Assembly: GCA_015063785.1 (NCBI GenBank)
Contig: SVTM01000009.1
Coordinates: 1 to 64,000, forward strand
Length of the DNA: 64,000 nt
Direction: 5' to 3'
From: Oscillospiraceae bacterium
GTDB lineage: Bacteria; Bacillota; Clostridia; Oscillospirales; CAG-382
Below, one piece after another: positions 1 to 64,000 of this stretch (positions are counted from its first letter, which is position 1; each line of letters opens with the position of its first letter). The position numbers were made by a program, and so were the translations under genes. Under the pieces are notes generated by a model. It was not told the DNA's origin. It made no database searches and saw nothing but the letters and a program-made list of their open reading frames with translations.

Positions 1-95
1 GCTACCGATATCAAAGTACCTATCCAAGTAATCATTGATATGGGAATTGGTAATGCCATAAGTATATAATATAATACACACATAGTTTTCTTCAT
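1..95 (-). CDS. Small hydrophobic peptide, 3' end outside window
   Basis: An ATG at 95 is preceded by a good ribosome-binding site (GGAAGG, 9 nt upstream) and opens a frame that runs off the left edge after 31 codons. The visible part starts M-K-K-T and is then strongly hydrophobic with a Pro-Ile-Pro turn, so it is a membrane segment or a signal peptide. I do not recognise the family. The upstream region is nearly the same as the one before the next small gene, which supports both as real and co-regulated. Full length and function cannot be judged from the fragment. Confidence 0.55.
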   Translation of the reverse strand, partial: MKKTMCVLYYILMALPIPISMITWIGTLISV

Positions 96-110
96 AGTAT
101 TTACCTTCCT

Positions 111-140
111 TTCGCCAAAATTCGACACTCTTACTATAAA
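111..140 (-). promoter_or_regulatory. Shared upstream element with tandem TGNCGAA boxes, copy 1
   Basis: On the minus strand this reads TATAGT, a short gap, then TGTCGAA and TGGCGAA spaced exactly 10 bp apart, ending next to the ribosome-binding site of the edge gene. TGTCGAA is the core of the Spo0A box known from Bacillus and Clostridia, and 10-bp tandem spacing fits side-by-side binding. A second copy lies at 304-329. Binding by Spo0A is inference. Confidence 0.5.
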
Positions 141-202
141 GACTGTATAATCTGGATGCCAATGTTTTTGACAACATCTTTATATTAAATTAAGAGCAAA
201 AT

Positions 203-283
203 TTATTCCTTATTGTTAAAAATAAATGTTGCTACTGGAACTATTATTGCAACGGCAATCACAAACCAAGTAGTAAAATTCAT
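203..283 (-). CDS. 26-residue single-span membrane peptide
   Basis: The ATG at 283 has an excellent ribosome-binding site (AAAGGAG, 7 nt upstream) and a TAA follows after 26 codons. The peptide starts MNFTTW, has one hydrophobic stretch (about residues 6-22, rich in Val, Ile and Ala) and ends in the polar tail FNNKE. This is the size and shape of small membrane regulators or type I toxins, but I see no match to a named family. A sigma-A promoter and the tandem TGNCGAA element lie directly upstream. The neighbouring edge gene has the same arrangement, so the two may be diverged copies of one regulated unit. Confidence 0.6.
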   Translation of the reverse strand: MNFTTWFVIAVAIIVPVATFIFNNKE

Positions 284-303
284 AACCGAACTCCTTTCAA
301 AGG

Positions 304-352
304 CTCGTCAAATTTCGACACTCTTTATAGTCTATTACAAAGTTAGAATCAA
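304..352 (-). promoter_or_regulatory. Sigma-A promoter with tandem TGNCGA boxes, copy 2
   Basis: On the minus strand, TTGATT (347-352) and TATAAA (324-329) are 17 bp apart. Immediately downstream are TGTCGAA and TGACGAG, 10 bp apart. The stretch AGAGTGTCGAA-(A/T)TTTG-(A/G)CGA is shared with the copy at 111-130. The boxes overlap the expected transcription start, so a bound protein would probably repress. Confidence 0.55.
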
Positions 353-441
353 AATCTTATACCGGTTCTATTATATCACAATCAGGAACTTTTTTCAACA
401 AAACCCGTCAAATATTATATCGGCGACCGGACTCTTTTCGA

Positions 442-470
442 TTGACAAAACATCCGCCGCGTGCTACAAT
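442..470 (+). promoter_or_regulatory. Sigma-A promoter of the LRR surface protein
   Basis: TTGACA (442-447) and TACAAT (465-470) are separated by 17 bp. The expected start near 477 gives a leader of only about 25 nt before the ATG at 503, with the ribosome-binding site GGAGG in between. Confidence 0.65.
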
Positions 471-502
471 TATTACAGTATAAACACCATGGAGGATTTG
501 AC

Positions 503-2350
503 ATGAAAAACAAAAGAACGATATCTTTTTTGGTTTGTGCACTTCTCGCCTTTTCTTTTTGTGTATCCTTTGTTTCTGCCGACACTGCACAGGAGAGCGA
601 AGAAGCTCTGATCTCCGAGGAAATGGCAATTGCCATGGAACTTGAAGCCAAAGCAAAAGCAGAAAAAGAAGCATACAACACCTATCCCGAAGAGGAAGTG
701 TACACCATCGGCGCCGAAGAATATGTTGCCGATTATGGCGAAAACGAAAGCGAAAACGATATTGCAAGCGCGACCACCTCGTTCAATACTCAGGATATGC
801 TTGCCTGGGGCGAAAATATCAGCTGGAAATTCGAGGACGGATATCTTGGCGTTGAGGGAGTGGGTGCTTTTCCCGAGGGAATCTCTCCCTGGGCACAGTA
901 TTATTACAACGACATATACGAAGCGATTATTCTCGAGGGCATAACCTATATCGGCGACGAAGCATTTGCAAACTGTCACAACCTTTCTGTTGTACATATG
1001 CCCGATTCGGTGGAATACATCAGCGAAAGAGCCTTTGTGGGTGCCGCCGACCAAGGATATCTCGTTTTCGTTTGCTCACCAGACAGTTATGCCTGCAAAT
1101 TTGCGCTGTCCCACGGCATATTTGTTGAAGCGGATGGCTTATACGATACGCCCTTGTCGCAGGGAAACATAGACGGCGTTTCGTGGGAACTGTGGGCGGA
1201 CGGCAGTCTTTTTATAACAGGAAACGGTGAGATTCCCGACTTCCTTACAGAATTTGCCCCGTGGCACGAATATTGTGACATGGTTAAAACTGTTGAGATA
1301 GGAACAGGTATTGAAAGAATAGGCGAATTTGCTTTTCAGGATTGTGCAAATCTTGGCGAGGTTTATATCCCTGCCTCGGTAAAAGAGATTGCGGTCAGCG
1401 CGTTTTTTGACCTTGATTTTGAAAACATGACGGTTTACTGCGACGAAAACACCGCCGCAGAAGAATTTGTAACCGAACATTCTATCCCTGCCGAGATAAC
1501 ACGCATAAGCACAAGCGGAAATATCGGCGACAACATTACATGGGAGCTTTCTGACGGTGTGCTGACGCTTTCGGGCGAAGGCGATATGGAGGATTATGCT
1601 TTCTTTGGTTTTACCTACAACAAAGCGCAAAAGATAGTTGTGAACGAAGGAATAACCTCTATCGGCGCAAACTCGTTTGTTGGTTTTGCCTACGTTACAG
1701 AAGTTGAGCTTGCCGATAGCATCGAAACCATTGAACACGGCGCATTCAATATGTGCAGATCGATCGAAAAGTTGAAACTTCCAAAATCGTTAAGAGTGAT
1801 CGACGATCAAGCTTTTTCCGAATGTTGTTCGCTTAAAGAAGTGGATTTTCCCGAAGGACTTGAAAAGATCGGCAAATGCGCTTTTGAATGTTGCGAAGAG
1901 CTTGAGACCGTAAACCTTCTTACAAGGATAGAACGCATCGACGATCAGGCTTTTTCGCTATGCACAAAGCTTTCGGGAGTATTCATTCCCTCGTCGGTCC
2001 GCCGTCTTGGAGACTATATATTCAATGAGTGCGCGGAAGATCTTGTTATCCACGGACTTGCGGGTACAAAGGTGGAAGAATATGCCGACGAATACGGCAT
2101 TGATTTTGAAGAGATTCCCGTGATTGATTCTGAAGATCCGTGCCTTACGGTGCCTGCAATTAAAGAAGAAGCACCGAAAAGAGAACTGACAGGTGCCGAA
2201 AAGATTGTTGATGCTGTTGCAGACAATATCATTTTTGTTCTTATTGGTCTTTGTGCCATCGTTGCTGTTGTCTTTGCGCTTGTCGTCGTGTTCAAGATAA
2301 AGAGCGTTAAAAAAGCAAAGGCTGCAAAAAAGCAAGAAAAAGACGAATAA
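503..2350 (+). CDS. BspA-like leucine-rich-repeat protein, membrane anchored
   Basis: This 615-residue protein starts at the ATG 8 nt after GGAGG; a longer upstream reading has no ribosome-binding site. It has a signal peptide (MKNKR then a hydrophobic stretch, cleavage near VSA about residue 26). At least seven LRR_5 repeats follow, with the pattern I-x-x-I-G-x-x-A-F-x-x-C-x-x-L then V-x-[IL]-P-x-S-[VL], clustered near residues 145-190, 265-310 and 375-515. A single transmembrane helix lies near residue 575-600, followed by a short Lys-rich cytoplasmic tail. There is no SLH domain and no LPXTG, so the helix is the anchor. BspA-like repeats commonly mediate adhesion or protein binding; the ligand here is unknown. 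It is monocistronic, with its own promoter and terminator. Confidence 0.85.
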   Translation: MKNKRTISFLVCALLAFSFCVSFVSADTAQESEEALISEEMAIAMELEAKAKAEKEAYNTYPEEEVYTIGAEEYVADYGENESENDIASATTSFNTQDMLAWGENISWKFEDGYLGVEGVGAFPEGISPWAQYYYNDIYEAIILEGITYIGDEAFANCHNLSVVHMPDSVEYISERAFVGAADQGYLVFVCSPDSYACKFALSHGIFVEADGLYDTPLSQGNIDGVSWELWADGSLFITGNGEIPDFLTEFAPWHEYCDMVKTVEIGTGIERIGEFAFQDCANLGEVYIPASVKEIAVSAFFDLDFENMTVYCDENTAAEEFVTEHSIPAEITRISTSGNIGDNITWELSDGVLTLSGEGDMEDYAFFGFTYNKAQKIVVNEGITSIGANSFVGFAYVTEVELADSIETIEHGAFNMCRSIEKLKLPKSLRVIDDQAFSECCSLKEVDFPEGLEKIGKCAFECCEELETVNLLTRIERIDDQAFSLCTKLSGVFIPSSVRRLGDYIFNECAEDLVIHGLAGTKVEEYADEYGIDFEEIPVIDSEDPCLTVPAIKEEAPKRELTGAEKIVDAVADNIIFVLIGLCAIVAVVFALVVVFKIKSVKKAKAAKKQEKDE

Positions 2351-2390
2351 TTTTTAAAAAAGCGCAGCAAAAAACTTTTTAATGACTTTA

Positions 2391-2423
2391 CCCCGATAGA
2401 TCTTCTGTCGGGGTTTGTTGTTG
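2391..2423 (+). terminator. Rho-independent terminator after the LRR protein
   Basis: A 10-bp stem, CCCCGATAGA pairing with TCTGTCGGGG with one wobble and a 3-nt loop, is followed by TTTGTTGTT. Confidence 0.7.
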
Positions 2424-2444
2424 CCAAACGCCCACTGTAATTAA

Positions 2445-2522
2445 AGTTTCGGTCGAGCCTTTTCAAAGGCTCGCAGTGTCAAGAGGCGGCGCCTCTTGTC
2501 GCTCTCTGCAGAGAGCGAAACT
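2445..2522. repeat. Cloverleaf-like element of three hairpins inside an inverted repeat
   Basis: Outer arms AGTTTCG (2445-2451) and CGAAACT (2516-2522) enclose three near-perfect palindromes: 2454-2473 (9-bp stem, 2-nt loop), 2480-2498 (8-bp stem, GGC loop) and 2499-2518 (a perfect 20-bp palindrome centred on CTGCAG). It lies between two convergent genes and has no coding potential. The form suggests a dispersed palindromic repeat (REP or MITE class), but I see only this one copy here. Confidence 0.6.
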
Positions 2523-2550
2523 CCCCCCTTTCTTCTGTCCGGTAAAAGCA

Positions 2551-2578
2551 AAAACGCACCCAAAAGAGGGTGCGTTTT
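2551..2578 (-). terminator. Terminator of the ribU-HAD unit
   Basis: The 11-bp stem AAAACGCACCC with GGGTGCGTTTT has a 6-nt loop. T-rich sequence follows on the minus strand; the symmetric A/T arms could also stop plus-strand transcripts. Confidence 0.75.
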
Positions 2579-2596
2579 CTTAAAATTCATAAAAAA

Positions 2597-3403
2597 TCAA
2601 AGCTCGACATTTGCAACACTTTCAAAGATCAGGTCGGGTTTTTCGGCGTCGGATGCCTTTTGTACCATTTCATCGGTGGTCTCGCCCGACATAACGAGCA
2701 TGGATAACATTCCGTTTTTCTTGCCCAGAGCAATGTCGGTATACAATCTGTCGCCAACCATAACGGCGTGTTTTCTGTCGATGCCCGAAAGAGTTTCAAT
2801 CATCTCAACCGTTTCGGCATAGGGCTTTCCGAAATATCTCGGCTCAACGCCTGTCGAAAGAGTGACCGCACCGCAGATGGCGCCGCTGTCGGGAATATAT
2901 CCGTCCTCGGTGGGGCAGTTGATGTCAGGATGGGTGGAGAAAAACTTTGCGCCGTTTCTGATGAGGGTGCAGGCTTTTTCAAGCTTTTCATATGTCAGAG
3001 TAAGGTCGAAGCTTACCACAACGATATCCGACTTGTCAGAAAGGGTTATGCCTGCCTGCGTAAAGCTCTCCTCAAGAGCAGGCGTGCCCACAAGATACAC
3101 CGGCTTTCCGGGGTAATATTTCTTAAGATACGCAATCGTAACGTCGCCCGAGGTCACGATCATGTCACGCTCGCAAGGGAAACCGAGAGAATTGAGCTTT
3201 TTTACGTAATCGTTGGGGTTGCGTGATGCATTGTTGGTAAAATACATAAGCTTTCTGCCCGATTTTATGATGCGTTCGCAAAAATCTATGGCACCGTCAA
3301 TGGGATTTTTGCCAAGATATATTGTGCCGTCCATGTCGAGAACAAAAAGCTTGGTTTCCGAAAGCTTTTTTAAGTTTTCGGGAGTGTTATTATACAAAGT
3401 CAT
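2597..3403 (-). CDS. HAD-IIA family phosphatase (NagD/p-nitrophenylphosphatase type)
   Basis: A cytoplasmic haloacid-dehalogenase-fold phosphatase of 268 residues, the usual length for subfamily IIA. Motif I is LDMDGTIYLG with nucleophile Asp23 and acid Asp25; motif II is YFTNNAS; the loop GKPYAE and motif IV VGDRLYTDIALG follow near residues 193 and 215. The capping domain between motifs II and III fits NagD-like enzymes, which act on small sugar phosphates or nucleotides. It starts 31 nt after ribU and therefore should share the FMN-riboswitch transcript. That placement suggests a role in flavin metabolism, such as dephosphorylating FMN or a riboflavin precursor, but the sequence alone does not fix the substrate. 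Confidence 0.85.
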   Translation of the reverse strand: MTLYNNTPENLKKLSETKLFVLDMDGTIYLGKNPIDGAIDFCERIIKSGRKLMYFTNNASRNPNDYVKKLNSLGFPCERDMIVTSGDVTIAYLKKYYPGKPVYLVGTPALEESFTQAGITLSDKSDIVVVSFDLTLTYEKLEKACTLIRNGAKFFSTHPDINCPTEDGYIPDSGAICGAVTLSTGVEPRYFGKPYAETVEMIETLSGIDRKHAVMVGDRLYTDIALGKKNGMLSMLVMSGETTDEMVQKASDAEKPDLIFESVANVEL

Positions 3404-3434
3404 AAACAGCCTCTATTTAAAAATATTGTTTTCG

Positions 3435-4016
3435 TCATCTGTAATGGGTCATGTTTTTTGTAACGTATGGGCCAACGCCGCGATACAAAAGGTAAAAGAC
3501 CACTGCCTGCAACGATGCTTTGATAAGATTGAAGGGGACAATCCAGGTCAAGATAAACTCGAATTTGCCAAAAACTTCGGCAAGAGCCGGCATAAATTTT
3601 GCATAAAAAGGCAGAACGATGAAAAAGTTTGAAAGTGCCGCAGTGATAATAACGGCAATTACTGCAATGGGAAGCACAAAAAACAGCTTCTTTTTCATCA
3701 AAGTTTTCTTAAAAGTGTATCGAGCAAGGATTCCCACCGACAATGCGTATACCGAACCGAGGATGAGGTTTGAAAGTTCACCGACGGCAAAGGTCTTGGT
3801 CTGAAGCAGGTGGAAAAGATTTTTGATAAGTACAACTATAACACCTGCCACGGGATTGATGGTAACCGACGCGAGAAGCGCGGGGACGTCTGAAAAATCC
3901 ACGTCAAGAAAGTCGGCAGGTGCAGGGAATATGGGAAAATGCGGAAAAATCATCAAAACCGAGGCAACCGCAGAGAGAATGCCTACATACACGATGGTTT
4001 TTAATCTTAAATTCAT
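3435..4016 (-). CDS. ribU: ECF transporter S component, riboflavin-specific (RibU)
   Basis: A hydrophobic 193-residue membrane protein with about six helices. It carries the RibU-like signature around residues 36-90: FLDVDFSDVPALLAS, then GVIVVLIKNLFHLLQTKT, then VGELSNLILG. RibU binds riboflavin outside the cell and works with the shared ECF energising module (EcfT and two ATPases), not encoded here. I chose the ATG at 4016, which has AAAGGG upstream; the ATG six codons earlier has no ribosome-binding site. The FMN riboswitch about 300 nt upstream confirms the substrate class. The HAD phosphatase follows in the same unit. Confidence 0.88.
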   Translation of the reverse strand: MNLRLKTIVYVGILSAVASVLMIFPHFPIFPAPADFLDVDFSDVPALLASVTINPVAGVIVVLIKNLFHLLQTKTFAVGELSNLILGSVYALSVGILARYTFKKTLMKKKLFFVLPIAVIAVIITAALSNFFIVLPFYAKFMPALAEVFGKFEFILTWIVPFNLIKASLQAVVFYLLYRGVGPYVTKNMTHYR

Positions 4017-4229
4017 AACAAACAGCCCTTTCATAAAAACTATTTTTTGTTTTCATAAGCGTCAGACTTTCTGCCGCTATGGCGTTTGTTTCTTCTTTCA
4101 TATCTGCATTGAAAGCTTCCGGATAGTAAAAAGCATTCCTACTTTCATAAAAGCTCCCAAAAAACAGAAAAAGCCATGAAAACTCAAGAAAAAGAGATTT
4201 CAAGGCAAGAAAACCGTTTCAAATATTTT

Positions 4230-4299
4230 AAGGTCGAACCGGATTTTTAATTTCGCCGGTAAATGCCTGCAAGCTTTTTGTTAAAGCACATTCGACCTT
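4230..4299 (-). promoter_or_regulatory. Long inverted repeat between FMN riboswitch and ribU
   Basis: AAGGTCGAA (4230-4238) and TTCGACCTT (4291-4299) form a perfect 9-bp stem, with an inner CCGG pair. It starts 14 nt after the aptamer and is followed by A/T-rich sequence without a strong U-tract. It may be part of the expression platform. The remaining leader (4035-4229) shows no gene I can support. Confidence 0.4.
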
Positions 4300-4312
4300 G
4301 CAATCTTTGCGT

Positions 4313-4478
4313 TTTTCTATCTTCATCCAGACTTTACTGTCGGCTTCGGAATTGCCGCACCGCGCGAAAAAATTCATGCAGCTTTCGGCTCACCGAATCA
4401 GCAACTTTCACTTGAAAAGTCGCTCTCGGGCTGTACCGTCGGTGGGGAAACGCTCCCCGCCTCGAAAGAAAAAACATA
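4313..4478 (-). ncRNA. FMN riboswitch (RFN element)
   Basis: On the minus strand the conserved parts appear in order: GGGG-AGCGTTT-CCCC-ACCGACGGT, AGCCCGAGAGC, GATTCGGTG, then CCGAAGCCGACAGT and AAAGTCTGGATGAAGATAG. The ends can pair as P1 (a T-rich strand with AGAAAAA). The aptamer senses FMN and normally switches off downstream riboflavin genes when FMN is plentiful. Its target here is ribU plus the HAD phosphatase. Confidence 0.95.
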
Positions 4479-4520
4479 GCACGAGGTTTTGCTAAAAAAA
4501 TACCAAAACCTGTTTTTTGC

Positions 4521-4553
4521 AAAATCGGGATGCACACAAAAGTGCGCATCCCG
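4521..4553 (-). terminator. Terminator of tuf
   Basis: The hairpin CGGGATGC-(A)-CAC with GTG-(C)-GCATCCCG has an AAAA loop and a short ATTTT tract on the minus strand, just after the tuf stop codon. Confidence 0.75.
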
Positions 4554-4567
4554 AAAGAGTATCAAAA

Positions 4568-5770
4568 TTACTTGATAACGTTGATAACAACGCCGGAACC
4601 TACTGTTCTGCCGCCTTCACGGATAGCGAAGCGGAGACCGTTTTCCATAGCGATAGGAGCGATGAGCTCAACGTTCATGTCAACGTTGTCGCCGGGGTTG
4701 CACATTTCAACGCCGTCGGGAAGAGTGATGATACCGGTAACGTCAGTTGTTCTGAAGTAGAACTGAGGTCTGTAGTTCGAGAAGAAGGGCTTATGACGTC
4801 CGCCTTCCTTTTCTGTAAGAACGTAAACCTGGCCTACGAACTGAGTGTGAGGAGTGATGGAACCGGGCTTTGCAAGAACCTGTCCTCTTTCGATTTCGTT
4901 CTTTGCGATACCACGGAGAAGAGCACCGATGTTGTCGCCTGCTTCAGCATAGTCCATCATCTTGTGGAACATTTCGATACCTGTGATGGTGGTCTTTCTT
5001 GCTTCGTCAGCGAGACCAACGATTTCAACTTCGTCAGCCATCTTTACCTGGCCTCTTTCAACTCTACCTGTAGCAACAGTACCACGACCGGAGATCGAGA
5101 ATACGTCTTCGACAGGCATAAGGAAGGGCTTATCAGCTGCACGGTCAGGAGTAGGAATGTAGTTATCTACTGCTTCCATGAGCTCAAGGATAGGAGCGTA
5201 AGCGGGATCAGAGATATCGTTGCCTGCATCAAGAGCAGCTCTTGCAGAACCACGAATGATCGGAATATCGTCGCCGGGGAAGTCGTAGGAAGAGAGAAGG
5301 TCTCTTGTTTCCATTTCAACGAGGTCGAGGAGTTCGTCGTCGTCAACGAGGTCGCACTTGTTGAGGAATACTACGAGAGCGGGGATACCAACCTGACGGC
5401 CGAGAAGGATGTGCTCACGAGTCTGAGCCATAGGACCGTCTGTACCGGCAACAACGAGGATAGCGCCGTCCATCTGAGCAGCACCGGTGATCATGTTCTT
5501 AACGTAGTCAGCATGGCCGGGGCAGTCAACGTGAGCGTAGTGACGATTAACTGTTTCGTACTCAACGTGACGGGTGTTGATCGTGATACCTCTTGCTCTT
5601 TCTTCGGGAGCGTTGTCGATCTGGTCGTATGCCATGAATTCGTTTGCACCGTTCTGGATAGAAAGAGTCTTTGTGATAGCAGCTGTAAGAGTTGTCTTAC
5701 CGTGGTCAACGTGACCGATAGTACCAATGTTTACATGGGGCTTGCTTCTTTCAAATTTTGCCTTTGCCAT
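4568..5770 (-). CDS. tuf: Translation elongation factor EF-Tu
   Basis: A GTPase of 400 residues that delivers aminoacyl-tRNA to the ribosome. Seen in order are G1 GHVDHGKTT, the switch I segment RARGITI, G3 DCPGHADY, G4 NKCD, then the domain II and III sequences typical of EF-Tu, ending [10 protein letters not shown]. The start is the ATG at 5770 ([12 protein letters not shown]) behind AAGGAGG. It is the last gene of the str operon, but a perfect promoter in the 240-nt gap to fusA lets it be transcribed separately. Confidence 0.98.
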
Positions 5771-5864
5771 TGTTTTGGCCTCCTTATAGTTAAATTTTAA
5801 TTGTGCGCCGTCGGAAGTCTTTCCACACGGGCACAGACTGCCATTCGGCATAATGCTACTTACA

Positions 5865-5893
5865 ATTATAATGAATACAGAGCTTTCTGTCAA
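5865..5893 (-). promoter_or_regulatory. Consensus sigma-A promoter of tuf
   Basis: On the minus strand TTGACA (5888-5893) and TATAAT (5865-5870) are 17 bp apart, an exact consensus match. It would give tuf an independent, strong transcript with a leader of about 90 nt. Confidence 0.9.
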
Positions 5894-5954
5894 TATATAA
5901 TTGTAATTTTTTTACAAAATGTTAGGAATTATTTACACAATTCGCTGTGCATTC

Positions 5955-5987
5955 CTCCCACATCCGAGGATTTTGTCGGATGTGGAG
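5955..5987 (-). terminator. Hairpin after fusA, possible partial terminator
   Basis: The stem CTC(C)CACATCCGA with TCGGATGTGGAG (12 bp, one bulge) has no U-tract on the minus strand. It may be an attenuator or a 3'-end-protecting stem between fusA and the tuf promoter. Confidence 0.5.
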
Positions 5988-6009
5988 AGAAAACTGCGAA
6001 TTATAAAAA

Positions 6010-8094
6010 TTACTGCTGGGACTTGCCGCGCTTCGAGATGATCTCGTCTGCGATATTCTTGGGCACTTCCATATACTTGCAGGGTTCCATTACATAGGTA
6101 CCACGTCCCTGAGTCTTCGAACGGAGGTCGGTTGCATAACCGAACATATTCGAAAGAGGAACGAACGAACGAATCTGCTGTCCGCCTGCGATGGGGTCCA
6201 TACCTTCGATCTGGCCACGGCGAGAGTTGATATCACCGATAACGTCGCCCATGTAGTCATCAGGAACAACTACAACGACCTTCATAATAGGCTCGGTGAG
6301 GCAAGAGTTTGCCTTGCGCAGAGCTTCCTTGATAGCCATGGAGCCCGCCATCTTAAACGCCATTTCGGACGAGTCGACTTCGTGGTAGGAACCATCGTAA
6401 AGGTTAACCTTAACGTCAACAACAGGGTAGCCTGCGAGTACACCCGACTGGAGTGCGCCCTGGATACCTGCGTCAACTGCGGGGATGTATTCCTTGGGAA
6501 TAGCACCACCGACAACGGTGTTTTCAAATTCGTATCCCTTGCCTGCCTCGTTGGGTTCAACCTTGATCTTGACGTGACCATACTGACCCTTACCACCGGA
6601 CTGACGGGCATACTTCATATCAACATCAGCTGTTCCCTTGATGGTTTCTCTGTAAGCAACCTGAGGAGCGCCGACGTTTGCTTCAACCTTGAATTCACGG
6701 AGAAGTCTGTCAACGATGATTTCGAGGTGGAGCTCACCCATACCTGCGATGATGGTCTGACCTGTTTCCTCGTCGGAATAGGTACGGAATGTGGGGTCTT
6801 CTTCTGCAAGCTTTGCAAGAGCGATACCCATCTTTTCCTGACCTGCCTTGGTCTTGGGTTCGATAGCAACACGGATAACGGGTTCCGGGAATTCCATAGA
6901 TTCAAGAATGATCTGATGGTTTTCATCACAGAGAGTGTCACCGGTTGTTGTATTCTTGATACCGATTACGCCTGCGATATCGCCGGAGTAAAGGACATCG
7001 ATGTCTGCTCTTTCGTTGGCGTGCATCATAACGATACGGCCAAATCTTTCACGAGCCTTCTTTACAGGGTTGTAAACGGTCGAACCTGCAGAGATTGTAC
7101 CCGAGTAAACACGGATAAAGCAGAGACGGCCTACGAAGGGGTCGGTCATGATCTTGAACGCAAGAGCCGAGAAAGGCTCGCTGTCGGAGCTTTCGCGCTT
7201 GTCTTCTTCTTCTGTGCCGGGAATGAAACCTGTGATAGCAGGAACATCAACGGGAGAAGGCATGTAGTCAACGATAGCGTCGAGAAGCTTCTGTACGCCC
7301 TTGTTCTTGTACGAAGTACCGCAAACAACGGGAACCATTGTGTTGGCAATGGTAGACTTTCTGATTGCAGCCTTCATTTCTTCGATTGTAAATTCTTCGC
7401 CGCCGAGGTACTTGTCAAGGAGAGACTCGTCAGATTCAGCGATGTGCTCGATGAGCTCTGCTCTGTACTGCTCTGCCTTTTCCTGCATATCAGCGGGGAT
7501 ATCTGTTTCTTCAATGACCTTTCCGATGTCGTCCTTATAAATATAGGCCTTCATCTGAAGAAGATCGATGATGCCGCAGAACTTTTCTTCTGCGCCGATG
7601 GGGAGCTGGATCGGAACCGCATTTGCCTTAAGGCGATCGCGGATCATTCCGACAACTCTGTAAAAGTCCGCACCCATGATGTCCATCTTGTTGACATAGC
7701 ACATACGCGGTACACCGTACTTGTCAGCCTGACGCCAAACGGTTTCAGACTGGGGCTCAACGCCGCCCTTTGCGCAAAGAACTGTTACAGAACCGTCAAG
7801 GACACGAAGCGAACGTTCAACTTCAACTGTGAAGTCAACGTGGCCGGGGGTGTCGATGATGTTGATTCTGTTGTTGTTCCAATAGCAGGTGGTAGCAGCA
7901 GAAGTGATGGTGATACCTCTCTCCTGTTCCTGTTCCATCCAGTCCATGGTTGCGCCGCCGTCGTGAGTCTCACCCATTTTGTGAGTCTTACCGGTGTAGT
8001 ACAGAATTCGCTCGGTTGTTGTTGTTTTACCAGCATCGATATGCGCCATGATACCGATGTTTCTGGTTCTTTCAAGCGGATATTCTCTTCCCAT
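6010..8094 (-). CDS. fusA: Translation elongation factor EF-G
   Basis: A 694-residue ribosomal translocase GTPase. G1 is [12 protein letters not shown] at residue 17, switch I is [13 protein letters not shown]3 is DTPGHVDF and G4 is NKMD. The later domains include the EF-G signature GMGELHLEI and the domain IV stretch with GYPVVDVKV. The ATG at 8094 is used; the nearest ribosome-binding site AAGGAG is 12 nt away, slightly long. It lies between rpsG and tuf, the normal str-operon order. Length and domain set match ordinary bacterial EF-G. Confidence 0.98.
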
Positions 8095-8189
8095 TTGGAA
8101 CTATTACTCCTTAACTATTTATAAGACAGCACTACGCCGCCAAAGCGACGAAATGCAAATTTTCAGTTTTGGCAACCTTTTTGCCCAAA

Positions 8190-8657
8190 TCAATATCTGT
8201 AATGTGCAAAAGCCTTGTTTGCTTCAGCCATCTTGTGAGTATCTTCACGCTTCTTTACGGAAGAACCGAGTCCGTTAACTGCGTCCATGATTTCGTTGGC
8301 AAGCTTTTCGGACATCTTTCTTTCGCCTCTTGCGCGAGAATAGGTTGTAAGCCATCTGAGACCGAGTGTCTGTCTTCTTTCAGGTCTTACTTCGATCGGC
8401 ACCTGATATGTCGAACCGCCTACACGGCGAGCCTTAACTTCAAGAACGGGCATGATGTTTTCCATAGCCTTCTGGAAAGCTTCAAGGGGATCATTACCCT
8501 TTTCCTTGATGATATCAAAAGCGTCGTAAACAATTTTCTGAGCTACACCCTTTTTACCGTCGTACATGATGTTGTTGATAAGCTTTGTTACAAGCTTGGA
8601 ATTGTAGAGCGGATCCGGGAGTACGTCTCTCTTCGGTACAGAACCTCTTCTTGGCAC
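8190..8657 (-). CDS. rpsG: 30S ribosomal protein S7
   Basis: A primary 16S rRNA-binding protein of 155 residues that nucleates the small-subunit head. It begins [20 protein letters not shown] and contains [14 protein letters not shown] and [19 protein letters not shown], all S7 hallmarks. The start is a GTG at 8657 preceded by GGAGGG at 8 nt; the in-frame ATG upstream gives an extra MKEGSI and overlaps the ribosome-binding site, so I reject it. It sits 196 nt after rpsL and 95 nt before fusA; I see no other feature in those gaps. Confidence 0.97.
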
Positions 8658-8853
8658 TATACTTCCCTCCTTCATATAATAGATGAATTCATAGGTACTC
8701 GAAATTTTTCATTACTGAATGAATACCTTCCGTCAGCACTTTGGAAGTTCCGCGAGTTTATATAAAACAATGTGCGGCTTATCCAAAATACAAACCTTGT
8801 CCGCAAAACGCGGAGCGAATCAGCCAACAGGCTATTGGGAAACGCAAAAAGAA

Positions 8854-9276
8854 TTACTTCTTTGCAGCCTTTTCCTTCTTAGCACCGTACTTCGAACGCG
8901 ACTGATTTCTCTTTGCGACGCCCTGTGTATCGAGTGTACCACGGATAATGTGATAACGTACACCAGGGAGGTCCTTTACTCTTCCGCCGCGGATAAGAAC
9001 AACAGAGTGTTCCTGGAGATTGTGTCCGATACCGGGAATGTAGGATGTAACTTCGATTCCGTTGGTAAGACGAACTCTCGCGATTTTACGAAGAGCAGAG
9101 TTAGGCTTCTTAGGAGTCTTTGTCGAAACCTTTGTGCAAACGCCTCTCTTTTGGGGAGAACTTGCGTCTGTAGCAACCTTCTTAAGGGTGTTGATACCCT
9201 TCTGAAGAGCAGGAGACTTAGACTTGTAAGTAGACTGTTCACGTCCTTTTCTGACTAACTGGTTAAATGTTGGCAT
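8854..9276 (-). CDS. rpsL: 30S ribosomal protein S12
   Basis: A decoding-centre protein of 140 residues, first gene of the str operon. It begins [12 protein letters not shown], behind AGGAGGT at 5 nt, and contains the invariant [11 protein letters not shown] and [14 protein letters not shown]. Both lysines at which streptomycin resistance usually arises (in TPKKPNS and RVKDLPG) are wild type. The C-terminus is Lys-rich and slightly extended, as in many Firmicutes. Confidence 0.98.
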
Positions 9277-9387
9277 ACCGCACCTCCTCTTTTTAATATA
9301 AAAAATTGTATGAAAAGTGAAATTTGTGCCGAAATGTGTTACACTCACACACAAAAAGGCATTTTATTCACACTAATCAACTCATAC

Positions 9388-9416
9388 ATTATAGCGCAAA
9401 CTTTTCCAATTGTCAA
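9388..9416 (-). promoter_or_regulatory. Consensus sigma-A promoter of the str operon
   Basis: On the minus strand TTGACA (9411-9416) and TATAAT (9388-9393) are exactly 17 bp apart. The leader to rpsL is about 105 nt. Confidence 0.9.
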
Positions 9417-9512
9417 CACTTTTTTTGACTTTTTGAAAAATTGTCGCGTTGTACTCAAAACACAAATTATCTTTGTGTATTTTGGTCAATCTGCTGAAAA
9501 AATATTCCTTTT

Positions 9513-10469
9513 TCACAGCACCTTTTCCATCAGCAAAAACATCATCGGAATGGTGATGCACGAAAGGGTGTGCGACACCAGCGCCATGCCTGTGGATATC
9601 GAGGTATCCTTGCCGTATGCCGACGGAACGACGATGGTGTTAAGCCCCAGCGGCATGCTTGATGCGCAGACTGCACAGATAACCGCCGTTTCGGGAACAA
9701 AATCGAGCAGAGAAAACACGAATATGGTAACCACCGGAAAAACCACAAGGCGAAGCACCGACGAAAGATAGATGCCGATATCCGAAAAAGTCTTTTTGAA
9801 ATCCATCTTCGCCACCGTGATGCCGGTAAGAAGCATGGCAACCGGCGACATGCAGCTTCCGCACACATCAATTACATCTGCGGCAAAAGACGGAAGTGAT
9901 ATAGAAAAGTGATCGAACAGAATTCCGAGCGCCATGCCGACAAAGATCGAAACAAACATGGGATTTACAAAAGCTTTAAGCCTTTCGGCAACCCCCTTCT
10001 TCTCCCCTTCCGACGGAATAAGAAGAGTGGGCACGCCCCACATATAGATAAACGCCCACATGGGCAGACAATAAACGAGATATTCGGGGAAAATTGCTGG
10101 AAAGACCGCCATTACAACTGCATTGCCCATGAAGCCGAAATTTGAAAAAGTGAAGCCGTAGACGTAATAATTTCTGACATAGCTGTCTTTTGAACAGAGC
10201 TTTGAAAAAAGCATCGCTACAGGGATCATCACAACGGTTATCACAAGAGACACAGCCAGCGACGGGAGATAGCTTTTTATCTTATCCACCGTGAAATTGC
10301 CAATAAATGTGCCCAGCACAAGCGCGGGGATGAAAAGATTGTTTTCAAGCTTGGCAAGCACCGTTGATGAATTTTCGGGGATAGCTTTAAGCTTTGCAAG
10401 CAAAAAGCCCAATGCTATGAGTGAGAAAAGATATCCCATCTGGGAAAGTGTAGTAAAGAAAATTTCCAT
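9513..10469 (-). CDS. AEC-family transporter (auxin efflux carrier-like permease)
   Basis: An integral membrane protein of 318 residues with about ten hydrophobic segments in two halves. It starts MEIFFTTLSQMGYLFSLIALG and has the AEC-type N-terminal segment (F-L-L-A-K, then L-N-N-L-F-I-P-A-L-V). In the second half it has the typical P-V-A-M-L-L-T-G-I and the small-residue motif MPLGLNT. Bacterial AEC proteins export or import organic acids such as malate and malonate; the substrate here is not visible. It begins 2 nt after the stop of the phosphodiesterase gene, with AAAGG in the overlap region, so the two are one transcript. Confidence 0.8.
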   Translation of the reverse strand: MEIFFTTLSQMGYLFSLIALGFLLAKLKAIPENSSTVLAKLENNLFIPALVLGTFIGNFTVDKIKSYLPSLAVSLVITVVMIPVAMLFSKLCSKDSYVRNYYVYGFTFSNFGFMGNAVVMAVFPAIFPEYLVYCLPMWAFIYMWGVPTLLIPSEGEKKGVAERLKAFVNPMFVSIFVGMALGILFDHFSISLPSFAADVIDVCGSCMSPVAMLLTGITVAKMDFKKTFSDIGIYLSSVLRLVVFPVVTIFVFSLLDFVPETAVICAVCASSMPLGLNTIVVPSAYGKDTSISTGMALVSHTLSCITIPMMFLLMEKVL

Positions 10470-10471
10470 TT

Positions 10472-11260
10472 TTATGCCTTTCGTTCACAAACAAGAGATC
10501 TGCCTTCCCATTCGCGGCATTTTTCAATACCGAGAATGTCGGCAACAGTGGGCGCAATATCGAGAATGCTTACGTTTTCAAGCTTTTTGCCGCACTCAAA
10601 TTCTTTCCCGATAAAAAACATGGGGATAATCATATCACAATCCGCATCACTTCCGTGGGCGCGGTCATGACCGCCGTGGTCGGCGGTGACGATGATGGTG
10701 TAATCCTTTCCCGCCTCGGCAATCACTCTTTTGACGTTGTTGATAGCACAGCTTATATACGAAAGATAGGTTTCACTCATCCATCCGCAGTCGTGACCAC
10801 CCTTTTCATCAGTCTCGACCATGTAAAGAAATACAAAATCGGGAGTGTACTTTTTTATGTGGCAAAGAGCCTTGTCGGTAAGTATTCCGTCGGTATGCTC
10901 GTCGCCGTAAGAATTGATATATTCCGCGGCAAAAAGCGAACCCGATCTTGAAATATCCCGCAGGGGATGCCAGCCATAGAACATGGAAGACTTTCCGCCT
11001 GCCGCTTTTATTTGTTCAAAAATTCCGTTCACCGGACGCACGGGCGGAGTATACGTATTGGTTGTGATACCGTGTCTTTCGGGAGGAACACTGTGGAACA
11101 TGGACATATGGCACGGCAAGGTCACAGATGGATAGACGGTTTTGGCATCAAGAACGTACGAACCGATCTTCATCATCTCATCGCAAAAAGTGTTTTTGCA
11201 CAACAAAAATCCGTCAGGGCGCATACCATCGATCGACACAAGAATTACTTTGTTATCCAC
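10472..11260 (-). CDS. Alkaline-phosphatase-superfamily phosphodiesterase (NPP type)
   Basis: A soluble 262-residue enzyme with no signal peptide. Metal-site motifs of the type I phosphodiesterase/nucleotide pyrophosphatase family are visible: VSIDGMRPDG, the nucleophile region YPSVTLPCHMSMFHSV with Thr as candidate nucleophile, ERHGITTN, the segment with GWHPLRD, and VTADHGGHDRAHG. The start is the GTG at 11260 behind AAAGGAG at 8 nt; upstream in-frame codons lack a site. Family members cleave nucleotide or lipid phosphodiesters, and the true substrate is unknown. It is followed after 2 nt by the AEC permease, which may move the product or a related acid. Confidence 0.8.
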   Translation of the reverse strand: MDNKVILVSIDGMRPDGFLLCKNTFCDEMMKIGSYVLDAKTVYPSVTLPCHMSMFHSVPPERHGITTNTYTPPVRPVNGIFEQIKAAGGKSSMFYGWHPLRDISRSGSLFAAEYINSYGDEHTDGILTDKALCHIKKYTPDFVFLYMVETDEKGGHDCGWMSETYLSYISCAINNVKRVIAEAGKDYTIIVTADHGGHDRAHGSDADCDMIIPMFFIGKEFECGKKLENVSILDIAPTVADILGIEKCREWEGRSLVCERKA

Positions 11261-11310
11261 ACCAACAACTCCTTTATAAATCATTTGTATTCGCAAATAT
11301 ATTCATTATA

Positions 11311-11339
11311 AATATATCACCAACGGCACATTTTGTCAA
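11311..11339 (-). promoter_or_regulatory. Sigma-A promoter of the phosphodiesterase-permease unit
   Basis: On the minus strand TTGACA (11334-11339) and TATATT (11311-11316) are 17 bp apart, about 50 nt upstream of the GTG start. Confidence 0.75.
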
Positions 11340-11434
11340 GAAGAGTTTTTATTTCTAAAACGATGCGCCCGCCAAACTCCATTGGTTTGTGTATTTTTTC
11401 GATACTATTATACAACTTATAAAACTATTGTCTA

Positions 11435-11463
11435 TTGCAAAAAAATCGGCTTCGTGATATAAT
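11435..11463 (+). promoter_or_regulatory. Sigma-A promoter of the GH78-like gene
   Basis: TTGCAA (11435-11440) and TATAAT (11458-11463) are 17 bp apart, ending 27 nt before the ATG at 11491. It is divergent from the previous promoter. Confidence 0.75.
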
Positions 11464-11490
11464 ATCAAAAAACGACGGAGGCTTTTGAAA

Positions 11491-13623
11491 ATGGCTTTTT
11501 ATATAAGACCTGCAGGCTTGCACTATGACCGCGGAAGATGCGATGGCGGTGTTTATGAATACACCAAAACCGTAACCCTCGAAAAGGACGAAATCTTCAC
11601 CATCAACGCTTTTGCCGCAGGAAGATACAAGCTTTTTATCAACGAAAAATATATCTGCGAAGGTCCCTGCAGATCTGCGCAGGATATCCGATTTTTTGAT
11701 AAAGTCACGGTGGCTCTTCACAAGGGTGAAAACGTGATCCGCGCCGTGGTGTTTCACGTTGTAGAAACCACAGCTTTCACGACCGGCTTTGTTTTTTCAA
11801 AGCCCGAGTTTATCTTTGAAGCACGCTCGGAAAGCACAGTTTTTGGCACCGACGAGAGCTGGAAATGCGAGTTTATAAACAATCATCTTCTTATAGATCT
11901 TGATAGTTTTATTTTTCCTCGTGAAGACGTCTGTGGCGACAGAGTGACCACCGCTTTGCCTATAGAGCGCGGCGACAGCTTTGATTTTGTAACACCGCGC
12001 ACTCTCCCCTACGGCTGGGCGCCCTTCAGACTGCGCGAGCGCGAGATTGCAATGATCGCACCGGCAGAGGAGATCACCTTTACCGAAGTACGCCGTGGCA
12101 AAAACTTTATTGAATACGACGCAGGCAAGTACGTGACGGCAAACGTTTCTTTCTCGTTCAAATCAGGATGCGACGCAAAGATAACCTACGCCGAATGTTA
12201 TGTTTTTGATGACGGAAAGCGTAATCGCGGCGACACAAGCGGCAGGATCGAGGGTATTTACGACAAGGTTTCGTCAGGATCGCACGATTTCACCTTCAAC
12301 ACCTTTTGGTACCGTGCTTTCAGATATATAAGAGTAGAAACAGAAACCCCTGAAAAGGTGGTTTCGGCAAAAGGCTATATATATCACTATCCTGTGACAT
12401 ACGACGGATCTTTCACCTGCTCTGACGAAAATTTCAACAAGATGCAGGAGATCAGCATAAACACCCTGCTTTGCTGCACCACCGAGCTTTTTGTCGACTG
12501 TCCGTATTACGAGCAGCAGCAATATGACATGGACAGCGCAATCGAAGCCGCTGTTTATATGCGATTAACCTCCGACCGCAAGCTTGTGAAAAAGTGCATT
12601 TATGATTTTGCGGCATCCCAGCAGCCCTGCGGACTTTTGTGCGCAAACTATCCCTGCACAATGACTCAGATAATTCCCGGCTTTTCGCTTTTCTGGATCT
12701 GGCTTTTGCATGATTATCTTGAGGCGACGGCAGATTCAGAGTATGTGCGTTCGCACATTGGCACGGTTGACAAAATACTCAACTATTTCGATACACACCT
12801 CACGCAGGACGGACTTGTCACCACCTCGAGAGAATGGGATTTTGTCGATTGGGTACCCGGATGGGAGCGCGGAAACGCGCCTGTTTGTGACGGCAAGCCC
12901 CACACGATATACAGCCTGTATCTTGCCTGCGCGCTGAAAAACGCGGCTCATATTGCATCGGTCTGCGCACGTCCCCATCTTGCGGCAGAATATACCGAAA
13001 GATACAACGCCCTTTGCTCTGCCATAAACGAAAAACTTTTTGACAAAGAAAAAGGAATGTACCATGACGGTGAGGGCACTTTCAGTATGCACACAATTAT
13101 GTGGGCAATCCTTTCGGGTATTGTAACCGGTGAAAAAGCCAAAGAAATGGCACAAAAGCTTGACCTTTCGGATATTTACAAAAGCTCATACTCGATGAAT
13201 TTTTTCCTGTTCCGCGCCCTTGAAAAGGCAGGTTGTTATGAAAAGGCGGCAAACTATTTCGGCGGCTGGCAAAAAATGATAGATATGGGTTGCACCACCT
13301 GGTGCGAAAACCCCGACGATCCGAGAAGCGAATGCCACGCCTGGAGCTGTGCTCCCCTTTATGAATTTTCGGCAAACGTTCTTGGTGTGAAATACAGCCT
13401 TAATGACGAAATAGTTATTGCCCCCAACAGGATGGGCCTTGAATTTGCACGCGGCAAGGTACCGACACGCTTTGGTATTGTGGAAGTTGATTGGAAGACA
13501 GACGGTAAAAAATTTGCCATCAACATTTCCTCACCCGAGGGTGTTGCCAAAAAGCTCGTTTTGCCGAACGGAGAAACGATCGTTTTTACAGAGGCCGAAA
13601 AGAGTTGTACTTTCGATATATAG
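11491..13623 (+). CDS. GH78-family alpha-L-rhamnosidase-like glycoside hydrolase
   Basis: A 710-residue protein without a signal peptide, hence probably cytoplasmic. N-terminal beta domains (about residues 1-310) include an FNTFWYRAFRYIRVE segment typical of GH78 proteins. The (alpha/alpha)6 barrel follows. The catalytic loop near residue 336 reads DCPYYEQQQYDMD, a variant of the family DCP-x-x-E/D-E loop. The late motifs WCENPDD and SECHAWSCAPL (about residues 604-620) correspond to the conserved W-E and S-x-x-H-x-W-x-x-x-P regions. GH78 enzymes release terminal L-rhamnose from glycosides or polysaccharides. It is monocistronic, with its own promoter and terminator; the start follows GGAGG by 9 nt. 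The exact sugar specificity is not provable here. Confidence 0.8.
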   Translation: MAFYIRPAGLHYDRGRCDGGVYEYTKTVTLEKDEIFTINAFAAGRYKLFINEKYICEGPCRSAQDIRFFDKVTVALHKGENVIRAVVFHVVETTAFTTGFVFSKPEFIFEARSESTVFGTDESWKCEFINNHLLIDLDSFIFPREDVCGDRVTTALPIERGDSFDFVTPRTLPYGWAPFRLREREIAMIAPAEEITFTEVRRGKNFIEYDAGKYVTANVSFSFKSGCDAKITYAECYVFDDGKRNRGDTSGRIEGIYDKVSSGSHDFTFNTFWYRAFRYIRVETETPEKVVSAKGYIYHYPVTYDGSFTCSDENFNKMQEISINTLLCCTTELFVDCPYYEQQQYDMDSAIEAAVYMRLTSDRKLVKKCIYDFAASQQPCGLLCANYPCTMTQIIPGFSLFWIWLLHDYLEATADSEYVRSHIGTVDKILNYFDTHLTQDGLVTTSREWDFVDWVPGWERGNAPVCDGKPHTIYSLYLACALKNAAHIASVCARPHLAAEYTERYNALCSAINEKLFDKEKGMYHDGEGTFSMHTIMWAILSGIVTGEKAKEMAQKLDLSDIYKSSYSMNFFLFRALEKAGCYEKAANYFGGWQKMIDMGCTTWCENPDDPRSECHAWSCAPLYEFSANVLGVKYSLNDEIVIAPNRMGLEFARGKVPTRFGIVEVDWKTDGKKFAINISSPEGVAKKLVLPNGETIVFTEAEKSCTFDI

Positions 13624-13650
13624 CGTTTTAATACAGATGCAGACATAAAT

Positions 13651-13690
13651 AAAGGACGAAGAACATTAACGATTCTTCGTCCTTTTTATA
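13651..13690 (+). terminator. Terminator after the GH78-like gene
   Basis: A 13-bp perfect stem, AAAGGACGAAGAA with TTCTTCGTCCTTT, has a 9-nt loop and is followed by TTATAA. Confidence 0.85.
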
Positions 13691-13790
13691 ATCATGGTAT
13701 TATTAGTTTATAATTACTGTCTTGATCGCATCAACCCACGAAACTTCACAGCCAAAATTTTCAGACCCTTTCGAGAGTACAAAATACAAA

Positions 13791-13813
13791 CAGCTCTCCA
13801 CGCCGGAGAGCTG
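13791..13813 (-). terminator. Terminator of the SGNH hydrolase gene
   Basis: The perfect 9-bp stem CAGCTCTCC with GGAGAGCTG is followed on the minus strand by TTTGTATTTTG. Confidence 0.75.
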
Positions 13814-13827
13814 CTTGCATACTGTTT

Positions 13828-14841
13828 TTATTCTATAAAACCGATTTCGATTAACTTTCTGCAAAGTGATTCTGCATAGGTGAAAAATCCGAGATCATTC
13901 GGATGAAGCTTTTTATCAGAAAAAAGCTCTTCACATCTGCCGACAAAATTCATGCCGTCCACAACTGTGACATTTTCAAAATCAGCACAGATATCGCAGA
14001 TGGTATCGTGAATGCCAAAGAAATCACCCGTCGGTCTTTCAATGTCGTTATCCTTGCGCCAGACGGGAGAAATGGCAACTATGGGCGTTGTGGGATAGAT
14101 AGACGTCAGCTTTTCATAAAAGCCCTTTATATTCGAAACAAAAGATTCACGGGTCGGCATTCCGTTCCAATCGTTTGTGCCATATGCCACAAAGATAAGC
14201 TCGGGATCGAAAGAATCTTTGAAAAGTACGCGAGAATTGTGCACGTCTCCGCCGATGCCTTTGTTTACAAACTCGTAGCCGTTGCGTCTTGCAGTTATGG
14301 CGGCATAGTCATACGACGGATGCTCGGCATCATACCCTTGGGTTATCGAGTCGCCAAAAAACAGAACTCTTTTGCCGTTTTTTTCAACGGGACGCCATTT
14401 TTCGCCACAAAGGTCACTGACAGATATTCCGTCAAAGAGAAAATCCTTAACCGATGCGCAGGCAAGCTGGGGAAAATATATCTCGACAAGCTTTTTACCG
14501 TCCGCAAGTTCAATGTTAAGATTAAAATCTGTCTCTGTACCTTTTTCGAACTGTCCGCCCGAATGGTCGCACAACACACCGTTTACATAAGTGTCAAAAT
14601 AGAAAAAGCTTCGGCTCGAGCCCTGCTCGATAGCGGTTTTGGCGCATATGCTTTTCGCTTTGGTTTCAAAAGCGATTATAATGCCCGAGGTGGCAAAAGT
14701 CTTCGTGTAAAAATCCGGTTTGTAAAGATATGCTTCTCTTTGCTCGTGCGAAAAACGTGCGAGATATACCCTGCCCTTTTCTTCGTATATTTCAACTGCA
14801 CCGGTTGAAGTCTTTTTTAGAAATTCAATCATATTTTTCAT
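13828..14841 (-). CDS. SGNH/GDSL-family hydrolase (two-domain esterase)
   Basis: A soluble 337-residue hydrolase without a signal peptide. The N-terminal half (about 1-165) is beta-rich and resembles the jelly-roll domain that precedes the catalytic domain in some carbohydrate esterases. The SGNH blocks are block I FFGDSITQGYD with the nucleophile Ser, block II GIGGD, block III YGTNDW and block V KLHPND with the catalytic Asp/His pair. Such enzymes commonly remove acetyl groups from sugars. Convergent to the GH78-like gene, so the pair may act on the same decorated oligosaccharides, though they are separately transcribed. Start ATG has an AGG-type site 8 nt upstream. Confidence 0.85.
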   Translation of the reverse strand: MKNMIEFLKKTSTGAVEIYEEKGRVYLARFSHEQREAYLYKPDFYTKTFATSGIIIAFETKAKSICAKTAIEQGSSRSFFYFDTYVNGVLCDHSGGQFEKGTETDFNLNIELADGKKLVEIYFPQLACASVKDFLFDGISVSDLCGEKWRPVEKNGKRVLFFGDSITQGYDAEHPSYDYAAITARRNGYEFVNKGIGGDVHNSRVLFKDSFDPELIFVAYGTNDWNGMPTRESFVSNIKGFYEKLTSIYPTTPIVAISPVWRKDNDIERPTGDFFGIHDTICDICADFENVTVVDGMNFVGRCEELFSDKKLHPNDLGFFTYAESLCRKLIEIGFIE

Positions 14842-14897
14842 TCTTTTTACCTTTTCCGCGTCTGCTAACAGCCAATTAACAATACAGTTTAAAAATA

Positions 14898-14923
14898 TGG
14901 CACCCCCAAAACTGAGGGTGCCA
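14898..14923 (-). terminator. Terminator of S-layer gene 1
   Basis: The 8-bp stem TGGCACCC with GGGTGCCA has a 10-nt loop, then ATATTTTT on the minus strand. Confidence 0.8.
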
Positions 14924-14948
14924 TAAAATTGTGCTTTAGTTAAATCGA

Positions 14949-17900
14949 TTAACCTCTTGCAACGATCATGAGAGTTACGAATTCGAATTCTTCATCATCT
15001 CTTTCTTCGGAAACAACGTATACTGTGAGAGCGTCTTCGCCTTCGTTGTAATACTTGTTTTCTGTATCGTCTTCAGCAGTTACAGAAAGCATTTCAACAT
15101 CTTCGATTGTAAGAGTACCTGTGCTTCTGTCATAGAGAGCATAGATTGTGTTTTCATCGGTGAGGAGAGCGGAGTCGCCGGCACCTTCGAGGATGAGGAT
15201 GTTTTCTGTTTCTTCATAAGATTCGATCTTAACGAGATCTGCACTGTCCTTAGCAAGGCTTGCAACCTTACCGCCGGTTGTGTTCTTGATGAAGCCTTCT
15301 TCTGTTACAAGATAGAGCGAGTGAGCTGCGAGTTCTGTGGAGGAAGCCTTTGCAGTTTCCTTCTGAGGAGCAACTTCGCCTGTCTTGGGATCAACAGTCT
15401 TATAAACGATTGTTGTCTTGCCTTCTTCGTCAACTGTTTCGATGGACGAAAGGATGATAGCATAGTTTTCATCAACCTTGCTGTCATTAACGATTTCGCC
15501 GCCGATTTCAGCGTATACGAATGCGAGGTTTTCGTTTGTTACGGAATCAGGGTTGTTCGAAAGAACGATGATTGCCTTTGTGAATACGTTTGCCGCATCA
15601 TCAGCATCAAAGTTGGGAAGGTTAGCCGAGTCGTAGATTACGTAGTTGGATTCGCCTTCTTCGTCAACATAGTTAACAACGATCTTTGTGCTGTCTGTGA
15701 TTGTAACGTACTTCATGCCGTTGGGCTTGAGGGAAGCAGGAACACTGCCGCCTGCGGGAGCAACGAACTGATAAAGCTTGTTCTGAACCTTCTTAAGAGT
15801 TACACCGTCAACTTCAACGCTGTAAGTCTTGGATTCCATTTCCTTGTCTGTAAGGTCAGCTGCCTTTGCGGAAGGAACGTAGGGATTGAATGTGTATTCG
15901 CCGGACTTACCTACTGTGTAAGAGCAGATGTTGTTAACAAGGCCCTTATCTACGAAGTAGTTATCGTCATGGTAACCGGATGCAGAGTTTTCGTTTTCCT
16001 TTGTAACGGGAACGAGCTTGAACTCGCCGTCGATGAATGCGCGAACGTAGTTTTCTGTTACGAGGCTACCGTTAACATCGATACCGCCTGCCTTGAACAC
16101 TACCTTGAGTTCGTCTTCGTTGATGTACTGGATAACTGCATATTGTTCTGCGAGGTTAACTTCTTCCTGAAGGATCTTTGCAAGATATACACGGCCGCCG
16201 TTTACAACGAATTCCCATGTTGTATCGATACCGTACTTCTTAACGGAGGATCTCCAAGGAGAAGCAAAGCCGTTAGCCGCACTTTCAGCTGCACTTGCTG
16301 CTGTATCGCGGTCGAGACCGAGAAGACCTGTTACCTTGTCGTTTGCCCAAGAAATATGACCAACGATCTGGTTGTCAGAGTTCCAAGCAGCTGTGCCTGT
16401 ACCGTCGGACCATGTTGTGGAGTTAGCGTCGGATGCGTCGTACTTGACGGGATGAGCGATTACAGTTCTGAAGCCTGCGTTTGCATCGTCGGGAGCGATT
16501 CTGATGTAGTTACCGGGAGCGCAAACGTATGCGTAAACGTACTTGCCGTTTTCATAAGAACCGCCGACTACCTTAGCGTCGCCAACGTAGATTTCGGGCA
16601 TTGTCTTATCAGCATTGTAGTATGCTCTGTAAGAGGAGTCGCCTGTGTGCTTAGCCTTAAGTGTGAAAGCATCGCCCTTCTTGTCAACGATCTTACCGAA
16701 GGTGTAGGGCTGTACCCAGAAGTAATCGACGATACCGTCAGAGTTGGAATCGTAGTACTGAGTGTTGTAGCGTCCGCCGCTGGTGGAGATTACAGAAACA
16801 ACAGAAACGAGATTTTCATGGTTTCTCATGTTCTGAGCCTTCCAAGCATCCTTGTTAGCTTCGGTGTAAACACCGGGCTCGGGGAATGCAGGCTGAGCCT
16901 TGTTTGCCCATGTGCGGCCTGCAGTGAAGATCATTCTGCCTTCGTCGTCAGACCATGTGGGAACGATGGACCAAGAATAGTTGGGAACATCGTTGGGCTT
17001 GTTCCAGAAGTAAGCCTTGTCAGCGAGGAAGTTTACAACGCCGGAACGAAGCTTTCTGTTATCTCTGGAAGAGTTGTAGTGATAGTAATCCTTGAAGTGA
17101 TCTTCGCCGGACTTTGTGGCGATGGAAGCTGTGGATTCTGCTACCATCTTACCGTTTGCAAAAGCTGCAAGAACGGTACCGTCCTTCTTGACATACATTG
17201 TGATATCGCGGAGGAAGTAGTCGTCTGCGTTACCTGTAAGACCAAGATCGGAGAAGAGAAGAACAGATTCTTCATCCTGAAGTCTTGCAGAATTTTCGTA
17301 AGGAACGATAGCAGCTGTCTGGATAAGAACTTCATCCATTGTTTCGCCGCCGAGGGGCTTGTATGCCTTGTAGTCTGCGCCTTGGCCTATTTCGGAGAGG
17401 TCGATAGCGTAGTTAGGAGTAGCAACTACACGACGAACGATCTCTTCGATGCCGTAGATCTTGTGGCAAACTGTTTCAGCTGTAGGAATGTATACGAACT
17501 GGTTAGCTGCGCCAACGTTTTCTCTTTCGAATGCAGGAATGTAGAGTTCTTCATAAGTCTCGTTCATTTCTGCATAGAAAGCGTTATGAAGGATGATAGC
17601 AACCTGACCACGGTTGAGGTTGTCTGTGTATTCAACCTTCTTGTAGTCGATGTTCTTGTCAAGACCGATTCTTTCAGCCACGTCTATGTATTCGTGAGGA
17701 TAAGCAAGAGCTTCGTCCTTTTCATAGCCGAGAGCACGGACGATCATTACGTAGCAGTCCTGAAGGCTGATCTTGCCGGAGGGGTCAAATTCGGTAGCCG
17801 AACGGCCCTTGATAACGCCGGAATCAGAAGCCCAGGAGATCATTCCGAAGAATGTGGGATCCTTAAGGTCTGTGAAACCGGAAAGGTTTTCGCCGCCCTC

Positions 17901-18158
17901 AAGCGATCTGCCGCCCTTCATAAGACGGTAGATGAAAGCAGCCATCTGTTCACGAGTAACAGGTTTGTTTGCGCCATAGGTTGTTTCGCTCTGGCCCTTT
18001 GCAATTCCGAGGGAATTGAGAAGCTGCACTGCATCATAGAGAGCCTCGTCTTTTGCAGAAACGTCTTTGAAGTTAGCTGCAGAAGAAGCGAAGGTGCAAA
18101 GTGTTGCAAGTGTTGCGACAACAAGAACCATAGACAAAATTTTGGCAAATTTTCTCAT
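14949..18158 (-). CDS. SLH-domain S-layer protein 1
   Basis: A secreted protein of 1069 residues. It starts MRKFAKILSMVLVVATL behind GGAGG; the signal peptide ends near residue 28 (SSAAN). Three SLH domains span about residues 29-205. Each has the F-x-D-V/L opening, an A-x-x-x-L/W-A-x-x-x-G-[IV]-x-[KN]-G core and an R-x-x-x-A/Q-x-x-x-R-x-L/F end, such as VTREQMAAFIYRLM. SLH domains bind pyruvylated secondary cell-wall polymer. The remaining 860 residues are Asp/Glu-rich, beta-predicted and match no family I know. It is a paralogue of the next gene (same SLH order, then HKI-[YF]-G-[IV]-E-E and a shared C-terminal pattern). High expression is likely; it has its own promoter and terminator. Confidence 0.88.
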   Translation of the reverse strand: MRKFAKILSMVLVVATLATLCTFASSAANFKDVSAKDEALYDAVQLLNSLGIAKGQSETTYGANKPVTREQMAAFIYRLMKGGRSLEGGENLSGFTDLKDPTFFGMISWASDSGVIKGRSATEFDPSGKISLQDCYVMIVRALGYEKDEALAYPHEYIDVAERIGLDKNIDYKKVEYTDNLNRGQVAIILHNAFYAEMNETYEELYIPAFERENVGAANQFVYIPTAETVCHKIYGIEEIVRRVVATPNYAIDLSEIGQGADYKAYKPLGGETMDEVLIQTAAIVPYENSARLQDEESVLLFSDLGLTGNADDYFLRDITMYVKKDGTVLAAFANGKMVAESTASIATKSGEDHFKDYYHYNSSRDNRKLRSGVVNFLADKAYFWNKPNDVPNYSWSIVPTWSDDEGRMIFTAGRTWANKAQPAFPEPGVYTEANKDAWKAQNMRNHENLVSVVSVISTSGGRYNTQYYDSNSDGIVDYFWVQPYTFGKIVDKKGDAFTLKAKHTGDSSYRAYYNADKTMPEIYVGDAKVVGGSYENGKYVYAYVCAPGNYIRIAPDDANAGFRTVIAHPVKYDASDANSTTWSDGTGTAAWNSDNQIVGHISWANDKVTGLLGLDRDTAASAAESAANGFASPWRSSVKKYGIDTTWEFVVNGGRVYLAKILQEEVNLAEQYAVIQYINEDELKVVFKAGGIDVNGSLVTENYVRAFIDGEFKLVPVTKENENSASGYHDDNYFVDKGLVNNICSYTVGKSGEYTFNPYVPSAKAADLTDKEMESKTYSVEVDGVTLKKVQNKLYQFVAPAGGSVPASLKPNGMKYVTITDSTKIVVNYVDEEGESNYVIYDSANLPNFDADDAANVFTKAIIVLSNNPDSVTNENLAFVYAEIGGEIVNDSKVDENYAIILSSIETVDEEGKTTIVYKTVDPKTGEVAPQKETAKASSTELAAHSLYLVTEEGFIKNTTGGKVASLAKDSADLVKIESYEETENILILEGAGDSALLTDENTIYALYDRSTGTLTIEDVEMLSVTAEDDTENKYYNEGEDALTVYVVSEERDDEEFEFVTLMIVARG

Positions 18159-18259
18159 AAATTTTTGTCCTCCTGTAAAATATATTGCCACGCTTGCGCG
18201 GGCATAAACAGATCGACGCATATAATGATAATTGCGCCTATACTCCATTTATCACATAT

Positions 18260-18320
18260 ATTATATCAGCTTACTCGCAAAATATCAACACCAAATTCGG
18301 AAATGTAACACTTTTGTAAC
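18260..18320 (-). promoter_or_regulatory. Promoter of S-layer gene 1 with GTTACA direct repeat
   Basis: On the minus strand TTGATA (18283-18288) and TATAAT (18260-18265) are 17 bp apart. Upstream, GTTACA occurs at 18315-18320 and 18304-18309 with an 11-bp period, the inner copy ending exactly 15 bp before the -35. The same layout occurs at both promoters of S-layer gene 2. Direct repeats with an 11-bp period are typical of OmpR/PhoB-family activators. Confidence 0.7.
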
Positions 18321-18641
18321 AAAGCGCAAAAACGGCAAGGCGATTTAGTGCAGTTTTACCAATGATTTTGGTGGATTTTTAAGAGATATGACGATAGTTG
18401 CAGCTTTTCCTTGCTTGCGAACCGCATATCACGCAACTTGAGCGGTGAAAAAAGAGTTTACCTTAAGATGCAACCGATCAATAGTCTACACTTCTTGGTA
18501 TATGTGCAGGTTATTTCTCGACCGGATTCGATGTTGTTCTGTTGCATGTTTGGTACTCAGGACACGGTTTGATTCACTCATGTTTGAGCACAAGCATCTT
18601 TATTGTGATGCTTGATCTTTTGTCAGAAAGGGAAACAAAAA
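18321..18641. other. Intergenic stretch between the two S-layer genes
   Basis: No gene, hairpin or repeat could be supported here apart from the promoter element at its left end and the terminator at its right end. Reading frames are short and lack ribosome-binding sites. Confidence 0.5.
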
Positions 18642-18665
18642 GCTCCCGGCATTTCTGCCGGGAGC
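18642..18665 (-). terminator. Terminator of S-layer gene 2
   Basis: A perfect 10-bp stem, GCTCCCGGCA with TGCCGGGAGC, has a 4-nt loop and then TTTTTG on the minus strand. Confidence 0.9.
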
Positions 18666-18685
18666 CAAACTTTACTGAAGTTTAA

Positions 18686-21600
18686 TTACTTTGTAACAAC
18701 GATGGACTTAACAGTCTTGATGGAGTCATCAGTGTTCTTGTCGTCGATTTCGTCAGCTACGATGTAGAGAGTGAAGCTTGCAGCTTCTTCAAGACCTTCG
18801 TAGGAGTTGTCTTCAACAGTGAGGATGTCATCATCAGCTGTCTGGTAAACAGATGTGGATGTGTAGTAGAGGAATGTTGTGTCATCAGTGATAACGTAGG
18901 TGTTACCGTCGCCGATTTCGAGGAACTTGTTAGCTTCTTCGTAACCGCCGTTGAAGGTAGCCTTGAACATCTTGTCTTCTACATAAGTGTTGCCGATTGT
19001 AGCTGTTTCAGCGATCTTGCCTTCTTCATTCATAAGAACGAATGTGCCGCCTGCGGGAGCTCCAAGGCCCTTAACAGTTTCGATATCGCCTGCAGTTGCT
19101 GCGTCGGTGATGTTGAGAACTGTGTAGATGTTCTTTTCCTTACCGTCTTCATCTGCGATTGTCTTAGCGGAAAGAACGATTCTGTAGTCGTATGTTACAT
19201 CAGACTTGAACTCATCGATTTCAGCATAGAGGATGCCGAGGTTTTCGTAAGAGGAAGCTGTGTTGTTAACAAATACGGACATTACGTTTGTGAATGTTGT
19301 TTCTGCGAAGTCAGGAAGTGTCTTGGATGTGTAAACTGTGTAAACATCTTCGCCTTCATCGTCAACAGTCTTGATGATGAGCTTGGAGTAGTCCTTAAGA
19401 GTGAACTTGGAGATGCCTTCGATACCTGTTACGTTATAGATGGAACCTGTGAAGTTCTTGATGCTTGCGGAAGCTGCTGCGAGGTAAACTGCGCCTTCTT
19501 CGTCCTTATCAGCGAAGATTGTAGCTGCTTCATCAGCGCCTGCAAAGTCGATTGCTGTGAATGTGTAAGCACCGTCAGAATCAACTGTGTATGTGCTGAA
19601 CTTGTTGAGGAAGTCGTTGTACATAACTGTTTCAGCTACTTCCTTGTCAGTGATCTTCTGGTTGTCGATTTCTTCGAGGAGCTCGTAAGCGCCGTCGTAG
19701 GAAACGAATGTGTTAGCGTAGTCAGCGAGCTGAACAGCCTTAACTGCACCGTCGATAACTGCGTTTACATAGAAGTATGTTACGAATTCGCCGTCAACAA
19801 CGCCTGTAGCGGAGTAAACGATTCTTTCGTCAGTGATCTTTTCAGCGCCTTCGCCGGATACAACGTACTTAGTTACGGGATCTTCGTCATAGTTGAGAAC
19901 GATCGCGTAGTTAGCGTCTGCGTCGAAATCGCCGGAGGAAACGCCATCCTTGTGGAGGAGAACGTCGCCCTTGATGTATGCCTTGTATGTCTTACCAGCC
20001 TTGAAGTCTGCGTAAGAAGGAACGTTGATGTAGTTGATGTACTTGTCTTCTGCGCCTACGAATTCAACTGTTTCACCGGACTTGAAGGTAACAGTCTTGG
20101 AATCGTCGGAGCTGGATCTTGCGGAAACCATAGCTTCGATGGGAGCGATTGTTTCAGCAACCTTAACGTACTTAGCGCCTTCGTTTACGTATGCGAGAAC
20201 GAAGTCACCGGACTTGTAGTCGCCTTCAACTGTAGCGTCTTCAGTGTAGATGGAGTAGTAGTCTGCGCTGTTGAAGTTCTGGAGACCCTTGAAGTCCTTG
20301 TTCTTCTTGTCAACGATTTCAACAAATGTGTAATCCTTGATGAAGAGGTAGTCAACGTAACCGTCTCCGTTGGAGTCGTATACATCAGCTTCGTAGAGAC
20401 CTTCGTTATAAACGATGGGGAATACTTCTTCGAATTCAACTGTGAGGTTGTCGTAAGAACCGTTAGCGGACTGTACGTATGCACCATTGAAGTTGATTTC
20501 TGTGTTAGTGAATGCGAATGTAGCATTGTCTTCATCGTAAGAACCTGTTTCGAGGTCGATGAACTTGATGCCGTCTTCAGCGTCGTAATCCTTCTTGTAG
20601 GAGTAAGGAGCCTGATCGTAGTCGAGGTAAGCAGAGATGCCGCCGAATTCAACGATACCTGTCATAACCTTGTCGCCGTCAGCCTTCTTAACGCCGCCAA
20701 CATAGTATTCCTTGTCGGTCTTTGTGGAAGTAGCGATCTTAACATCAGCTGCAGTGATTGTCTTCTTAACGAGGTTGGACTTAGCAGCGATAACTTCGTC
20801 GTCAGCAACGTCCTTAGCATCCTTCTTAACGAAGAGTGTGAGTTCTGCGAGGAAGTATTCGTCAGCGTCACCGTCGAGGCCGAGTTCTTCGAGTTCGAAG
20901 TCAACGCCTGTAGCGATTACGTTGCCGTCGTTGTCGTATCTTGTACCTGTGATGAGCTCAACGTCGTTGAGTTCGTCGTAAGTAGCAGTTACGCTGTCGA
21001 TACCGTAGTGAGTTGTACCAAGAACTACGAATGTTTCTTCTTCAACACCGAAGATCTTGTGAGCGATTGTTTCTGTTGTTTCAACAGGAACGTAAGCGTC
21101 GGTTGTACCGTTTGTAACCCACTCGTATTCAACAGTTGTTTCGTTCATGTCAGCGTAGAATGCGTTGGCAAGAAGGATAGCAACCTGGCCACGGTTAAGG
21201 GTTGTTGTGTAGTCAACATCAGAAGCGATGTTTTCGTCGAGACCGAGCTCTTCAGCCTTGTCGGTGTAACCGAAAGGATAGGAGAGAGGACCGTCATTCT
21301 CGTAACCGAGAGCACGAACGAGCATTACATATGCGTCCTGGAGAGTGATGCCACCCTTAGGATTGAATGTTGTAGCGGATGTGCCCTTGATAACTCCGGC
21401 GTTGGAAGCCCAAGAAATCATGTTGAAGAATGTGGAATCTTCGAGGTCGGTGAAGGGAGTTGTGTTAACGCCGCCTTCAGACGATCTACCTGCCTTCATG
21501 AGTCTGTAAACGAAAGCAGCCATCTGCTGACGTGTTACATTCTCTTCGGGGCTGAACTTTGTTTCAGATGTACCCTTAGCTACGCCGAGAGTGGAGAGGA

Positions 21601-21733
21601 GCTCAACTGCTTCGTAGAGAGCTTCGTCATCATAAGAAACATCTTCGAATGCTGCGCTTGCTGCGAAGGGGATCATACCGATGATCATCATAGCCGCAAG
21701 AGCGAGTGTGAGAAGTTTTGTGATCTTTCTCAT
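18686..21733 (-). CDS. SLH-domain S-layer protein 2
   Basis: A secreted protein of 1015 residues and paralogue of S-layer protein 1. The start MRKITKLLTLALAAMMI lies behind AGGAGG; the signal peptide ends near ASA (about residue 27). Three SLH domains cover about residues 28-205, with FEDVSYDDEALYEAVELL, VTRQQMAAFVYRLMKAGR and LNRGQVAILLANAFYADMNE as landmarks. The rest is very acidic (frequent D-E-D and D-D-E runs), with no Cys-rich, LRR or catalytic motif. The acidic, repeat-free body and two strong tandem promoters fit a major S-layer subunit. The codons are strongly biased, as expected for a highly expressed gene. Confidence 0.88.
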   Translation of the reverse strand: MRKITKLLTLALAAMMIIGMIPFAASAAFEDVSYDDEALYEAVELLSTLGVAKGTSETKFSPEENVTRQQMAAFVYRLMKAGRSSEGGVNTTPFTDLEDSTFFNMISWASNAGVIKGTSATTFNPKGGITLQDAYVMLVRALGYENDGPLSYPFGYTDKAEELGLDENIASDVDYTTTLNRGQVAILLANAFYADMNETTVEYEWVTNGTTDAYVPVETTETIAHKIFGVEEETFVVLGTTHYGIDSVTATYDELNDVELITGTRYDNDGNVIATGVDFELEELGLDGDADEYFLAELTLFVKKDAKDVADDEVIAAKSNLVKKTITAADVKIATSTKTDKEYYVGGVKKADGDKVMTGIVEFGGISAYLDYDQAPYSYKKDYDAEDGIKFIDLETGSYDEDNATFAFTNTEINFNGAYVQSANGSYDNLTVEFEEVFPIVYNEGLYEADVYDSNGDGYVDYLFIKDYTFVEIVDKKNKDFKGLQNFNSADYYSIYTEDATVEGDYKSGDFVLAYVNEGAKYVKVAETIAPIEAMVSARSSSDDSKTVTFKSGETVEFVGAEDKYINYINVPSYADFKAGKTYKAYIKGDVLLHKDGVSSGDFDADANYAIVLNYDEDPVTKYVVSGEGAEKITDERIVYSATGVVDGEFVTYFYVNAVIDGAVKAVQLADYANTFVSYDGAYELLEEIDNQKITDKEVAETVMYNDFLNKFSTYTVDSDGAYTFTAIDFAGADEAATIFADKDEEGAVYLAAASASIKNFTGSIYNVTGIEGISKFTLKDYSKLIIKTVDDEGEDVYTVYTSKTLPDFAETTFTNVMSVFVNNTASSYENLGILYAEIDEFKSDVTYDYRIVLSAKTIADEDGKEKNIYTVLNITDAATAGDIETVKGLGAPAGGTFVLMNEEGKIAETATIGNTYVEDKMFKATFNGGYEEANKFLEIGDGNTYVITDDTTFLYYTSTSVYQTADDDILTVEDNSYEGLEEAASFTLYIVADEIDDKNTDDSIKTVKSIVVTK

Positions 21734-21808
21734 TTGGAAATCCTCCTGTAATAAAATTTTTGGAAGCGGAAAACGACGAATGATCGGCCTTTTCCTACTT
21801 ACAGACTT

Positions 21809-21869
21809 ATGATAATACACAATCGATTTTTTTGCAATACCTTTTGATAGTTTGTAACACAACTGTAAC
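21809..21869 (-). promoter_or_regulatory. S-layer gene 2 promoter P2 (proximal) with GTTACA repeat
   Basis: On the minus strand TTGCAA (21832-21837) and TATCAT (21809-21814) are 17 bp apart. GTTACA copies at 21853-21858 and 21864-21869 have an 11-bp period, and the nearer one ends 15 bp from the -35. Every element is displaced by exactly 113 bp from its counterpart in P1. Confidence 0.7.
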
Positions 21870-21921
21870 ACGAGGCCACCGTGTGCAAAACTGAAAAGAT
21901 CTCGCAACTGATTGTACTTTT

Positions 21922-21982
21922 ATAATACAACATGCTTTTTGTTTTTGCAATAGGTTTTGCGATATTGTAACACGACTGTAAC
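21922..21982 (-). promoter_or_regulatory. S-layer gene 2 promoter P1 (distal) with GTTACA repeat
   Basis: On the minus strand TTGCAA (21945-21950) and TATTAT (21922-21927) are 17 bp apart. GTTACA copies lie at 21966-21971 and 21977-21982, again with an 11-bp period and a 15-bp gap to the -35. P1 and P2 arose by a tandem duplication of about 113 bp. Confidence 0.7.
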
Positions 21983-22033
21983 ACTACCCCTCCCCCGCGC
22001 CGCACAAAAGCCGCTGCATACGTATAAGACGCA

Positions 22034-22060
22034 AAAAAACCGGATTTGTTCCGGTTTTTT
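22034..22060 (-). terminator. Terminator of the DacF-like gene
   Basis: The stem AAAAACCGGA with TCCGGTTTTT has a short loop and T-runs on both strands, so it can act in both directions. Confidence 0.85.
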
Positions 22061-22091
22061 CGTTTTGTCGTTTTGTTTTTTAAATTTTGGT

Positions 22092-23492
22092 TTATCTTCT
22101 GTATCTTCTCTGTCTTTTACGCGCCTTATAATATAAGAAGCAATAAAGCACAAACAGCACGACCGCAGAAATTGCCGCCGTGATAAACCATCGGCTTGTA
22201 AAGAACGCCGTGAGAATACTGAGAACATAAAGCAGATTGCTGCGCTCGACCGATATGCCCGAAACGAGGCTTGTGGTACCCAGCGTTACGCTGCCCTTGT
22301 ATTTCACAACAAGCTCACCGAAGGTCTGACCCTTTTCGATGGGAGCCTTGGCGTCGCTGAGCACACGGTTGTCGAGTTGGATATCCTTTTCAAAATCAAG
22401 GTTGTTGGGCAAAAGCGCCGAAATGTCCTGTGCCGCGTGCAAGGTCACGTGGTCGACCTTTGCCGCAAGCTCAACAGGGATCTCACATTGAATAACGCCG
22501 GCGCCCGCCACCTTTTGCACCGAAAAATTTTCAAAGCATGCGTTCATAAGCAAAAGGGTGTCGTCAAAGGCGTAGTTTTCTTTTTCGGTGCCGCCTGCGT
22601 TCATAACCACCGTAAGATACGAAAGCCCGTCACGCGAAACGGCGGCGACAACACAGTTTCCGCCCTCGGGGGTGGATCCCGAGCTTAAACCGAGCGTTCC
22701 CTTGTAAAAATAGTTCTTTTCGTTCTCGACCCGTCTTATCATACGGTTGCGGTTGTAAAGATATCTGCGCTCGGATGTGAGGTTTGTCGCCTCGATGGTA
22801 TAGTTTGTCGAGCTTGCCATTTTTACAAGCTCGTTGATGTAAAAGGCGTGGCATGAAATAATGGCAAGATCTCGCACCGTCGTTTTCATTTCCGGATCGT
22901 GCAGTCCCGTGGGATTTTTGAAAGTGGTATTCTTTGCTCCCAACTGCGCGGCACGCTTGTTCATCATTTCGCAAAAGCCGTCAACAGAACCACCCACGTG
23001 CTCGGCAAGAACGTTGGCACAGTCGTTGGCACCGTTGACAAGCAGTCCGTAAAGTAGCTCGCGCACCGTGAAACCCTCGCCTGCCTTTATGGGACGGGTG
23101 GGGTTGATTCGCGTACCCGACGTGATCTTCACTGCGTTTTCCGACGCGTATATCATGGTATCGAGATCGGTAACGTTTTCAAAAACCACCACAGCCGTCA
23201 TCAGCTTTACCGCCGAGGCAGGAAAAAGCAGCACGTCGGGATTTTTTTCGTACATAACGCTTCCGGTGTCAAGATTTACCGCCATGGCATATACCGAATC
23301 AAGCGCAGGCTGTTCGACCGAGGCAAAATCAAAAAATGTTTTGTTGTCGAGATACGAAAGAGGCTTTGCCGAAAGCTGCACCTCTTCGACCTCGTCCGCA
23401 AGAACCACGGGGGCAAACAGCGGAACGAGCATCTGCAGGCATAATAGCATGCAAATTGCCCTTCTTATAATAGGAAGATTTTTTTTGTTCAT
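22092..23492 (-). CDS. D-alanyl-D-alanine carboxypeptidase homologue (PBP5/DacF type) with altered motifs
   Basis: A 466-residue protein with a signal peptide (to about residue 32), an S11 peptidase domain (about 60-330), a PBP5 C-terminal-like beta domain, and a C-terminal membrane helix followed by a basic tail. The SxxK motif is intact (PASAVKLMTA). The SxN position reads GAN (VNGANDCANVL), and the KTG position reads SSG (GLSSGSTPEGGN), so the motif serine, the catalytic lysine and the adjacent threonine are missing. Known active enzymes of this family keep all three motifs. It may therefore be a peptidoglycan-binding pseudo-enzyme or have weak activity. Its start overlaps the ribF stop (ATGA), implying coupled translation. 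Confidence 0.88.
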   Translation of the reverse strand: MNKKNLPIIRRAICMLLCLQMLVPLFAPVVLADEVEEVQLSAKPLSYLDNKTFFDFASVEQPALDSVYAMAVNLDTGSVMYEKNPDVLLFPASAVKLMTAVVVFENVTDLDTMIYASENAVKITSGTRINPTRPIKAGEGFTVRELLYGLLVNGANDCANVLAEHVGGSVDGFCEMMNKRAAQLGAKNTTFKNPTGLHDPEMKTTVRDLAIISCHAFYINELVKMASSTNYTIEATNLTSERRYLYNRNRMIRRVENEKNYFYKGTLGLSSGSTPEGGNCVVAAVSRDGLSYLTVVMNAGGTEKENYAFDDTLLLMNACFENFSVQKVAGAGVIQCEIPVELAAKVDHVTLHAAQDISALLPNNLDFEKDIQLDNRVLSDAKAPIEKGQTFGELVVKYKGSVTLGTTSLVSGISVERSNLLYVLSILTAFFTSRWFITAAISAVVLFVLYCFLYYKARKRQRRYRR

Positions 23493-24421
23493 AGCAACTT
23501 CTCCCTTTCAAAATATTCCTGCGCCTGGGAAATATTCTGCAGGATCTCTTTTTTCAGCTCGTCGAGCGAGGAAAACTTTTTTTCATCACGCAGATGGCGG
23601 CAAAATTCGATTCTGACTTCTTTTCCGTAAAGATCACCGTCAAAACCGATGATGTGGGTCTCGCAAAGGACGGGGGTGTTTTCGCCGTCGTTCACCGTTG
23701 GGTTTGTCCCCACGTTCGTAACGCCGGCATATTTTTTGCCGTCAAAAACGCAAAGGCTTATATACACCCCGTTTTTCGGGCGCAGCTTTTTTTCGGGGAA
23801 AAACTGATTTACGGTGGGCGAGCCGAGGATGCGTCCCAGCTTTTTGCCGTGGACTACCTCTGAACAGAAAGAATATCTTCTGCCAAGAAGCTCTGCCGCC
23901 TCCTCCATTTTTCCCTCGCAGATCAGCTCACGCACACGGGTGGAATTGATACATTCGCCGTGCTTTAAAACGCAATCGAGAACCACGACCTTTTTGCCCA
24001 AAGCCTCCATTTCGCGCTTCAGGGTATCGGCGTTTCCGCTTCTTCCTGCGCCAAAGCTGTAGTTGTCTCCGCAGATCGCGATCTCGCAGCCGAGAGCTTT
24101 TACAAGAATTTCTTCGCAGAACTGCCTGCACGAAAGATTTTTTACTTCGTCAAAATCGTCAAGACAAAGAAGGTCGGCGCAAAGATCCGAAAGTATCTGT
24201 GCCTTTTCCGAATTGTCTGTGATTATTCTGTTTATGCCGTTTTTGAAATTGGACGGATGATCCGAAAAGGTATAGACGCAGGACAAAAGGCCGCTTTCGT
24301 TGGCAAGAGCGACTGCTTTGTTTATGAGAGCCGCGTGGCCAAGGTGTATTCCGTCGAAATTTCCCAGCGCCACCACACTCTTTTTTTGAGGTATATGATT
24401 TTTGCGGTCGATGATCTGCAT
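23489..24421 (-). CDS. ribF: Bifunctional riboflavin kinase/FAD synthetase
   Basis: A cytoplasmic 310-residue enzyme that makes FMN from riboflavin and then FAD. The N-terminal nucleotidyltransferase domain shows GNFDGIHLGHAALI (the HxGH motif) near residue 22 and the family ICGDNYSFGAGRSGN segment near 115. The C-terminal riboflavin kinase domain shows GRRYSF, a GRILGSPTVN-type loop, the segment KNGVYIS and TNVGTNPTV. Length and order are standard. It is translationally coupled to the DacF-like gene, an odd partner, and is separated from the FMN-riboswitch ribU unit by 19 kb. No riboswitch is visible in front of it. Confidence 0.95.
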   Translation of the reverse strand: MQIIDRKNHIPQKKSVVALGNFDGIHLGHAALINKAVALANESGLLSCVYTFSDHPSNFKNGINRIITDNSEKAQILSDLCADLLCLDDFDEVKNLSCRQFCEEILVKALGCEIAICGDNYSFGAGRSGNADTLKREMEALGKKVVVLDCVLKHGECINSTRVRELICEGKMEEAAELLGRRYSFCSEVVHGKKLGRILGSPTVNQFFPEKKLRPKNGVYISLCVFDGKKYAGVTNVGTNPTVNDGENTPVLCETHIIGFDGDLYGKEVRIEFCRHLRDEKKFSSLDELKKEILQNISQAQEYFEREKLL

Positions 24422-24638
24422 TGTAGTTCCTTTTCGTAATAGTATTGGTTGTTTTTTGCCTATATATATGATACCCTTTTTAGACGGTTATGTCAAGGCA
24501 CTTTTCGTAATACAAAAAAACAAAAACATACCTGTTTTGCGCCCAAATACTTCGGATTGTGCCAAGGTAAGGCAAAATAGTGAAAATTATTTTTGATTTT
24601 TTTCAAAAATCCAAAAGAATTGCTTCGAACGCTTTTTG

Positions 24639-24667
24639 TTGTGGAAGAAAGCAAAAACGGGTATAAT
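24639..24667 (+). promoter_or_regulatory. Probable promoter of the Mog-like gene
   Basis: TTGTGG (24639-24644) and TATAAT (24662-24667) are 17 bp apart. The rest of the 320-nt gap after ribF (24422-24638) is A/T-rich with no supported feature. Confidence 0.5.
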
Positions 24668-24742
24668 TTTAATTGCACGGCAGAACGCTGTATGCAAAAA
24701 ACTGTTTTACTTATTATATAAATGAATGAAAGGAATGATCTT

Positions 24743-25381
24743 ATGACCGATATGCCGGTTTTCGGCATACTCTGCTGCGGAAAAGATATTACCGAGCTTT
24801 CGGAATCGGTGAGAGCCTGCTCGTATATCACCTCTGTTATGAAAGACAGCGGTTTTGTTTTGGGTGGTTATCACACCCAGCTTTTAGCAAAAAACAACGA
24901 AAAGCTGACAAAGATGTGTGAAAACAAGCTTTTGCACATCTGCCGCACCTGCGACGTTGTTTTCACTGTGGGGTGCGACGGCTTTGCCGCCGACGATGTG
25001 ATGCCGGAGATAACAGCAAAGCTTTGCGACGGTGATGCGGCTTTTTTCACCTCGCATCTCTGCGGACTTGCAAATATTTCAAACTACGACACGGCAGGAA
25101 CCAAAAAGAAAAAGGCGGTGTTCCCTCCCTCGCGGAGCGTGGCCGGAATCAAAGATGCCGTTCTTATCATGAACATCAGGAACGATCTTTCTTTTATACG
25201 CTCGCTGCTGCCTCCGCTTTTGCCCTCGGTTGCCTTTGCCGCCGCCTGTCTTTCGGGCAAAGATGCACAAGACTGCAAGAAGATAAACGAAGCTCTTGAA
25301 AGACTGTGTGATACAAAATCAAAGGTGGGTGGAAAAATATTTTTTGAAAACATTCAAAAACTCGACACAAAAAATCGCTGA
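24743..25381 (+). CDS. Mog/MoaB-fold protein, divergent
   Basis: A soluble 212-residue protein. The segment CDVVFTVGCDGFAADDVMPEIT (about residues 70-91, quoted with two extra residues trimmed in the family) parallels the molybdopterin-binding loop of MogA/MoaB, in which T-G-G-T-G precedes D-V-T-P-E. The later PSRSVAGIKDAVLIMNI stretch parallels the family's S-R-x-x-A-G region. The T-G-G is changed to V-G-C, so cofactor binding is uncertain. No other molybdenum-cofactor genes are nearby. I place the start at the ATG at 24743, with AAAGGA 9 nt upstream; the ATG seven codons earlier has no site. Function unassigned. Confidence 0.5.
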   Translation: MTDMPVFGILCCGKDITELSESVRACSYITSVMKDSGFVLGGYHTQLLAKNNEKLTKMCENKLLHICRTCDVVFTVGCDGFAADDVMPEITAKLCDGDAAFFTSHLCGLANISNYDTAGTKKKKAVFPPSRSVAGIKDAVLIMNIRNDLSFIRSLLPPLLPSVAFAAACLSGKDAQDCKKINEALERLCDTKSKVGGKIFFENIQKLDTKNR

Positions 25382-25462
25382 TTTGATAAAATTTATAATT
25401 TATATCACATTTGTTAAAAATGTATTCATCAATGTCGTTGACGAAAAGTATACAATATTAGT

Positions 25463-25497
25463 GTTGATAAAATTAATAAATTGTGTAATTTATCAAC
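25463..25497. promoter_or_regulatory. Inverted repeat upstream of the response regulator
   Basis: GTTGATAAA (25463-25471) and TTTATCAAC (25489-25497) form a perfect 9-bp inverted repeat in very A/T-rich DNA about 65 nt before the gene. It could be an operator; no clean -35/-10 pair can be fixed around it. Confidence 0.4.
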
Positions 25498-25562
25498 ATC
25501 CAATAATTGTATGAAAAGATTGTTAAACGTTCGGGAAATTTTTCGCCGACATGGAGGAACAC

Positions 25563-26252
25563 ATGGGACTAAAAATACTGATTGCAGATGATGACACAAA
25601 CACTTGTGACCTGCTGAAGATCTGTCTTGAAAACGAAGATTACGAGATCGTTGTTGCAAACAACGGTGTAAAGGCGGTTTCTGCCTTCAAGATCTACGAA
25701 CCCGATCTTGTACTTCTCGACATTATGATGCCCGGCAAGGACGGTTGGCAAGTCTGCCGCGAGATCCGCGAGATCTCCTCGAAGCCCATCATCATGCTCA
25801 CCGCCAAAAACGAAGTTTTTGACAAAGTTTTGGGTCTTGAGCTCGGCGCAGATGATTTTGTCACCAAGCCCTTTGATACAAAAGAAGTTGTGGCTCGCAT
25901 AAAGGCTGTTTTCCGCCGTTGCGCAGGTCACGAGAGCGACGATTCCGAAGTTGTAAAGTTTGACAACCTCGAAATCTCCCTTCAGAAATACGAGCTTAAG
26001 CTCTGCGGAAAGTCGGTGGATATCCCCCCCAAGGAACTCGAGCTTCTCTATTTTCTCACATCCAACTACAACAGAGTTTTCACCCGTGACCAGCTGCTCG
26101 ATAAAGTTTGGGGATTTGACTATCTCGGCGACTCGAGAACTGTTGACGTACATATCAAGAGACTCCGCGAAAAGCTTACAGACATCTCCGAAAAATGGCA
26201 GATCAAAACAGTTTGGGGCGTAGGCTACAAGTTCGAGCTTCTCCAGCAGTAA
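25563..26252 (+). CDS. OmpR/PhoB-family response regulator (orphan)
   Basis: A 229-residue two-domain regulator. The receiver domain (1-120) has Asp9/Asp10, phospho-acceptor Asp53 (LVLLDIMMPGKDG), Thr80 and Lys102 (FVTKPF). The C-terminal winged helix (about 130-228) has the family sequences ELELLYFLTSN, RDQLLDKVWG and RTVDVHIKRLREKL. The start is the ATG six nt after GGAGG; an upstream ATG overlaps that site. No histidine kinase is encoded next to it. OmpR-family proteins bind direct repeats with about 11-bp spacing, which is the arrangement found at the three S-layer promoters, so it is a candidate regulator of them, by inference only. Confidence 0.93.
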   Translation: MGLKILIADDDTNTCDLLKICLENEDYEIVVANNGVKAVSAFKIYEPDLVLLDIMMPGKDGWQVCREIREISSKPIIMLTAKNEVFDKVLGLELGADDFVTKPFDTKEVVARIKAVFRRCAGHESDDSEVVKFDNLEISLQKYELKLCGKSVDIPPKELELLYFLTSNYNRVFTRDQLLDKVWGFDYLGDSRTVDVHIKRLREKLTDISEKWQIKTVWGVGYKFELLQQ

Positions 26253-26265
26253 TTTTTTGGATATA

Positions 26266-26295
26266 AAAACCGCATCGTACGATGCGGTTTTTTGT
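26266..26295 (+). terminator. Terminator of the response regulator
   Basis: A perfect palindromic stem (AAAACCGCATCG, then TA, then CGATGCGGTTTT) is followed by TTTG. Confidence 0.9.
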
Positions 26296-26309
26296 TTAAT
26301 CGATATTTG

Positions 26310-26498
26310 TTATTCGGAGACAACAAGCCCCCTGTCCCCTGCCATAACGCTTCCGTCCATAAGCGAAATATAGGGTGAAAATCTTGTAACCACGCTGCTT
26401 TCGCGCAATTCCACCGTAACGTCGGGAAAAATATCGCTGATATTACAGCACACAATAAAAGGCTTTGATACGCCCAAAACACCGCGTTGTCTGTATTG
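26310..26498 (-). pseudogene. 5'-truncated gene remnant at the edge of the glycan locus
   Basis: On the minus strand an open frame of 62 codons ends in TAA at 26310 (last residues GDRGLVVSE). It has no start codon or ribosome-binding site, and an in-frame stop lies just upstream at 26499. The peptide (for example SKPFIVCCNISDIFPDV, then RESSVVTRFSPYISLMDG) looks like the C-terminal end of a real protein of unknown family. The frame stops making sense where the A/T-rich sequence next to the glycan locus begins. I read it as the left-over 3' end of a gene disrupted when the locus was inserted or exchanged. Confidence 0.45.
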
Positions 26499-26563
26499 TT
26501 ACTGATAATAACAGTAAACCACATAAACTGTATACAGCTATATTGATTTAACTATTATCAAAA

Positions 26564-27766
26564 TTATATTTCAAACAAATGCAATTCTTCAAACAAAGCC
26601 CTTTGTTTTTTTGCTGTGCCAACCACTTTGGTCAGAGATTTCCTTGGTCGAAGCCCTAAAACACTGCGAACAAAATACCGAATCGGAAGATATACCCAAA
26701 ATATGGGCAACAAAAGTTTAACCCGTTTAACAAATGGAAAACTTCTATAAACCCGTCTGTTTATCTTGCGAACAAATGAAATTGCCGAAGACTTATTGTC
26801 TCCCATAGATTTTTCATCTGTAAATAAACTTCCCATTGCCGCAGTGTTAGCGCTCCCCATATTTCCGCCGCTAAAAACTGAATCCATGAATAACTCACAA
26901 GTGTGTTCGTCAACACTATTGCACCAAAGACAACAAGCAGGATCCAATCCCAAATATTGCACACAGGTTTTAGCGGAAACTTCGGCAAACGTTAATAGTC
27001 CGCATTGCTTCAAGACAGGACACACATCGTCTGCAAAACGAGATCCTTCTGTTGCCACAAAAACCATCCAGTCACATAACTGACGCAGTCCAATTCCACC
27101 TTCGAACATATGCCTTACCATATGCAGAAGAAGCGAGAGCGCTTGATTCGATCTGTTCAGAACAGGAAATTCATACCCACACATTGTGCCTGTTTCAATA
27201 TGATCAAGGAATTTTTCGGTGGCTTCTTTGGCAAGCTTTCCGCCCGGGGTATCCGGAAAGCTTGTTACCTGTTCATGGAGTTCGATCAAAACTCCGGATT
27301 TTGTAAAGCCGCTGTGGAAATCGTGATTGTCGTCAGACATTGCATAGCCTTCCTGCAAAAGAAGTGCTTTGGCAGCATTCATATCGGAATTTCTGACAAG
27401 AAGATCTATATCCCCAAGCGCCCGAAGCTCCGGTTGCGGATAATATCGGGCAGAGCTGCTACCTTTTAAGACAGCAACGGGGATGTTGGCTTGCTTAAAT
27501 ATACGAACCACATCTCTCTGAGCAATCAATAGGCGCTCGTTTTGAAACATGCTGGCTGTCACGTGGTTTTTCCACTGTTGACATATTTCACCCGGTATGG
27601 ATATTTCCGCCCGTCTTGCACCGTCGTATACAAAGCTTGCTACACCTTGTTCTTTGGCGATTTTTGCGATTTGATGCCAATCAAACGATGTGTCTGTTGT
27701 ACAGGATGTATTCCACAATGCAGTTTGTAAAAAAAACAGTATCTTATCGTTTGTTTCAACATTCAT
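26564..27766 (-). CDS. Nucleotidyltransferase family protein (NTP_transf_5 type)
   Basis: A 400-residue cytoplasmic protein. Central motifs PVAVLKGSS, then PELRALGDIDLLVR with the two metal-binding Asp residues (about 115-140), then LIELHEQV identify the uncharacterised nucleotidyltransferase family found in polysaccharide and RiPP clusters, including some lasso-peptide clusters that also hold HPr-kinase-like and PqqD proteins. Both of those partners are present in this locus. The C-terminal part is helical and ends with a basic stretch. It is the last gene of the long minus-strand unit and overlaps the acyltransferase by 11 nt. The nucleotide-acceptor substrate is unknown. Confidence 0.75.
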   Translation of the reverse strand: MNVETNDKILFFLQTALWNTSCTTDTSFDWHQIAKIAKEQGVASFVYDGARRAEISIPGEICQQWKNHVTASMFQNERLLIAQRDVVRIFKQANIPVAVLKGSSSARYYPQPELRALGDIDLLVRNSDMNAAKALLLQEGYAMSDDNHDFHSGFTKSGVLIELHEQVTSFPDTPGGKLAKEATEKFLDHIETGTMCGYEFPVLNRSNQALSLLLHMVRHMFEGGIGLRQLCDWMVFVATEGSRFADDVCPVLKQCGLLTFAEVSAKTCVQYLGLDPACCLWCNSVDEHTCELFMDSVFSGGNMGSANTAAMGSLFTDEKSMGDNKSSAISFVRKINRRVYRSFPFVKRVKLLLPIFWVYLPIRYFVRSVLGLRPRKSLTKVVGTAKKQRALFEELHLFEI

Positions 27767-28367
27767 GGTTTATCTCCGCCATCATACTAATGTCGTCATC
27801 AGGATTTAAAAATTTTACTACCCGTGCTGGATTACCTGCCACAACCGAATATGGTGGAACATCTTTAGTAACAACCGAACACTTTGCCACAATAGATCCC
27901 TTACCTATAGTTATTCCTTTCAAAATAGACGAATACTGTCCAATCCAAACATTGTCCTCAATGATAATAGGATCCCTTTTAGCCCATTTCCAACTCCAAT
28001 TATCGTTATCAAAGCCATTTCTGCTCATACGCTCTCTTGCTTTTGGTTCTGTGGGGTGATTATTATTGTCATAAATAACGACATCATTTGAAATTATTAC
28101 ACAGTCGCCTATGACAATGCTTTCAGCCGCTCCAATAACAGATTTTTCCCCAAGATAAAAATGTTCACCAATATGTATCATACCGTTAACGTCAACCAAA
28201 AGTGTCCCATAAATATTGGCATTTGAACCAATCACGATTCTGTTTTTTTCTTTAGTCCTATTAAGACATCGGGCAGAAGAAAAAACCACAACATTTTGTC
28301 CTATTATAGCGTTTCGTGAAAATAAATATTTGGCTCGTATACGTTTCATTAATCTTGTAAAAATCAA
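27756..28367 (-). CDS. Left-handed beta-helix acyltransferase (maltose/serine O-acetyltransferase type)
   Basis: A 203-residue hexapeptide-repeat protein. Repeats such as IVIGSNANIYG, MIHIGEHFYLG, IVIGDCVII and PIIIEDNVWIGQYSSILKGITIGKGSIVAKCSVVTKDVPPYSVVAGNPARVV build the helix; the ending VVAGNPARVV is diagnostic for O-acetyltransferases (positions about 155-190). I place the start at a TTG at 28367, 8 nt after AGGAGG, because the upstream ATG has no site. It probably acetylates a sugar of the exported glycan. It overlaps the nucleotidyltransferase. Confidence 0.85.
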   Translation of the reverse strand: MIFTRLMKRIRAKYLFSRNAIIGQNVVVFSSARCLNRTKEKNRIVIGSNANIYGTLLVDVNGMIHIGEHFYLGEKSVIGAAESIVIGDCVIISNDVVIYDNNNHPTEPKARERMSRNGFDNDNWSWKWAKRDPIIIEDNVWIGQYSSILKGITIGKGSIVAKCSVVTKDVPPYSVVAGNPARVVKFLNPDDDISMMAEINHEC

Positions 28368-28445
28368 AAAAACAACCTCCTGAATTATACTGTCAAAGCA
28401 ACACAATTGGCATCTTTCAACATAATGTTGAATTGATACGTAATA

Positions 28446-29987
28446 TTATTTGTTACAGTTTCGGAATATGCTTTTTGTAATAACATTCCTGATTTTTCCT
28501 AACAAACGCTTTGATTCTTGCCGATATATTAATGAAAGCACAAGAATCCCACTCAATCCTGCCAAGAAGGCGGTAAATACCGCAAATATTATCCATGTAA
28601 AATATGTATCGATGATAATATGCTTTTGAATAATCCCCAAAAGCATACTTATTCCCACAACTACGCACGATGATCCGAAAATGCCTTTATAGGTAAAATG
28701 CGAATCAAACTGTAGAATGTGACGATGGTTGAAGTGTATGAAATCAATCATTCTATATATTGTAGCAATAATTCGCCCAAGAATCAACCCTTCCATTCCG
28801 CCGAAATACATACCAACCACAGATAAAGCAACAGTAAACAACGCTTCGATTATGCTAGCTTTTTGTATTTCTTTGAATTTGCCAGCAGCAACAATAATAA
28901 TTGACTGCTGTATTCTTATCGTCCAAACAGCTCCAAGAACAGTAAACAAATGACACAGTGTGGGTTTCGCATACTGAATCCCTTCGAACACGCCGGAATA
29001 GATTGTCATGAACGGCATATACAACACTGACACACATGAGAATATTATTGTCCAAAAGACTTGAAACAGGAACTCGAACTCACGATAAACGCAACGAAGA
29101 TGATCCTTATCCTGTCTGACAATCAAATCTCCAAAGCTAGCAGAAACTCCATTGCAGACGGTGTTCGAAATCATGATAACCGCATTAAGTACTAGATTAT
29201 AAGTTGTGAACACACTGATTTCAGTCATTTCCGTCTTGGAAAATGTCAGTATAAATATCCCAGAATTCATAATTACCATCGAAAGTATTTGTTGAATAAA
29301 AACCTCTCGCTGATTGTGGAATTCATACACAGAATACTTTATATTATAACGAAAAAATGGAAATTTTTTTCTTGTAATATAATAATATCCAAGCGCTCGA
29401 AACAAATAGGCAGAGGTGGCCAATAATACTGTTATCAAAATATGAAGTCTGAAATATGAACATATTATGATAGTCAAAGAAAACAAACAAGTGCTTATAG
29501 AATTGATTAACACAATATATCGGTTATTTTGCGTAGCACTCAGCAGTACCTTGTACTTTCCAATAAACAACAACTGCGTTGCCCCATTCAAACCGATCAA
29601 ACAAAACAGGATAGATACCATCCAATGCGGATATTGAACTTCTGCGGTTAGGCTAGGATAAATCACAGATACAGCCAAAACAAGCAGAACAAACGCAATG
29701 CCCATTTTGAAATATAATCGCTTGGCTGAATACAGTATTCTGTTAACACAATCGATGTTATTTTCAGCCAGCGGTTGGTACAATGCAAAAATTGCGGCGC
29801 CTGACAACCCTGCTTCAATCAAAGTAAAATATTGAATCAACTGTTGTAGTGACGTAATCAAGCCGTTAGCTTCTGAGCCATAGTTGACAATAATAGCGTT
29901 CGGCAAAAAAAATCCGACCAAGGCTACAACTATTTCAGAAAACAATGCAATCGCTGTATTGTTCAAACTGTTCTTTCGTCTACTCAT
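28446..29987 (-). CDS. Polysaccharide flippase (Wzx-like, MOP superfamily)
   Basis: A 513-residue membrane protein with about 12-14 predicted helices. It begins with a short basic segment (MSRRKNSLNN), then a first helix with VVALVGFFLPNAIIVNYGSEANGL-type sequence and the family's G-x-x-x-x-L-x-Q-x-x-x-Y-x-x-L pattern. Wzx flips lipid-linked repeat units across the membrane for Wzy to polymerise. It lies directly after the wzy-like gene, 46 nt apart, in the glycan unit. Base composition is noticeably more A/T-rich than the flanking housekeeping genes, common for Wzx and consistent with transfer. Confidence 0.82.
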   Translation of the reverse strand: MSRRKNSLNNTAIALFSEIVVALVGFFLPNAIIVNYGSEANGLITSLQQLIQYFTLIEAGLSGAAIFALYQPLAENNIDCVNRILYSAKRLYFKMGIAFVLLVLAVSVIYPSLTAEVQYPHWMVSILFCLIGLNGATQLLFIGKYKVLLSATQNNRYIVLINSISTCLFSLTIIICSYFRLHILITVLLATSAYLFRALGYYYITRKKFPFFRYNIKYSVYEFHNQREVFIQQILSMVIMNSGIFILTFSKTEMTEISVFTTYNLVLNAVIMISNTVCNGVSASFGDLIVRQDKDHLRCVYREFEFLFQVFWTIIFSCVSVLYMPFMTIYSGVFEGIQYAKPTLCHLFTVLGAVWTIRIQQSIIIVAAGKFKEIQKASIIEALFTVALSVVGMYFGGMEGLILGRIIATIYRMIDFIHFNHRHILQFDSHFTYKGIFGSSCVVVGISMLLGIIQKHIIIDTYFTWIIFAVFTAFLAGLSGILVLSLIYRQESKRLLGKIRNVITKSIFRNCNK

Positions 29988-30033
29988 CCTTTAATTTGCT
30001 CCAAATCACCATTAAGAGTAACTCCTAACCAAT

Positions 30034-31314
30034 TCAAATCACTGTCAGCAATGCTGCGCAAAACCACAAATAGCTATATGTTACATTATCCACCGATATT
30101 AAAGATATCATTATAGTCAACAATCCAAGCGCAAGACTCAAAGTCAATTCTTTCTCGTTCTTACCGCTCAAATGCTTTGATTTATTAATACCTGAAATAG
30201 CAGCAACAACAAAGAGCAAACACAACGCGCCTCCGACAATCAACCCATTTTCGCATACAATAGATAACCAGTTGTTGTGGCAATCCCGAGCAGTACTGGT
30301 ATAGTATCTTGTTTGACCCATACCAATGCCTAACAACGGATTATGATCAAAAAAAATTGTTATTACATCTTTCCAAATAGAAAATCGACCGTATTCATCT
30401 GTCAACCCGGAACGATTATCATACGATGTCAACAAGCTGTTTATCGCATCATGCACAAAATCTGTTACGATAAGCAAAAATATAAGGATAAATACCAATA
30501 CAAGATTGACAAGCTTCATGTAATTGCGAACCCGGATATTGGCAATACGATATCCGGCAACAAGTGTCATTATAAATAGAATTGCAAAACACAAGAGGCC
30601 CATTCGTGAACCGGTTAGCAAAATACAAATTGCTGAAACGCCAATTCCGCACCACTCTTTAACAGTACCATTTCTGTTTATTATTCTTAGAAAACATATG
30701 ATTGAACATAAGGCAAACACACCTATAACTGAATTTGGATCAATCATCGTCCCTCTAAGACGATATATCTGCACGAGCGCGCCATCATAAAAGTTAGAGG
30801 TTAATAGGAAAAGACCGGACGACATTCTGTTCGCAGTTGCTACTCCGGGAATTAACATTCCGGCTTTCAGAAGAATATACGATATAATAAAAACGCTACC
30901 ATACCCAATTCCTGTTGCTACGCAAACATTCGGGACATCTTTCCAAGTTTCCTTGCCGCAACAGTTACAATAAACAAAACAGCACCCCCAAACAATGGTC
31001 AACAAAAGTGCCGCTTTAAGAGCACTATTAGAAGCATTGTTTGCAATATTCACCACAACAACAGCTCCAGACAATACACCGGCCGCCATAAGCCATTTAG
31101 TTGCATGCAACTGATAGCCGCCACGAATAAACATTCTGACAAGCAGTATCAAACAAAAAATCATATACGGTTTAATCGTTGCTCCGGCCACGGATATGCC
31201 GTACATATCCACCGGCATAAGTATCCAGATCAGATGCTCAAAGCTAACTTTTTTCTTTCCGAGCGCAAGGTACGACAACACCCAGGCTAAAATAATCCAT
31301 ATCCAAATTGCCAT
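30034..31314 (-). CDS. O-antigen ligase/polymerase-like membrane protein (Wzy-like)
   Basis: A 426-residue protein with about 11 hydrophobic segments. The Wzy_C/O-antigen ligase region is visible: LLTGSRMGLL in the middle and, after a large extracytoplasmic loop, GRFSIWKDVITIFFDHNPLLGIGMGQ, then CHNNWLSIVCENGLIVGG (the conserved His in the H-N-x-x-L motif). This layout fits polymerisation of undecaprenyl-linked repeats. RBS AAAGGAG lies 6 nt before the ATG. The next gene downstream is the flippase. Confidence 0.82.
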   Translation of the reverse strand: MAIWIWIILAWVLSYLALGKKKVSFEHLIWILMPVDMYGISVAGATIKPYMIFCLILLVRMFIRGGYQLHATKWLMAAGVLSGAVVVVNIANNASNSALKAALLLTIVWGCCFVYCNCCGKETWKDVPNVCVATGIGYGSVFIISYILLKAGMLIPGVATANRMSSGLFLLTSNFYDGALVQIYRLRGTMIDPNSVIGVFALCSIICFLRIINRNGTVKEWCGIGVSAICILLTGSRMGLLCFAILFIMTLVAGYRIANIRVRNYMKLVNLVLVFILIFLLIVTDFVHDAINSLLTSYDNRSGLTDEYGRFSIWKDVITIFFDHNPLLGIGMGQTRYYTSTARDCHNNWLSIVCENGLIVGGALCLLFVVAAISGINKSKHLSGKNEKELTLSLALGLLTIMISLISVDNVTYSYLWFCAALLTVI

Positions 31315-31325
31315 ATTGCACTCCT

Positions 31326-32429
31326 TTAGTTATCTCTACAGTTTTCCTTCGCACGATTTTGAGCAGCCGACAGTGTAAAACGGCAACAAACAGTCTCGTA
31401 TGCCGCTGATGCGATTGTTTCATATTTATTGTTATCGGACACTGCTCGGCTTAATCCTTCCAGTATTCCGTCTGTTGTTGTGTTCTGTAAAAACCATCCG
31501 TTTTCGCCGTGACAAATCAAATCCCGAAGTCCGCCAACAGGCGAAGCAAGAACAGGGATACCGCAGCCCATCGATTCCAAAACGCTATTCGGCATTCCTT
31601 CGGTGTCTGTCGGAAACAACAGGTACTTCCAGCTCTTAATCGTATCGGGAATGCGGTTATGTTCAACCCATCCCAACAAATGAATATATGAATCGGCGTT
31701 AAGCTCTGCGATTCTTTCTCGGCACAACAATTCTTGCTTTCCCGAACCGATGATCTCCATGGAATAATCCTGATGAGTCTTGTGAAATTCATAAAAAGCA
31801 TCTATGCTTTCCATCACATGTTTTCCTGCGGTGAGTCGGCATATCATACCGATTGTCGGTTTTCGGTTTTCAAAAGCAATTTTGTCAGACGGATCGGTAT
31901 ATAAATGAATAATCCGACTATGTTTGTTTCGGATCAATCCTGCCCATTCGCTCAGCACACCCGGACTTTCCACGCACACGCTGTTGGCACGGTTTGCCAT
32001 TCGGGAAATCAGTTTTCCGGATAGCCTTGTTCCTGTACTCGATCTTCCCTCTTTCATCACGTTTCCGTAAAGGAAGTAGTTTACATCCGCTCTCTTGCAC
32101 TTTGCAGCTAAAAAAGGAAACAGCATTTTGTCTCCGATCCAAAAAAACACCGGAACGTCGCGAGAGACAGTGCGAAGAATATGCCAGGACATCTTCAATT
32201 GCAGAAGCAATATATCCAGCAAACGCTTTGCTTTGTTCTTTGCCCGCAAAATATGCCATGTGTGCAGGGTCGCTTTAACATCCGACTCAATCATAAGATT
32301 TCCGCCCACAACGTGTATTTCGTCATAAACGGCAGAAATAACCCGCAGAAATTTACTCAAGGTAACTTCTGCCGACCGATTGGCAGCAATCATTGGATTG
32401 GTTATCACATAACACACGTTGTTTTTCAT
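31326..32429 (-). CDS. Glycosyltransferase family 4
   Basis: A 367-residue GT-B enzyme. The C-terminal nucleotide-sugar domain is clear: IGMICRLTAGKHV near residue 193, then IIGSGKQE, HLLGWVEHNRIPD, and the donor-binding E-x7-E region TEGMPNSVLESMGCGIPVLASPVGG (about 275-300). The N-terminal acceptor domain is less conserved. It probably adds one sugar to the growing repeat unit on the inner membrane face. It lies 11 nt before wzy. Linkage and sugar cannot be predicted. Confidence 0.85.
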   Translation of the reverse strand: MKNNVCYVITNPMIAANRSAEVTLSKFLRVISAVYDEIHVVGGNLMIESDVKATLHTWHILRAKNKAKRLLDILLLQLKMSWHILRTVSRDVPVFFWIGDKMLFPFLAAKCKRADVNYFLYGNVMKEGRSSTGTRLSGKLISRMANRANSVCVESPGVLSEWAGLIRNKHSRIIHLYTDPSDKIAFENRKPTIGMICRLTAGKHVMESIDAFYEFHKTHQDYSMEIIGSGKQELLCRERIAELNADSYIHLLGWVEHNRIPDTIKSWKYLLFPTDTEGMPNSVLESMGCGIPVLASPVGGLRDLICHGENGWFLQNTTTDGILEGLSRAVSDNNKYETIASAAYETVCCRFTLSAAQNRAKENCRDN

Positions 32430-32450
32430 AGTTTACTCCGATTGGTTCAT

Positions 32451-33590
32451 TTATAAGACGTCAAATACCGATCTCAATTTTTGGTTATATTCAGTAACTG
32501 AAGATTGAGCTGCAAAAATGCGCCCGTTTTCCTGAAATACATCTGACCTGTTTATTGTTGACAATACAGCATCAATCGCACTTTGTATATCATTTTCTTT
32601 AAAAACAATACCTGCTCGGCTCACTTCAACAAACTCTTTTGCACCGGCAACGTCACAAGCCACCACCGGAATACCTGCCGCGGCAGCCTCCACACCTGCG
32701 AGTGGAAATCCTTCAAACGACGGTATCATCAACACAGACACAGCTTTTAGCATATCCGGAATATCCTCACGTCTTCCCAAAAGCACTGTCGCGTCTTCAA
32801 GTCCGCATTCTTTGATTTGTTGATTCAATTCATCTCTATATTCCTGTTCTCTGACTTCACCGGCAAACAGCCCAACTGCATCTATGCCAAGCTCACGGAG
32901 TTTTCGGATCACCGCCAAAACAAATGACTGCTGTTTTGAACGTTGAATCAACGCAACATGACCTATTAAAACACGGTTTTCAAGATGCAAACCGTATTGC
33001 ATCCGGACAGAGTCCAAAAAGCGCTGTCCGTTTCCCCCTGCATATCGGCTGTTATCCACAGGATTGTACAATACCTCTAACTTGGTGACAGCGGATGATG
33101 CGGCGATTTGCCCTCCAACGCAGTTAGATACTGCCATTACACGTTTCACGGCACGCCATTTGCTGCATACATTCAGCAGTTTTTTTGTCGGACCATCCAA
33201 GAATATATGGTGCAGATGCCATACAACAGGTTTGTGTTTCAGCGTCCCACATACTGCGCTCCATGGCAAAGCAGCAGGTCCGGGTGCATACAGGATGTCG
33301 GGCTTGTGTTTTCCGATCGCACGCAGAGACCGCATGATACATTTTGCTGACATCCAGGCATAGAGCAAATATGCTTTAATTCCTTTAACACCTGTCGGCA
33401 AATTCATATTGCCAAGCAGTATATAAGGTATTTGTCTTTTATCAAGTTCATCGGACAAAAGCCCTTTTTCGGGGATAAGGCACAGAAAGTCATATCGGTC
33501 TTGAAGCAGATCCATAACCATCAGCGTCATCTTCTGACCGCCGGAAACTGTTGAGAGTGTCTCCCAAACAAGTATTTTCTTTTTAGGCAC
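32451..33590 (-). CDS. Glycosyltransferase family 4
   Basis: A 379-residue GT-B enzyme. An N-terminal SGGQK-type acceptor-domain glycine loop at about residue 16, IGHVALIQRSKQQ near 220, and the donor-domain pattern SFEGFPLAGVEAAAAGIPVVACDVAG (about 300-325) give a confident family call. The gene overlaps the phosphodiesterase-fold gene by 8 nt and is followed 21 nt later by another GT4, so the two probably build consecutive sugars of the repeat. Confidence 0.87.
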   Translation of the reverse strand: MPKKKILVWETLSTVSGGQKMTLMVMDLLQDRYDFLCLIPEKGLLSDELDKRQIPYILLGNMNLPTGVKGIKAYLLYAWMSAKCIMRSLRAIGKHKPDILYAPGPAALPWSAVCGTLKHKPVVWHLHHIFLDGPTKKLLNVCSKWRAVKRVMAVSNCVGGQIAASSAVTKLEVLYNPVDNSRYAGGNGQRFLDSVRMQYGLHLENRVLIGHVALIQRSKQQSFVLAVIRKLRELGIDAVGLFAGEVREQEYRDELNQQIKECGLEDATVLLGRREDIPDMLKAVSVLMIPSFEGFPLAGVEAAAAGIPVVACDVAGAKEFVEVSRAGIVFKENDIQSAIDAVLSTINRSDVFQENGRIFAAQSSVTEYNQKLRSVFDVL

Positions 33591-35034
33591 CTATTTCACT
33601 CCCTACAAGTTGAAGAATCAAATCAAATATATCCGTCATTTCATATTGCTCTTTCACTAACTGAATGTTGGCACCGGAAATAATAGCAGTACGCCATCTA
33701 TGACCACCGGAAGACACCATGTGCATGGTACCGGACTTATCGAAGATTTTTTCTCCAAGCTCCCACTCGCCGCCATATCGTTCGTCCATCTGAAAGATGA
33801 TCTCAGGATATTTGTCCAAATGCTTTCCGTGATAGAATGTATTTGTGCGGACGATCCATTCAAACAGGGGTTTGTCCTCGCCATCAACAAGTATAGGACG
33901 TAAATATTCAATAATTTTGTCCGCTAAAGCATCCTTATCTTCAACACTGTCATTGATTCGGATTCCTCCATAACTGTAATTTTTGACAGCAGAGAGATCA
34001 CTCATATATGCCTGTGTGTGATCCCAATCAAAGTCTTTACCTGATGCAAAAACACTTTTCCATACAGGAAAACGCTTTGCCATTCTGACCGCCCATGAAG
34101 GCAAGCCTATGGTTTTTATGGTTTTCATTGCTGCTGACTTGATCAATCGTTTAGCTGTTTTTTTGACAGAGGTTTTCTTGGCGTTTCCTTCTTTCGGTGT
34201 CAAAAATCCGCCGCGGCGAAGCAGCTCGTTGATTCGAACCGTACATACGGGACGGGCTCCGTGACCGTGGTCGCTGACAATCAGCAAAGGAGTATTGGGG
34301 AATCGTTCTCTGACAGAACCAATATACCTGTCCATACGGATATACATATCCCGAATCGTATTCTCAAACGGATTAGAACCGGGATATAACGGATGTGTGG
34401 GATCGCAGTATTTCCAAAACTCATGTTGTATACCATCAGTTGTGGAAAAATAAGCAAAGAGAACATCTGCATCTTCGTTTTTCAACGCAAGGTCGGTCAG
34501 TCGGATTTCCTCCTCCGCTTTGGCAAAAAACTCATCACGAAGCGTGCCCAACGATTGTTCTGCTGTAAACTTGCTTTCTGTTCCAAGGATATCAATATTC
34601 GGAGAATATAAATCCTTTTTTTCTTCCGGATATACATAAATTTGACCGTCCAAAGGTCTTGTGATCATCAAACCGTTGATTTGCCAACCACGCTTGATAT
34701 TCATCGGAAGAAGGACTGCACATGTAAGTCCACGACTGTTCAGCACATCCCAAAATGTTTTTCCGTGAAATACCGAATCATCAAACGTAAGCGGTTTATA
34801 TGTGTTTTCCTTAGCTCCGAGATTGACAAAATTCAGAATACCATGCTCAGACGGGTCTTGACCTGTATAAATTGTTGACCAGGCAGGAGTGGTGTCTGCA
34901 GGAAAAACAGATCTGAGTTTAGGAAAACCGGATTCCTGCATCATTCCGTAAAGATTTGGCAGACTTTCTTTATATTTCAGAACAACATCCCGATCCATGC
35001 CGTCTATACCAAGGATAATCAATTTACCTACCAT
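33583..35034 (-). CDS. Alkaline-phosphatase-superfamily enzyme (type I phosphodiesterase fold)
   Basis: A soluble 483-residue protein. Motifs are ILGIDGMDRDV with the metal-binding Asp, the nucleophile region FPADTTPAWSTIYTG with Thr as candidate nucleophile, PSEHGI, ISTTDGIQHEFW-like aspartate/histidine residues and LIVSDHGHGARP; a C-terminal SSGGHR supplies a further His. No signal peptide or membrane helix is present, so it acts in the cytoplasm rather than on the exported polymer. The start is the ATG at 35034 behind GAGGA; a GTG six codons earlier overlaps the preceding stop (GTGA). It is tightly coupled to the upstream kinase gene, which suggests that both act on one phosphorylated precursor. 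Confidence 0.78.
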   Translation of the reverse strand: MVGKLIILGIDGMDRDVVLKYKESLPNLYGMMQESGFPKLRSVFPADTTPAWSTIYTGQDPSEHGILNFVNLGAKENTYKPLTFDDSVFHGKTFWDVLNSRGLTCAVLLPMNIKRGWQINGLMITRPLDGQIYVYPEEKKDLYSPNIDILGTESKFTAEQSLGTLRDEFFAKAEEEIRLTDLALKNEDADVLFAYFSTTDGIQHEFWKYCDPTHPLYPGSNPFENTIRDMYIRMDRYIGSVRERFPNTPLLIVSDHGHGARPVCTVRINELLRRGGFLTPKEGNAKKTSVKKTAKRLIKSAAMKTIKTIGLPSWAVRMAKRFPVWKSVFASGKDFDWDHTQAYMSDLSAVKNYSYGGIRINDSVEDKDALADKIIEYLRPILVDGEDKPLFEWIVRTNTFYHGKHLDKYPEIIFQMDERYGGEWELGEKIFDKSGTMHMVSSGGHRWRTAIISGANIQLVKEQYEMTDIFDLILQLVGSEIGA

Positions 35035-35048
35035 TCTGTATTCCTCAA

Positions 35049-35723
35049 TCACTGCTTACATTCTTTAACACAGTTCATAACTGCATCTACCACTTCGCGA
35101 GTCATATTCTCCAATTCCTGATTACCGGATATGATAGTTGCGCCGTACAAGTCCGCAACTTTATCATAAAGAGGTTCGCGGATTTCGAGATACAGCGGAT
35201 CCGGAATATCATCCTTTCTGGAACAGCAGACATCCACAGGAGTCTTGATGTAAACAAGAAGATCCGGCTTTGGTGCCCGTTTCCACTTATGTTCCATCGT
35301 ATCTTTTATATAATCCTCGCCAAGACCAAGGTTTGTCGCATAAGTCACAACGTTGTCATATACATAACGATCCACAAGAAGTGTAGTGCCAAAAAGGCGT
35401 TTTAATGTGATGGAAAAGAATATCTGCAATTTGAATTCCATTGTTGTCAGTGCAGAAAAAACCCGATACACACCTTTTTTCTTCGATTGCTTCCGCATTT
35501 TTTCCAGATAGGCTTTATAATCGCCTCCGTACGGATCACTTTCGTGTTTCATCAGCAACTTTTTGCCCAGGTGTATTATCGGGCGCAGATACTTGATAAC
35601 ATAAGCTGCTCTGACAACTTCTACACGATACCCGGCGTCTTTAAGATGCTGATATGCATATTCAATACTTGTTGATTTTCCGGATCCGTCAAGACCCATA
35701 AAACAAATCATTTTTGGTTTCAT
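35049..35723 (-). CDS. Thymidylate-kinase-like P-loop kinase
   Basis: A 224-residue kinase with Walker A GLDGSGKST at residue 10-18, the LID and substrate region LLVDRYVYDNVV near 120, and PKPDLLVYIKTPVDVCCSRK near 155, where dTMP kinases have the D-L-x-x-x-L-D/x-x-P-x-x-x-x-x-R segment. It is longer than a typical Tmk in its central insert (GGDYKAYLEKMRKQSKKK). Such kinases in glycan clusters are probably not housekeeping Tmk but phosphorylate another small molecule. It overlaps the upstream GT4 by 4 nt (ATGA-type) and the phosphodiesterase-fold gene immediately follows. Confidence 0.7.
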   Translation of the reverse strand: MKPKMICFMGLDGSGKSTSIEYAYQHLKDAGYRVEVVRAAYVIKYLRPIIHLGKKLLMKHESDPYGGDYKAYLEKMRKQSKKKGVYRVFSALTTMEFKLQIFFSITLKRLFGTTLLVDRYVYDNVVTYATNLGLGEDYIKDTMEHKWKRAPKPDLLVYIKTPVDVCCSRKDDIPDPLYLEIREPLYDKVADLYGATIISGNQELENMTREVVDAVMNCVKECKQ

Positions 35724-36682
35724 TTCAAATTTTCCCTTATAGCTGTCAAGGCCTCAGCTGAGCAGATACTCCACGATATCGGTTCGGAAAGCAAGCCTTT
35801 ATCGGATTTCAGGCTGCTTAACATATGCATTTCGCTATTCATGTCAGCTTCGTCTGAGAGGATGCGAACTGCGCTGTCAACAGCATGAATATGTTTCAAT
35901 CCGGGCAGGTCGCTGCAAGCAGCAACCGGTGTGCCGCACGCTAAGGCCTCCATAACCGAAAGAGGTATGCTGATCACATATTCAATCGATTTTGTCGGAA
36001 ACAGGTATACATCTGCCATCTGATAGATTTTTTCTACGTTCTGTAAATATCCGGACAGGATCCTGACATTTGACTTCAGCAGCATATCTTTGGTTTGCTT
36101 ATCTTCAAACATTCCGCTTACCACGACAAGCTTTTCAAAGTCATTTTCCGACAGTTTTGTAAATTGCTCCAACCCTCGCCCGGAAGAGCAATGCCCTACA
36201 TGAACCACTAGCTTTTTGTCCGGAGAAAATCCGTATTCTTGCTTGATCTTATATACCTCATCGGCGGACACAGGAACAAACTTATCTTTGTTTATTCCGA
36301 CGCGCAGAAACACAGCTTTACATCCGTTCTTTATCTTTACGCCTGATAAATCTTCCGGTATCAAAGCAAAGTAATGATTTCCGGGCGCTTTTCTTTCACA
36401 AAGCGCTTTATATGATCTATCCGGTTCCTGGACGCATACTAACCATACATTTTTACAGAGTAGGCAAAGGACTCTGATTAAATAATAGAGTGCCTTGCCG
36501 GCTCTTGCAAAAACAACTGTGACATCGCTGCTAAGCGTTTTTTTTACCAGTCCTGGGATGTCCTTAAGTCTGGAATAAAGAACTGTACATTCTTTCTCCC
36601 ATTCACGCGAATAATGTGTCGCAATGTTACGCATTCCTTCGTTTTCCTGACCATTGATGTTACTGATTACGTGAATTGTCAT
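35720..36682 (-). CDS. Glycosyltransferase family 4, short
   Basis: A 320-residue GT-B-like enzyme. HVGHCSSGRGLEQF (about residue 155-168) replaces the usual G-R-x-x-x-x-K-G, then ILSGYLQNVEKIYQMADVYLFPT and the donor-binding region SIPLSVMEALACGTPVAACSD (about 240-260) confirm the family. The first E of the E-x7-E motif appears replaced (EYVISIPLSVMEA), a common variation. It lies between the radical SAM gene (18 nt) and the kinase (4-nt overlap), so it is part of the same unit. Confidence 0.78.
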   Translation of the reverse strand: MTIHVISNINGQENEGMRNIATHYSREWEKECTVLYSRLKDIPGLVKKTLSSDVTVVFARAGKALYYLIRVLCLLCKNVWLVCVQEPDRSYKALCERKAPGNHYFALIPEDLSGVKIKNGCKAVFLRVGINKDKFVPVSADEVYKIKQEYGFSPDKKLVVHVGHCSSGRGLEQFTKLSENDFEKLVVVSGMFEDKQTKDMLLKSNVRILSGYLQNVEKIYQMADVYLFPTKSIEYVISIPLSVMEALACGTPVAACSDLPGLKHIHAVDSAVRILSDEADMNSEMHMLSSLKSDKGLLSEPISWSICSAEALTAIRENLK

Positions 36683-36700
36683 TGCGACACCCCTTTATCA

Positions 36701-38158
36701 TTATCTGAACAATGTTTTCTTTAGTTTAGAAAAAGCTTTTAGTGAGCGTTTCAAATCTTCAAAATCACGCAAGCCACGCCACATTCTGTGTACAATATAC
36801 CAAGGACGCAGATAATATTTTTTTCTCGCATAGGAACAAAACGAAACCAGCTCATCAGCAGATAGTTCCGGCGTTTGAATAATACAGTTCAAGGTTCCAT
36901 CCTCACGAAGATACTCTTGGTAATCGCCGTTTATATATCCGTTTTCCATAGCCCACTGATATGCACGCGTCCCGGGATATGGAATCAGCGGGAAAAATTG
37001 TGCCGTATCAGTTTTATAACGCAACGCAGCTTTGAGAGTATTCTCCATTGTTTGTCGTGTTTCGCCCGGATTGCCCACCATATAACAGGCGTGTACCATC
37101 AATCCTGCTCTACGAGCATCTTTTATGTAGTTTTCGATCTGTGCTACTGTTGTTCCTTTCTGAATGTTATTGAGGATATTTTGATCTACACTCTCAATTC
37201 CCGGAATAATAAGATGGCAGCCTGCTTTCTTCATCTGAACCATGGTCTCATAATCCAAGTTCACACGAGCATTACACAGCCAACGGATTTTTTTGTGCAA
37301 CCCTCGTTCAATCATCATTTTACACAGAGTTGCAACCCTATCTTTATTGATCGTAAAAGTATCGTCTTCGAATACAATTTCTTTTACATTGGGAAAGTTT
37401 TCAACGATATATTCTATTTCGCCAATAACATGTTCTGGCGATCTTAAGCGATACTTGTGTCCATGAAGTGTTTGCGGATATACACAAAAGTTACAGCGCG
37501 CAGGACATCCGCGTCCGGTAAACATTTGAATTACAGGAAAAGCTGCAGCCGGAAATACATAGTCTGTAACACACAGATATTCTTTTATAAACTCCGCTGC
37601 ATATGGAATTTGATCCAAGTCTGTAATCAGTTCCGCATCCGGATTATGTACGATACTTTTGTTGTCTCTGTATGTCAAGCCACGGACTGTATTTAGCTTT
37701 TCACTATTCTTCAAGGCAAATGCCAGATCGAGAACGATCTGGTCAAACTCTCGGCGCGCAATGCCATCAATTCCTGCGTTGATGTTCATTGTTTCTTCCG
37801 GCACAGCTGACGGATGAGTGCCCACGAGAAGGGTAAATGAAGAGGGGTATCTTTGTTTTATCTGCAAAGCAAACTCTGCATCAGAATAAATTGACGGGGT
37901 ACTTGTATCTAAAACAAATAACCTAGCGTCAGCTGCTTCATTCTTTATTCGCTCTAATGTTTGATCTTTAGTGAGTTGTTTTGCCGGAGCATCAATAAAT
38001 ACGATTTCAAAGCCATGTTTGCGACAATAAGCAGCAGCGTAAATCAGCCATAACGGGTAGTATAACACACCGCTATGGCCAATCGATGGGCTTCTGGATT
38101 CTCTGGAAAACTTTCCATATTCAGCCTTAAACGGCGGATTGATAAAACATATTTTCAT
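36701..38158 (-). CDS. B12-binding-domain radical SAM enzyme
   Basis: A 485-residue protein. A Rossmann-like B12-binding domain (about 1-150, with FVLDTSTPS and LLVGTHPSAVPEE) precedes a radical SAM core with the iron-sulfur cysteines Cys218, Cys222 and Cys225 (GRGCPARCNFC). Later family landmarks are FEDDTFTINKDR, CNARVNLD, PGIESVDQNILNNIQKG and GNPGETRQTMENT. I see no D-x-H-x-x-G cobalamin ligand, so base-off His binding is unlikely. Relatives methylate unactivated carbons or rearrange ring systems. Within this glycan locus it may modify a sugar, a lipid carrier or the 36-residue peptide; nothing in the sequence decides between these. Confidence 0.82.
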   Translation of the reverse strand: MKICFINPPFKAEYGKFSRESRSPSIGHSGVLYYPLWLIYAAAYCRKHGFEIVFIDAPAKQLTKDQTLERIKNEAADARLFVLDTSTPSIYSDAEFALQIKQRYPSSFTLLVGTHPSAVPEETMNINAGIDGIARREFDQIVLDLAFALKNSEKLNTVRGLTYRDNKSIVHNPDAELITDLDQIPYAAEFIKEYLCVTDYVFPAAAFPVIQMFTGRGCPARCNFCVYPQTLHGHKYRLRSPEHVIGEIEYIVENFPNVKEIVFEDDTFTINKDRVATLCKMMIERGLHKKIRWLCNARVNLDYETMVQMKKAGCHLIIPGIESVDQNILNNIQKGTTVAQIENYIKDARRAGLMVHACYMVGNPGETRQTMENTLKAALRYKTDTAQFFPLIPYPGTRAYQWAMENGYINGDYQEYLREDGTLNCIIQTPELSADELVSFCSYARKKYYLRPWYIVHRMWRGLRDFEDLKRSLKAFSKLKKTLFR

Positions 38159-38171
38159 AGGATCTTGTCCT

Positions 38172-38939
38172 TTATTTTAGATTTCGATACTTTTTTATTC
38201 CTCGTATGCAATACCAGATCATGTAATATGCGGACTCAAAAGCGGAAAGACCGACGCTACGATATGTATTCCAATTCATTTTCGCAGCCTTGATTTTATT
38301 TCCTGATTTTGATGTGGCAGACACCCGATATATTAGTAGTGGTTGATTGATTCCTTGAACTACGGCTCCGTCACGAAGGCAACCGAGCCAACAGGCAAAA
38401 TCCTCATGCATATGGTCCCCCTCGACCATGTGCTTCTGCAACAGTTCTTTTCGTACCAAAACAGAAGAGTTTGAAATGATGTTTTGCTTTAGTAACTGAC
38501 GATATGTGATTCGGTTTGGTATCTGCATAATCCACGAGTACGGTGTACCGTCAGCCTTAATAAACGAAGATCCGGTAAAAAACAAATCAGCCTCATCATT
38601 TTTAAGAAGTTCCATCTGTTTTTCAAGCTTGTCTGCTGTCCATAAATCGTCACTATCCAAAAAAGCAATCCAGTTGCCCGATGCCGAATCCACACCTCGT
38701 TTACGGCTGTATGAAACACCACTGTTAATCGGATTGGTTAATACCACTATCCGCGAATCCATTTTTTTATATCTACAAACTAAATCAGCCGTGCAATCAG
38801 TTGACGCATCATTAATAATTATCAATTCCCAACAATCGCATGTTTGAGACAAAACGGATTGTATAGACTCTTCAATTGTCTTTTCGGCATTATAAGCCGG
38901 CATAACAATGGATATCAAAGGAGGCTTATGTTTTATCAT
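38172..38939 (-). CDS. Glycosyltransferase family 2
   Basis: A 255-residue GT-A enzyme. PLISIVMPAYNAEKTIEESI at the N-terminus, IIINDASTDCTAD near residue 40, and the metal-binding AFLDSDDLW near residue 91 are classic. It has a late MHEDFACWLGCL segment where the catalytic base is normally found. No membrane helix is predicted. The start has GGAAGAAG upstream. It follows the S26-like peptidase gene after 106 nt and probably adds a sugar to the repeat unit. Confidence 0.87.
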   Translation of the reverse strand: MIKHKPPLISIVMPAYNAEKTIEESIQSVLSQTCDCWELIIINDASTDCTADLVCRYKKMDSRIVVLTNPINSGVSYSRKRGVDSASGNWIAFLDSDDLWTADKLEKQMELLKNDEADLFFTGSSFIKADGTPYSWIMQIPNRITYRQLLKQNIISNSSVLVRKELLQKHMVEGDHMHEDFACWLGCLRDGAVVQGINQPLLIYRVSATSKSGNKIKAAKMNWNTYRSVGLSAFESAYYMIWYCIRGIKKYRNLK

Positions 38940-39045
38940 AACGATACTTCTTCCTTGGATTATAAATCTCCACGAATTTTATATAAAGACTTTGTGTCTT
39001 GTTGCAAAACAACAATTCAAAAGGATTATTTAACCTCGCAGTTTA

Positions 39046-39471
39046 TCAACCTTTTTTTATATTCGCAAGATTACTGCGAAGGCGTATAACAAAATGCCTG
39101 AACGGTCTAATTGCACACCAAAAGCGGCAATACAGCCTATAGCCGGGATTTGACACCTCTATACGCTTGCCATCTCTTGTGAATGCCGATACTACAGCAA
39201 CCAGTTGGTCGGGATATATTTTTTCCATCTGCACAAGGTTATCTCCGTTGCAAACATAGTAATCGTCTTTTACCGCAACAACTCTGTGCATTACGTATTT
39301 TCCGCTGGGATACTGATATACAGGCAGATCATATTTCTTTAATTTTTCAGGTAATGGAGACAGTTCAACACTGTCTTTTCCTTCTCGCAGCATGGGCAAC
39401 ATACTTCTTCCACGAAAAGGCAAATACCTGATCACTTGTCCCGATAAAACCTGTTCACGGACAAGCTGCAT
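39046..39471 (-). CDS. S24/S26-type serine peptidase, soluble
   Basis: A 141-residue protein with the S26/S24 fold: PFRGRSMLPMLREGKDSVEL with nucleophile Ser23, then VMHRVVAVKDDYYVCNGDN with His62 as the likely general base, the Ser/His arrangement of SipW- or ER-type signal peptidases. Unlike those enzymes it has no membrane helix before the Ser, so it is probably cytoplasmic. The C-terminal 30 residues are basic and aromatic (RLYCRFWCAIRPFRHF) and may touch the membrane. The start is the ATG at 39471, behind GAGGGCG; longer TTG-initiated readings would overlap the PqqD gene. It is adjacent to the PqqD-like and HprK-like genes, so a short peptide is the natural candidate substrate. Confidence 0.75.
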   Translation of the reverse strand: MQLVREQVLSGQVIRYLPFRGRSMLPMLREGKDSVELSPLPEKLKKYDLPVYQYPSGKYVMHRVVAVKDDYYVCNGDNLVQMEKIYPDQLVAVVSAFTRDGKRIEVSNPGYRLYCRFWCAIRPFRHFVIRLRSNLANIKKG

Positions 39472-39499
39472 AAGTTCTTCGCCCTCTATGAATCCTTCA

Positions 39500-39760
39500 T
39501 TACGCAAGGAAATCAAGCTCCTTCAGACGAGCTATAAAAGTGTCCACACTCTTTTCAGCTCTTTCGCGATCCACATCATACTCTGCAAGCAGTGCTTCCA
39601 CCAGATCAGCTTTTTCTGCGTCAACCGTCAACTTTTCCCACAAAAACTTTCCTGTGTCATTCAGCGTGATCATCATATCAAGATTAGTCACACCTTCGGA
39701 AGGTAGGGCAACTGTTTGACCGGCTACGGTACGCAGAATAAAACCTTCTTTTAACTTCAT
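39500..39760 (-). CDS. PqqD-family peptide-binding protein
   Basis: An 86-residue winged-helix protein with the PqqD/RRE pattern: N-terminal F-I-L-R-x-V-A-G (about residues 7-14), then NLDMMITLNDTGKFLWEKL and repeated helices ending FIARLKELDFL. PqqD-like RRE proteins bind leader peptides of ribosomally made, modified peptides and present them to the modifying enzyme. The start overlaps the stop of the HprK-like gene (ATGA), so the two are coupled. The nearest short-peptide gene is the 36-residue one at 42.7-42.8 kb. Confidence 0.85.
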   Translation of the reverse strand: MKLKEGFILRTVAGQTVALPSEGVTNLDMMITLNDTGKFLWEKLTVDAEKADLVEALLAEYDVDRERAEKSVDTFIARLKELDFLA

Positions 39761-40482
39761 GATTGTTTTCCTCCGAATCTCTTAATTGCTTCTTTACTCA
39801 TTGCCGCCTGAGAAATCAGTGCGGCTTCTTTTGTGGGCGTACAGCGGAGTTTCCACATCGGGACAGATAGCATCAGGTCATCCAGCAATTCCAACAGACG
39901 AGTTCTTACATTCGCCATTTTGGGTCTAACAGTCTGATCCAACAGTGAAAAAATTGCTTTTGCACCATAATAAGGTTCTATCTCGTTGATTTCACCGCGT
40001 GACAGAACACAAATACCGCCAATCGGTACTCGCATGTTGATGTTTTGATCGGTTTTTCCGCTCCATGGAGTGCCATACGCATACCAACAGTCATCCTCCT
40101 TGCGCAGTGCAGGCTTGTCATCATTAAGCATAACAACTGCTTCGCCAAACGCAGCTCTCCACATATTTGTATGAGTAGATTTTCCTGTTCCGCATGGAGC
40201 TGAAAACAGGTATGCATATCCATCCATCACAACAGCAGATGAGTGAAGCAACATTCCATCGAAATCCAGCAGCTGACGATAAAAACTGCCGCCGGTACAA
40301 AGATACTCACAATCATCAAGACTGAGATGAGGCTGTCGGTCTTTCAGGCTTTGCGGATTACTTGTAATGGTAATATCCGCTTGGCCAACAGTTTCGGTTA
40401 AGTATGGTTCTGCCTGACTAAGTGTTCGGCCGAATGAATCCATTCTAACACGCAACCCGGCTATTAAATAATCATGTTCCAT
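39757..40482 (-). CDS. HPr-kinase-like P-loop protein
   Basis: A 241-residue protein. HSSAVV (80-85) and the Walker A SAPCGTGKSTHT (94-105), followed by LNDDKPALR with paired acidic residues, match the HPr kinase/PEP-carboxykinase fold; the N-terminal half is the poorly conserved domain seen in HprK-related proteins. Known relatives in lasso-peptide clusters phosphorylate the precursor peptide, and HprK-related plus PqqD pairs recur in polysaccharide loci. I use the ATG at 40482, preceded closely by GAGGAG; the ATG eleven codons earlier lacks a site. It is coupled to the PqqD-like gene. True HprK is excluded by the lack of the canonical C-terminal signature. Confidence 0.78.
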   Translation of the reverse strand: MEHDYLIAGLRVRMDSFGRTLSQAEPYLTETVGQADITITSNPQSLKDRQPHLSLDDCEYLCTGGSFYRQLLDFDGMLLHSSAVVMDGYAYLFSAPCGTGKSTHTNMWRAAFGEAVVMLNDDKPALRKEDDCWYAYGTPWSGKTDQNINMRVPIGGICVLSRGEINEIEPYYGAKAIFSLLDQTVRPKMANVRTRLLELLDDLMLSVPMWKLRCTPTKEAALISQAAMSKEAIKRFGGKQS

Positions 40483-40541
40483 AAACTCCTCGATTCCTTG
40501 TTCCGCCGAAAGCATTTGGGCAAGATGGACCTATGTTTTCC

Positions 40542-41243
40542 TCACTTTGCGTCGCGATGATGCAATACAATTCCCACTGTTTTCAGCATAATTTTGAAAT
40601 CCATCCACAAAGAACGCTTCTTTATGTACTCAATATCATACAGAATCTTTTCTTCCGGGCGAATGCTATATCCGCCATTGACTTGCGCCAATCCTGTAAT
40701 ACCGGGCTTTACTGCCAATCGCTGTGAAAAGCCATGAATATATGTTTCAAACGCTTCATAAAAACAAGGGCGCTCAGGTCTTGGTCCGACAAGAGTCATA
40801 GATCCTGCAAGCACATTGAAAAATTGCGGAAGCTCGTCCAAACGATACTGTCTTAGGGCGGCGCCGAGCTTGGTGATACGGGAATCCTGAGCCCCCTCTG
40901 ACCACTGTGCTCCGCCGGCTTCGGCATCCATTGTCATTGTTCGGAACTTGATGATCTTGAAAGGTTTGCCGTTTATTCCCAATCGAGTCTGACGGTAGAA
41001 TACCGTTCCTCCCATATTAGCTTTTATCATTATTGCAATGATAAGCATAGGGAGAGCTGTAACAATGATTCCAATAACCGCGAAAATAATATCCGCCATG
41101 CGCTTGATAAAATTGTATATATTCTTTTTTTTCAGTTGTGGCAGCTGCTCAACATAGAATTCATCCGTGACTTCGTATGGCAAAATTACCGTATTACTGC
41201 TGCCGGGTAATTCTGTCCGGACAATAGTAGCTTCGTGTTGCAT
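40542..41243 (-). CDS. Initiating sugar transferase (undecaprenyl-phosphate glycosyl-1-phosphate transferase)
   Basis: A 233-residue monotopic enzyme of the bacterial sugar transferase family. A single hydrophobic segment (about 53-75) is followed by the catalytic signature KFRTM near residue 100, LRQYRLDELPQFFNVL and SMTLVGPRPERP, then RLAVKPGITGLAQVNG. It transfers a sugar-1-phosphate to undecaprenyl phosphate and so starts each repeat unit on the inner membrane face. It is the short (PglC/WcaJ C-terminal) form without extra N-terminal helices. It lies 164 nt after the SLH stalk gene and heads the glycan-building part of the unit. Confidence 0.92.
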   Translation of the reverse strand: MQHEATIVRTELPGSSNTVILPYEVTDEFYVEQLPQLKKKNIYNFIKRMADIIFAVIGIIVTALPMLIIAIMIKANMGGTVFYRQTRLGINGKPFKIIKFRTMTMDAEAGGAQWSEGAQDSRITKLGAALRQYRLDELPQFFNVLAGSMTLVGPRPERPCFYEAFETYIHGFSQRLAVKPGITGLAQVNGGYSIRPEEKILYDIEYIKKRSLWMDFKIMLKTVGIVLHHRDAK

Positions 41244-41327
41244 GGCTGAACTTTCTCATTTCTTTCTTTTTTATTACCTGCATTTACTTCATAAGACTAT
41301 GAGCAAACGCTCTTGATACAAGGAACG

Positions 41328-41348
41328 CTCCCGAACAAACTTCGGGAG
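41328..41348 (-). terminator. Hairpin after the SLH stalk gene
   Basis: The 7-bp stem CTCCCGA with TCGGGAG has no U-tract. It may slow or partly stop transcription between the surface-protein genes and the transferase genes. Confidence 0.35.
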
Positions 41349-41407
41349 TATACCTCAAACCAAGGGATGAGGGAAAGAATCGGATATAAATATATCCCCC
41401 TAACTAT

Positions 41408-42544
41408 TTACCCCCAACCAGTTCCATTATCCCCTTCATCGGGAAGTCCCTCATCGGTCTCGGGTATTTCATTTTCGGGTGTATCGGTTCCGGGTGTATC
41501 AGTTCCGGGTGTGTCGGTTCCGGGTGTATCGGTACCGGGTGTGTCGGTACCGGGTGTATCGGTACCGGGTGTATCGGTACCGGGTGTATCGGTACCGGGT
41601 GTATCGGTTCCGGGTGTATCGGTTCCAGGGGTGTCGGTTCCCGGGGTGTCGGTTCCGGGAGTGTCGGTTCCCGGGGTGTCGGTTCCGGGAGTGTCGGTAC
41701 CGGGTGTGTCTGTACCGGGTGTGTCTGTACCGGGTGTATCGGTACCGGGAGTGCTGGTTCCGGAACTACCGGTTCCGGGTCTTATTGTGCCGGAACTGCC
41801 TCCGGTGGAACTGCCGGTTCCGGGTCTTGTTGTGCCGGAACTGCCTCCGGCGGAACTGCCGGCTCCGGGAGTCGGAACTACAGGAATGCCAACGTTTTTC
41901 TCACGACCGTTTTTCTGAATTTTTCTGGCTTCAGAAAGCTGACGGTCTGTAAAGACATTTTGTTCTACCAAACGCTTTGCCAAAGTGATTTCGGAGCCGT
42001 TCAGTTTTGCATCCAGTGCATTCCAAAATATACCAATTGCATCTGCTCTGGTAAAATCAGCATCCGCTTCAGCGGTTTGTATCAGTCTGAGCTCATGCGC
42101 CAATTTGTATGGGTCATTCCAAACAAAGAGGGGTTCCTCTCCTTGGTCTGAATAATTCAAAGCTCGGAGAACCAGTGTGAGGAACATATAGTCAGTCATT
42201 TTATCGTTAGGAGAAAAGGTGGTTACAGCTGTTCCGTTGGTGATACCGTTTTCAAAGGCATAACCTACATAACCTGCCGCCCACTCGGGGACATCGGTAA
42301 ATTCATTATTGTATACGCCATTCTGTGCTGTTTTTTCCATGCCGATCATACGAACCAAAAGAGTTACACCTTCGGCTCGAGTCAAACCCTTTTCAAGCTC
42401 GTATCCATTGTCGGTGCCGAGAAAAAGCCCAAGCTCGTTAAGAGCATCGGCTGTGTTGACGTCGGATTTATCAACAGCAAAAACGGTGACAGACAAAATG
42501 CCCACCAATATCGCAAGGATCAGTACTGTAATTATTTTTTTCAT
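41408..42544 (-). CDS. SLH-domain protein with PGTDT stalk and DNGTGWG C-terminus
   Basis: A secreted 378-residue protein. The signal peptide covers about residues 1-24 (VFAVD). Three SLH-like segments follow (to about 205; KGLTRAEGVTLLVRMIGM and ADFTRADAIGIFWNALD are the clearest), then a Gly/Ser/Thr/Pro linker (about 220-270). Next come 18 perfect Pro-Gly-Thr-Asp-Thr units (about 272-360) and the tail ending EGDNGTGWG. SLH domains attach to the cell wall, so the stalk projects outward. Its 36 threonines would be plausible O-glycosylation sites. The tail is identical over nine residues to that of the 36-residue peptide encoded just upstream. The start is the ATG behind AAAGG. Confidence 0.85.
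   Translation of the reverse strand: MKKIITVLILAILVGILSVTVFAVDKSDVNTADALNELGLFLGTDNGYELEKGLTRAEGVTLLVRMIGMEKTAQNGVYNNEFTDVPEWAAGYVGYAFENGITNGTAVTTFSPNDKMTDYMFLTLVLRALNYSDQGEEPLFVWNDPYKLAHELRLIQTAEADADFTRADAIGIFWNALDAKLNGSEITLAKRLVEQNVFTDRQLSEARKIQKNGREKNVGIPVVPTPGAGSSAGGSSGTTRPGTGSSTGGSSGTIRPGTGSSGTSTPGTDTPGTDTPGTDTPGTDTPGTDTPGTDTPGTDTPGTDTPGTDTPGTDTPGTDTPGTDTPGTDTPGTDTPGTDTPGTDTPGTDTPGTDTPENEIPETDEGLPDEGDNGTGWG
41480..41750 (-). repeat. 18 tandem 15-bp units coding PGTDT
   Basis: Tandem 15-bp units based on GGTACCGGGTGTATC (plus strand) encode Pro-Gly-Thr-Asp-Thr. Units vary at third codon positions (TTC/TAC, GTA/GTG, GGT/GGG), with runs of identical neighbours. That pattern suggests slippage or unequal exchange combined with selection for the amino acids. 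Copy number is probably variable. Confidence 0.9.
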
Positions 42545-42578
42545 CAAAATATACCTTTCCGCAAAATATTCTTTAGAG

Positions 42579-42633
42579 TTGTCATTCTCAGGGAGAACCG
42601 TTGATTTCTCAACGGTCCTCGCTCAAAATGACA
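42579..42633. repeat. Imperfect palindrome, REP/MITE-like
   Basis: The ends TTGTCATT and AATGACAA are inverted, and an inner perfect stem AACCGTTGA/TCAACGGTT-like pairing surrounds a TTTC loop. It lies in the gap before the SLH stalk gene. It looks like a small dispersed palindromic element. Confidence 0.45.
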
Positions 42634-42637
42634 AACC

Positions 42638-42690
42638 AAAAACCGGAGTTGAGTCAGGATATATTTCTATATCCTGACTCGCCAGTTTTT
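42638..42690 (-). terminator. Terminator between the 36-residue peptide and the SLH stalk gene
   Basis: A perfect 13-bp stem (GAGTCAGGATATA with TATATCCTGACTC, 4-nt loop) sits inside AAAAAC-TGG and CCGGTTTTT arms. On the minus strand it ends in GGTTTTTGG. Transcripts from the giant gene and the peptide would mostly end here. Confidence 0.8.
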
Positions 42691-42736
42691 AAGTGATGTT
42701 AATCGATAAGAATCACACACCACTATCGGTTACTAA

Positions 42737-42847
42737 TTAACCCCAACCGGTTCCGTTATCGCCTTCTGCGGGATCCGAAGCTGTGATAACATCTTCAACG
42801 TTGAACGGAAGAATTTCAACAACAGGTTCTTCAAATAACTTTTTCAT
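42737..42847 (-). CDS. 36-residue candidate precursor peptide ending DNGTGWG
   Basis: A short gene not long enough for routine calling, with a strong ribosome-binding site (GGAAGGAG, 7 nt before the ATG), 22 nt after the stop of the giant surface-protein gene. The peptide begins MKKLFEEPVVEILPF, continues N-V-E-D-V-I-T-A-S-D-P and ends AEGDNGTGWG. It has no signal peptide. A charged, helical leader with a short Gly-rich tail is the usual layout of a RiPP precursor. The last nine residues equal those of the SLH stalk protein, although four of the nine codons differ, all synonymously. PqqD-like, HprK-like, S26-like and nucleotidyltransferase genes lie in the same locus. Maturation is inference. 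Confidence 0.75.
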   Translation of the reverse strand: MKKLFEEPVVEILPFNVEDVITASDPAEGDNGTGWG

Positions 42848-42868
42848 ATAGATTCTCCTTCCCTTAGA

Positions 42869-45800
42869 TTAGTGCAGAGATGCGTAAGCCGCATCAGAGA
42901 ACTTCATAATTTCGTAGAGCCAAGGATTATTAGTTGCGTTTCTTGCAACATAGCTTTCAAGACTATCCACTACTGTCACTATTTCTTCACCAGCAGCATT
43001 CTTGAACACACAAGTAACGTCACAACGACCATCTGCTACAACAATTTTGTCGATAGTGAATACAGTATAAGAACCACTTGTTGTACAATCTGCAGCGTTA
43101 ATAGTTACAGTTTGAGTCACACCATAATGATCGACGAAGCTGATATCTGCAGAGCCACCGGAAATTGCAGAAGTCTTAATTGCAATCTGCATAGAGATTT
43201 TGCTTTCAAGTACAAACTGTGTTCCATAGTAAGCATCTGCGTTATTACCAGTAATGCTACGTCCATCTACGCATGTCGGGGTTGTCTGAGTTGCGTATGC
43301 CTTTTGTGTTTCCGTCAATGTGCTATTTGCAAGATCTGCAGTATTGTAATTAAACTTAACCTGTGCAGCTGCTCCATAGTTCAGCATGTCGATCAGAAGA
43401 GTTCTTGTTTCTTCCGCTGTACGTGTAGAACTTGTAGCAATGTCTTCTTTGTCAACGTTACGCAGGATGTAATCGCGAATACTATCAGTCTTGGTTACAC
43501 TGATCTGCTTATCATTAGCATCATAGATAGTAACATTAACTTTATCACACATTTCTTTTGCCGCGATACCTGCATACTTAATTACATAGTAATTACCACT
43601 CTTAGTACAATCACTCAAATTAATGGTAATTGTCTCATCAGCTCTGTCATCTGCATATTCTCTAACAATTACAGCATATCCGGTATTATCAACATAGCTT
43701 GTGTTGAATGCAAAGTTGATATCCAGTTCATTGCCGAGAGTGAGGTTTGTACCGAAGAATTCCTTCAGTTCAACCTTCGCCAATGTATACTTACCTTCCG
43801 CATAAGCTACTTCATAGTCATCAACGGTAGTAGTAACGTTGCCACATTCGTTAGCAGTAACTACAGAAGCAACATCTGTCAGAACGACAGAACCGTTGTT
43901 AACGAGAGTAGCAATTCCATCAGCCTTGCGGCATGCAACTGTGAGGTTGCCGCCTACATTGACTGTACCGTCTGCACCGATGTTAGCGGTTTCGCCGTCT
44001 GCCATGTAGATTTCAACCTTTGCGCCATTCTTGATGTCAAGAACAGCAGCCTTGCCTGCAATTGTACCGATGTTGATACCATGGCTGGAGTTGTAGCTGT
44101 AATCTGCACCACCGTCGGAGAATGCCTTACCAACGATAAGTGTAGCACCGTCTACAGTGATCTGTGCGGGCTTGCCAACGCGGTCAGAATCTGTGTTGTC
44201 ACGGCCGCTGTAATCCTTACCGGTCAGCTGCATTGCTGCAGTATTGAACTCTGCAGTATCTTCAACAGTAATCATACCGTTGCCGTAAACGTTGGTCTGC
44301 CATGTTGCGATAAGCTTAGCAGTGTCAGATACTGTGATGTAACCCATTGTTGTAACCTGCATTGCGTAAACAGTGGAAGTGCCGGAGATATTGATTGCAC
44401 CGTTGTAGTAAGACTTAACGATAGAGTTGCCACCTGCATCGTGAACGATAGAGTCGATCACGTTGATTGTAGCGTTCTGACGTGCGTCAAGTTCGGGGAT
44501 CAAGATCTCTGCATCCTTGATGTTTACTGTTGCGTTCTGGAATGTAACAACAGGAAGTTCATACTTAGGTGCAGTACCTGTGATAGTGAATTCGATATCC
44601 TTTTTGAAGTCGATTTCTGTGCTGATTTCGCTGCCTTCAACATCAAGAACGGTGATTGTCTCGCCATTCTGAACTGCGTCGAGTGCTTCAGCGAATGTCT
44701 CATAGCCAACTTCGTCGATCTTAGCAACAGCGGGAACAACCACGTACTTGCCGTCGGCATACTTAACCACGCTGCCTTCAACAGTGGTGGTTACAGTAGC
44801 TCCTGCGGGAGCTGTGAGAGTTGCATCAGCTGCAGTGAGAACGTACTTAGCGTACTGGCTGTTAGTAAGAGTTCCAACAGTGTTTGCGCCTTCAAACTTG
44901 AATGTCTGAACGCCGGAGTAACCGGTGCGTTCCCAAATGCCGATGCTGGAAATATTACAATTCTTCAAAGTAACAGTCTTTCCAGCGTAGTTCTGAATGT
45001 AGAGACCGTATGTAACGCCAGTCATCTTTACGTTTTCGAGGGTTGCGCTAGTGCCGTATACCCAATGGAAACCGTAGTTGCCGCCGTTAACAGTTACATT
45101 CTTAACCACAACTGTGGGAGTGGACTTGTTTGCATACAAGAAGCCATAACCGTAGTTGGAAACAGTACAGTTTTCAACTGTGATGCTCTTGATACGGTTT
45201 GTAGTAACGGCATAGCCGGTACCATCCACAAAGTTCACGTTCTTAACAACAGCAGCTGTGCTAGTACCCGAAACGCTGATGTTGCCGGTGTACTTGAAGT
45301 TTGCACCGTCGATTGTGAGGCTCTTGTTAACAGTTACGTCTTCGGTAATGTCAGCAAGAAGAACGATTGTGTCCTTTGCCTGTGCTGCGCCAATTGCTTC
45401 TTCGAGAGATTCGTACTTAGTACCGTTTACTTCAGCAACATAGTTAGCTACTCTTACGCCCCATGTGCCGTTATTCTCTTCAAGAATATAACCTGCGGGA
45501 AGACCTGCGTTTCCGGTTACTACAGTAGAACCGTTCTTAAGAGCGGCTGCAGCAAGGGAAAGTGTTACAGGATATTCTGTAGCAGCTGCTTCAGCAGACA
45601 GGAGAACGTCGCCAATCAGAGATGCCTCTGCCTTTACTGTAAGTGCACCGGGGTTAGCATTAGCGTTAGCCTGCTGCATCCAGATAGACTTGTTAGCACC
45701 CTCGATTGTACCGCCATTGACGGTGAGGATGTTCTGTGCTTCAGTACCGTTGAGGAACTGACGGATTGCACGGTAGGTAGACTTAACAGTGCCGCCCTTG

Positions 45801-48800
45801 ATAACGGTTTCTGCATAAGTACCCTTGCCGTTTGTGAGGTTGTCGATACCGTAAGCCATATCGGTGCCACCGAGGTGTTCGATAGTAACACCGTCAACTG
45901 TAAGCTTACCGCGCTGGTTGGAGATTACAGAGGAGTAAGCGTTAAAGAAGCGGTTGTTGGTAGCAGTAAGAGCGATCGTACCTGTGCCGCTAATGGTCAA
46001 GTCTGCGCCGGGATTGATGTTGATCAGACCGAAGCTGCCGGTAGCATTGTCAGTACCGGTGATGTTGAAGCTGCCCAAACCAATCTCAACTCTCTTGCCT
46101 TCGGGGATGTTGACGGAACCGGTCAGAACGATGTCGCTTCTGACAGTGATGTAACCACCTTCTATCACTTCGTCGATCGCTTTCTGAAGAGAATCGAAGT
46201 ACTTAGAACCGTTTGCGGTATAAGCGGAAGCTACATAGGTAATCTTATTGCCGTTCAGGGTAACATTGCCGTTGGCAACGTAGTAGGGATCCTTGAACAT
46301 AGCCTTAGCTTCTTCAACAGTCATATTATCATCTGTGATAGCAACGTTGGAGCCGGAAGCCCTCAGATCGATCTGGAAGCCCTCAGCAAAGTCACAGTCA
46401 ATGAAGCTGACGTTCTTGTTGTAGTAGCGGTGGCCAGCGTAGTTGCCCTGGTCGATGGAGCAGTTGGTGTAGCTTACATTGCCAAATGTGCTTGCATAGC
46501 TGCACCAGCCGGTGATATCACAGTTTTCAAACGCGATATTGCCGCCTGTGGATCCATCGAAGTGGACAGCAAAGTTGGAGCCATTGATGGTGGAATTCTT
46601 AATTGTAATATCGCCTTTAGCGTAGCAATATCTCATGCCGTTGTAGCCGGTGAGTTTTACGCCTTCGATAGCGATATCCTTACCGTTTACGCAAAGTGCG
46701 CAGTCGTAATTGCCGGTCTTTTCGTTATGAACGTTGAGATTCTTAACTGTTGCGCCGGAAGAAACGACTACTCTGCCGGTGATGTTAACAAGGTTACCAG
46801 TAGCATCGGTTTCACCGACAACTATGATTGCCTTGTTTACAGCAATGTCTGTGGTGTAATCGCCTGCAAGGATTGTAACGGTTTCGCCGGGCTGTGCAGC
46901 GTCGATTGCTTCCTTGATAGTTTCGTAGAAGATATCGCCGATCTGTGCCACGTAGTTCTTAGGAGCAAGAACGGTTTCGCCGTTTACTACAACAGTGATG
47001 TCGTTGTTAGCGCCGAAGCTGCCCTTCTTGTTGTTCCACAGGCTGTTGCCGGAAACATTACCGTTACCAAATCCTGTAACAGTGGTAGCTGCATCAACAG
47101 TGATTCTAGCACCTGTGGAGAAGCTGGTATCGATTTCGATTGCTGCCTTGCCGTCAACCGGTGCGGAAGCATTGAATGTAGTCTTTGCCACAGTGAGATC
47201 AGTGAAAGCACTTGTGCTTTCGGTGTAAACAAGCACGGACTTACCTACAGAATTGAAGGTACATTCGTTGAATGCAACTGCACCTGCACCGTATGTCCAT
47301 ACGTTGTATGCATCGGCACTGTTCTGGTTGAATGTACACTTATTAAAGGTTTCGGATGTTCCATAGAGGAATACCTGACCGTTAATTGTACAGTTGTTGT
47401 AAACCAGATTGCCCGAATGCTGGAGACCTGTGTAGTTTACGTTAGGATAGTAGTCGAAGGTTACGTTGTTGAAGGTAACATTCGCGCTACCCATGTTGAA
47501 CGCGCCGATGTTGTCAAATACAACGCCGTCAACCGCACCTGTAATGGTGATATCCTTGCCGGAAATACCAACGAGAGAATATGTGCCGGCAGCGTAAATC
47601 TTGACTTCGTCGCCATCCTTTGCTGCTGCGAAAGCATCAGCGAGCTTGAGGTAAGCTGTGTCACCGATCATTGCCTCTACAACTACGGGTGTGCCGTTTA
47701 CAACAACATCGACACCCATTTCAGCAATGTCGGGGAGATAGATAACATCTGTAAGAGCAGAACCGTCGGTAACAGAGCAACCGTCGAAGGTAGCAATTAC
47801 ATCATTCTTACCGAAGTCAATATTCATGTTGGGATTGAACTCAACGTTATTAAGGTCTGCATCCTGATAGAATCTGAGCTGGTTGTAATAACCCTCTGCA
47901 AATTCAGTATCAGAAATCGTAACCTTGTTGATAGTAGAAGCAAAGCTGGTCCAACCTGTAATCACACAGTTTTCGATTACGATATTGCCGCCGGCAGAGC
48001 CGTCAAAGTGAATACCGTAAGTAGCACCTGTAATAACGCTGTTCTTGAATGTTACAGTGCCGGTAGTGTAGCAACTACGGAAGCCGTTTCCACCGGTAAT
48101 GTTACAATTTTCAACAAGGACATCCTTTGCGTTGATATAACCAGCACTGCTGGAACCATTATTTACGTTAAGGTTCTTCACGGTCGCGCCGTCAGCAGTG
48201 ATGTTCAGCTTGCCGGTGATGTTAACAAGGTTGTTACCATCAGCATCGGTTTCGCCGACAACTGTGATTGCCTTGTTGATGTTAAGATTCTGAGTATAAG
48301 CGCCTGCAAAGATTGTTACGGTTTCGCCGGGCTGTGCAGCTGCGATTGCTTCATTGATGGATGCGTAGCAAACATCGCCGATCTTAGCAGTAGCGCGAAC
48401 TACCTTGTAAGCGCCGTCGGCATACTTAACCACGCTGTCTTCAACAGGTGTGGTTACAGTAAATCCTTCGGGAGCTGTGAGAGTTGCATCAGCTGCAGCG
48501 AGAACGTACTTAGCGTACTGGCTGTTAGAAAGAGCTACAACAGTGTTTGCGCCTTCAAACTTGAATGTCTGAACGCCGGAAGAACCGGTGCGTTCCCAAA
48601 TGTTGATACTTGTAATATTGCAATTCTTGAGTTCAATTGTCTTTCCAGCGTAGTTCTGAATGAGAAGACCGTTTGTAACGCCAGTCATTGTTACGTCTTC
48701 GAGGGTTGCGGTAGTGCCGTATACCCAATGAATACCGTAAATACCACCATTCATAGTTACCTTGTTAACAACGACTGTGGGAGTGGACTTGTTTGCATAC

Positions 48801-51800
48801 AGGAATCCATCATAACCATTGAGCGTACAGTTTTCAACTGTGATGCTCTTGATGCGGTTAGTAGTAATAGCATAAGTCTCTGTATAATCCACAAAGTTCA
48901 CATTCTTAACAACAGCCTCTGTGGTATTACCCGAAACGCTGATGTTGCCGGTGTACTTGTGGCTTGCACCGTCGATTGTGAGGCTCTTGTCAACAGTTAC
49001 GTTTTCGGTAATGTCAGCAAGAAGAACGATTGTGTCCTTTGCCTGTGCTGCTGTGATTGCCTTAGCGAGGGTTTCATACTTCGCTTCGCCGATCTGTGCA
49101 ACATAGTTAGCTACTCTTACGCCCCATGTGCCGTCGCCGTTATCCTGAGGAACATATCCTTCTGCGCAGTACGCATCTGCAATACGAGTATTGAACGTAC
49201 CGCCGGAGATAAATCCAACAATCTGCTTGTCGGGTGTTTCGCCTTTAACGCTTGCATATGAGCCTACTGCATCTGTCTTAGCAGAATTAAATGTACCGCC
49301 GGTAATGCTTACAGTCGGTGTTTCATTTGTCGGCTCATTATTTGCACGGTTCACGATCTGGAGAGCATGGCCGGTGCATGCTGCAAAGTTGTTGTCCCAA
49401 TAGCCATCGTCTTCAAATGCGGTTTCGGGTGCGGTACCGTTAATTGTACCGTCTGTAATCAGCAGAGTACCACTTCTGAAGCTGATACCGTCCATACCTT
49501 CGATGATACCGCCGTTTACAGTCAGCTTACCATTCATAGGATGCTCGATACCGGCAGTAGAATAACTATTGCTGATAGCAGTTGTGATATAACCACCATT
49601 GATGGTGATCTCGGTATTATCACGGTTTCTGTTACCTGCGATAGCAGCGAAGAAGCCCTTGAGTGTACCGCCATTGACGGTCAGCTTAGCTGTGCCGTTT
49701 TCAGCGTTATCGCCGGATGCAGTCATCATAACCGCACCATAGACGTCATACTTGCTGTTGCCCCAGCCTGCTTCGCTGTAGCTTGCATCAAGAGTACCGT
49801 TCTTTGCGTCAGAGCTGTCTGCGATTGTGAGGTCACCGCCGAAGTCAACTGTAATAAGAGCTGTACCGCTCTCTGCAGCGCCATATTCCCAAACAGCGGG
49901 ATCATAGTTTACAGTCTTACCGTTGAGGTCCAAAGTAACAACCTTACCTGCTGCGATGTGAACAGTCTCGGTAAGAGTAACGTCACTAACCAGTGTAACG
50001 GTTTCGTTAGCCTGCGCTGCGTTAATTGCATCAGCGATAGATCTGTAGTATGTATCACCGATCTTAGCAACGTTACGAATGATTTTGCCGTCGAGATTAA
50101 CAGTGGAAGTACCACTAATGTTAACAAGATCGATCATCTTGCCATTAGCATTAGTACAATTTGTAACTGTTACTACTGCGCCGCTAACAGAATGGATACC
50201 ATCCTGATATACATCAGAGGTATTGGCGCCGTCAACATCAAATTTACAATTCTTGATTGTAGCATCAAAGTAGGTTCTGATTACACCGTAAGTGCCGTTG
50301 TCCATGATGGTACAGCCATCAAATACACAGCTTGCGGGAGAACCGCTCATTGCTACCCAACCGATAATTGTACAATCCTTATAAGTAAGGTTTGCACCTT
50401 CAGTAATGCCGTCGAAGTGAATTGCGTAAACGCTTGTAGCTTCGAAGGTTACATTTTCAAATACGAGGTCGCCCTTCGCATATGCCCATCTCTGAGCGTT
50501 GCCGCCCTTGATGTGCAGATTCTTAAGTGTAAGGTTTTCAAGAGTACCGCCGAGTGTACCTTCGAGGATGACAGCAGGTGTGCCGTCATCATTTGTTTCG
50601 CCGACAACAGTAATGCCTGCCTTCATGGAAGGAAGTGTATATGTGCCTGCAAGGATTGTTACGGTTTCGCCGGGCTGTGCAGCTGCGATTGCATCAGCAA
50701 GGGTTGCATAGCCGGTCTTTCTGGTATATCCGTCAAGATCACGTCCGATATAAGCCACAGCGTCAACTACTGTCCAAGTACCGTCGCCATTATTCTTAAT
50801 CGCGCTCTTATTTTCGGGATACTGAACTTCCCAAGTATAATGCTGATGGAAAACATCCGCATTGTAGGTACCGCCGGTAACCACTACATGACGCTCGCCC
50901 TGTCCTTTTGCGTTGAAGATCCAAGGAGAACCGTTATCACCGGTGCCAACATTACCAAGAGTGAAGGTACCGCCATTGATAATTATGCCTTCGTTTCCGC
51001 CGGTGTAAGCCAGAGAATCTTTTGCCTTATCAAGCTTGTAAGTACCGTTTTCAACAGTAATGGTGCAACCGTCTTCATAGTTTGCAAGGAGAGAGTAAAC
51101 CGTATTGGTTGCAGCAACATCTACAGTACCGTTACCGGTAAGAGTCAGGTGACCGTTATTATCTGTGGAGAACACACCAACCAGCATAATGTTGGTTCCT
51201 GTGTATTCGCCGGAGATAGTCTTGCCGTTAAGATCGATAGTTACAGTCTTGCCATCTACGAGGAAGTAAGTGTCGTGGCTACCGTCAAGAAGCTGAAGTT
51301 CGGTCTTTGCAAGATCGATGTTTTCGAGAAGAACGATTGTGTCGTTTGGCTGTGCTTCGTTGATAGCTTCCTGCAGGCTGGTGTACTTGGTTCCGTTGAG
51401 TTCTGCAACGTCAATTACATCCTCAACTACTGTGTAACCACCATCTGCAGCTACTGCCTTGTAGCCGTCAGCTACATATGCAGTAGGATCCTGATCGAAA
51501 GTACCGCCGGTGATCGACATTGTGCCGCTTACACCGAGAGTAGCATTCTTACCGCCGGAGAAGTCACCGCCGGTGATGGTAGCCTTTGCACCTGCCTGAA
51601 CACATACTGCGGAACCGCTGTCCATAGTAGTGCCCTTGGGGCCTACGAATGTACCGTCCATGATAGTAACATCTGCCCCGCCGGAGATATTTACTGCATG
51701 ACGTGTACCGCTTGTTGCGTCAATCTTGTATGTACCGCCGTTGATGGTTGCGGTAACCGCGCCATCAATGCGCACGCCGTGACGTGTGGAGGTTACGTTA

Positions 51801-54800
51801 ACATTTTCAAGTTCAAAGATACCTGCATTGATTTCGATTGCGCTGAATCCGCCGTTATCGTTGTCAATTGTACCGTTGGAAATCTTAAGAGATTTAGGAG
51901 TGCAAGGAGCGATGTAGCCGTTCAGCGTCTTACCATTCAGGTCAAGAACTACAGTTGCGCCGTCGGGAATGGTCAGCGCGTTAGTAGTTACACTACGAAG
52001 AACCTTGATCTGATTGTCAGCCTGTGCAGCATTGACTGCAGACTGGAGATCGAAGTAAATTGCTTCGTCGATAGAAGCGACTGCGTCCACGATGGTAGGA
52101 GTTTCTCCGGTGGAAGTCTCAACCGTAACATTCTCAACGGTATTTGTACCCGTCAGAATGCTGGGTTCACCACCATAGAGATAACCAAGCCCGTTGTTCG
52201 CATAGCCGTCGCCATAAGCGCCTGTATAGGTCTTAATCGCTACATTCTTAGCAGACAGGTTTTCACCGGTACAGGGCTGTGTGCCATCATTGCTCGATGA
52301 CATACCAACAATGGAGCCCAGGCCGCCCGCTGCGGACTTGATGGTCAGACCCTCAACCACAGCGTTCTTGATCGTGCTGCCCTCGCCCAGGTAACCGATC
52401 ACACCGCCAGCGCACCAGAAAGTGGAGGAGATAGTGCCGTTAGTAGCCCTAACGGAAACATTGTTGAAATCGGAGTAGCCATGGCCGACAATGCCGCCGA
52501 TGTAGCCGCGTCCGGAAATCTCCACGGTACCGGTCACATGGATGTTTTCAAAGTCAGTGGTAGTTGCATTACCGACCAGGCCGCCCACATAGTTGGAATT
52601 ATTGGTGGACTTGACAGTAACGTTATGCAGGGTCAGATTCTTGATCACAGCCTGCTCGGATTCAATGAAGGATCCGGTATAAGCAAACAGGCCAAGGTAT
52701 TCGCCTGCCTGTTCAACATACAGGTTGGAGATGGTGTGGTCACCACCGTCGAAAATGCCCATAAAGGAACCGTGGTCCTTCTTTTCGCCGATGGGGTTCC
52801 AGTTAATGCTGGCCAGATCAATGTCAGCAGTCAGCTTGACATACTTGCCAAGGAACTGGTTGGAGCGATCAGACTGGACATTGTCCACAGTATCACGGAA
52901 ATAAATCAGTTCTTCCAGATTGTTGATCAAATAGGGATCTTCAGCAGTACCGGAACCGGTGAGACCGGTAACGATCTTCTTTACACCGCCGAGTTCTGCC
53001 CATACAACAGGGTTGATGCCATCAGCGTCGTTCATCTGTGCATCTGTTGTTGCAACAAGAGTATCGTCGATGTAAAGTTCAACATGTGTGGGCTGAGCAC
53101 CTGCGTTGGGATGTCCTTCTACCCATGTTGTTGTCCAATACTCATCGTTGGATGCGGGGTAGAAGAAGTTCCAAGTTATGGAATCCTGAGCACCGTCGAT
53201 GATATTGCCAACGTTGTTAAGTTCAGTTGTCGCAATAAGAGTTTCGCCGGAATACAGCTTGAGATAATAGCTTTCAGCTGCATTTGTGCTTTCAGACTGA
53301 CCCCATACACGAACATAGCCGTCAACTTCCTTTGTATAAGCAAGGGAGTTGCTGCCGGTAGGAGCTGCAGGAGCAGGAGTATATACTGTTGCATTAACTG
53401 TAGCAGTATCCGCCTTAGTGTAGGAAGCAGAAGCATCAGTCACATTGATACCGTAACGACCATCATCGCTATTCAGAGTAATAGCCACAACGGAATTGCC
53501 CTCAATGGAAAGGCTCTGGTTGGCTCTGAGATAGAAGCCTTCCTTTACACCTTCAGCGGTGATTTCCGAGTTGGTAACAGTGTAGGAACCGCCCAAAGCA
53601 AGGCGACCTTCAATGTTCTTTACATTGATGACAGAATTTTCAATGACAAACTCATCGTATGTACTGTTGCCGGCCAATACGGCGGTCAAAACAGTAGTTG
53701 CGTCATTTGCGATTGTGATTGTAGTGCCGTTTATCAGCTCGATATTTGCGCCGGTACCGCCGTTTGTACCGATAAGATAGTTGCCTTTGAAGCCTGTTGC
53801 AACAAGGTCAACATCATCAAGTACAAGTGTTTGACCCTGGAACATCCAAAGTACTGCGGTTCCGGAATCCTTAGTCTCATTGGGAGCAACCACGATAGTA
53901 CCATTCTTAAATGTTGTGGTACCAAAGTACAGATCGTACTCACTCAGTGTAAGAGTTTTGCCGTTAAGATTAATAACAGAAGCGTCAGTAATTGCACTCT
54001 GTCTGCTCAAAACGGGAGCTGCATCACTAAGAAGAACAATTTCATCGTCTTCTGTAGCTGCTGCGAATGCTTCTTCGAGTGTCGCGAACTCAACTTCGCC
54101 GATCTTGGCAATGTTAGTTACTGCAGGAGCTTTCTCTACTACAGTTTCTGTGCTAACATCCCACGCATATCCGTCAGCGATCCATTCTGCAGGAACTTCG
54201 CTGGGATATGTACCGCCGGAAATGCTGACAGTCTTACCGTCACCGGTATCCATGGGGAATGTCTTGAATTCACCATTCGTGATGGTAATGTTTGCTGAGT
54301 TAGGTGTGCTGATCATAGAGGTGGCGCCATTGGATTCAAACACGCCTCCATTGATCACCATATCGCCGTATACGACAGCGATAGCACCGTTACTGGTCTG
54401 CGGGAAGGTGAAATTGCCGCTGTTGACAGTCAGCTTTCCGCCGTCAGCTACATAGATTGCAGAACCCATGCTCATCGGCGAGGTGCTGACATTGACAACA
54501 GCATTGCCGTCGCCAATAAAGGTCAGCTCACCATTCACGGTGAAGGCATACGTAGGTGACCATGCAAAACCAGTAACAGACAGGGTCATAGTTTTACTAT
54601 TCAAGTCGATGGTAATATTCTTACCAGCTTCAACAGTTGCACCTGTTACAGTGACATCTGTCAGAAGCTTGATGGTTTTGCCATCAGCATTAGCCAGAGC
54701 ATCATAGAAGGACTCGTAGCCGGTGCCGTCAACCTCTGCGACATGGGTTTCAGTCTGTGTCTCAACGGCATCTTCAGCAAACACCATCGTCGGCATCATG

Positions 54801-54865
54801 CCAACAATCATCATAATGCTGAGAAGCACCGCCATGAGACGCTTAAAATTGAATTTCATGTGCAT
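42869..54865 (-). CDS. Giant secreted beta-helix surface protein (3998 residues)
   Basis: Signal peptide (MHMKFNFKRLMAVLLSIMMI, cleavage near FA-E about residue 30). Next come about 13 modules, each opening with V-A-x-I-G-x-x-x-Y-x-[ST]-[IL]-x-x-A-[IL]-x-A-A-Q-x-x-[DE]-T-[IV]-x-[IL]-L and continuing into right-handed parallel beta-helix repeats (many V-x-N-x-x-[IV]-x-G and L-D-L-N-G-K-T segments). A different insert at about 635-905 has GLUG-type sequence (YLINNLEELIYFRD, then ADIDLASINWNPIG, then F-x-G-I-F-D-G-G). The last about 300 residues hold two copies of a domain opening F-G-T-N-L-T-L or Y-G-T-Q-F-V-L. No SLH, LPXTG or membrane anchor is visible. An adhesin or glycan-binding fibre is likely. 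The start has AAAGGAG 5 nt upstream. Confidence 0.85.
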   Translation of the reverse strand: MHMKFNFKRLMAVLLSIMMIVGMMPTMVFAEDAVETQTETHVAEVDGTGYESFYDALANADGKTIKLLTDVTVTGATVEAGKNITIDLNSKTMTLSVTGFAWSPTYAFTVNGELTFIGDGNAVVNVSTSPMSMGSAIYVADGGKLTVNSGNFTFPQTSNGAIAVVYGDMVINGGVFESNGATSMISTPNSANITITNGEFKTFPMDTGDGKTVSISGGTYPSEVPAEWIADGYAWDVSTETVVEKAPAVTNIAKIGEVEFATLEEAFAAATEDDEIVLLSDAAPVLSRQSAITDASVINLNGKTLTLSEYDLYFGTTTFKNGTIVVAPNETKDSGTAVLWMFQGQTLVLDDVDLVATGFKGNYLIGTNGGTGANIELINGTTITIANDATTVLTAVLAGNSTYDEFVIENSVINVKNIEGRLALGGSYTVTNSEITAEGVKEGFYLRANQSLSIEGNSVVAITLNSDDGRYGINVTDASASYTKADTATVNATVYTPAPAAPTGSNSLAYTKEVDGYVRVWGQSESTNAAESYYLKLYSGETLIATTELNNVGNIIDGAQDSITWNFFYPASNDEYWTTTWVEGHPNAGAQPTHVELYIDDTLVATTDAQMNDADGINPVVWAELGGVKKIVTGLTGSGTAEDPYLINNLEELIYFRDTVDNVQSDRSNQFLGKYVKLTADIDLASINWNPIGEKKDHGSFMGIFDGGDHTISNLYVEQAGEYLGLFAYTGSFIESEQAVIKNLTLHNVTVKSTNNSNYVGGLVGNATTTDFENIHVTGTVEISGRGYIGGIVGHGYSDFNNVSVRATNGTISSTFWCAGGVIGYLGEGSTIKNAVVEGLTIKSAAGGLGSIVGMSSSNDGTQPCTGENLSAKNVAIKTYTGAYGDGYANNGLGYLYGGEPSILTGTNTVENVTVETSTGETPTIVDAVASIDEAIYFDLQSAVNAAQADNQIKVLRSVTTNALTIPDGATVVLDLNGKTLNGYIAPCTPKSLKISNGTIDNDNGGFSAIEINAGIFELENVNVTSTRHGVRIDGAVTATINGGTYKIDATSGTRHAVNISGGADVTIMDGTFVGPKGTTMDSGSAVCVQAGAKATITGGDFSGGKNATLGVSGTMSITGGTFDQDPTAYVADGYKAVAADGGYTVVEDVIDVAELNGTKYTSLQEAINEAQPNDTIVLLENIDLAKTELQLLDGSHDTYFLVDGKTVTIDLNGKTISGEYTGTNIMLVGVFSTDNNGHLTLTGNGTVDVAATNTVYSLLANYEDGCTITVENGTYKLDKAKDSLAYTGGNEGIIINGGTFTLGNVGTGDNGSPWIFNAKGQGERHVVVTGGTYNADVFHQHYTWEVQYPENKSAIKNNGDGTWTVVDAVAYIGRDLDGYTRKTGYATLADAIAAAQPGETVTILAGTYTLPSMKAGITVVGETNDDGTPAVILEGTLGGTLENLTLKNLHIKGGNAQRWAYAKGDLVFENVTFEATSVYAIHFDGITEGANLTYKDCTIIGWVAMSGSPASCVFDGCTIMDNGTYGVIRTYFDATIKNCKFDVDGANTSDVYQDGIHSVSGAVVTVTNCTNANGKMIDLVNISGTSTVNLDGKIIRNVAKIGDTYYRSIADAINAAQANETVTLVSDVTLTETVHIAAGKVVTLDLNGKTVNYDPAVWEYGAAESGTALITVDFGGDLTIADSSDAKNGTLDASYSEAGWGNSKYDVYGAVMMTASGDNAENGTAKLTVNGGTLKGFFAAIAGNRNRDNTEITINGGYITTAISNSYSTAGIEHPMNGKLTVNGGIIEGMDGISFRSGTLLITDGTINGTAPETAFEDDGYWDNNFAACTGHALQIVNRANNEPTNETPTVSITGGTFNSAKTDAVGSYASVKGETPDKQIVGFISGGTFNTRIADAYCAEGYVPQDNGDGTWGVRVANYVAQIGEAKYETLAKAITAAQAKDTIVLLADITENVTVDKSLTIDGASHKYTGNISVSGNTTEAVVKNVNFVDYTETYAITTNRIKSITVENCTLNGYDGFLYANKSTPTVVVNKVTMNGGIYGIHWVYGTTATLEDVTMTGVTNGLLIQNYAGKTIELKNCNITSINIWERTGSSGVQTFKFEGANTVVALSNSQYAKYVLAAADATLTAPEGFTVTTPVEDSVVKYADGAYKVVRATAKIGDVCYASINEAIAAAQPGETVTIFAGAYTQNLNINKAITVVGETDADGNNLVNITGKLNITADGATVKNLNVNNGSSSAGYINAKDVLVENCNITGGNGFRSCYTTGTVTFKNSVITGATYGIHFDGSAGGNIVIENCVITGWTSFASTINKVTISDTEFAEGYYNQLRFYQDADLNNVEFNPNMNIDFGKNDVIATFDGCSVTDGSALTDVIYLPDIAEMGVDVVVNGTPVVVEAMIGDTAYLKLADAFAAAKDGDEVKIYAAGTYSLVGISGKDITITGAVDGVVFDNIGAFNMGSANVTFNNVTFDYYPNVNYTGLQHSGNLVYNNCTINGQVFLYGTSETFNKCTFNQNSADAYNVWTYGAGAVAFNECTFNSVGKSVLVYTESTSAFTDLTVAKTTFNASAPVDGKAAIEIDTSFSTGARITVDAATTVTGFGNGNVSGNSLWNNKKGSFGANNDITVVVNGETVLAPKNYVAQIGDIFYETIKEAIDAAQPGETVTILAGDYTTDIAVNKAIIVVGETDATGNLVNITGRVVVSSGATVKNLNVHNEKTGNYDCALCVNGKDIAIEGVKLTGYNGMRYCYAKGDITIKNSTINGSNFAVHFDGSTGGNIAFENCDITGWCSYASTFGNVSYTNCSIDQGNYAGHRYYNKNVSFIDCDFAEGFQIDLRASGSNVAITDDNMTVEEAKAMFKDPYYVANGNVTLNGNKITYVASAYTANGSKYFDSLQKAIDEVIEGGYITVRSDIVLTGSVNIPEGKRVEIGLGSFNITGTDNATGSFGLININPGADLTISGTGTIALTATNNRFFNAYSSVISNQRGKLTVDGVTIEHLGGTDMAYGIDNLTNGKGTYAETVIKGGTVKSTYRAIRQFLNGTEAQNILTVNGGTIEGANKSIWMQQANANANPGALTVKAEASLIGDVLLSAEAAATEYPVTLSLAAAALKNGSTVVTGNAGLPAGYILEENNGTWGVRVANYVAEVNGTKYESLEEAIGAAQAKDTIVLLADITEDVTVNKSLTIDGANFKYTGNISVSGTSTAAVVKNVNFVDGTGYAVTTNRIKSITVENCTVSNYGYGFLYANKSTPTVVVKNVTVNGGNYGFHWVYGTSATLENVKMTGVTYGLYIQNYAGKTVTLKNCNISSIGIWERTGYSGVQTFKFEGANTVGTLTNSQYAKYVLTAADATLTAPAGATVTTTVEGSVVKYADGKYVVVPAVAKIDEVGYETFAEALDAVQNGETITVLDVEGSEISTEIDFKKDIEFTITGTAPKYELPVVTFQNATVNIKDAEILIPELDARQNATINVIDSIVHDAGGNSIVKSYYNGAINISGTSTVYAMQVTTMGYITVSDTAKLIATWQTNVYGNGMITVEDTAEFNTAAMQLTGKDYSGRDNTDSDRVGKPAQITVDGATLIVGKAFSDGGADYSYNSSHGINIGTIAGKAAVLDIKNGAKVEIYMADGETANIGADGTVNVGGNLTVACRKADGIATLVNNGSVVLTDVASVVTANECGNVTTTVDDYEVAYAEGKYTLAKVELKEFFGTNLTLGNELDINFAFNTSYVDNTGYAVIVREYADDRADETITINLSDCTKSGNYYVIKYAGIAAKEMCDKVNVTIYDANDKQISVTKTDSIRDYILRNVDKEDIATSSTRTAEETRTLLIDMLNYGAAAQVKFNYNTADLANSTLTETQKAYATQTTPTCVDGRSITGNNADAYYGTQFVLESKISMQIAIKTSAISGGSADISFVDHYGVTQTVTINAADCTTSGSYTVFTIDKIVVADGRCDVTCVFKNAAGEEIVTVVDSLESYVARNATNNPWLYEIMKFSDAAYASLH
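44740..45472 (-). repeat. Recent internal duplication in the giant gene, copy A
   Basis: This segment of about 730 bp is nearly identical at the DNA level to 48405-49133 in the same gene. Long identical runs include the codons for KSTPTVVV and QNYAGKT, and both copies encode the same module (from RVANYVA to SVVKYADG). Similarity at silent sites shows a duplication or gene-conversion event more recent than the origin of the other modules. Confidence 0.8.
48405..49133 (-). repeat. Recent internal duplication in the giant gene, copy B
   Basis: Partner of the segment at 44740-45472, about 3.66 kb away. The copies differ by scattered substitutions and small indels (for example CTGTGGTATTACC against CTGTGCTAGTACC near the inner end). 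Confidence 0.8.
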
Positions 54866-54941
54866 TGAAACTCCTTTCAAAAAATTTTGCTTTTGGGTTT
54901 GGAATAAAAGGGTGTTTGGGGGGCTCTCGGATGTTTTTCAT
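54843..54941 (-). CDS. Possible 32-residue leader peptide overlapping the giant gene start
   Basis: An ATG at 54941 has AAAGGAG 10 nt upstream and opens a 32-codon frame (MKNIREPPKHPF, ending HEIQF). It runs through the giant gene's own ribosome-binding site and ends 23 nt inside that gene in another frame. Ribosomes finishing it could expose or occupy the giant gene's start, so translational coupling is possible. It has no family resemblance. The upstream part of the gap (54942-55138) shows no other feature beyond A/T-rich, promoter-like sequence. Confidence 0.35.
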   Translation of the reverse strand: MKNIREPPKHPFIPNPKAKFFERSFNAHEIQF

Positions 54942-55138
54942 AATGTAGCAACTCCTTTCTGTCCATACAAGAAATGTGTGGTTTTTGTTTTCTAATATTA
55001 CATCACAGTGTGAGTAACTTATAAATAAATAGGAAGATATTGTTTGATGAAAGGGCGATTTATTCACACACAGCTTACGGAAGCCTGAAAAATCTGCAAC
55101 ACCTTCGCTTTTCAAAATCGCTTTTGCTGCGACGCCGA

Positions 55139-55828
55139 TTACCACCGGAAAAACTCGTCGGCATATTGCAAAGCATCCTCTGCATTGCCGCCAAGCTTTT
55201 TCTTCAGCACACAGGCTGCCTCGTCCAAATTTGGCGGACGAGTGTCCATGTTGTGACAATCAGACACAAGAACAGCTCTGTATTCGGTTATAAGCCTGAT
55301 CGCACGGTTTCTTCCGCAAAGTTGCATCAAAGCTGCTGTGCTTACCTGGATGGGAAAGCCTGTTTCCAGCAATTGCTCGATGCGCGCCTTGGACTGAAAT
55401 CTGATATATCGATCCAAATGAGCGATCATCGGTGTGATTCCGCGCCGTCCTTCGATGGCATACAGCTGACGGAACATTTCGTCGTTCCACAAAGTCATGG
55501 GCGGCTCTACAAGCAGAAGCTTTGTCCCTGCATAACACAGCTGTTCAAGCTCTGCCCAATCTGCCATCCCCGGCACATATGCAACCTCTGCCGCAAGTAT
55601 CAGCTGCGGATGTTTTTTGTTTTCAAGATTTTCCTTTAGCTTGTCCCAGGATCTGTTACGACGTGCCAAAAAGTCAGATATATGCTCGCGGTTTCTATAA
55701 AAATGCGGAGTAAGCGCCACTGTGTTGACACCTTGCTTTTCCTCTGCATCAAGCATTGCCAGCGCGGTTTCTATATCCGGTGCACCGTCATCCATCCCGG
55801 GCAATATATGGGTGTGAAAATCATTCAT
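55139..55828 (-). CDS. Tyrosine-protein phosphatase, PHP type (CpsB/YwqE)
   Basis: A 229-residue PHP-fold phosphatase. Metal ligands are visible in order: FHTHILPGMDDGAPD at the N-terminus, ALTPHFYRN near residue 45, AAEVAYVPG near 81, PMIAHLDRY near 135 and LVSDCHNMDTR near 193. CpsB-type enzymes dephosphorylate the tyrosine-rich tail of the partner kinase CpsD and tune polymer length and export. I use the ATG (MNDFHTH) that overlaps the kinase stop by 8 nt; longer starts only add out-of-family sequence from the kinase tail region. Confidence 0.92.
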   Translation of the reverse strand: MNDFHTHILPGMDDGAPDIETALAMLDAEEKQGVNTVALTPHFYRNREHISDFLARRNRSWDKLKENLENKKHPQLILAAEVAYVPGMADWAELEQLCYAGTKLLLVEPPMTLWNDEMFRQLYAIEGRRGITPMIAHLDRYIRFQSKARIEQLLETGFPIQVSTAALMQLCGRNRAIRLITEYRAVLVSDCHNMDTRPPNLDEAACVLKKKLGGNAEDALQYADEFFRW

Positions 55829-56663
55829 CGGTTTCATGATTACTGTTATCAGGCGCCGACTCGCTGGGATCGGATTTTGTATGATGACCATAACCATAAC
55901 CATAGCCGTATCTGCCGTACTTGCTATAGCGATACTTGCCATAGCCACTGCCGGATTCGGAATTCATGCCATTGAAAACATAACCAAGAACCTTGGCCTT
56001 GGCATATTCCATCTGTTCCATGGCATGCATAACCGCTCCACGCTCGGACTGATCTGCCTTTACAACAAACAAAACGCCGTCTGTCAGAGGAGCCAAAACC
56101 ACAGAATCGATAACCAGATTTACCGGAGGAGTATCGATGATGATATAATCAAAATTTGATCTGAGCGCTGTTATCAACGTCTGCATTCTTCCGGATGCAA
56201 GAAGCTCGGAAGGATTGGGCGGGATATCGCCTGACAAAAGAACACTGATTCCCAGCGATTCGATCTTGTTTATGGTTACATTCAGATTTTTAAGATCCAT
56301 CAGCAGATTGCTGAGGCCAACATTGGTGCTGGCACCCAAAAGTCGATGTAACTTTGGACGGCGGAGGTCGCAGTCGATAATCAGCACCTTCGCTTCGGTT
56401 TGAGCAATTGAAATTGCCAGATTCAACGCAGTAAGGCTTTTGCCCTCGCTCTGCATGGCAGACATAACAATGATCACCTTGCAACCTTCGGTATCCGCAA
56501 GGGCAAAATTTACATTGGTACGAAGTGTCTTGTATGCTTCACGCAGATAAAAACCGCTTTTGGATGTCAGAATATGCTTTCTGTCCTCTGCGATGGTTGC
56601 GCGTTTCTTTGCATCGGATCTTTTTTTATTTGATTTTGTATGTTTACCAAACAGGCCGCTCAT
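55821..56663 (-). CDS. Tyrosine-protein kinase of the BY-kinase family (CpsD/YwqD)
   Basis: A 280-residue cytoplasmic BY-kinase. Walker A-like SAMQSEGKSLTALNLA (about residue 65-80), Walker A' VLIIDCDLRRPKLH (about 93-105) and Walker B DYIIIDTPPV (about 170-180) are present. The C-terminal 45 residues hold a tyrosine cluster (GYGKYRYSKYGRYGYGYGYG), the autophosphorylation tail. It works with the membrane activator CpsC (overlapping by 4 nt) and is reversed by the PHP phosphatase (overlapping by 8 nt). Together they control glycan chain length. Confidence 0.93.
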   Translation of the reverse strand: MSGLFGKHTKSNKKRSDAKKRATIAEDRKHILTSKSGFYLREAYKTLRTNVNFALADTEGCKVIIVMSAMQSEGKSLTALNLAISIAQTEAKVLIIDCDLRRPKLHRLLGASTNVGLSNLLMDLKNLNVTINKIESLGISVLLSGDIPPNPSELLASGRMQTLITALRSNFDYIIIDTPPVNLVIDSVVLAPLTDGVLFVVKADQSERGAVMHAMEQMEYAKAKVLGYVFNGMNSESGSGYGKYRYSKYGRYGYGYGYGHHTKSDPSESAPDNSNHETDE

Positions 56664-57424
56664 TTATTCGACTCCTCCTCTCTTGTTGTGGTGTAATAGC
56701 CATAGCTGTTTTCAGAAGAAGTTATATCAAAATTCGGAATTCTGCCAAGAACAGGCAACGGATATAACATGGTCAGATCATTTTCGTTCTTGATGCGAGT
56801 GTCGCTTAGATAATGAAGTGTGAGAAGTATCACAGCAAGAAAAACTCCAAGAGCACCGCCAAGCAGGGTCATACGCTCGTAGCTGGGAGAATAACGCCCG
56901 GTGGGAACCTTGGCTGTGTCAACAACCTCTGCTGATGTTCCGTCGATGATTTGAGAGATTTCGCCGGGAGCCACGTCAGCCGCTGCGTTGGCAATACGAG
57001 CTGCTTCTTTTGGATCCTCGTGAAGTACGTAGATACAGAATATTTCTGTATCGTTAAGCTGCGAGGCTTTGATGGCTTTGTTGAGCTGGCCAACCGAATA
57101 CTCGCCATTCAGATTTTTCGAAATTTTTTCAAGCACGCGCTCGCTCTTTGCAATGCTGATGTAGGTATTAACCAAGCTTTTGGAGGCAGACAAGTCAGAG
57201 CTTGAAAGATATTCTTTGGTTTCGTCGCCTTTGTTATTGTTAACATAAATTGATATCTTGGCCTGATACATTGGCGTTACAAACCGATATGTAATGCCGA
57301 GCGCTATCGAAGCGCCGAGAATCATACATATCAGGATTACCCACCATCTGCGCAGATAAGCACGTAGCAACCCTTGCAAATCAATATCAATTCCACTGTT
57401 TCTTTCATTCAATGTTTCTTGCAT
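56660..57424 (-). CDS. Chain-length determinant/kinase activator (CpsC/YwqC, Wzz type)
   Basis: A 254-residue membrane protein. It has a short cytoplasmic N-terminus, helix 1 (WWVILICMILGASIALGITY, about 28-47), an extracytoplasmic Wzz domain, then the Pro-Ser-rich motif RYSPSYERM before helix 2 (about 187-207), and a cytoplasmic tail with several Tyr residues. Such proteins bind and activate the BY-kinase and set polymer length. It is the first gene of the glycan unit; ribosome-binding site AAGGAAGG lies 7 nt upstream. Confidence 0.92.
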   Translation of the reverse strand: MQETLNERNSGIDIDLQGLLRAYLRRWWVILICMILGASIALGITYRFVTPMYQAKISIYVNNNKGDETKEYLSSSDLSASKSLVNTYISIAKSERVLEKISKNLNGEYSVGQLNKAIKASQLNDTEIFCIYVLHEDPKEAARIANAAADVAPGEISQIIDGTSAEVVDTAKVPTGRYSPSYERMTLLGGALGVFLAVILLTLHYLSDTRIKNENDLTMLYPLPVLGRIPNFDITSSENSYGYYTTTREEESNK

Positions 57425-57594
57425 AATACGCCTTCCTTACTTCCAATCGGTGTCTGTTGTTTTTGCTATGTATTGCATCCATTTGCTCGTTGCAAAAAAG
57501 GTTTTATGGTGTGTTGCGACGAAAGTGAAATAAGGTCTTTTTTCGCAGCGTTTATCCCCTCGTGTCAACAAAGTGGTCACAATATATTTATTTT

Positions 57595-57623
57595 ATCATA
57601 ACACAGAATCACAAAAAAATCAA
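57595..57623 (-). promoter_or_regulatory. Probable promoter of the glycan locus
   Basis: On the minus strand TTGATT (57618-57623) and TATGAT (57595-57600) are 17 bp apart, giving a leader of about 165 nt before cpsC. A second, weaker TTGACA-based candidate lies about 75 nt further upstream. Confidence 0.6.
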
Positions 57624-57920
57624 TACGCTCAAAGCGATTTGTTGAAAAAATAAGGCTCAATTCATTCAATTTTAACAATTTATTCATGTATCGTTTGTCA
57701 AGCGCTTTTCTCTTGCAATTGTTGTAACGAAGATGCTTAAAAAACGCCCCTATGTGTGACATTTTTCGCCGTGTGTACCTGCATTTCTGCCCTTAAGTCC
57801 ATTTTTGATTCACCTTCTTTCCAAGATCAGCTTTCTCTATATAACAACGACGTAAATACATATAAAATGGTCTTGGTTTTAAATTTGTCTTATCAATTAT
57901 TAAGACGGTTGTTAATATAC
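57624..57920. other. Leader-like region with a possible 21-codon frame
   Basis: On the minus strand near 57737-57805 an ATG preceded by AAGGTG opens a frame of 21 codons (MDLRAEMQVHTA, ending HRGVF). The region is otherwise A/T-rich and without a recognisable gene. The short frame could be a leader or chance. Confidence 0.25.
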
Positions 57921-57958
57921 AAAAAAGCCCATCACTTTGCGTAGTGACAGGCTTTTTT
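57921..57958 (-). terminator. Bidirectional terminator
   Basis: The stem AAAAAGCC-(CA)-TCACT with AGTGA-(CA)-GGCTTTTTTT has a 6-nt loop and T-runs on both strands. It follows the gene remnant ending at 58046. Confidence 0.8.
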
Positions 57959-58045
57959 TCAGCACATGAACCGTTATATGAAGCGTATATCGCTTGAATA
58001 TACACAATTTTTGTTTGCTAAACGTTCACCGTTTTTCATATTTGT

Positions 58046-58213
58046 CTATAAATGATTCACATTCCGGTTTCGAAATCTGTCAAACTTCGCACAGTATTCT
58101 TTGCAGTAATTGCTTCCTGTTTTCTGTGTTGTATCAATTGGTATGAAAATAATGTCTTTTGAAAAATCAAAGTCATCCTTTTTCACAAGGAAATACATGA
58201 ACTTTTCATCCAA
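58046..58213 (-). pseudogene. 3' remnant of an unknown gene next to the tRNA-derived repeat
   Basis: On the minus strand an open frame enters from the tRNA-terminator repeat and runs to a TAG at 58046. It reads (LDEKFMYFLVKKDDFDF), (IPIDTTQKTGSNYCKEYC) and ends NRNVNHL. The composition looks like real protein, but there is no start of its own beyond internal ATGs without ribosome-binding sites. Its upstream border coincides with the end of the duplicated segment, which suggests a gene cut by the duplication or by loss of an inserted element. Family unknown. Confidence 0.3.
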
Positions 58214-58272
58214 AATAACAAAAAGAAAGACGCTTCGGACGTCTTTCTTTTTGTTGGTCTGAGTGGCGGGAC
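58211..58272. repeat. Direct repeat of tRNA-Pro 3' end plus terminator, copy 1
   Basis: This 62-bp segment matches 58391-58454 except for two extra C residues in the latter. It contains the tRNA terminator hairpin and the last about 19 nt of the tRNA-Pro gene. A duplicated tRNA 3' end is what remains when an element integrates at a tRNA gene. The spacer (58273-58390) holds a nested hairpin (CTTTTTGC/GCAAAAAG around AACAGCC/GGCTGTT) and, on the plus strand, a T-arm-like GGGTTCAAGTCCC. Confidence 0.7.
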
Positions 58273-58390
58273 ACAGCTTGCTCCGCAATCTGCCTTGCTC
58301 GGCGCAAGCGCCTTCGCACCTTTTTGCTAAAAACAGCCATTCAGGCTGTTTTCTTCACGCAAAAAGCCCTCTTAGGGTTCAAGTCCCTGC

Positions 58391-58454
58391 AAAATAACAA
58401 AAAGAAAGACGCCCTTCGGACGTCTTTCTTTTTGTTGGTCTGAGTGGCGGGACT
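58391..58454. repeat. Direct repeat of tRNA-Pro 3' end plus terminator, copy 2
   Basis: Intact copy of the repeat at 58211-58272; it includes the genuine 3' end and terminator of the tRNA gene. Confidence 0.7.
58400..58434 (-). terminator. Terminator of tRNA-Pro
   Basis: The stem AAAAAGAAAGACG with CGTCTTTCTTTTT is followed on the minus strand by a T-run. A second copy of the hairpin lies at 58220-58253 in the duplicated segment. Confidence 0.8.
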
Positions 58455-58512
58455 TGAACCCACGGCCTCTACCACCCCAAGGTAGCGCTCTACCACCTGA
58501 GCCACACCCAGA
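58440..58512 (-). tRNA. tRNA-Pro (anticodon GGG)
   Basis: A complete cloverleaf on the minus strand. The acceptor stem CTGGGTG pairs with CACTCAG, with discriminator A. The D arm is GCTC-AGGTGGTA-GAGC. The anticodon arm is CTACC-TTGGGGT-GGTAG with GGG at positions 34-36. The T arm is GTGGG-TTCAAGT-CCCGC. No CCA is encoded. It reads the proline codon CCC (and CCU by wobble). Confidence 0.93.
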
Positions 58513-58530
58513 TCTATTCAACGAATGATA

Positions 58531-58559
58531 TTATATCATCTTGAAACCGATTTGTCAAG
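58531..58559 (-). promoter_or_regulatory. Consensus promoter of tRNA-Pro
   Basis: On the minus strand TTGACA (58554-58559) and TATAAT (58531-58536) are 17 bp apart, an exact match, 18 nt before the tRNA 5' end. Confidence 0.9.
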
Positions 58560-58613
58560 CCTTTTTTTGCTTTTTGTCAAAAAAATGTTTTATGCCCAAA
58601 AATCAAATGATTT

Positions 58614-58642
58614 ACAGGGGAAAACTGTGCATTTTCCCCTGT
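58614..58642 (-). terminator. Hairpin after the FAD-dependent oxidoreductase gene
   Basis: A perfect 11-bp stem, ACAGGGGAAAA with TTTTCCCCTGT, has a 7-nt loop. No U-tract follows on the minus strand, so termination efficiency is uncertain. Confidence 0.6.
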
Positions 58643-58655
58643 AAAGACTTGTATT

Positions 58656-60056
58656 TTATTCTTTCGCTTCCGAAAGCTTGCGTCCCATGATTGCACCCAT
58701 AACAGACGCCATCATAAGTCCACGGGTCCATCCGCTGGAATCGCCCAGACAATGGAGACCATCGATGCTGGTGTTGAAATCCTCGTCCATGCGCACGCGG
58801 TTGCTGTAAAATTTAAGCTCAGGCGAATAAAGCAGGGTTTCCGTCGAAGCAAAGCCGGGAACCACCTCGTCAACCGCCTGGATAAAGTTGATTATGTTTG
58901 TCATGGCGCGATAAGGCATTGCCGCCGTGATATCACCTGCCACAGCATCCACAAGAGTGGGACGAAGGTTTGACTGACTGAGTTCCTTGGGCCATGTGCG
59001 CTTGCCGTCGAGAATATCGCCAAAGCGCTGGCACAGAATGTGTCCGTTGGCAAGCATATTCGTCAGCTCGCCCACCTTCTGCGCATACGAGATAGGCTGA
59101 TTGAAGGGGGTGCTGAAATTATGCGAGCAAAGGATGGCAAGATTGGTGTTGGACGATTTGAGTTCTTTATACGAATGGCCGTTGACCACAGCAAGATCGT
59201 TGTCGTAATTTTCCTGGCTGACAAAACCGCCGGGGTTCTGGCAGAAGGTACGCACCTTGTTTTTGAAAGGACGGGGATAGCCGATCAGCTTGGATTCATA
59301 AAGCACTTCGTTGACCTGCTCCATAACCTCGTTGCGCACCTCGACGCGCACGCCGATGTCAACAGTTCCGGGGTCGTGGGCAATTCCGTGCTCGGCACAC
59401 AGGCGCTCAAGCCAATCTGCGCCGCGGCGACCGGTGGCAACGACGGTGTGTTTTGCCTCAACGTCATATTCCACCTTTCCGTCGGTTATGTGCGCTCCCA
59501 TGCAGACCTTGTCCTTAAGTATGAGGTTTGTGCATTCAAAGCCAAACATGATCTCGACGCCGTTGTTGAGAAGATACTGCTCAATGGCGTAATAGATGTC
59601 CTGCGCCTTTTCGGTTCCGAGATGGCGGATGGGACAATCGACAAGCTTAAGACCTGCCTTGATGGCTCTTTTTCTGATCTCTTTTACAGCCTCGGGGTTG
59701 CTGATTCCCTCAACGTGGGTATCGGCGCCGAAATCAAGATAGATACTGTCGACGTAATCTATCATGTCCTGCGCCTTCTGCTCGCCGATGAGGTTTGGCA
59801 GATCGCCTCCCACGTCAGAGCTTAACGAAAGCTTGCCGTCCGAAAAAGCACCTGCACCCGAAAAGCCCGTAGTGATATGACAGAACGGCTTGCAGTTTGC
59901 ACAGCTTTTCAATTTATTCTTGGGGCACGAGCGGTTTTCAATGGCTCTTCCCTTTTCTACGATAAGTATTTTTTCTTTGCTTCCGCACCGTAACATTTCG
60001 AGCGCGGTAAATATGCCGGCAGGACCTGCGCCGACGATGAGAATATCCTTTTTCAT
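58656..60056 (-). CDS. FAD-dependent oxidoreductase of the NAD(P)/FAD-binding Rossmann family
   Basis: A 466-residue flavoprotein. The dinucleotide-binding motif DILIVGAGPAGIFTALEML is at the N-terminus and VVATGRRGADWL near residue 208 is the second family motif. CLGDSSGWTRGLMMASVMG near residue 437 is the C-terminal FAD-contact region. A Cys-rich stretch (CPKNKLKSCANCKPFCHITTG, about 44-64, two residues over the limit if written further) precedes GFSGAGAFSDGKLSLS. This combination marks the uncharacterised FAD-dependent dehydrogenase family common in Clostridia; the reaction is not known. It is transcribed alone. Confidence 0.82.
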   Translation of the reverse strand: MKKDILIVGAGPAGIFTALEMLRCGSKEKILIVEKGRAIENRSCPKNKLKSCANCKPFCHITTGFSGAGAFSDGKLSLSSDVGGDLPNLIGEQKAQDMIDYVDSIYLDFGADTHVEGISNPEAVKEIRKRAIKAGLKLVDCPIRHLGTEKAQDIYYAIEQYLLNNGVEIMFGFECTNLILKDKVCMGAHITDGKVEYDVEAKHTVVATGRRGADWLERLCAEHGIAHDPGTVDIGVRVEVRNEVMEQVNEVLYESKLIGYPRPFKNKVRTFCQNPGGFVSQENYDNDLAVVNGHSYKELKSSNTNLAILCSHNFSTPFNQPISYAQKVGELTNMLANGHILCQRFGDILDGKRTWPKELSQSNLRPTLVDAVAGDITAAMPYRAMTNIINFIQAVDEVVPGFASTETLLYSPELKFYSNRVRMDEDFNTSIDGLHCLGDSSGWTRGLMMASVMGAIMGRKLSEAKE

Positions 60057-60186
60057 ATCGAACTGTTTCCCTCCGATAGAATTATTTTGTCACATAGACC
60101 TTTAATAATATATCATGTCAAAAGCCGTTGTTTGTTAAAGAATTTGAAACTTTTATGCCGATATATGAAAAATTGCATTTTTTCTC

Positions 60187-60215
60187 TTGACAAAAGGCTT
60201 TTTTTGTCATATAAT
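60187..60215 (+). promoter_or_regulatory. Consensus promoter of the TPP riboswitch-thiT transcript
   Basis: TTGACA (60187-60192) and TATAAT (60210-60215) are 17 bp apart, an exact match, about 32 nt before the riboswitch. Confidence 0.9.
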
Positions 60216-60246
60216 CTGTTCCAAGCTGTAAAAAGCGCGACAATCG

Positions 60247-60368
60247 AATATATCAGGGGTGCTGTTGCACAAGGCGTCGGACGCGGCGCGTGATGACAAC
60301 GGCTGAGATGGGATCTCTCCCGAACCCTTTTAACCTGTTCGGATAATACCGGCGTAGGAAGATATTTC
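60247..60368 (+). ncRNA. TPP riboswitch (THI element)
   Basis: AGGGGTGC, GGCTGAGATGGG, CCCGAACCC, AACCTGTTCGGATAATACCG and GCGTAGGAAGATA appear in order, the conserved core of the thiamine pyrophosphate aptamer, and ATATC/GATAT ends close P1. It senses TPP and controls thiT. Confidence 0.96.
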
Positions 60369-60393
60369 ACAACACACATATATTTGTTGAAAT

Positions 60394-60429
60394 CACCGCA
60401 CCGATGTATTCTGTGCGGTTTTTGTTTTT
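60394..60429 (+). terminator. Riboswitch-controlled terminator before thiT
   Basis: The stem ACCGCAC with GTGCGGT has an 11-nt loop and is followed by TTTTTGTTTTT, 26 nt after the TPP aptamer. It is the likely expression platform. Confidence 0.85.
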
Positions 60430-60491
60430 CCCGGGGACAGACCGCAGTCGCAAAAAGCTTTTTCGCTAAATTTTGAAAGGAAAAACAAAAA

Positions 60492-61052
60492 ATGAACAAC
60501 AAAAGAAAATCTAATCTGTACGCTCTTGTAGAATGTGCAATCCTCGTGGCATTAAGTTTTGTTTTGAGTCTTATCAAAATATTCGAAATGCCTTTCGGAG
60601 GCTCTGTCACCTTGCTCAGCATGCTGCCCGTTTGCGTTGCGGCATTGCGCAACGGCCCGAAATGGGGCTTGGGCGCGGCGTTTGTTTACTCGATAACCCA
60701 GGCGATGGTGTCTGGTGCTGCAGGATGGGGTCTTTCGGTGGGAGTGCTCATCACCTGCTATCTTCTTGACTACATCGTTGCTTTCACTGTTTTGGGCCTT
60801 TGCGGATTTTTCTGCAAAAAAAGCGCACTTGTTCAATCGATCAGCGTTGTGGGCGTGTGCATTCTGAGATTTTTGTGCCACTATGCTTCGGGCGTTACCA
60901 TCTGGAAATCCTCTGCCTTTGACGCAGGTTACACAAATCCATATCTTTATTCGCTTCTTTACAACGGCGCGTACATGCTTCCCGAAGCAATATTCACCGC
61001 CATCGGTGCTTTTATCATCATCAAAGCTTTCAAATCAAGAAAGTTGCTCTGA
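60492..61052 (+). CDS. thiT: ECF transporter S component for thiamine (ThiT)
   Basis: A 186-residue protein with six helices. It opens with a short basic N-terminus and ALVECAILVALSFVLSLIKIF, then PFGGSVTLLSMLPVCVAALRNG, where ThiT has its thiamine-binding loop L1. A C-terminal HYASGVTIW and N-P-Y-L-Y-S-x-x-Y-N-G-x-Y-M-x-P-E stretch completes the substrate site. ThiT captures thiamine with the shared ECF module, not encoded here. The upstream TPP riboswitch confirms the role. Its last codons overlap the convergent RluA-type gene by 18 nt. Confidence 0.95.
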   Translation: MNNKRKSNLYALVECAILVALSFVLSLIKIFEMPFGGSVTLLSMLPVCVAALRNGPKWGLGAAFVYSITQAMVSGAAGWGLSVGVLITCYLLDYIVAFTVLGLCGFFCKKSALVQSISVVGVCILRFLCHYASGVTIWKSSAFDAGYTNPYLYSLLYNGAYMLPEAIFTAIGAFIIIKAFKSRKLL

Positions 61053-61922
61053 CAAAAGCTCCGAATCGCAAAATGGCGGACATTCAATCTTCATTTCCTG
61101 CCTTGTGACAGGATGGAGAAAGCTCACCTCGGTGCAATGGAGAAACAGGGTCTTGCCTGCGATCTCCTTGCCATAGAGATAATCATATTTCAAAGGGCAG
61201 CCTATGTGTGCCATATGCACCCGTATCTGATGAGTTCTGCCGGTTATGGGGCGGACGAGAGCAACAGCGCTTTCGTCTGCCCTTTTTTCTATTATTTCGT
61301 ATTCGGTAACAGCTTCTTTTCCGCCCTCGTCCACCATTCTTTTTATAACGCTGTCGGGGCATCTTGCAATGGGAGCCTCCACCCTTCCCTTGTCCTTTTC
61401 GGGACATCGAGACAAAAGGGCAAGATATCTCTTTTTTATTCTTCCCTCTTTTATATCCTCCGACATAACGGTGGCGGAAAGTTTGTTTTTTGCCACAAGG
61501 ACAATACCCGTGGTATCGCGGTCGAGGCGCGTTATGGGACGGAAAACAAAGTTTTCGCCGCGATAATAATACATAACGGCGTTGCCGAGGGTGTTGTCGT
61601 AATTATATGCACTTGGATGGATCGGCATATCCTTGGGTTTTGACACAGCAAGGATATCTTCGTCCTCGTATATAACATGTATGGGAAGATCGACGGGCAC
61701 GACATTTTCTGACGGTTTTTCCTCGGCAATCACAATAACAAGGCTCTGCCCTACGGCAACCCTTTCGCGCACCGTCACGTTTTTTCCGTCCAGCAATATT
61801 CCGCCCTGACGTTTGAGCTCGGGCAGGAGTCGGGAGGAAACGCAAAGCTTCCTTTTCAAAAGCTCGAGAACACTTTTTCCGTCATCCGACGCATCAATAA
61901 GGTGTCTTATCTCTCTTATCAT
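61035..61922 (-). CDS. RluA-family rRNA/tRNA pseudouridine synthase
   Basis: A 295-residue cytoplasmic enzyme. An S4-like N-terminal region (about 1-75, with LLPELKRQGGILLDGK) is followed by the catalytic domain: DEDILAVSKPKDMPIHPS near residue 87, then PITRLDRDTTGIVLVAK with catalytic Asp near residue 133, and a late RPITGRTHQIRVHMAHIG. RluA/RluD types convert uridines in 23S rRNA or tRNA; which site is not determined. It starts 3 nt after the upstream hypothetical gene's stop, so they share a transcript. Confidence 0.93.
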   Translation of the reverse strand: MIREIRHLIDASDDGKSVLELLKRKLCVSSRLLPELKRQGGILLDGKNVTVRERVAVGQSLVIVIAEEKPSENVVPVDLPIHVIYEDEDILAVSKPKDMPIHPSAYNYDNTLGNAVMYYYRGENFVFRPITRLDRDTTGIVLVAKNKLSATVMSEDIKEGRIKKRYLALLSRCPEKDKGRVEAPIARCPDSVIKRMVDEGGKEAVTEYEIIEKRADESAVALVRPITGRTHQIRVHMAHIGCPLKYDYLYGKEIAGKTLFLHCTEVSFLHPVTRQEMKIECPPFCDSELLSEQLS

Positions 61923-61925
61923 TTT

Positions 61926-62954
61926 TTACTTTTCAACAAATCCCTTTTCTTCATCAAATTCATAAAGAGCAATGTCGGTTCCCCAGCCGTTTTCATCCCG
62001 GAAATCGCGCGAGAAAAGAAAACTTCCATCCGAAAGAGATGCCATTCCCGTGGTACCATAGGGGAAATCTATGCCGAAAACGCCGCTTTTTTCATCGTAC
62101 TTTCCTATCTCGGCAAGAAAAAGCTTTTCACCCTTTTCGTCGATACCGCAAAGAGAGCCGTATTCAGAACTTTTTTTCATGTCTATGGCAAACATGGGAT
62201 AGTTGGGAAAATTATTCTTTTGACCCGGATAAACGGCGGCAAAAATAAGCCCCGTTTTCTCATCATATTCAAGATTCTGCACGCCGAAATTTGTGTTTCC
62301 GGTATAAACAAAATACTTGCCGTCGCATTTTGACGGACCACATCTGTGCATATCGGTCTGAACAAGGGGCCGCTCGTACTTTTTCAATTCATCAACGTCA
62401 TATCTCAACAACACCTGATGGTCGTTGTCGCACCTTGCGGTATCTGAATACACACCGTAGGCAACGTAAAGATGCTTTTTGGAAGAAAGGTCGCCCGCCA
62501 TCGGTGCAAAGGTCATGCCGTCTATACCACTGCATCCGTATCTGTGACCGCAAGCTTCGTAATCACGCAAAACCTCATCAAGAAACACCGCTGTCATAAT
62601 GCCGTCTTTTTCGGCATCCATGTCCCGGCGGTCGATCTTTTCGACATCAAAGATCGCAACGTAAAAACCATCCTTGACGTCAATGAGGTTTCCAAGTCCT
62701 TTCAGTATTCCCGCACCGATTTTGTCGTGTTTGAATTCCAACGAGCCATACACCCTGCCGTCATCGTAGTTATATGCAATACATCCAAGATGTCCTGCAA
62801 GCCCTTTTACACTTCCGATGATATTTCCGTAAAGGTCGGTCTTTATAAGGCATGTGGTAAAAGAGTAATAGATATATTCCCGTTTCTTATCTATGGCAAT
62901 CCCTTGGATGTGCCCTGTATTTATACCGCAAAGCTTCACGTTTGGCTTTTTCAT
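61926..62954 (-). CDS. Hypothetical protein, beta-propeller-like
   Basis: A soluble 342-residue protein without a signal peptide. Segments such as HIQGIAIDKKREYIYYSF, LGCIAYNYDDGRVYGSLE, VYTGNTNFGVQNLEYD and GTTGMASLSDGSFLFSRD repeat the hydrophobic-D/G-Y-hydrophobic pattern of propeller blades. No catalytic motif is recognisable. It begins next to the stop of the MFS gene (TGATATG) and is followed after 3 nt by the RluA-type gene, so the three are one unit. Possibly an enzyme or sensor for the substrate carried by the MFS protein; that is a guess. Confidence 0.6.
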   Translation of the reverse strand: MKKPNVKLCGINTGHIQGIAIDKKREYIYYSFTTCLIKTDLYGNIIGSVKGLAGHLGCIAYNYDDGRVYGSLEFKHDKIGAGILKGLGNLIDVKDGFYVAIFDVEKIDRRDMDAEKDGIMTAVFLDEVLRDYEACGHRYGCSGIDGMTFAPMAGDLSSKKHLYVAYGVYSDTARCDNDHQVLLRYDVDELKKYERPLVQTDMHRCGPSKCDGKYFVYTGNTNFGVQNLEYDEKTGLIFAAVYPGQKNNFPNYPMFAIDMKKSSEYGSLCGIDEKGEKLFLAEIGKYDEKSGVFGIDFPYGTTGMASLSDGSFLFSRDFRDENGWGTDIALYEFDEEKGFVEK

Positions 62955-62955
62955 A

Positions 62956-64000
62956 TCATACGCCTTTCTTGTTTTTTTCGAAATATTTTCTCATATAAAG
63001 AATGATAAAAAATCCGGCAAGAGGAAACAACGATGCGCCAAGCACAGCACAACGCATTCCGAACTGTTCTGCCGTCATGCCAAGGCTTTGCGATATATTT
63101 GCCGCAAAACCGCTTGCTCCCACTGTATCGGCAACGATGCCCACAAGCTGGGGTGCAAGGGATGCGCCGGCGTCTCCTCCTGCCGCCATAAGAGCATACA
63201 CCGCAACCCCTGCCGCGGGAAATTTTTCACCCACAAAAGCGATCGTTCCGGGCCAGAGCATCGAGGTGCAAAGTCCTGTCAGCACGCACGCCGCAAGGCT
63301 GAAAACAGGCAACATGCTGACGCTTGCGACAAGATAGCACAAAAAAGCGCCTGCCATACCGAAAAGCATTACTTTAAGGATGTTTCTGCCGTATTTTGCA
63401 TAAAGGGTACGGCCGATACCGAGAAAAACGGCAAACAAAGCCATGCCGAATATATCTCCCCAAACCTTGGGCACACCTGCCGCCATTTCCATAAAGCTTG
63501 ATACCCACTGGGTCATGGTGCATTCCGACGCGCCGCCGAGAAAAATGCATATCATACACAAAACAACGCCTTTTGAAAAAAGCTTGTTTTCGGTCTTTTT
63601 TTCGCTCTCTTTGCCATCCATGTCAGGCAAATCTGCGACAAGAAACATAACCGCCGCAACAAGGGGCACAACTGCCCAGAAAAGGGCAAGATACATCCAG
63701 TTTTGCGCACCGAAAACTTTAAGATAAACAGAGTTAAGAATAACCGCGCCCACAACGCCCCAGGCGTAGATCGAATGGAGCTTGCTCATATCGCGCTCGG
63801 GATTTTTTGACGGCATTGCCGCCACCATCGGGCTCATCAGCACCTCGGCAAGCCCTGCCGAGACCGAATAGATGACGATTCCGATGCAAAGCCAAAGATA
63901 TGCATGCGATGGGAAAAGATGCGGCATGACCGCATAGCACAAAAGGCCTGCCGCCGTTATAAAGGGCATGGCACGAACGGTGGCATGAATATTGAATTTT
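62956..64000 (-). CDS. MFS transporter, N-terminus outside window
   Basis: The frame is open to the right edge (reading KFNIHATVRAMPFI at the border) and covers 347 codons plus stop. About ten hydrophobic segments are visible with MFS features. The first helices are missing; the G-x-x-x-D-R-x-G-R loop is not visible. A central charged loop (MDGKESEKKTENK, about residue 115) divides the halves. The substrate is unknown. An in-frame ATG at 63969 is probably internal because homologues normally have further helices before it. Confidence 0.8.
   Translation of the reverse strand, partial: KFNIHATVRAMPFITAAGLLCYAVMPHLFPSHAYLWLCIGIVIYSVSAGLAEVLMSPMVAAMPSKNPERDMSKLHSIYAWGVVGAVILNSVYLKVFGAQNWMYLALFWAVVPLVAAVMFLVADLPDMDGKESEKKTENKLFSKGVVLCMICIFLGGASECTMTQWVSSFMEMAAGVPKVWGDIFGMALFAVFLGIGRTLYAKYGRNILKVMLFGMAGAFLCYLVASVSMLPVFSLAACVLTGLCTSMLWPGTIAFVGEKFPAAGVAVYALMAAGGDAGASLAPQLVGIVADTVGASGFAANISQSLGMTAEQFGMRCAVLGASLFPLAGFFIILYMRKYFEKNKKGV

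Follow-up and report, generated by a model that had tools for sequence, protein, structure and literature searches.

A conserved GTTACA direct-repeat promoter module upstream of S-layer genes in Clostridia, a putative site for a WalR-like regulator

The window analysed here is a 64,000-nucleotide stretch of an Oscillospiraceae genome (contig SVTM01000009.1, positions 1 to 64,000), and it contains two S-layer protein genes, both on the minus strand. One of them (14949-18158; 1069 aa, with a signal peptide and an SLH domain) is driven by promoter P1, and the other (18686-21733; 1015 aa, with a signal peptide and SLH domains) by promoters P2 and P3. All three promoters lie on the minus strand and share the module GTTACA-N5-GTTACA-N15-TTGNNA-N17-TATNAT. 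At P1 (18320-18260, GTTACA-AAAGT-GTTACA-N15-TTGATA-N17-TATAAT), the direct repeat, a putative response-regulator site, occupies 18304-18320 and is exact; the -35 element TTGATA follows 15 bp past the inner repeat at 18283-18288, and the -10 element TATAAT lies at 18260-18265 after a 17-bp spacer. P2 (21869-21809, GTTACA-GTTGT-GTTACA-N15-TTGCAA-N17-TATCAT) has its exact repeat at 21853-21869, its -35 element TTGCAA at 21832-21837 and, again across 17 bp, its -10 element TATCAT at 21809-21814. In P3 (21982-21922, GTTACA-GTCGT-GTTACA-N15-TTGCAA-N17-TATTAT), the exact repeat at 21966-21982 is a tandem copy of that in P2, with the -35 element TTGCAA at 21945-21950 and, past a 17-bp spacer, the -10 element TATTAT at 21922-21927. 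The sequence-only reading of this region had described three such repeats at S-layer promoters, each 15 bp from a -35 element. Its coordinates and spacings proved exact and all three promoters are confirmed, but the genes number two, because P2 and P3 are tandem copies upstream of a single gene.

A T precedes every half-site, so TGTTACA-N4-TGTTACA is the better notation for the repeat. The remainder of the module has the features of a housekeeping sigma promoter (-35 TTGnnn, -10 TAnnnT and a spacer of 16-18 bp), and the spacer between the -35 and -10 elements is 17 bp at all sites in the window and in close relatives. Just 3' of the P1 -10 element lies a leader element, TGATAAATGGAGTATAGGC (18255-18235, minus strand), that is conserved in most members of the genus. 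Comparison of the S-layer gene leaders, this element included, with Rfam identified no known RNA. Elsewhere in the window, a giant ORF of 4003 aa (42869-54880, minus strand) gives a weak match to NosD-like repeats.

Few proteins are made by a cell in larger amounts than those of the S-layer. The ENC values of the gene behind P2 and P3 (29.0) and of the gene behind P1 (33.4) are the two lowest among 32 window genes tested, and the genes for EF-Tu and EF-G in the same window, at 37.0 and 37.5, lie above both. This codon bias, the strongest of the 32 genes, suggests that the two genes probably encode the major S-layer proteins. By our own count the genome holds about 38 ORFs with SLH domains, and the module stands before two of them.

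Across the whole 2.5-Mb genome, the pattern GTTACA-N5-GTTACA-N15-TTGNNA has three exact matches, all at S-layer genes, with no match at one mismatch and a single match at two. The bare repeat has one further exact copy (C49:97822-97838; L001 1501-1517), which lies about 95 nt upstream of a gene for an exported 319-aa protein and has no -35 element at N15. A genome-wide scan had been expected to return SLH or phosphate-regulated genes; the former half of this expectation was borne out, in that the matches are SLH S-layer genes, and phosphate genes were not among them.

Within the genus, P1 and P2 are present in all five species, and P3 was found only in the source species and its nearest relative. 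In alignments of the five species, all 12 repeat bases and all 6 bases of the -35 element are invariant at both P1 and P2, as are 6 or 5 of the 6 bases of the -10 element, whereas in the upstream flank of the same alignments just 6 of 98 columns (one alignment) and 4 of 98 (the other) are invariant. Exact matches in other genera of the family likewise lie upstream of SLH genes with signal peptides. Where the module seemed absent, the genome either has no close S-layer homologue or carries an altered module, as in G056, G058 and G034, where the gap is 14 bp or one to two bases are changed. Random distribution of the motif in the genome, or lack of upstream conservation in relatives, had been named as grounds for abandoning the idea of a co-regulation signal for the major S-layer genes. 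Both were looked at and neither applies, because the motif is non-random in the genome and related species conserve it upstream to an extreme degree. The idea is upheld by a module that is exclusive to these genes in the genome and conserved in relatives. We conclude that the module is genuine, that it is well conserved and that, in the host genome, its function is tied specifically to S-layer genes.

To follow the module beyond the family, public genome contigs were scanned with a gap of 13-17 bp allowed between the repeat and the -35 element, and at least 85 sites were listed. Among the matches listed, the gap is 15 bp at 43 sites, 14 bp at 26, and 13, 16 or 17 bp at 4, 4 and 8 sites, respectively. 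An SLH gene lies downstream of 21 of the 43 listed N15 sites and 5 of the 26 listed N14 sites, that is, behind 26 of 69 sites at 14-15 bp versus 0 of 16 at 13, 16 or 17 bp (hypergeometric probability about 0.001, calculated by hand on related sequences that are not independent). Pfam SLH is the commonest downstream family among the matches listed (24 of 71 proteins). A logo of 37 listed N15 sites features an A-tract that runs from 8 to 5 bp ahead of the -35 element, TTG(A/C)AA and TATNAT. A contig of the cultured species Intestinimonas butyriciproducens (strain An565; L152) is among the carriers of the module. In the order as a whole, the N14/N15 module was found in 28 of 297 genomes, with none for the reversed-pattern control, although part of these matches stem from an unrelated dispersed palindrome; SLH genes lie downstream in no fewer than eight of the order's families (f1, f2, f5, f11, f14, f15, f16 and f18).

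GTTACA repeats also came to light in other settings. The near-palindrome GTTACAAAATAGTTACAAAACTGTAACTATTTTGTAAC is dispersed in three genomes of one genus (G065, G085 and G099; family f4, genus g16; loci L320-L322), repeated several times in G065 and G099 and never placed before S-layer genes, and it inflates simple counts of GTTACA repeats. Repeat and promoter also occur upstream of type IV pilin-like (N_methyl) genes at L142, L168, L175, L196 and L325, on several Clostridia contigs, some of them labelled Ruminococcus. Genes for YSIRK-type surface proteins in Streptococcus caballi (L151) and Streptococcus suis (L188), members of a genus whose VicR reads repeats like these, have GTTACA-N5-GTTACA ahead of them, with a gap of 16 or 14 bp.

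The period and placement of the repeat are typical of OmpR-family activators, and the putative binder would therefore belong to that family. All three window repeats, written TGTTACA-N4-TGTTACA, fit exactly both the WalR consensus TGTWAH-N5-TGTWAH (PMC9210968) and the VicR consensus of S. mutans, TGTWAHA-N4-TGTWAHA (PMC4168254). They share with WalR/VicR sites the half-site, the tandem orientation, the 11-bp period and the conserved seventh A, as well as targets in the cell envelope: in C. difficile, six S-layer protein genes are raised by WalR overexpression (PMC9210968). Unlike those sites, the module has only GTTACA half-sites, is placed at a near-fixed 14-15 bp before the -35 element and has SLH proteins as targets, in a host genome with no visible peptidoglycan-hydrolase regulon and with a candidate regulator that scores under the WalR cut-off. 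The MtrA sites of Actinobacteria are also similar. The Streptomyces consensus is (G/T)T(G/A)ACC-N5-GT(G/T)ACN, and a site at whiI occupies -69 to -53, nearly the same place as the repeat (PMC5650626). The GTnAC half-sites and 5-bp gap of this type are found in the module, where the fit is approximate, but the module half-sites are exact and end in A, the phylum is different and the MtrA-like protein considered below is a candidate binder only. Since the WalR and MtrA consensus sequences are both compatible with the repeat, sequence alone supports a class of binder and not an individual protein.

OmpR-type regulators number only three in this genome. RR_A (25563-26252, plus strand) lies 3.6 kb from P3, has no adjoining kinase in the window and obtains equal NCBIfam scores for MtrA and YycF (WalR). 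It is present in nearly all genomes examined, and its recognition helix, RTVDVH, is nearly constant across every family of the order that was examined; RR_A is probably a core regulator. RR_B (C54) has an adjoining kinase, and its best NCBIfam match is PhoB, by a narrow margin and below the cut-off. RR_C (C49:82026-82742) has the recognition helix RTVDVT, and its best NCBIfam match is YycF/WalR by 52 bits; against the WalR equivalog NF040534 it scores 293.5 bits, short of the 340-bit cut-off, as five of its relatives score 285-303 bits. The gene directly after it encodes a WalK-like kinase of 597 aa whose best match is NF033092 (WalK), at 436 bits over the full length against a cut-off of 725.

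The distribution of RR_C follows that of the S-layer genes in part. Within the family, RR_C at 62% identity or more was found in 15 genomes, precisely those of the four genera in which close S-layer homologues occur, and the remaining 48 gave none; this co-occurrence in family f1 may represent a single phylogenetic event. In family f18, RR_C is present in the motif-bearing genome G122 and was not found in G079, G096 and G110, which lack the motif. G107 has RR_C and no exact module. G034, which is 84% complete, has an N14 module before an SLH gene and RR_A, with no RR_C found, and in G132 the module is present and RR_A was not found. The phylogenetic argument for RR_C is thus one that rests on few independent events. 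Two other routes to the regulator were tried and dropped: linkage, since RR_A lies near S-layer genes in only part of the genus, and the half-site, since the sites of WalR, MtrA and PhoP are too similar to one another.

In the reading that we favor, at a probability of about 0.5, the repeat would be the binding site of RR_C, and the S-layer genes would be activated in a class-I-like manner. Two RR_C subunits would sit head-to-tail on the repeat, which would span roughly -67 to -51 for a transcription start some 7 nt past the -10 element, with the inner half-site two turns of the helix above the -35 element. From there, RR_C would recruit RNA polymerase with the main sigma factor to the moderately weak TTGCAA/TTGATA promoters. 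The A-tract just upstream of the -35 element, in the place of a proximal UP subsite, could hold the C-terminal domain of the alpha subunit between activator and sigma, which would explain the fixed gap of 14-15 bp. The outcome would be a production of very abundant S-layer proteins that is tied to cell-wall growth. Counting against this model are the scores of RR_C and its kinase below the NCBIfam cut-offs, the genome without RR_C (G034), and the results of a genome-wide search for WalR boxes: TGTWAH-N5-TGTWAH has 24 matches versus 14 for reversed-pattern controls, 7 of the 24 are the GTTACA repeats themselves read on one or both strands, and several of the remainder fall inside ORFs. With boxes barely above control, no classical WalR regulon and no wider cell-wall regulon of such boxes is visible in the genome by this search.

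The main rival, which we regard as somewhat unlikely, is a site of the same kind bound instead by RR_A, the orphan MtrA/WalR-like regulator conserved throughout the order. Its scores for MtrA and YycF are equal, the half-sites agree approximately with the MtrA consensus (PMC5650626), its helix is near-constant across the order as is the motif, whereas the helices of RR_C differ between families while the motif stays constant, and RR_A is present where RR_C was not found (G034) and lies close to the S-layer locus in three of the five species of the genus. Yet RR_A with the same helix occurs in dozens of genomes without the module and was not found in one that bears it (G132), outside the genus it shows no linkage to the S-layer genes, and a core regulator that read the repeat would be expected to have core sites in the host genome, where there is only one other exact repeat. 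That the repeat might be a repressor site, or a structural or UP-like element that boosts a strong constitutive promoter without any binder, we judge unlikely. The codon bias suggests that the S-layer genes are expressed strongly and constitutively, an A-tract flanks the -35 element, and position alone is compatible with both activation and repression; but exact GTTACA half-sites, paired at a distance of one helical turn and separated by variable bases, typically belong to a sequence-specific dimer rather than to an UP element, and at about -60 the site stays clear of the core promoter.

A true Pho box, at which a PhoP/PhoB-type regulator would place the S-layer under phosphate control, appears improbable. 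Direct repeats with an 11-bp period read by OmpR-family proteins are common to PhoB/PhoP and WalR-type sites, and RR_B is narrowly closest to PhoB. However, the half-site differs and fits WalR/VicR at least equally well, the RR_B score is under the PhoB cut-off, and the own-genome and order-level matches examined (SLH, pilin-like and other non-phosphate genes) include no phosphate gene. PhoB-type sites overlap the -35 element, whereas this repeat ends 14-15 bp upstream of it, neither overlapping nor replacing it. The OmpR-family part of the sequence-only reading therefore stands, and its comparison with Pho boxes does not. Least credible of all is a functionless product of chance or of shared ancestry among duplicated promoters. 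P2 and P3 are clear duplicates, but the module is invariant amid scrambled flanks in five species and recurs with a selected spacer across eight or more families, where the reversed-pattern control gives zero.

RR_C as activator of the S-layer genes would be one case of a broader arrangement, which we put forward tentatively: across the order, a WalRK-like system may have been specialised as S-layer regulator, with the module of repeat, A-tract and promoter as its main DNA target, and module, S-layer gene and regulator pair may have been gained and lost together. To our knowledge, little is known about the control of SLH-type S-layers in Gram-positive bacteria, and within the reach of our literature search, outside which most subscription journals lie, we found no earlier description of such S-layer promoters in this group. 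The present analysis carries a kind of regulation already known elsewhere over to a large group of Clostridia. Being searchable, conserved and common to many uncultured gut Clostridia, the promoter module offers a direct handle on how the S-layer is controlled, singles out the major S-layer gene from dozens of SLH paralogues and supplies a design for strong native promoters in these organisms. It may also link the supply of S-layer protein to a two-component system that senses the cell wall.
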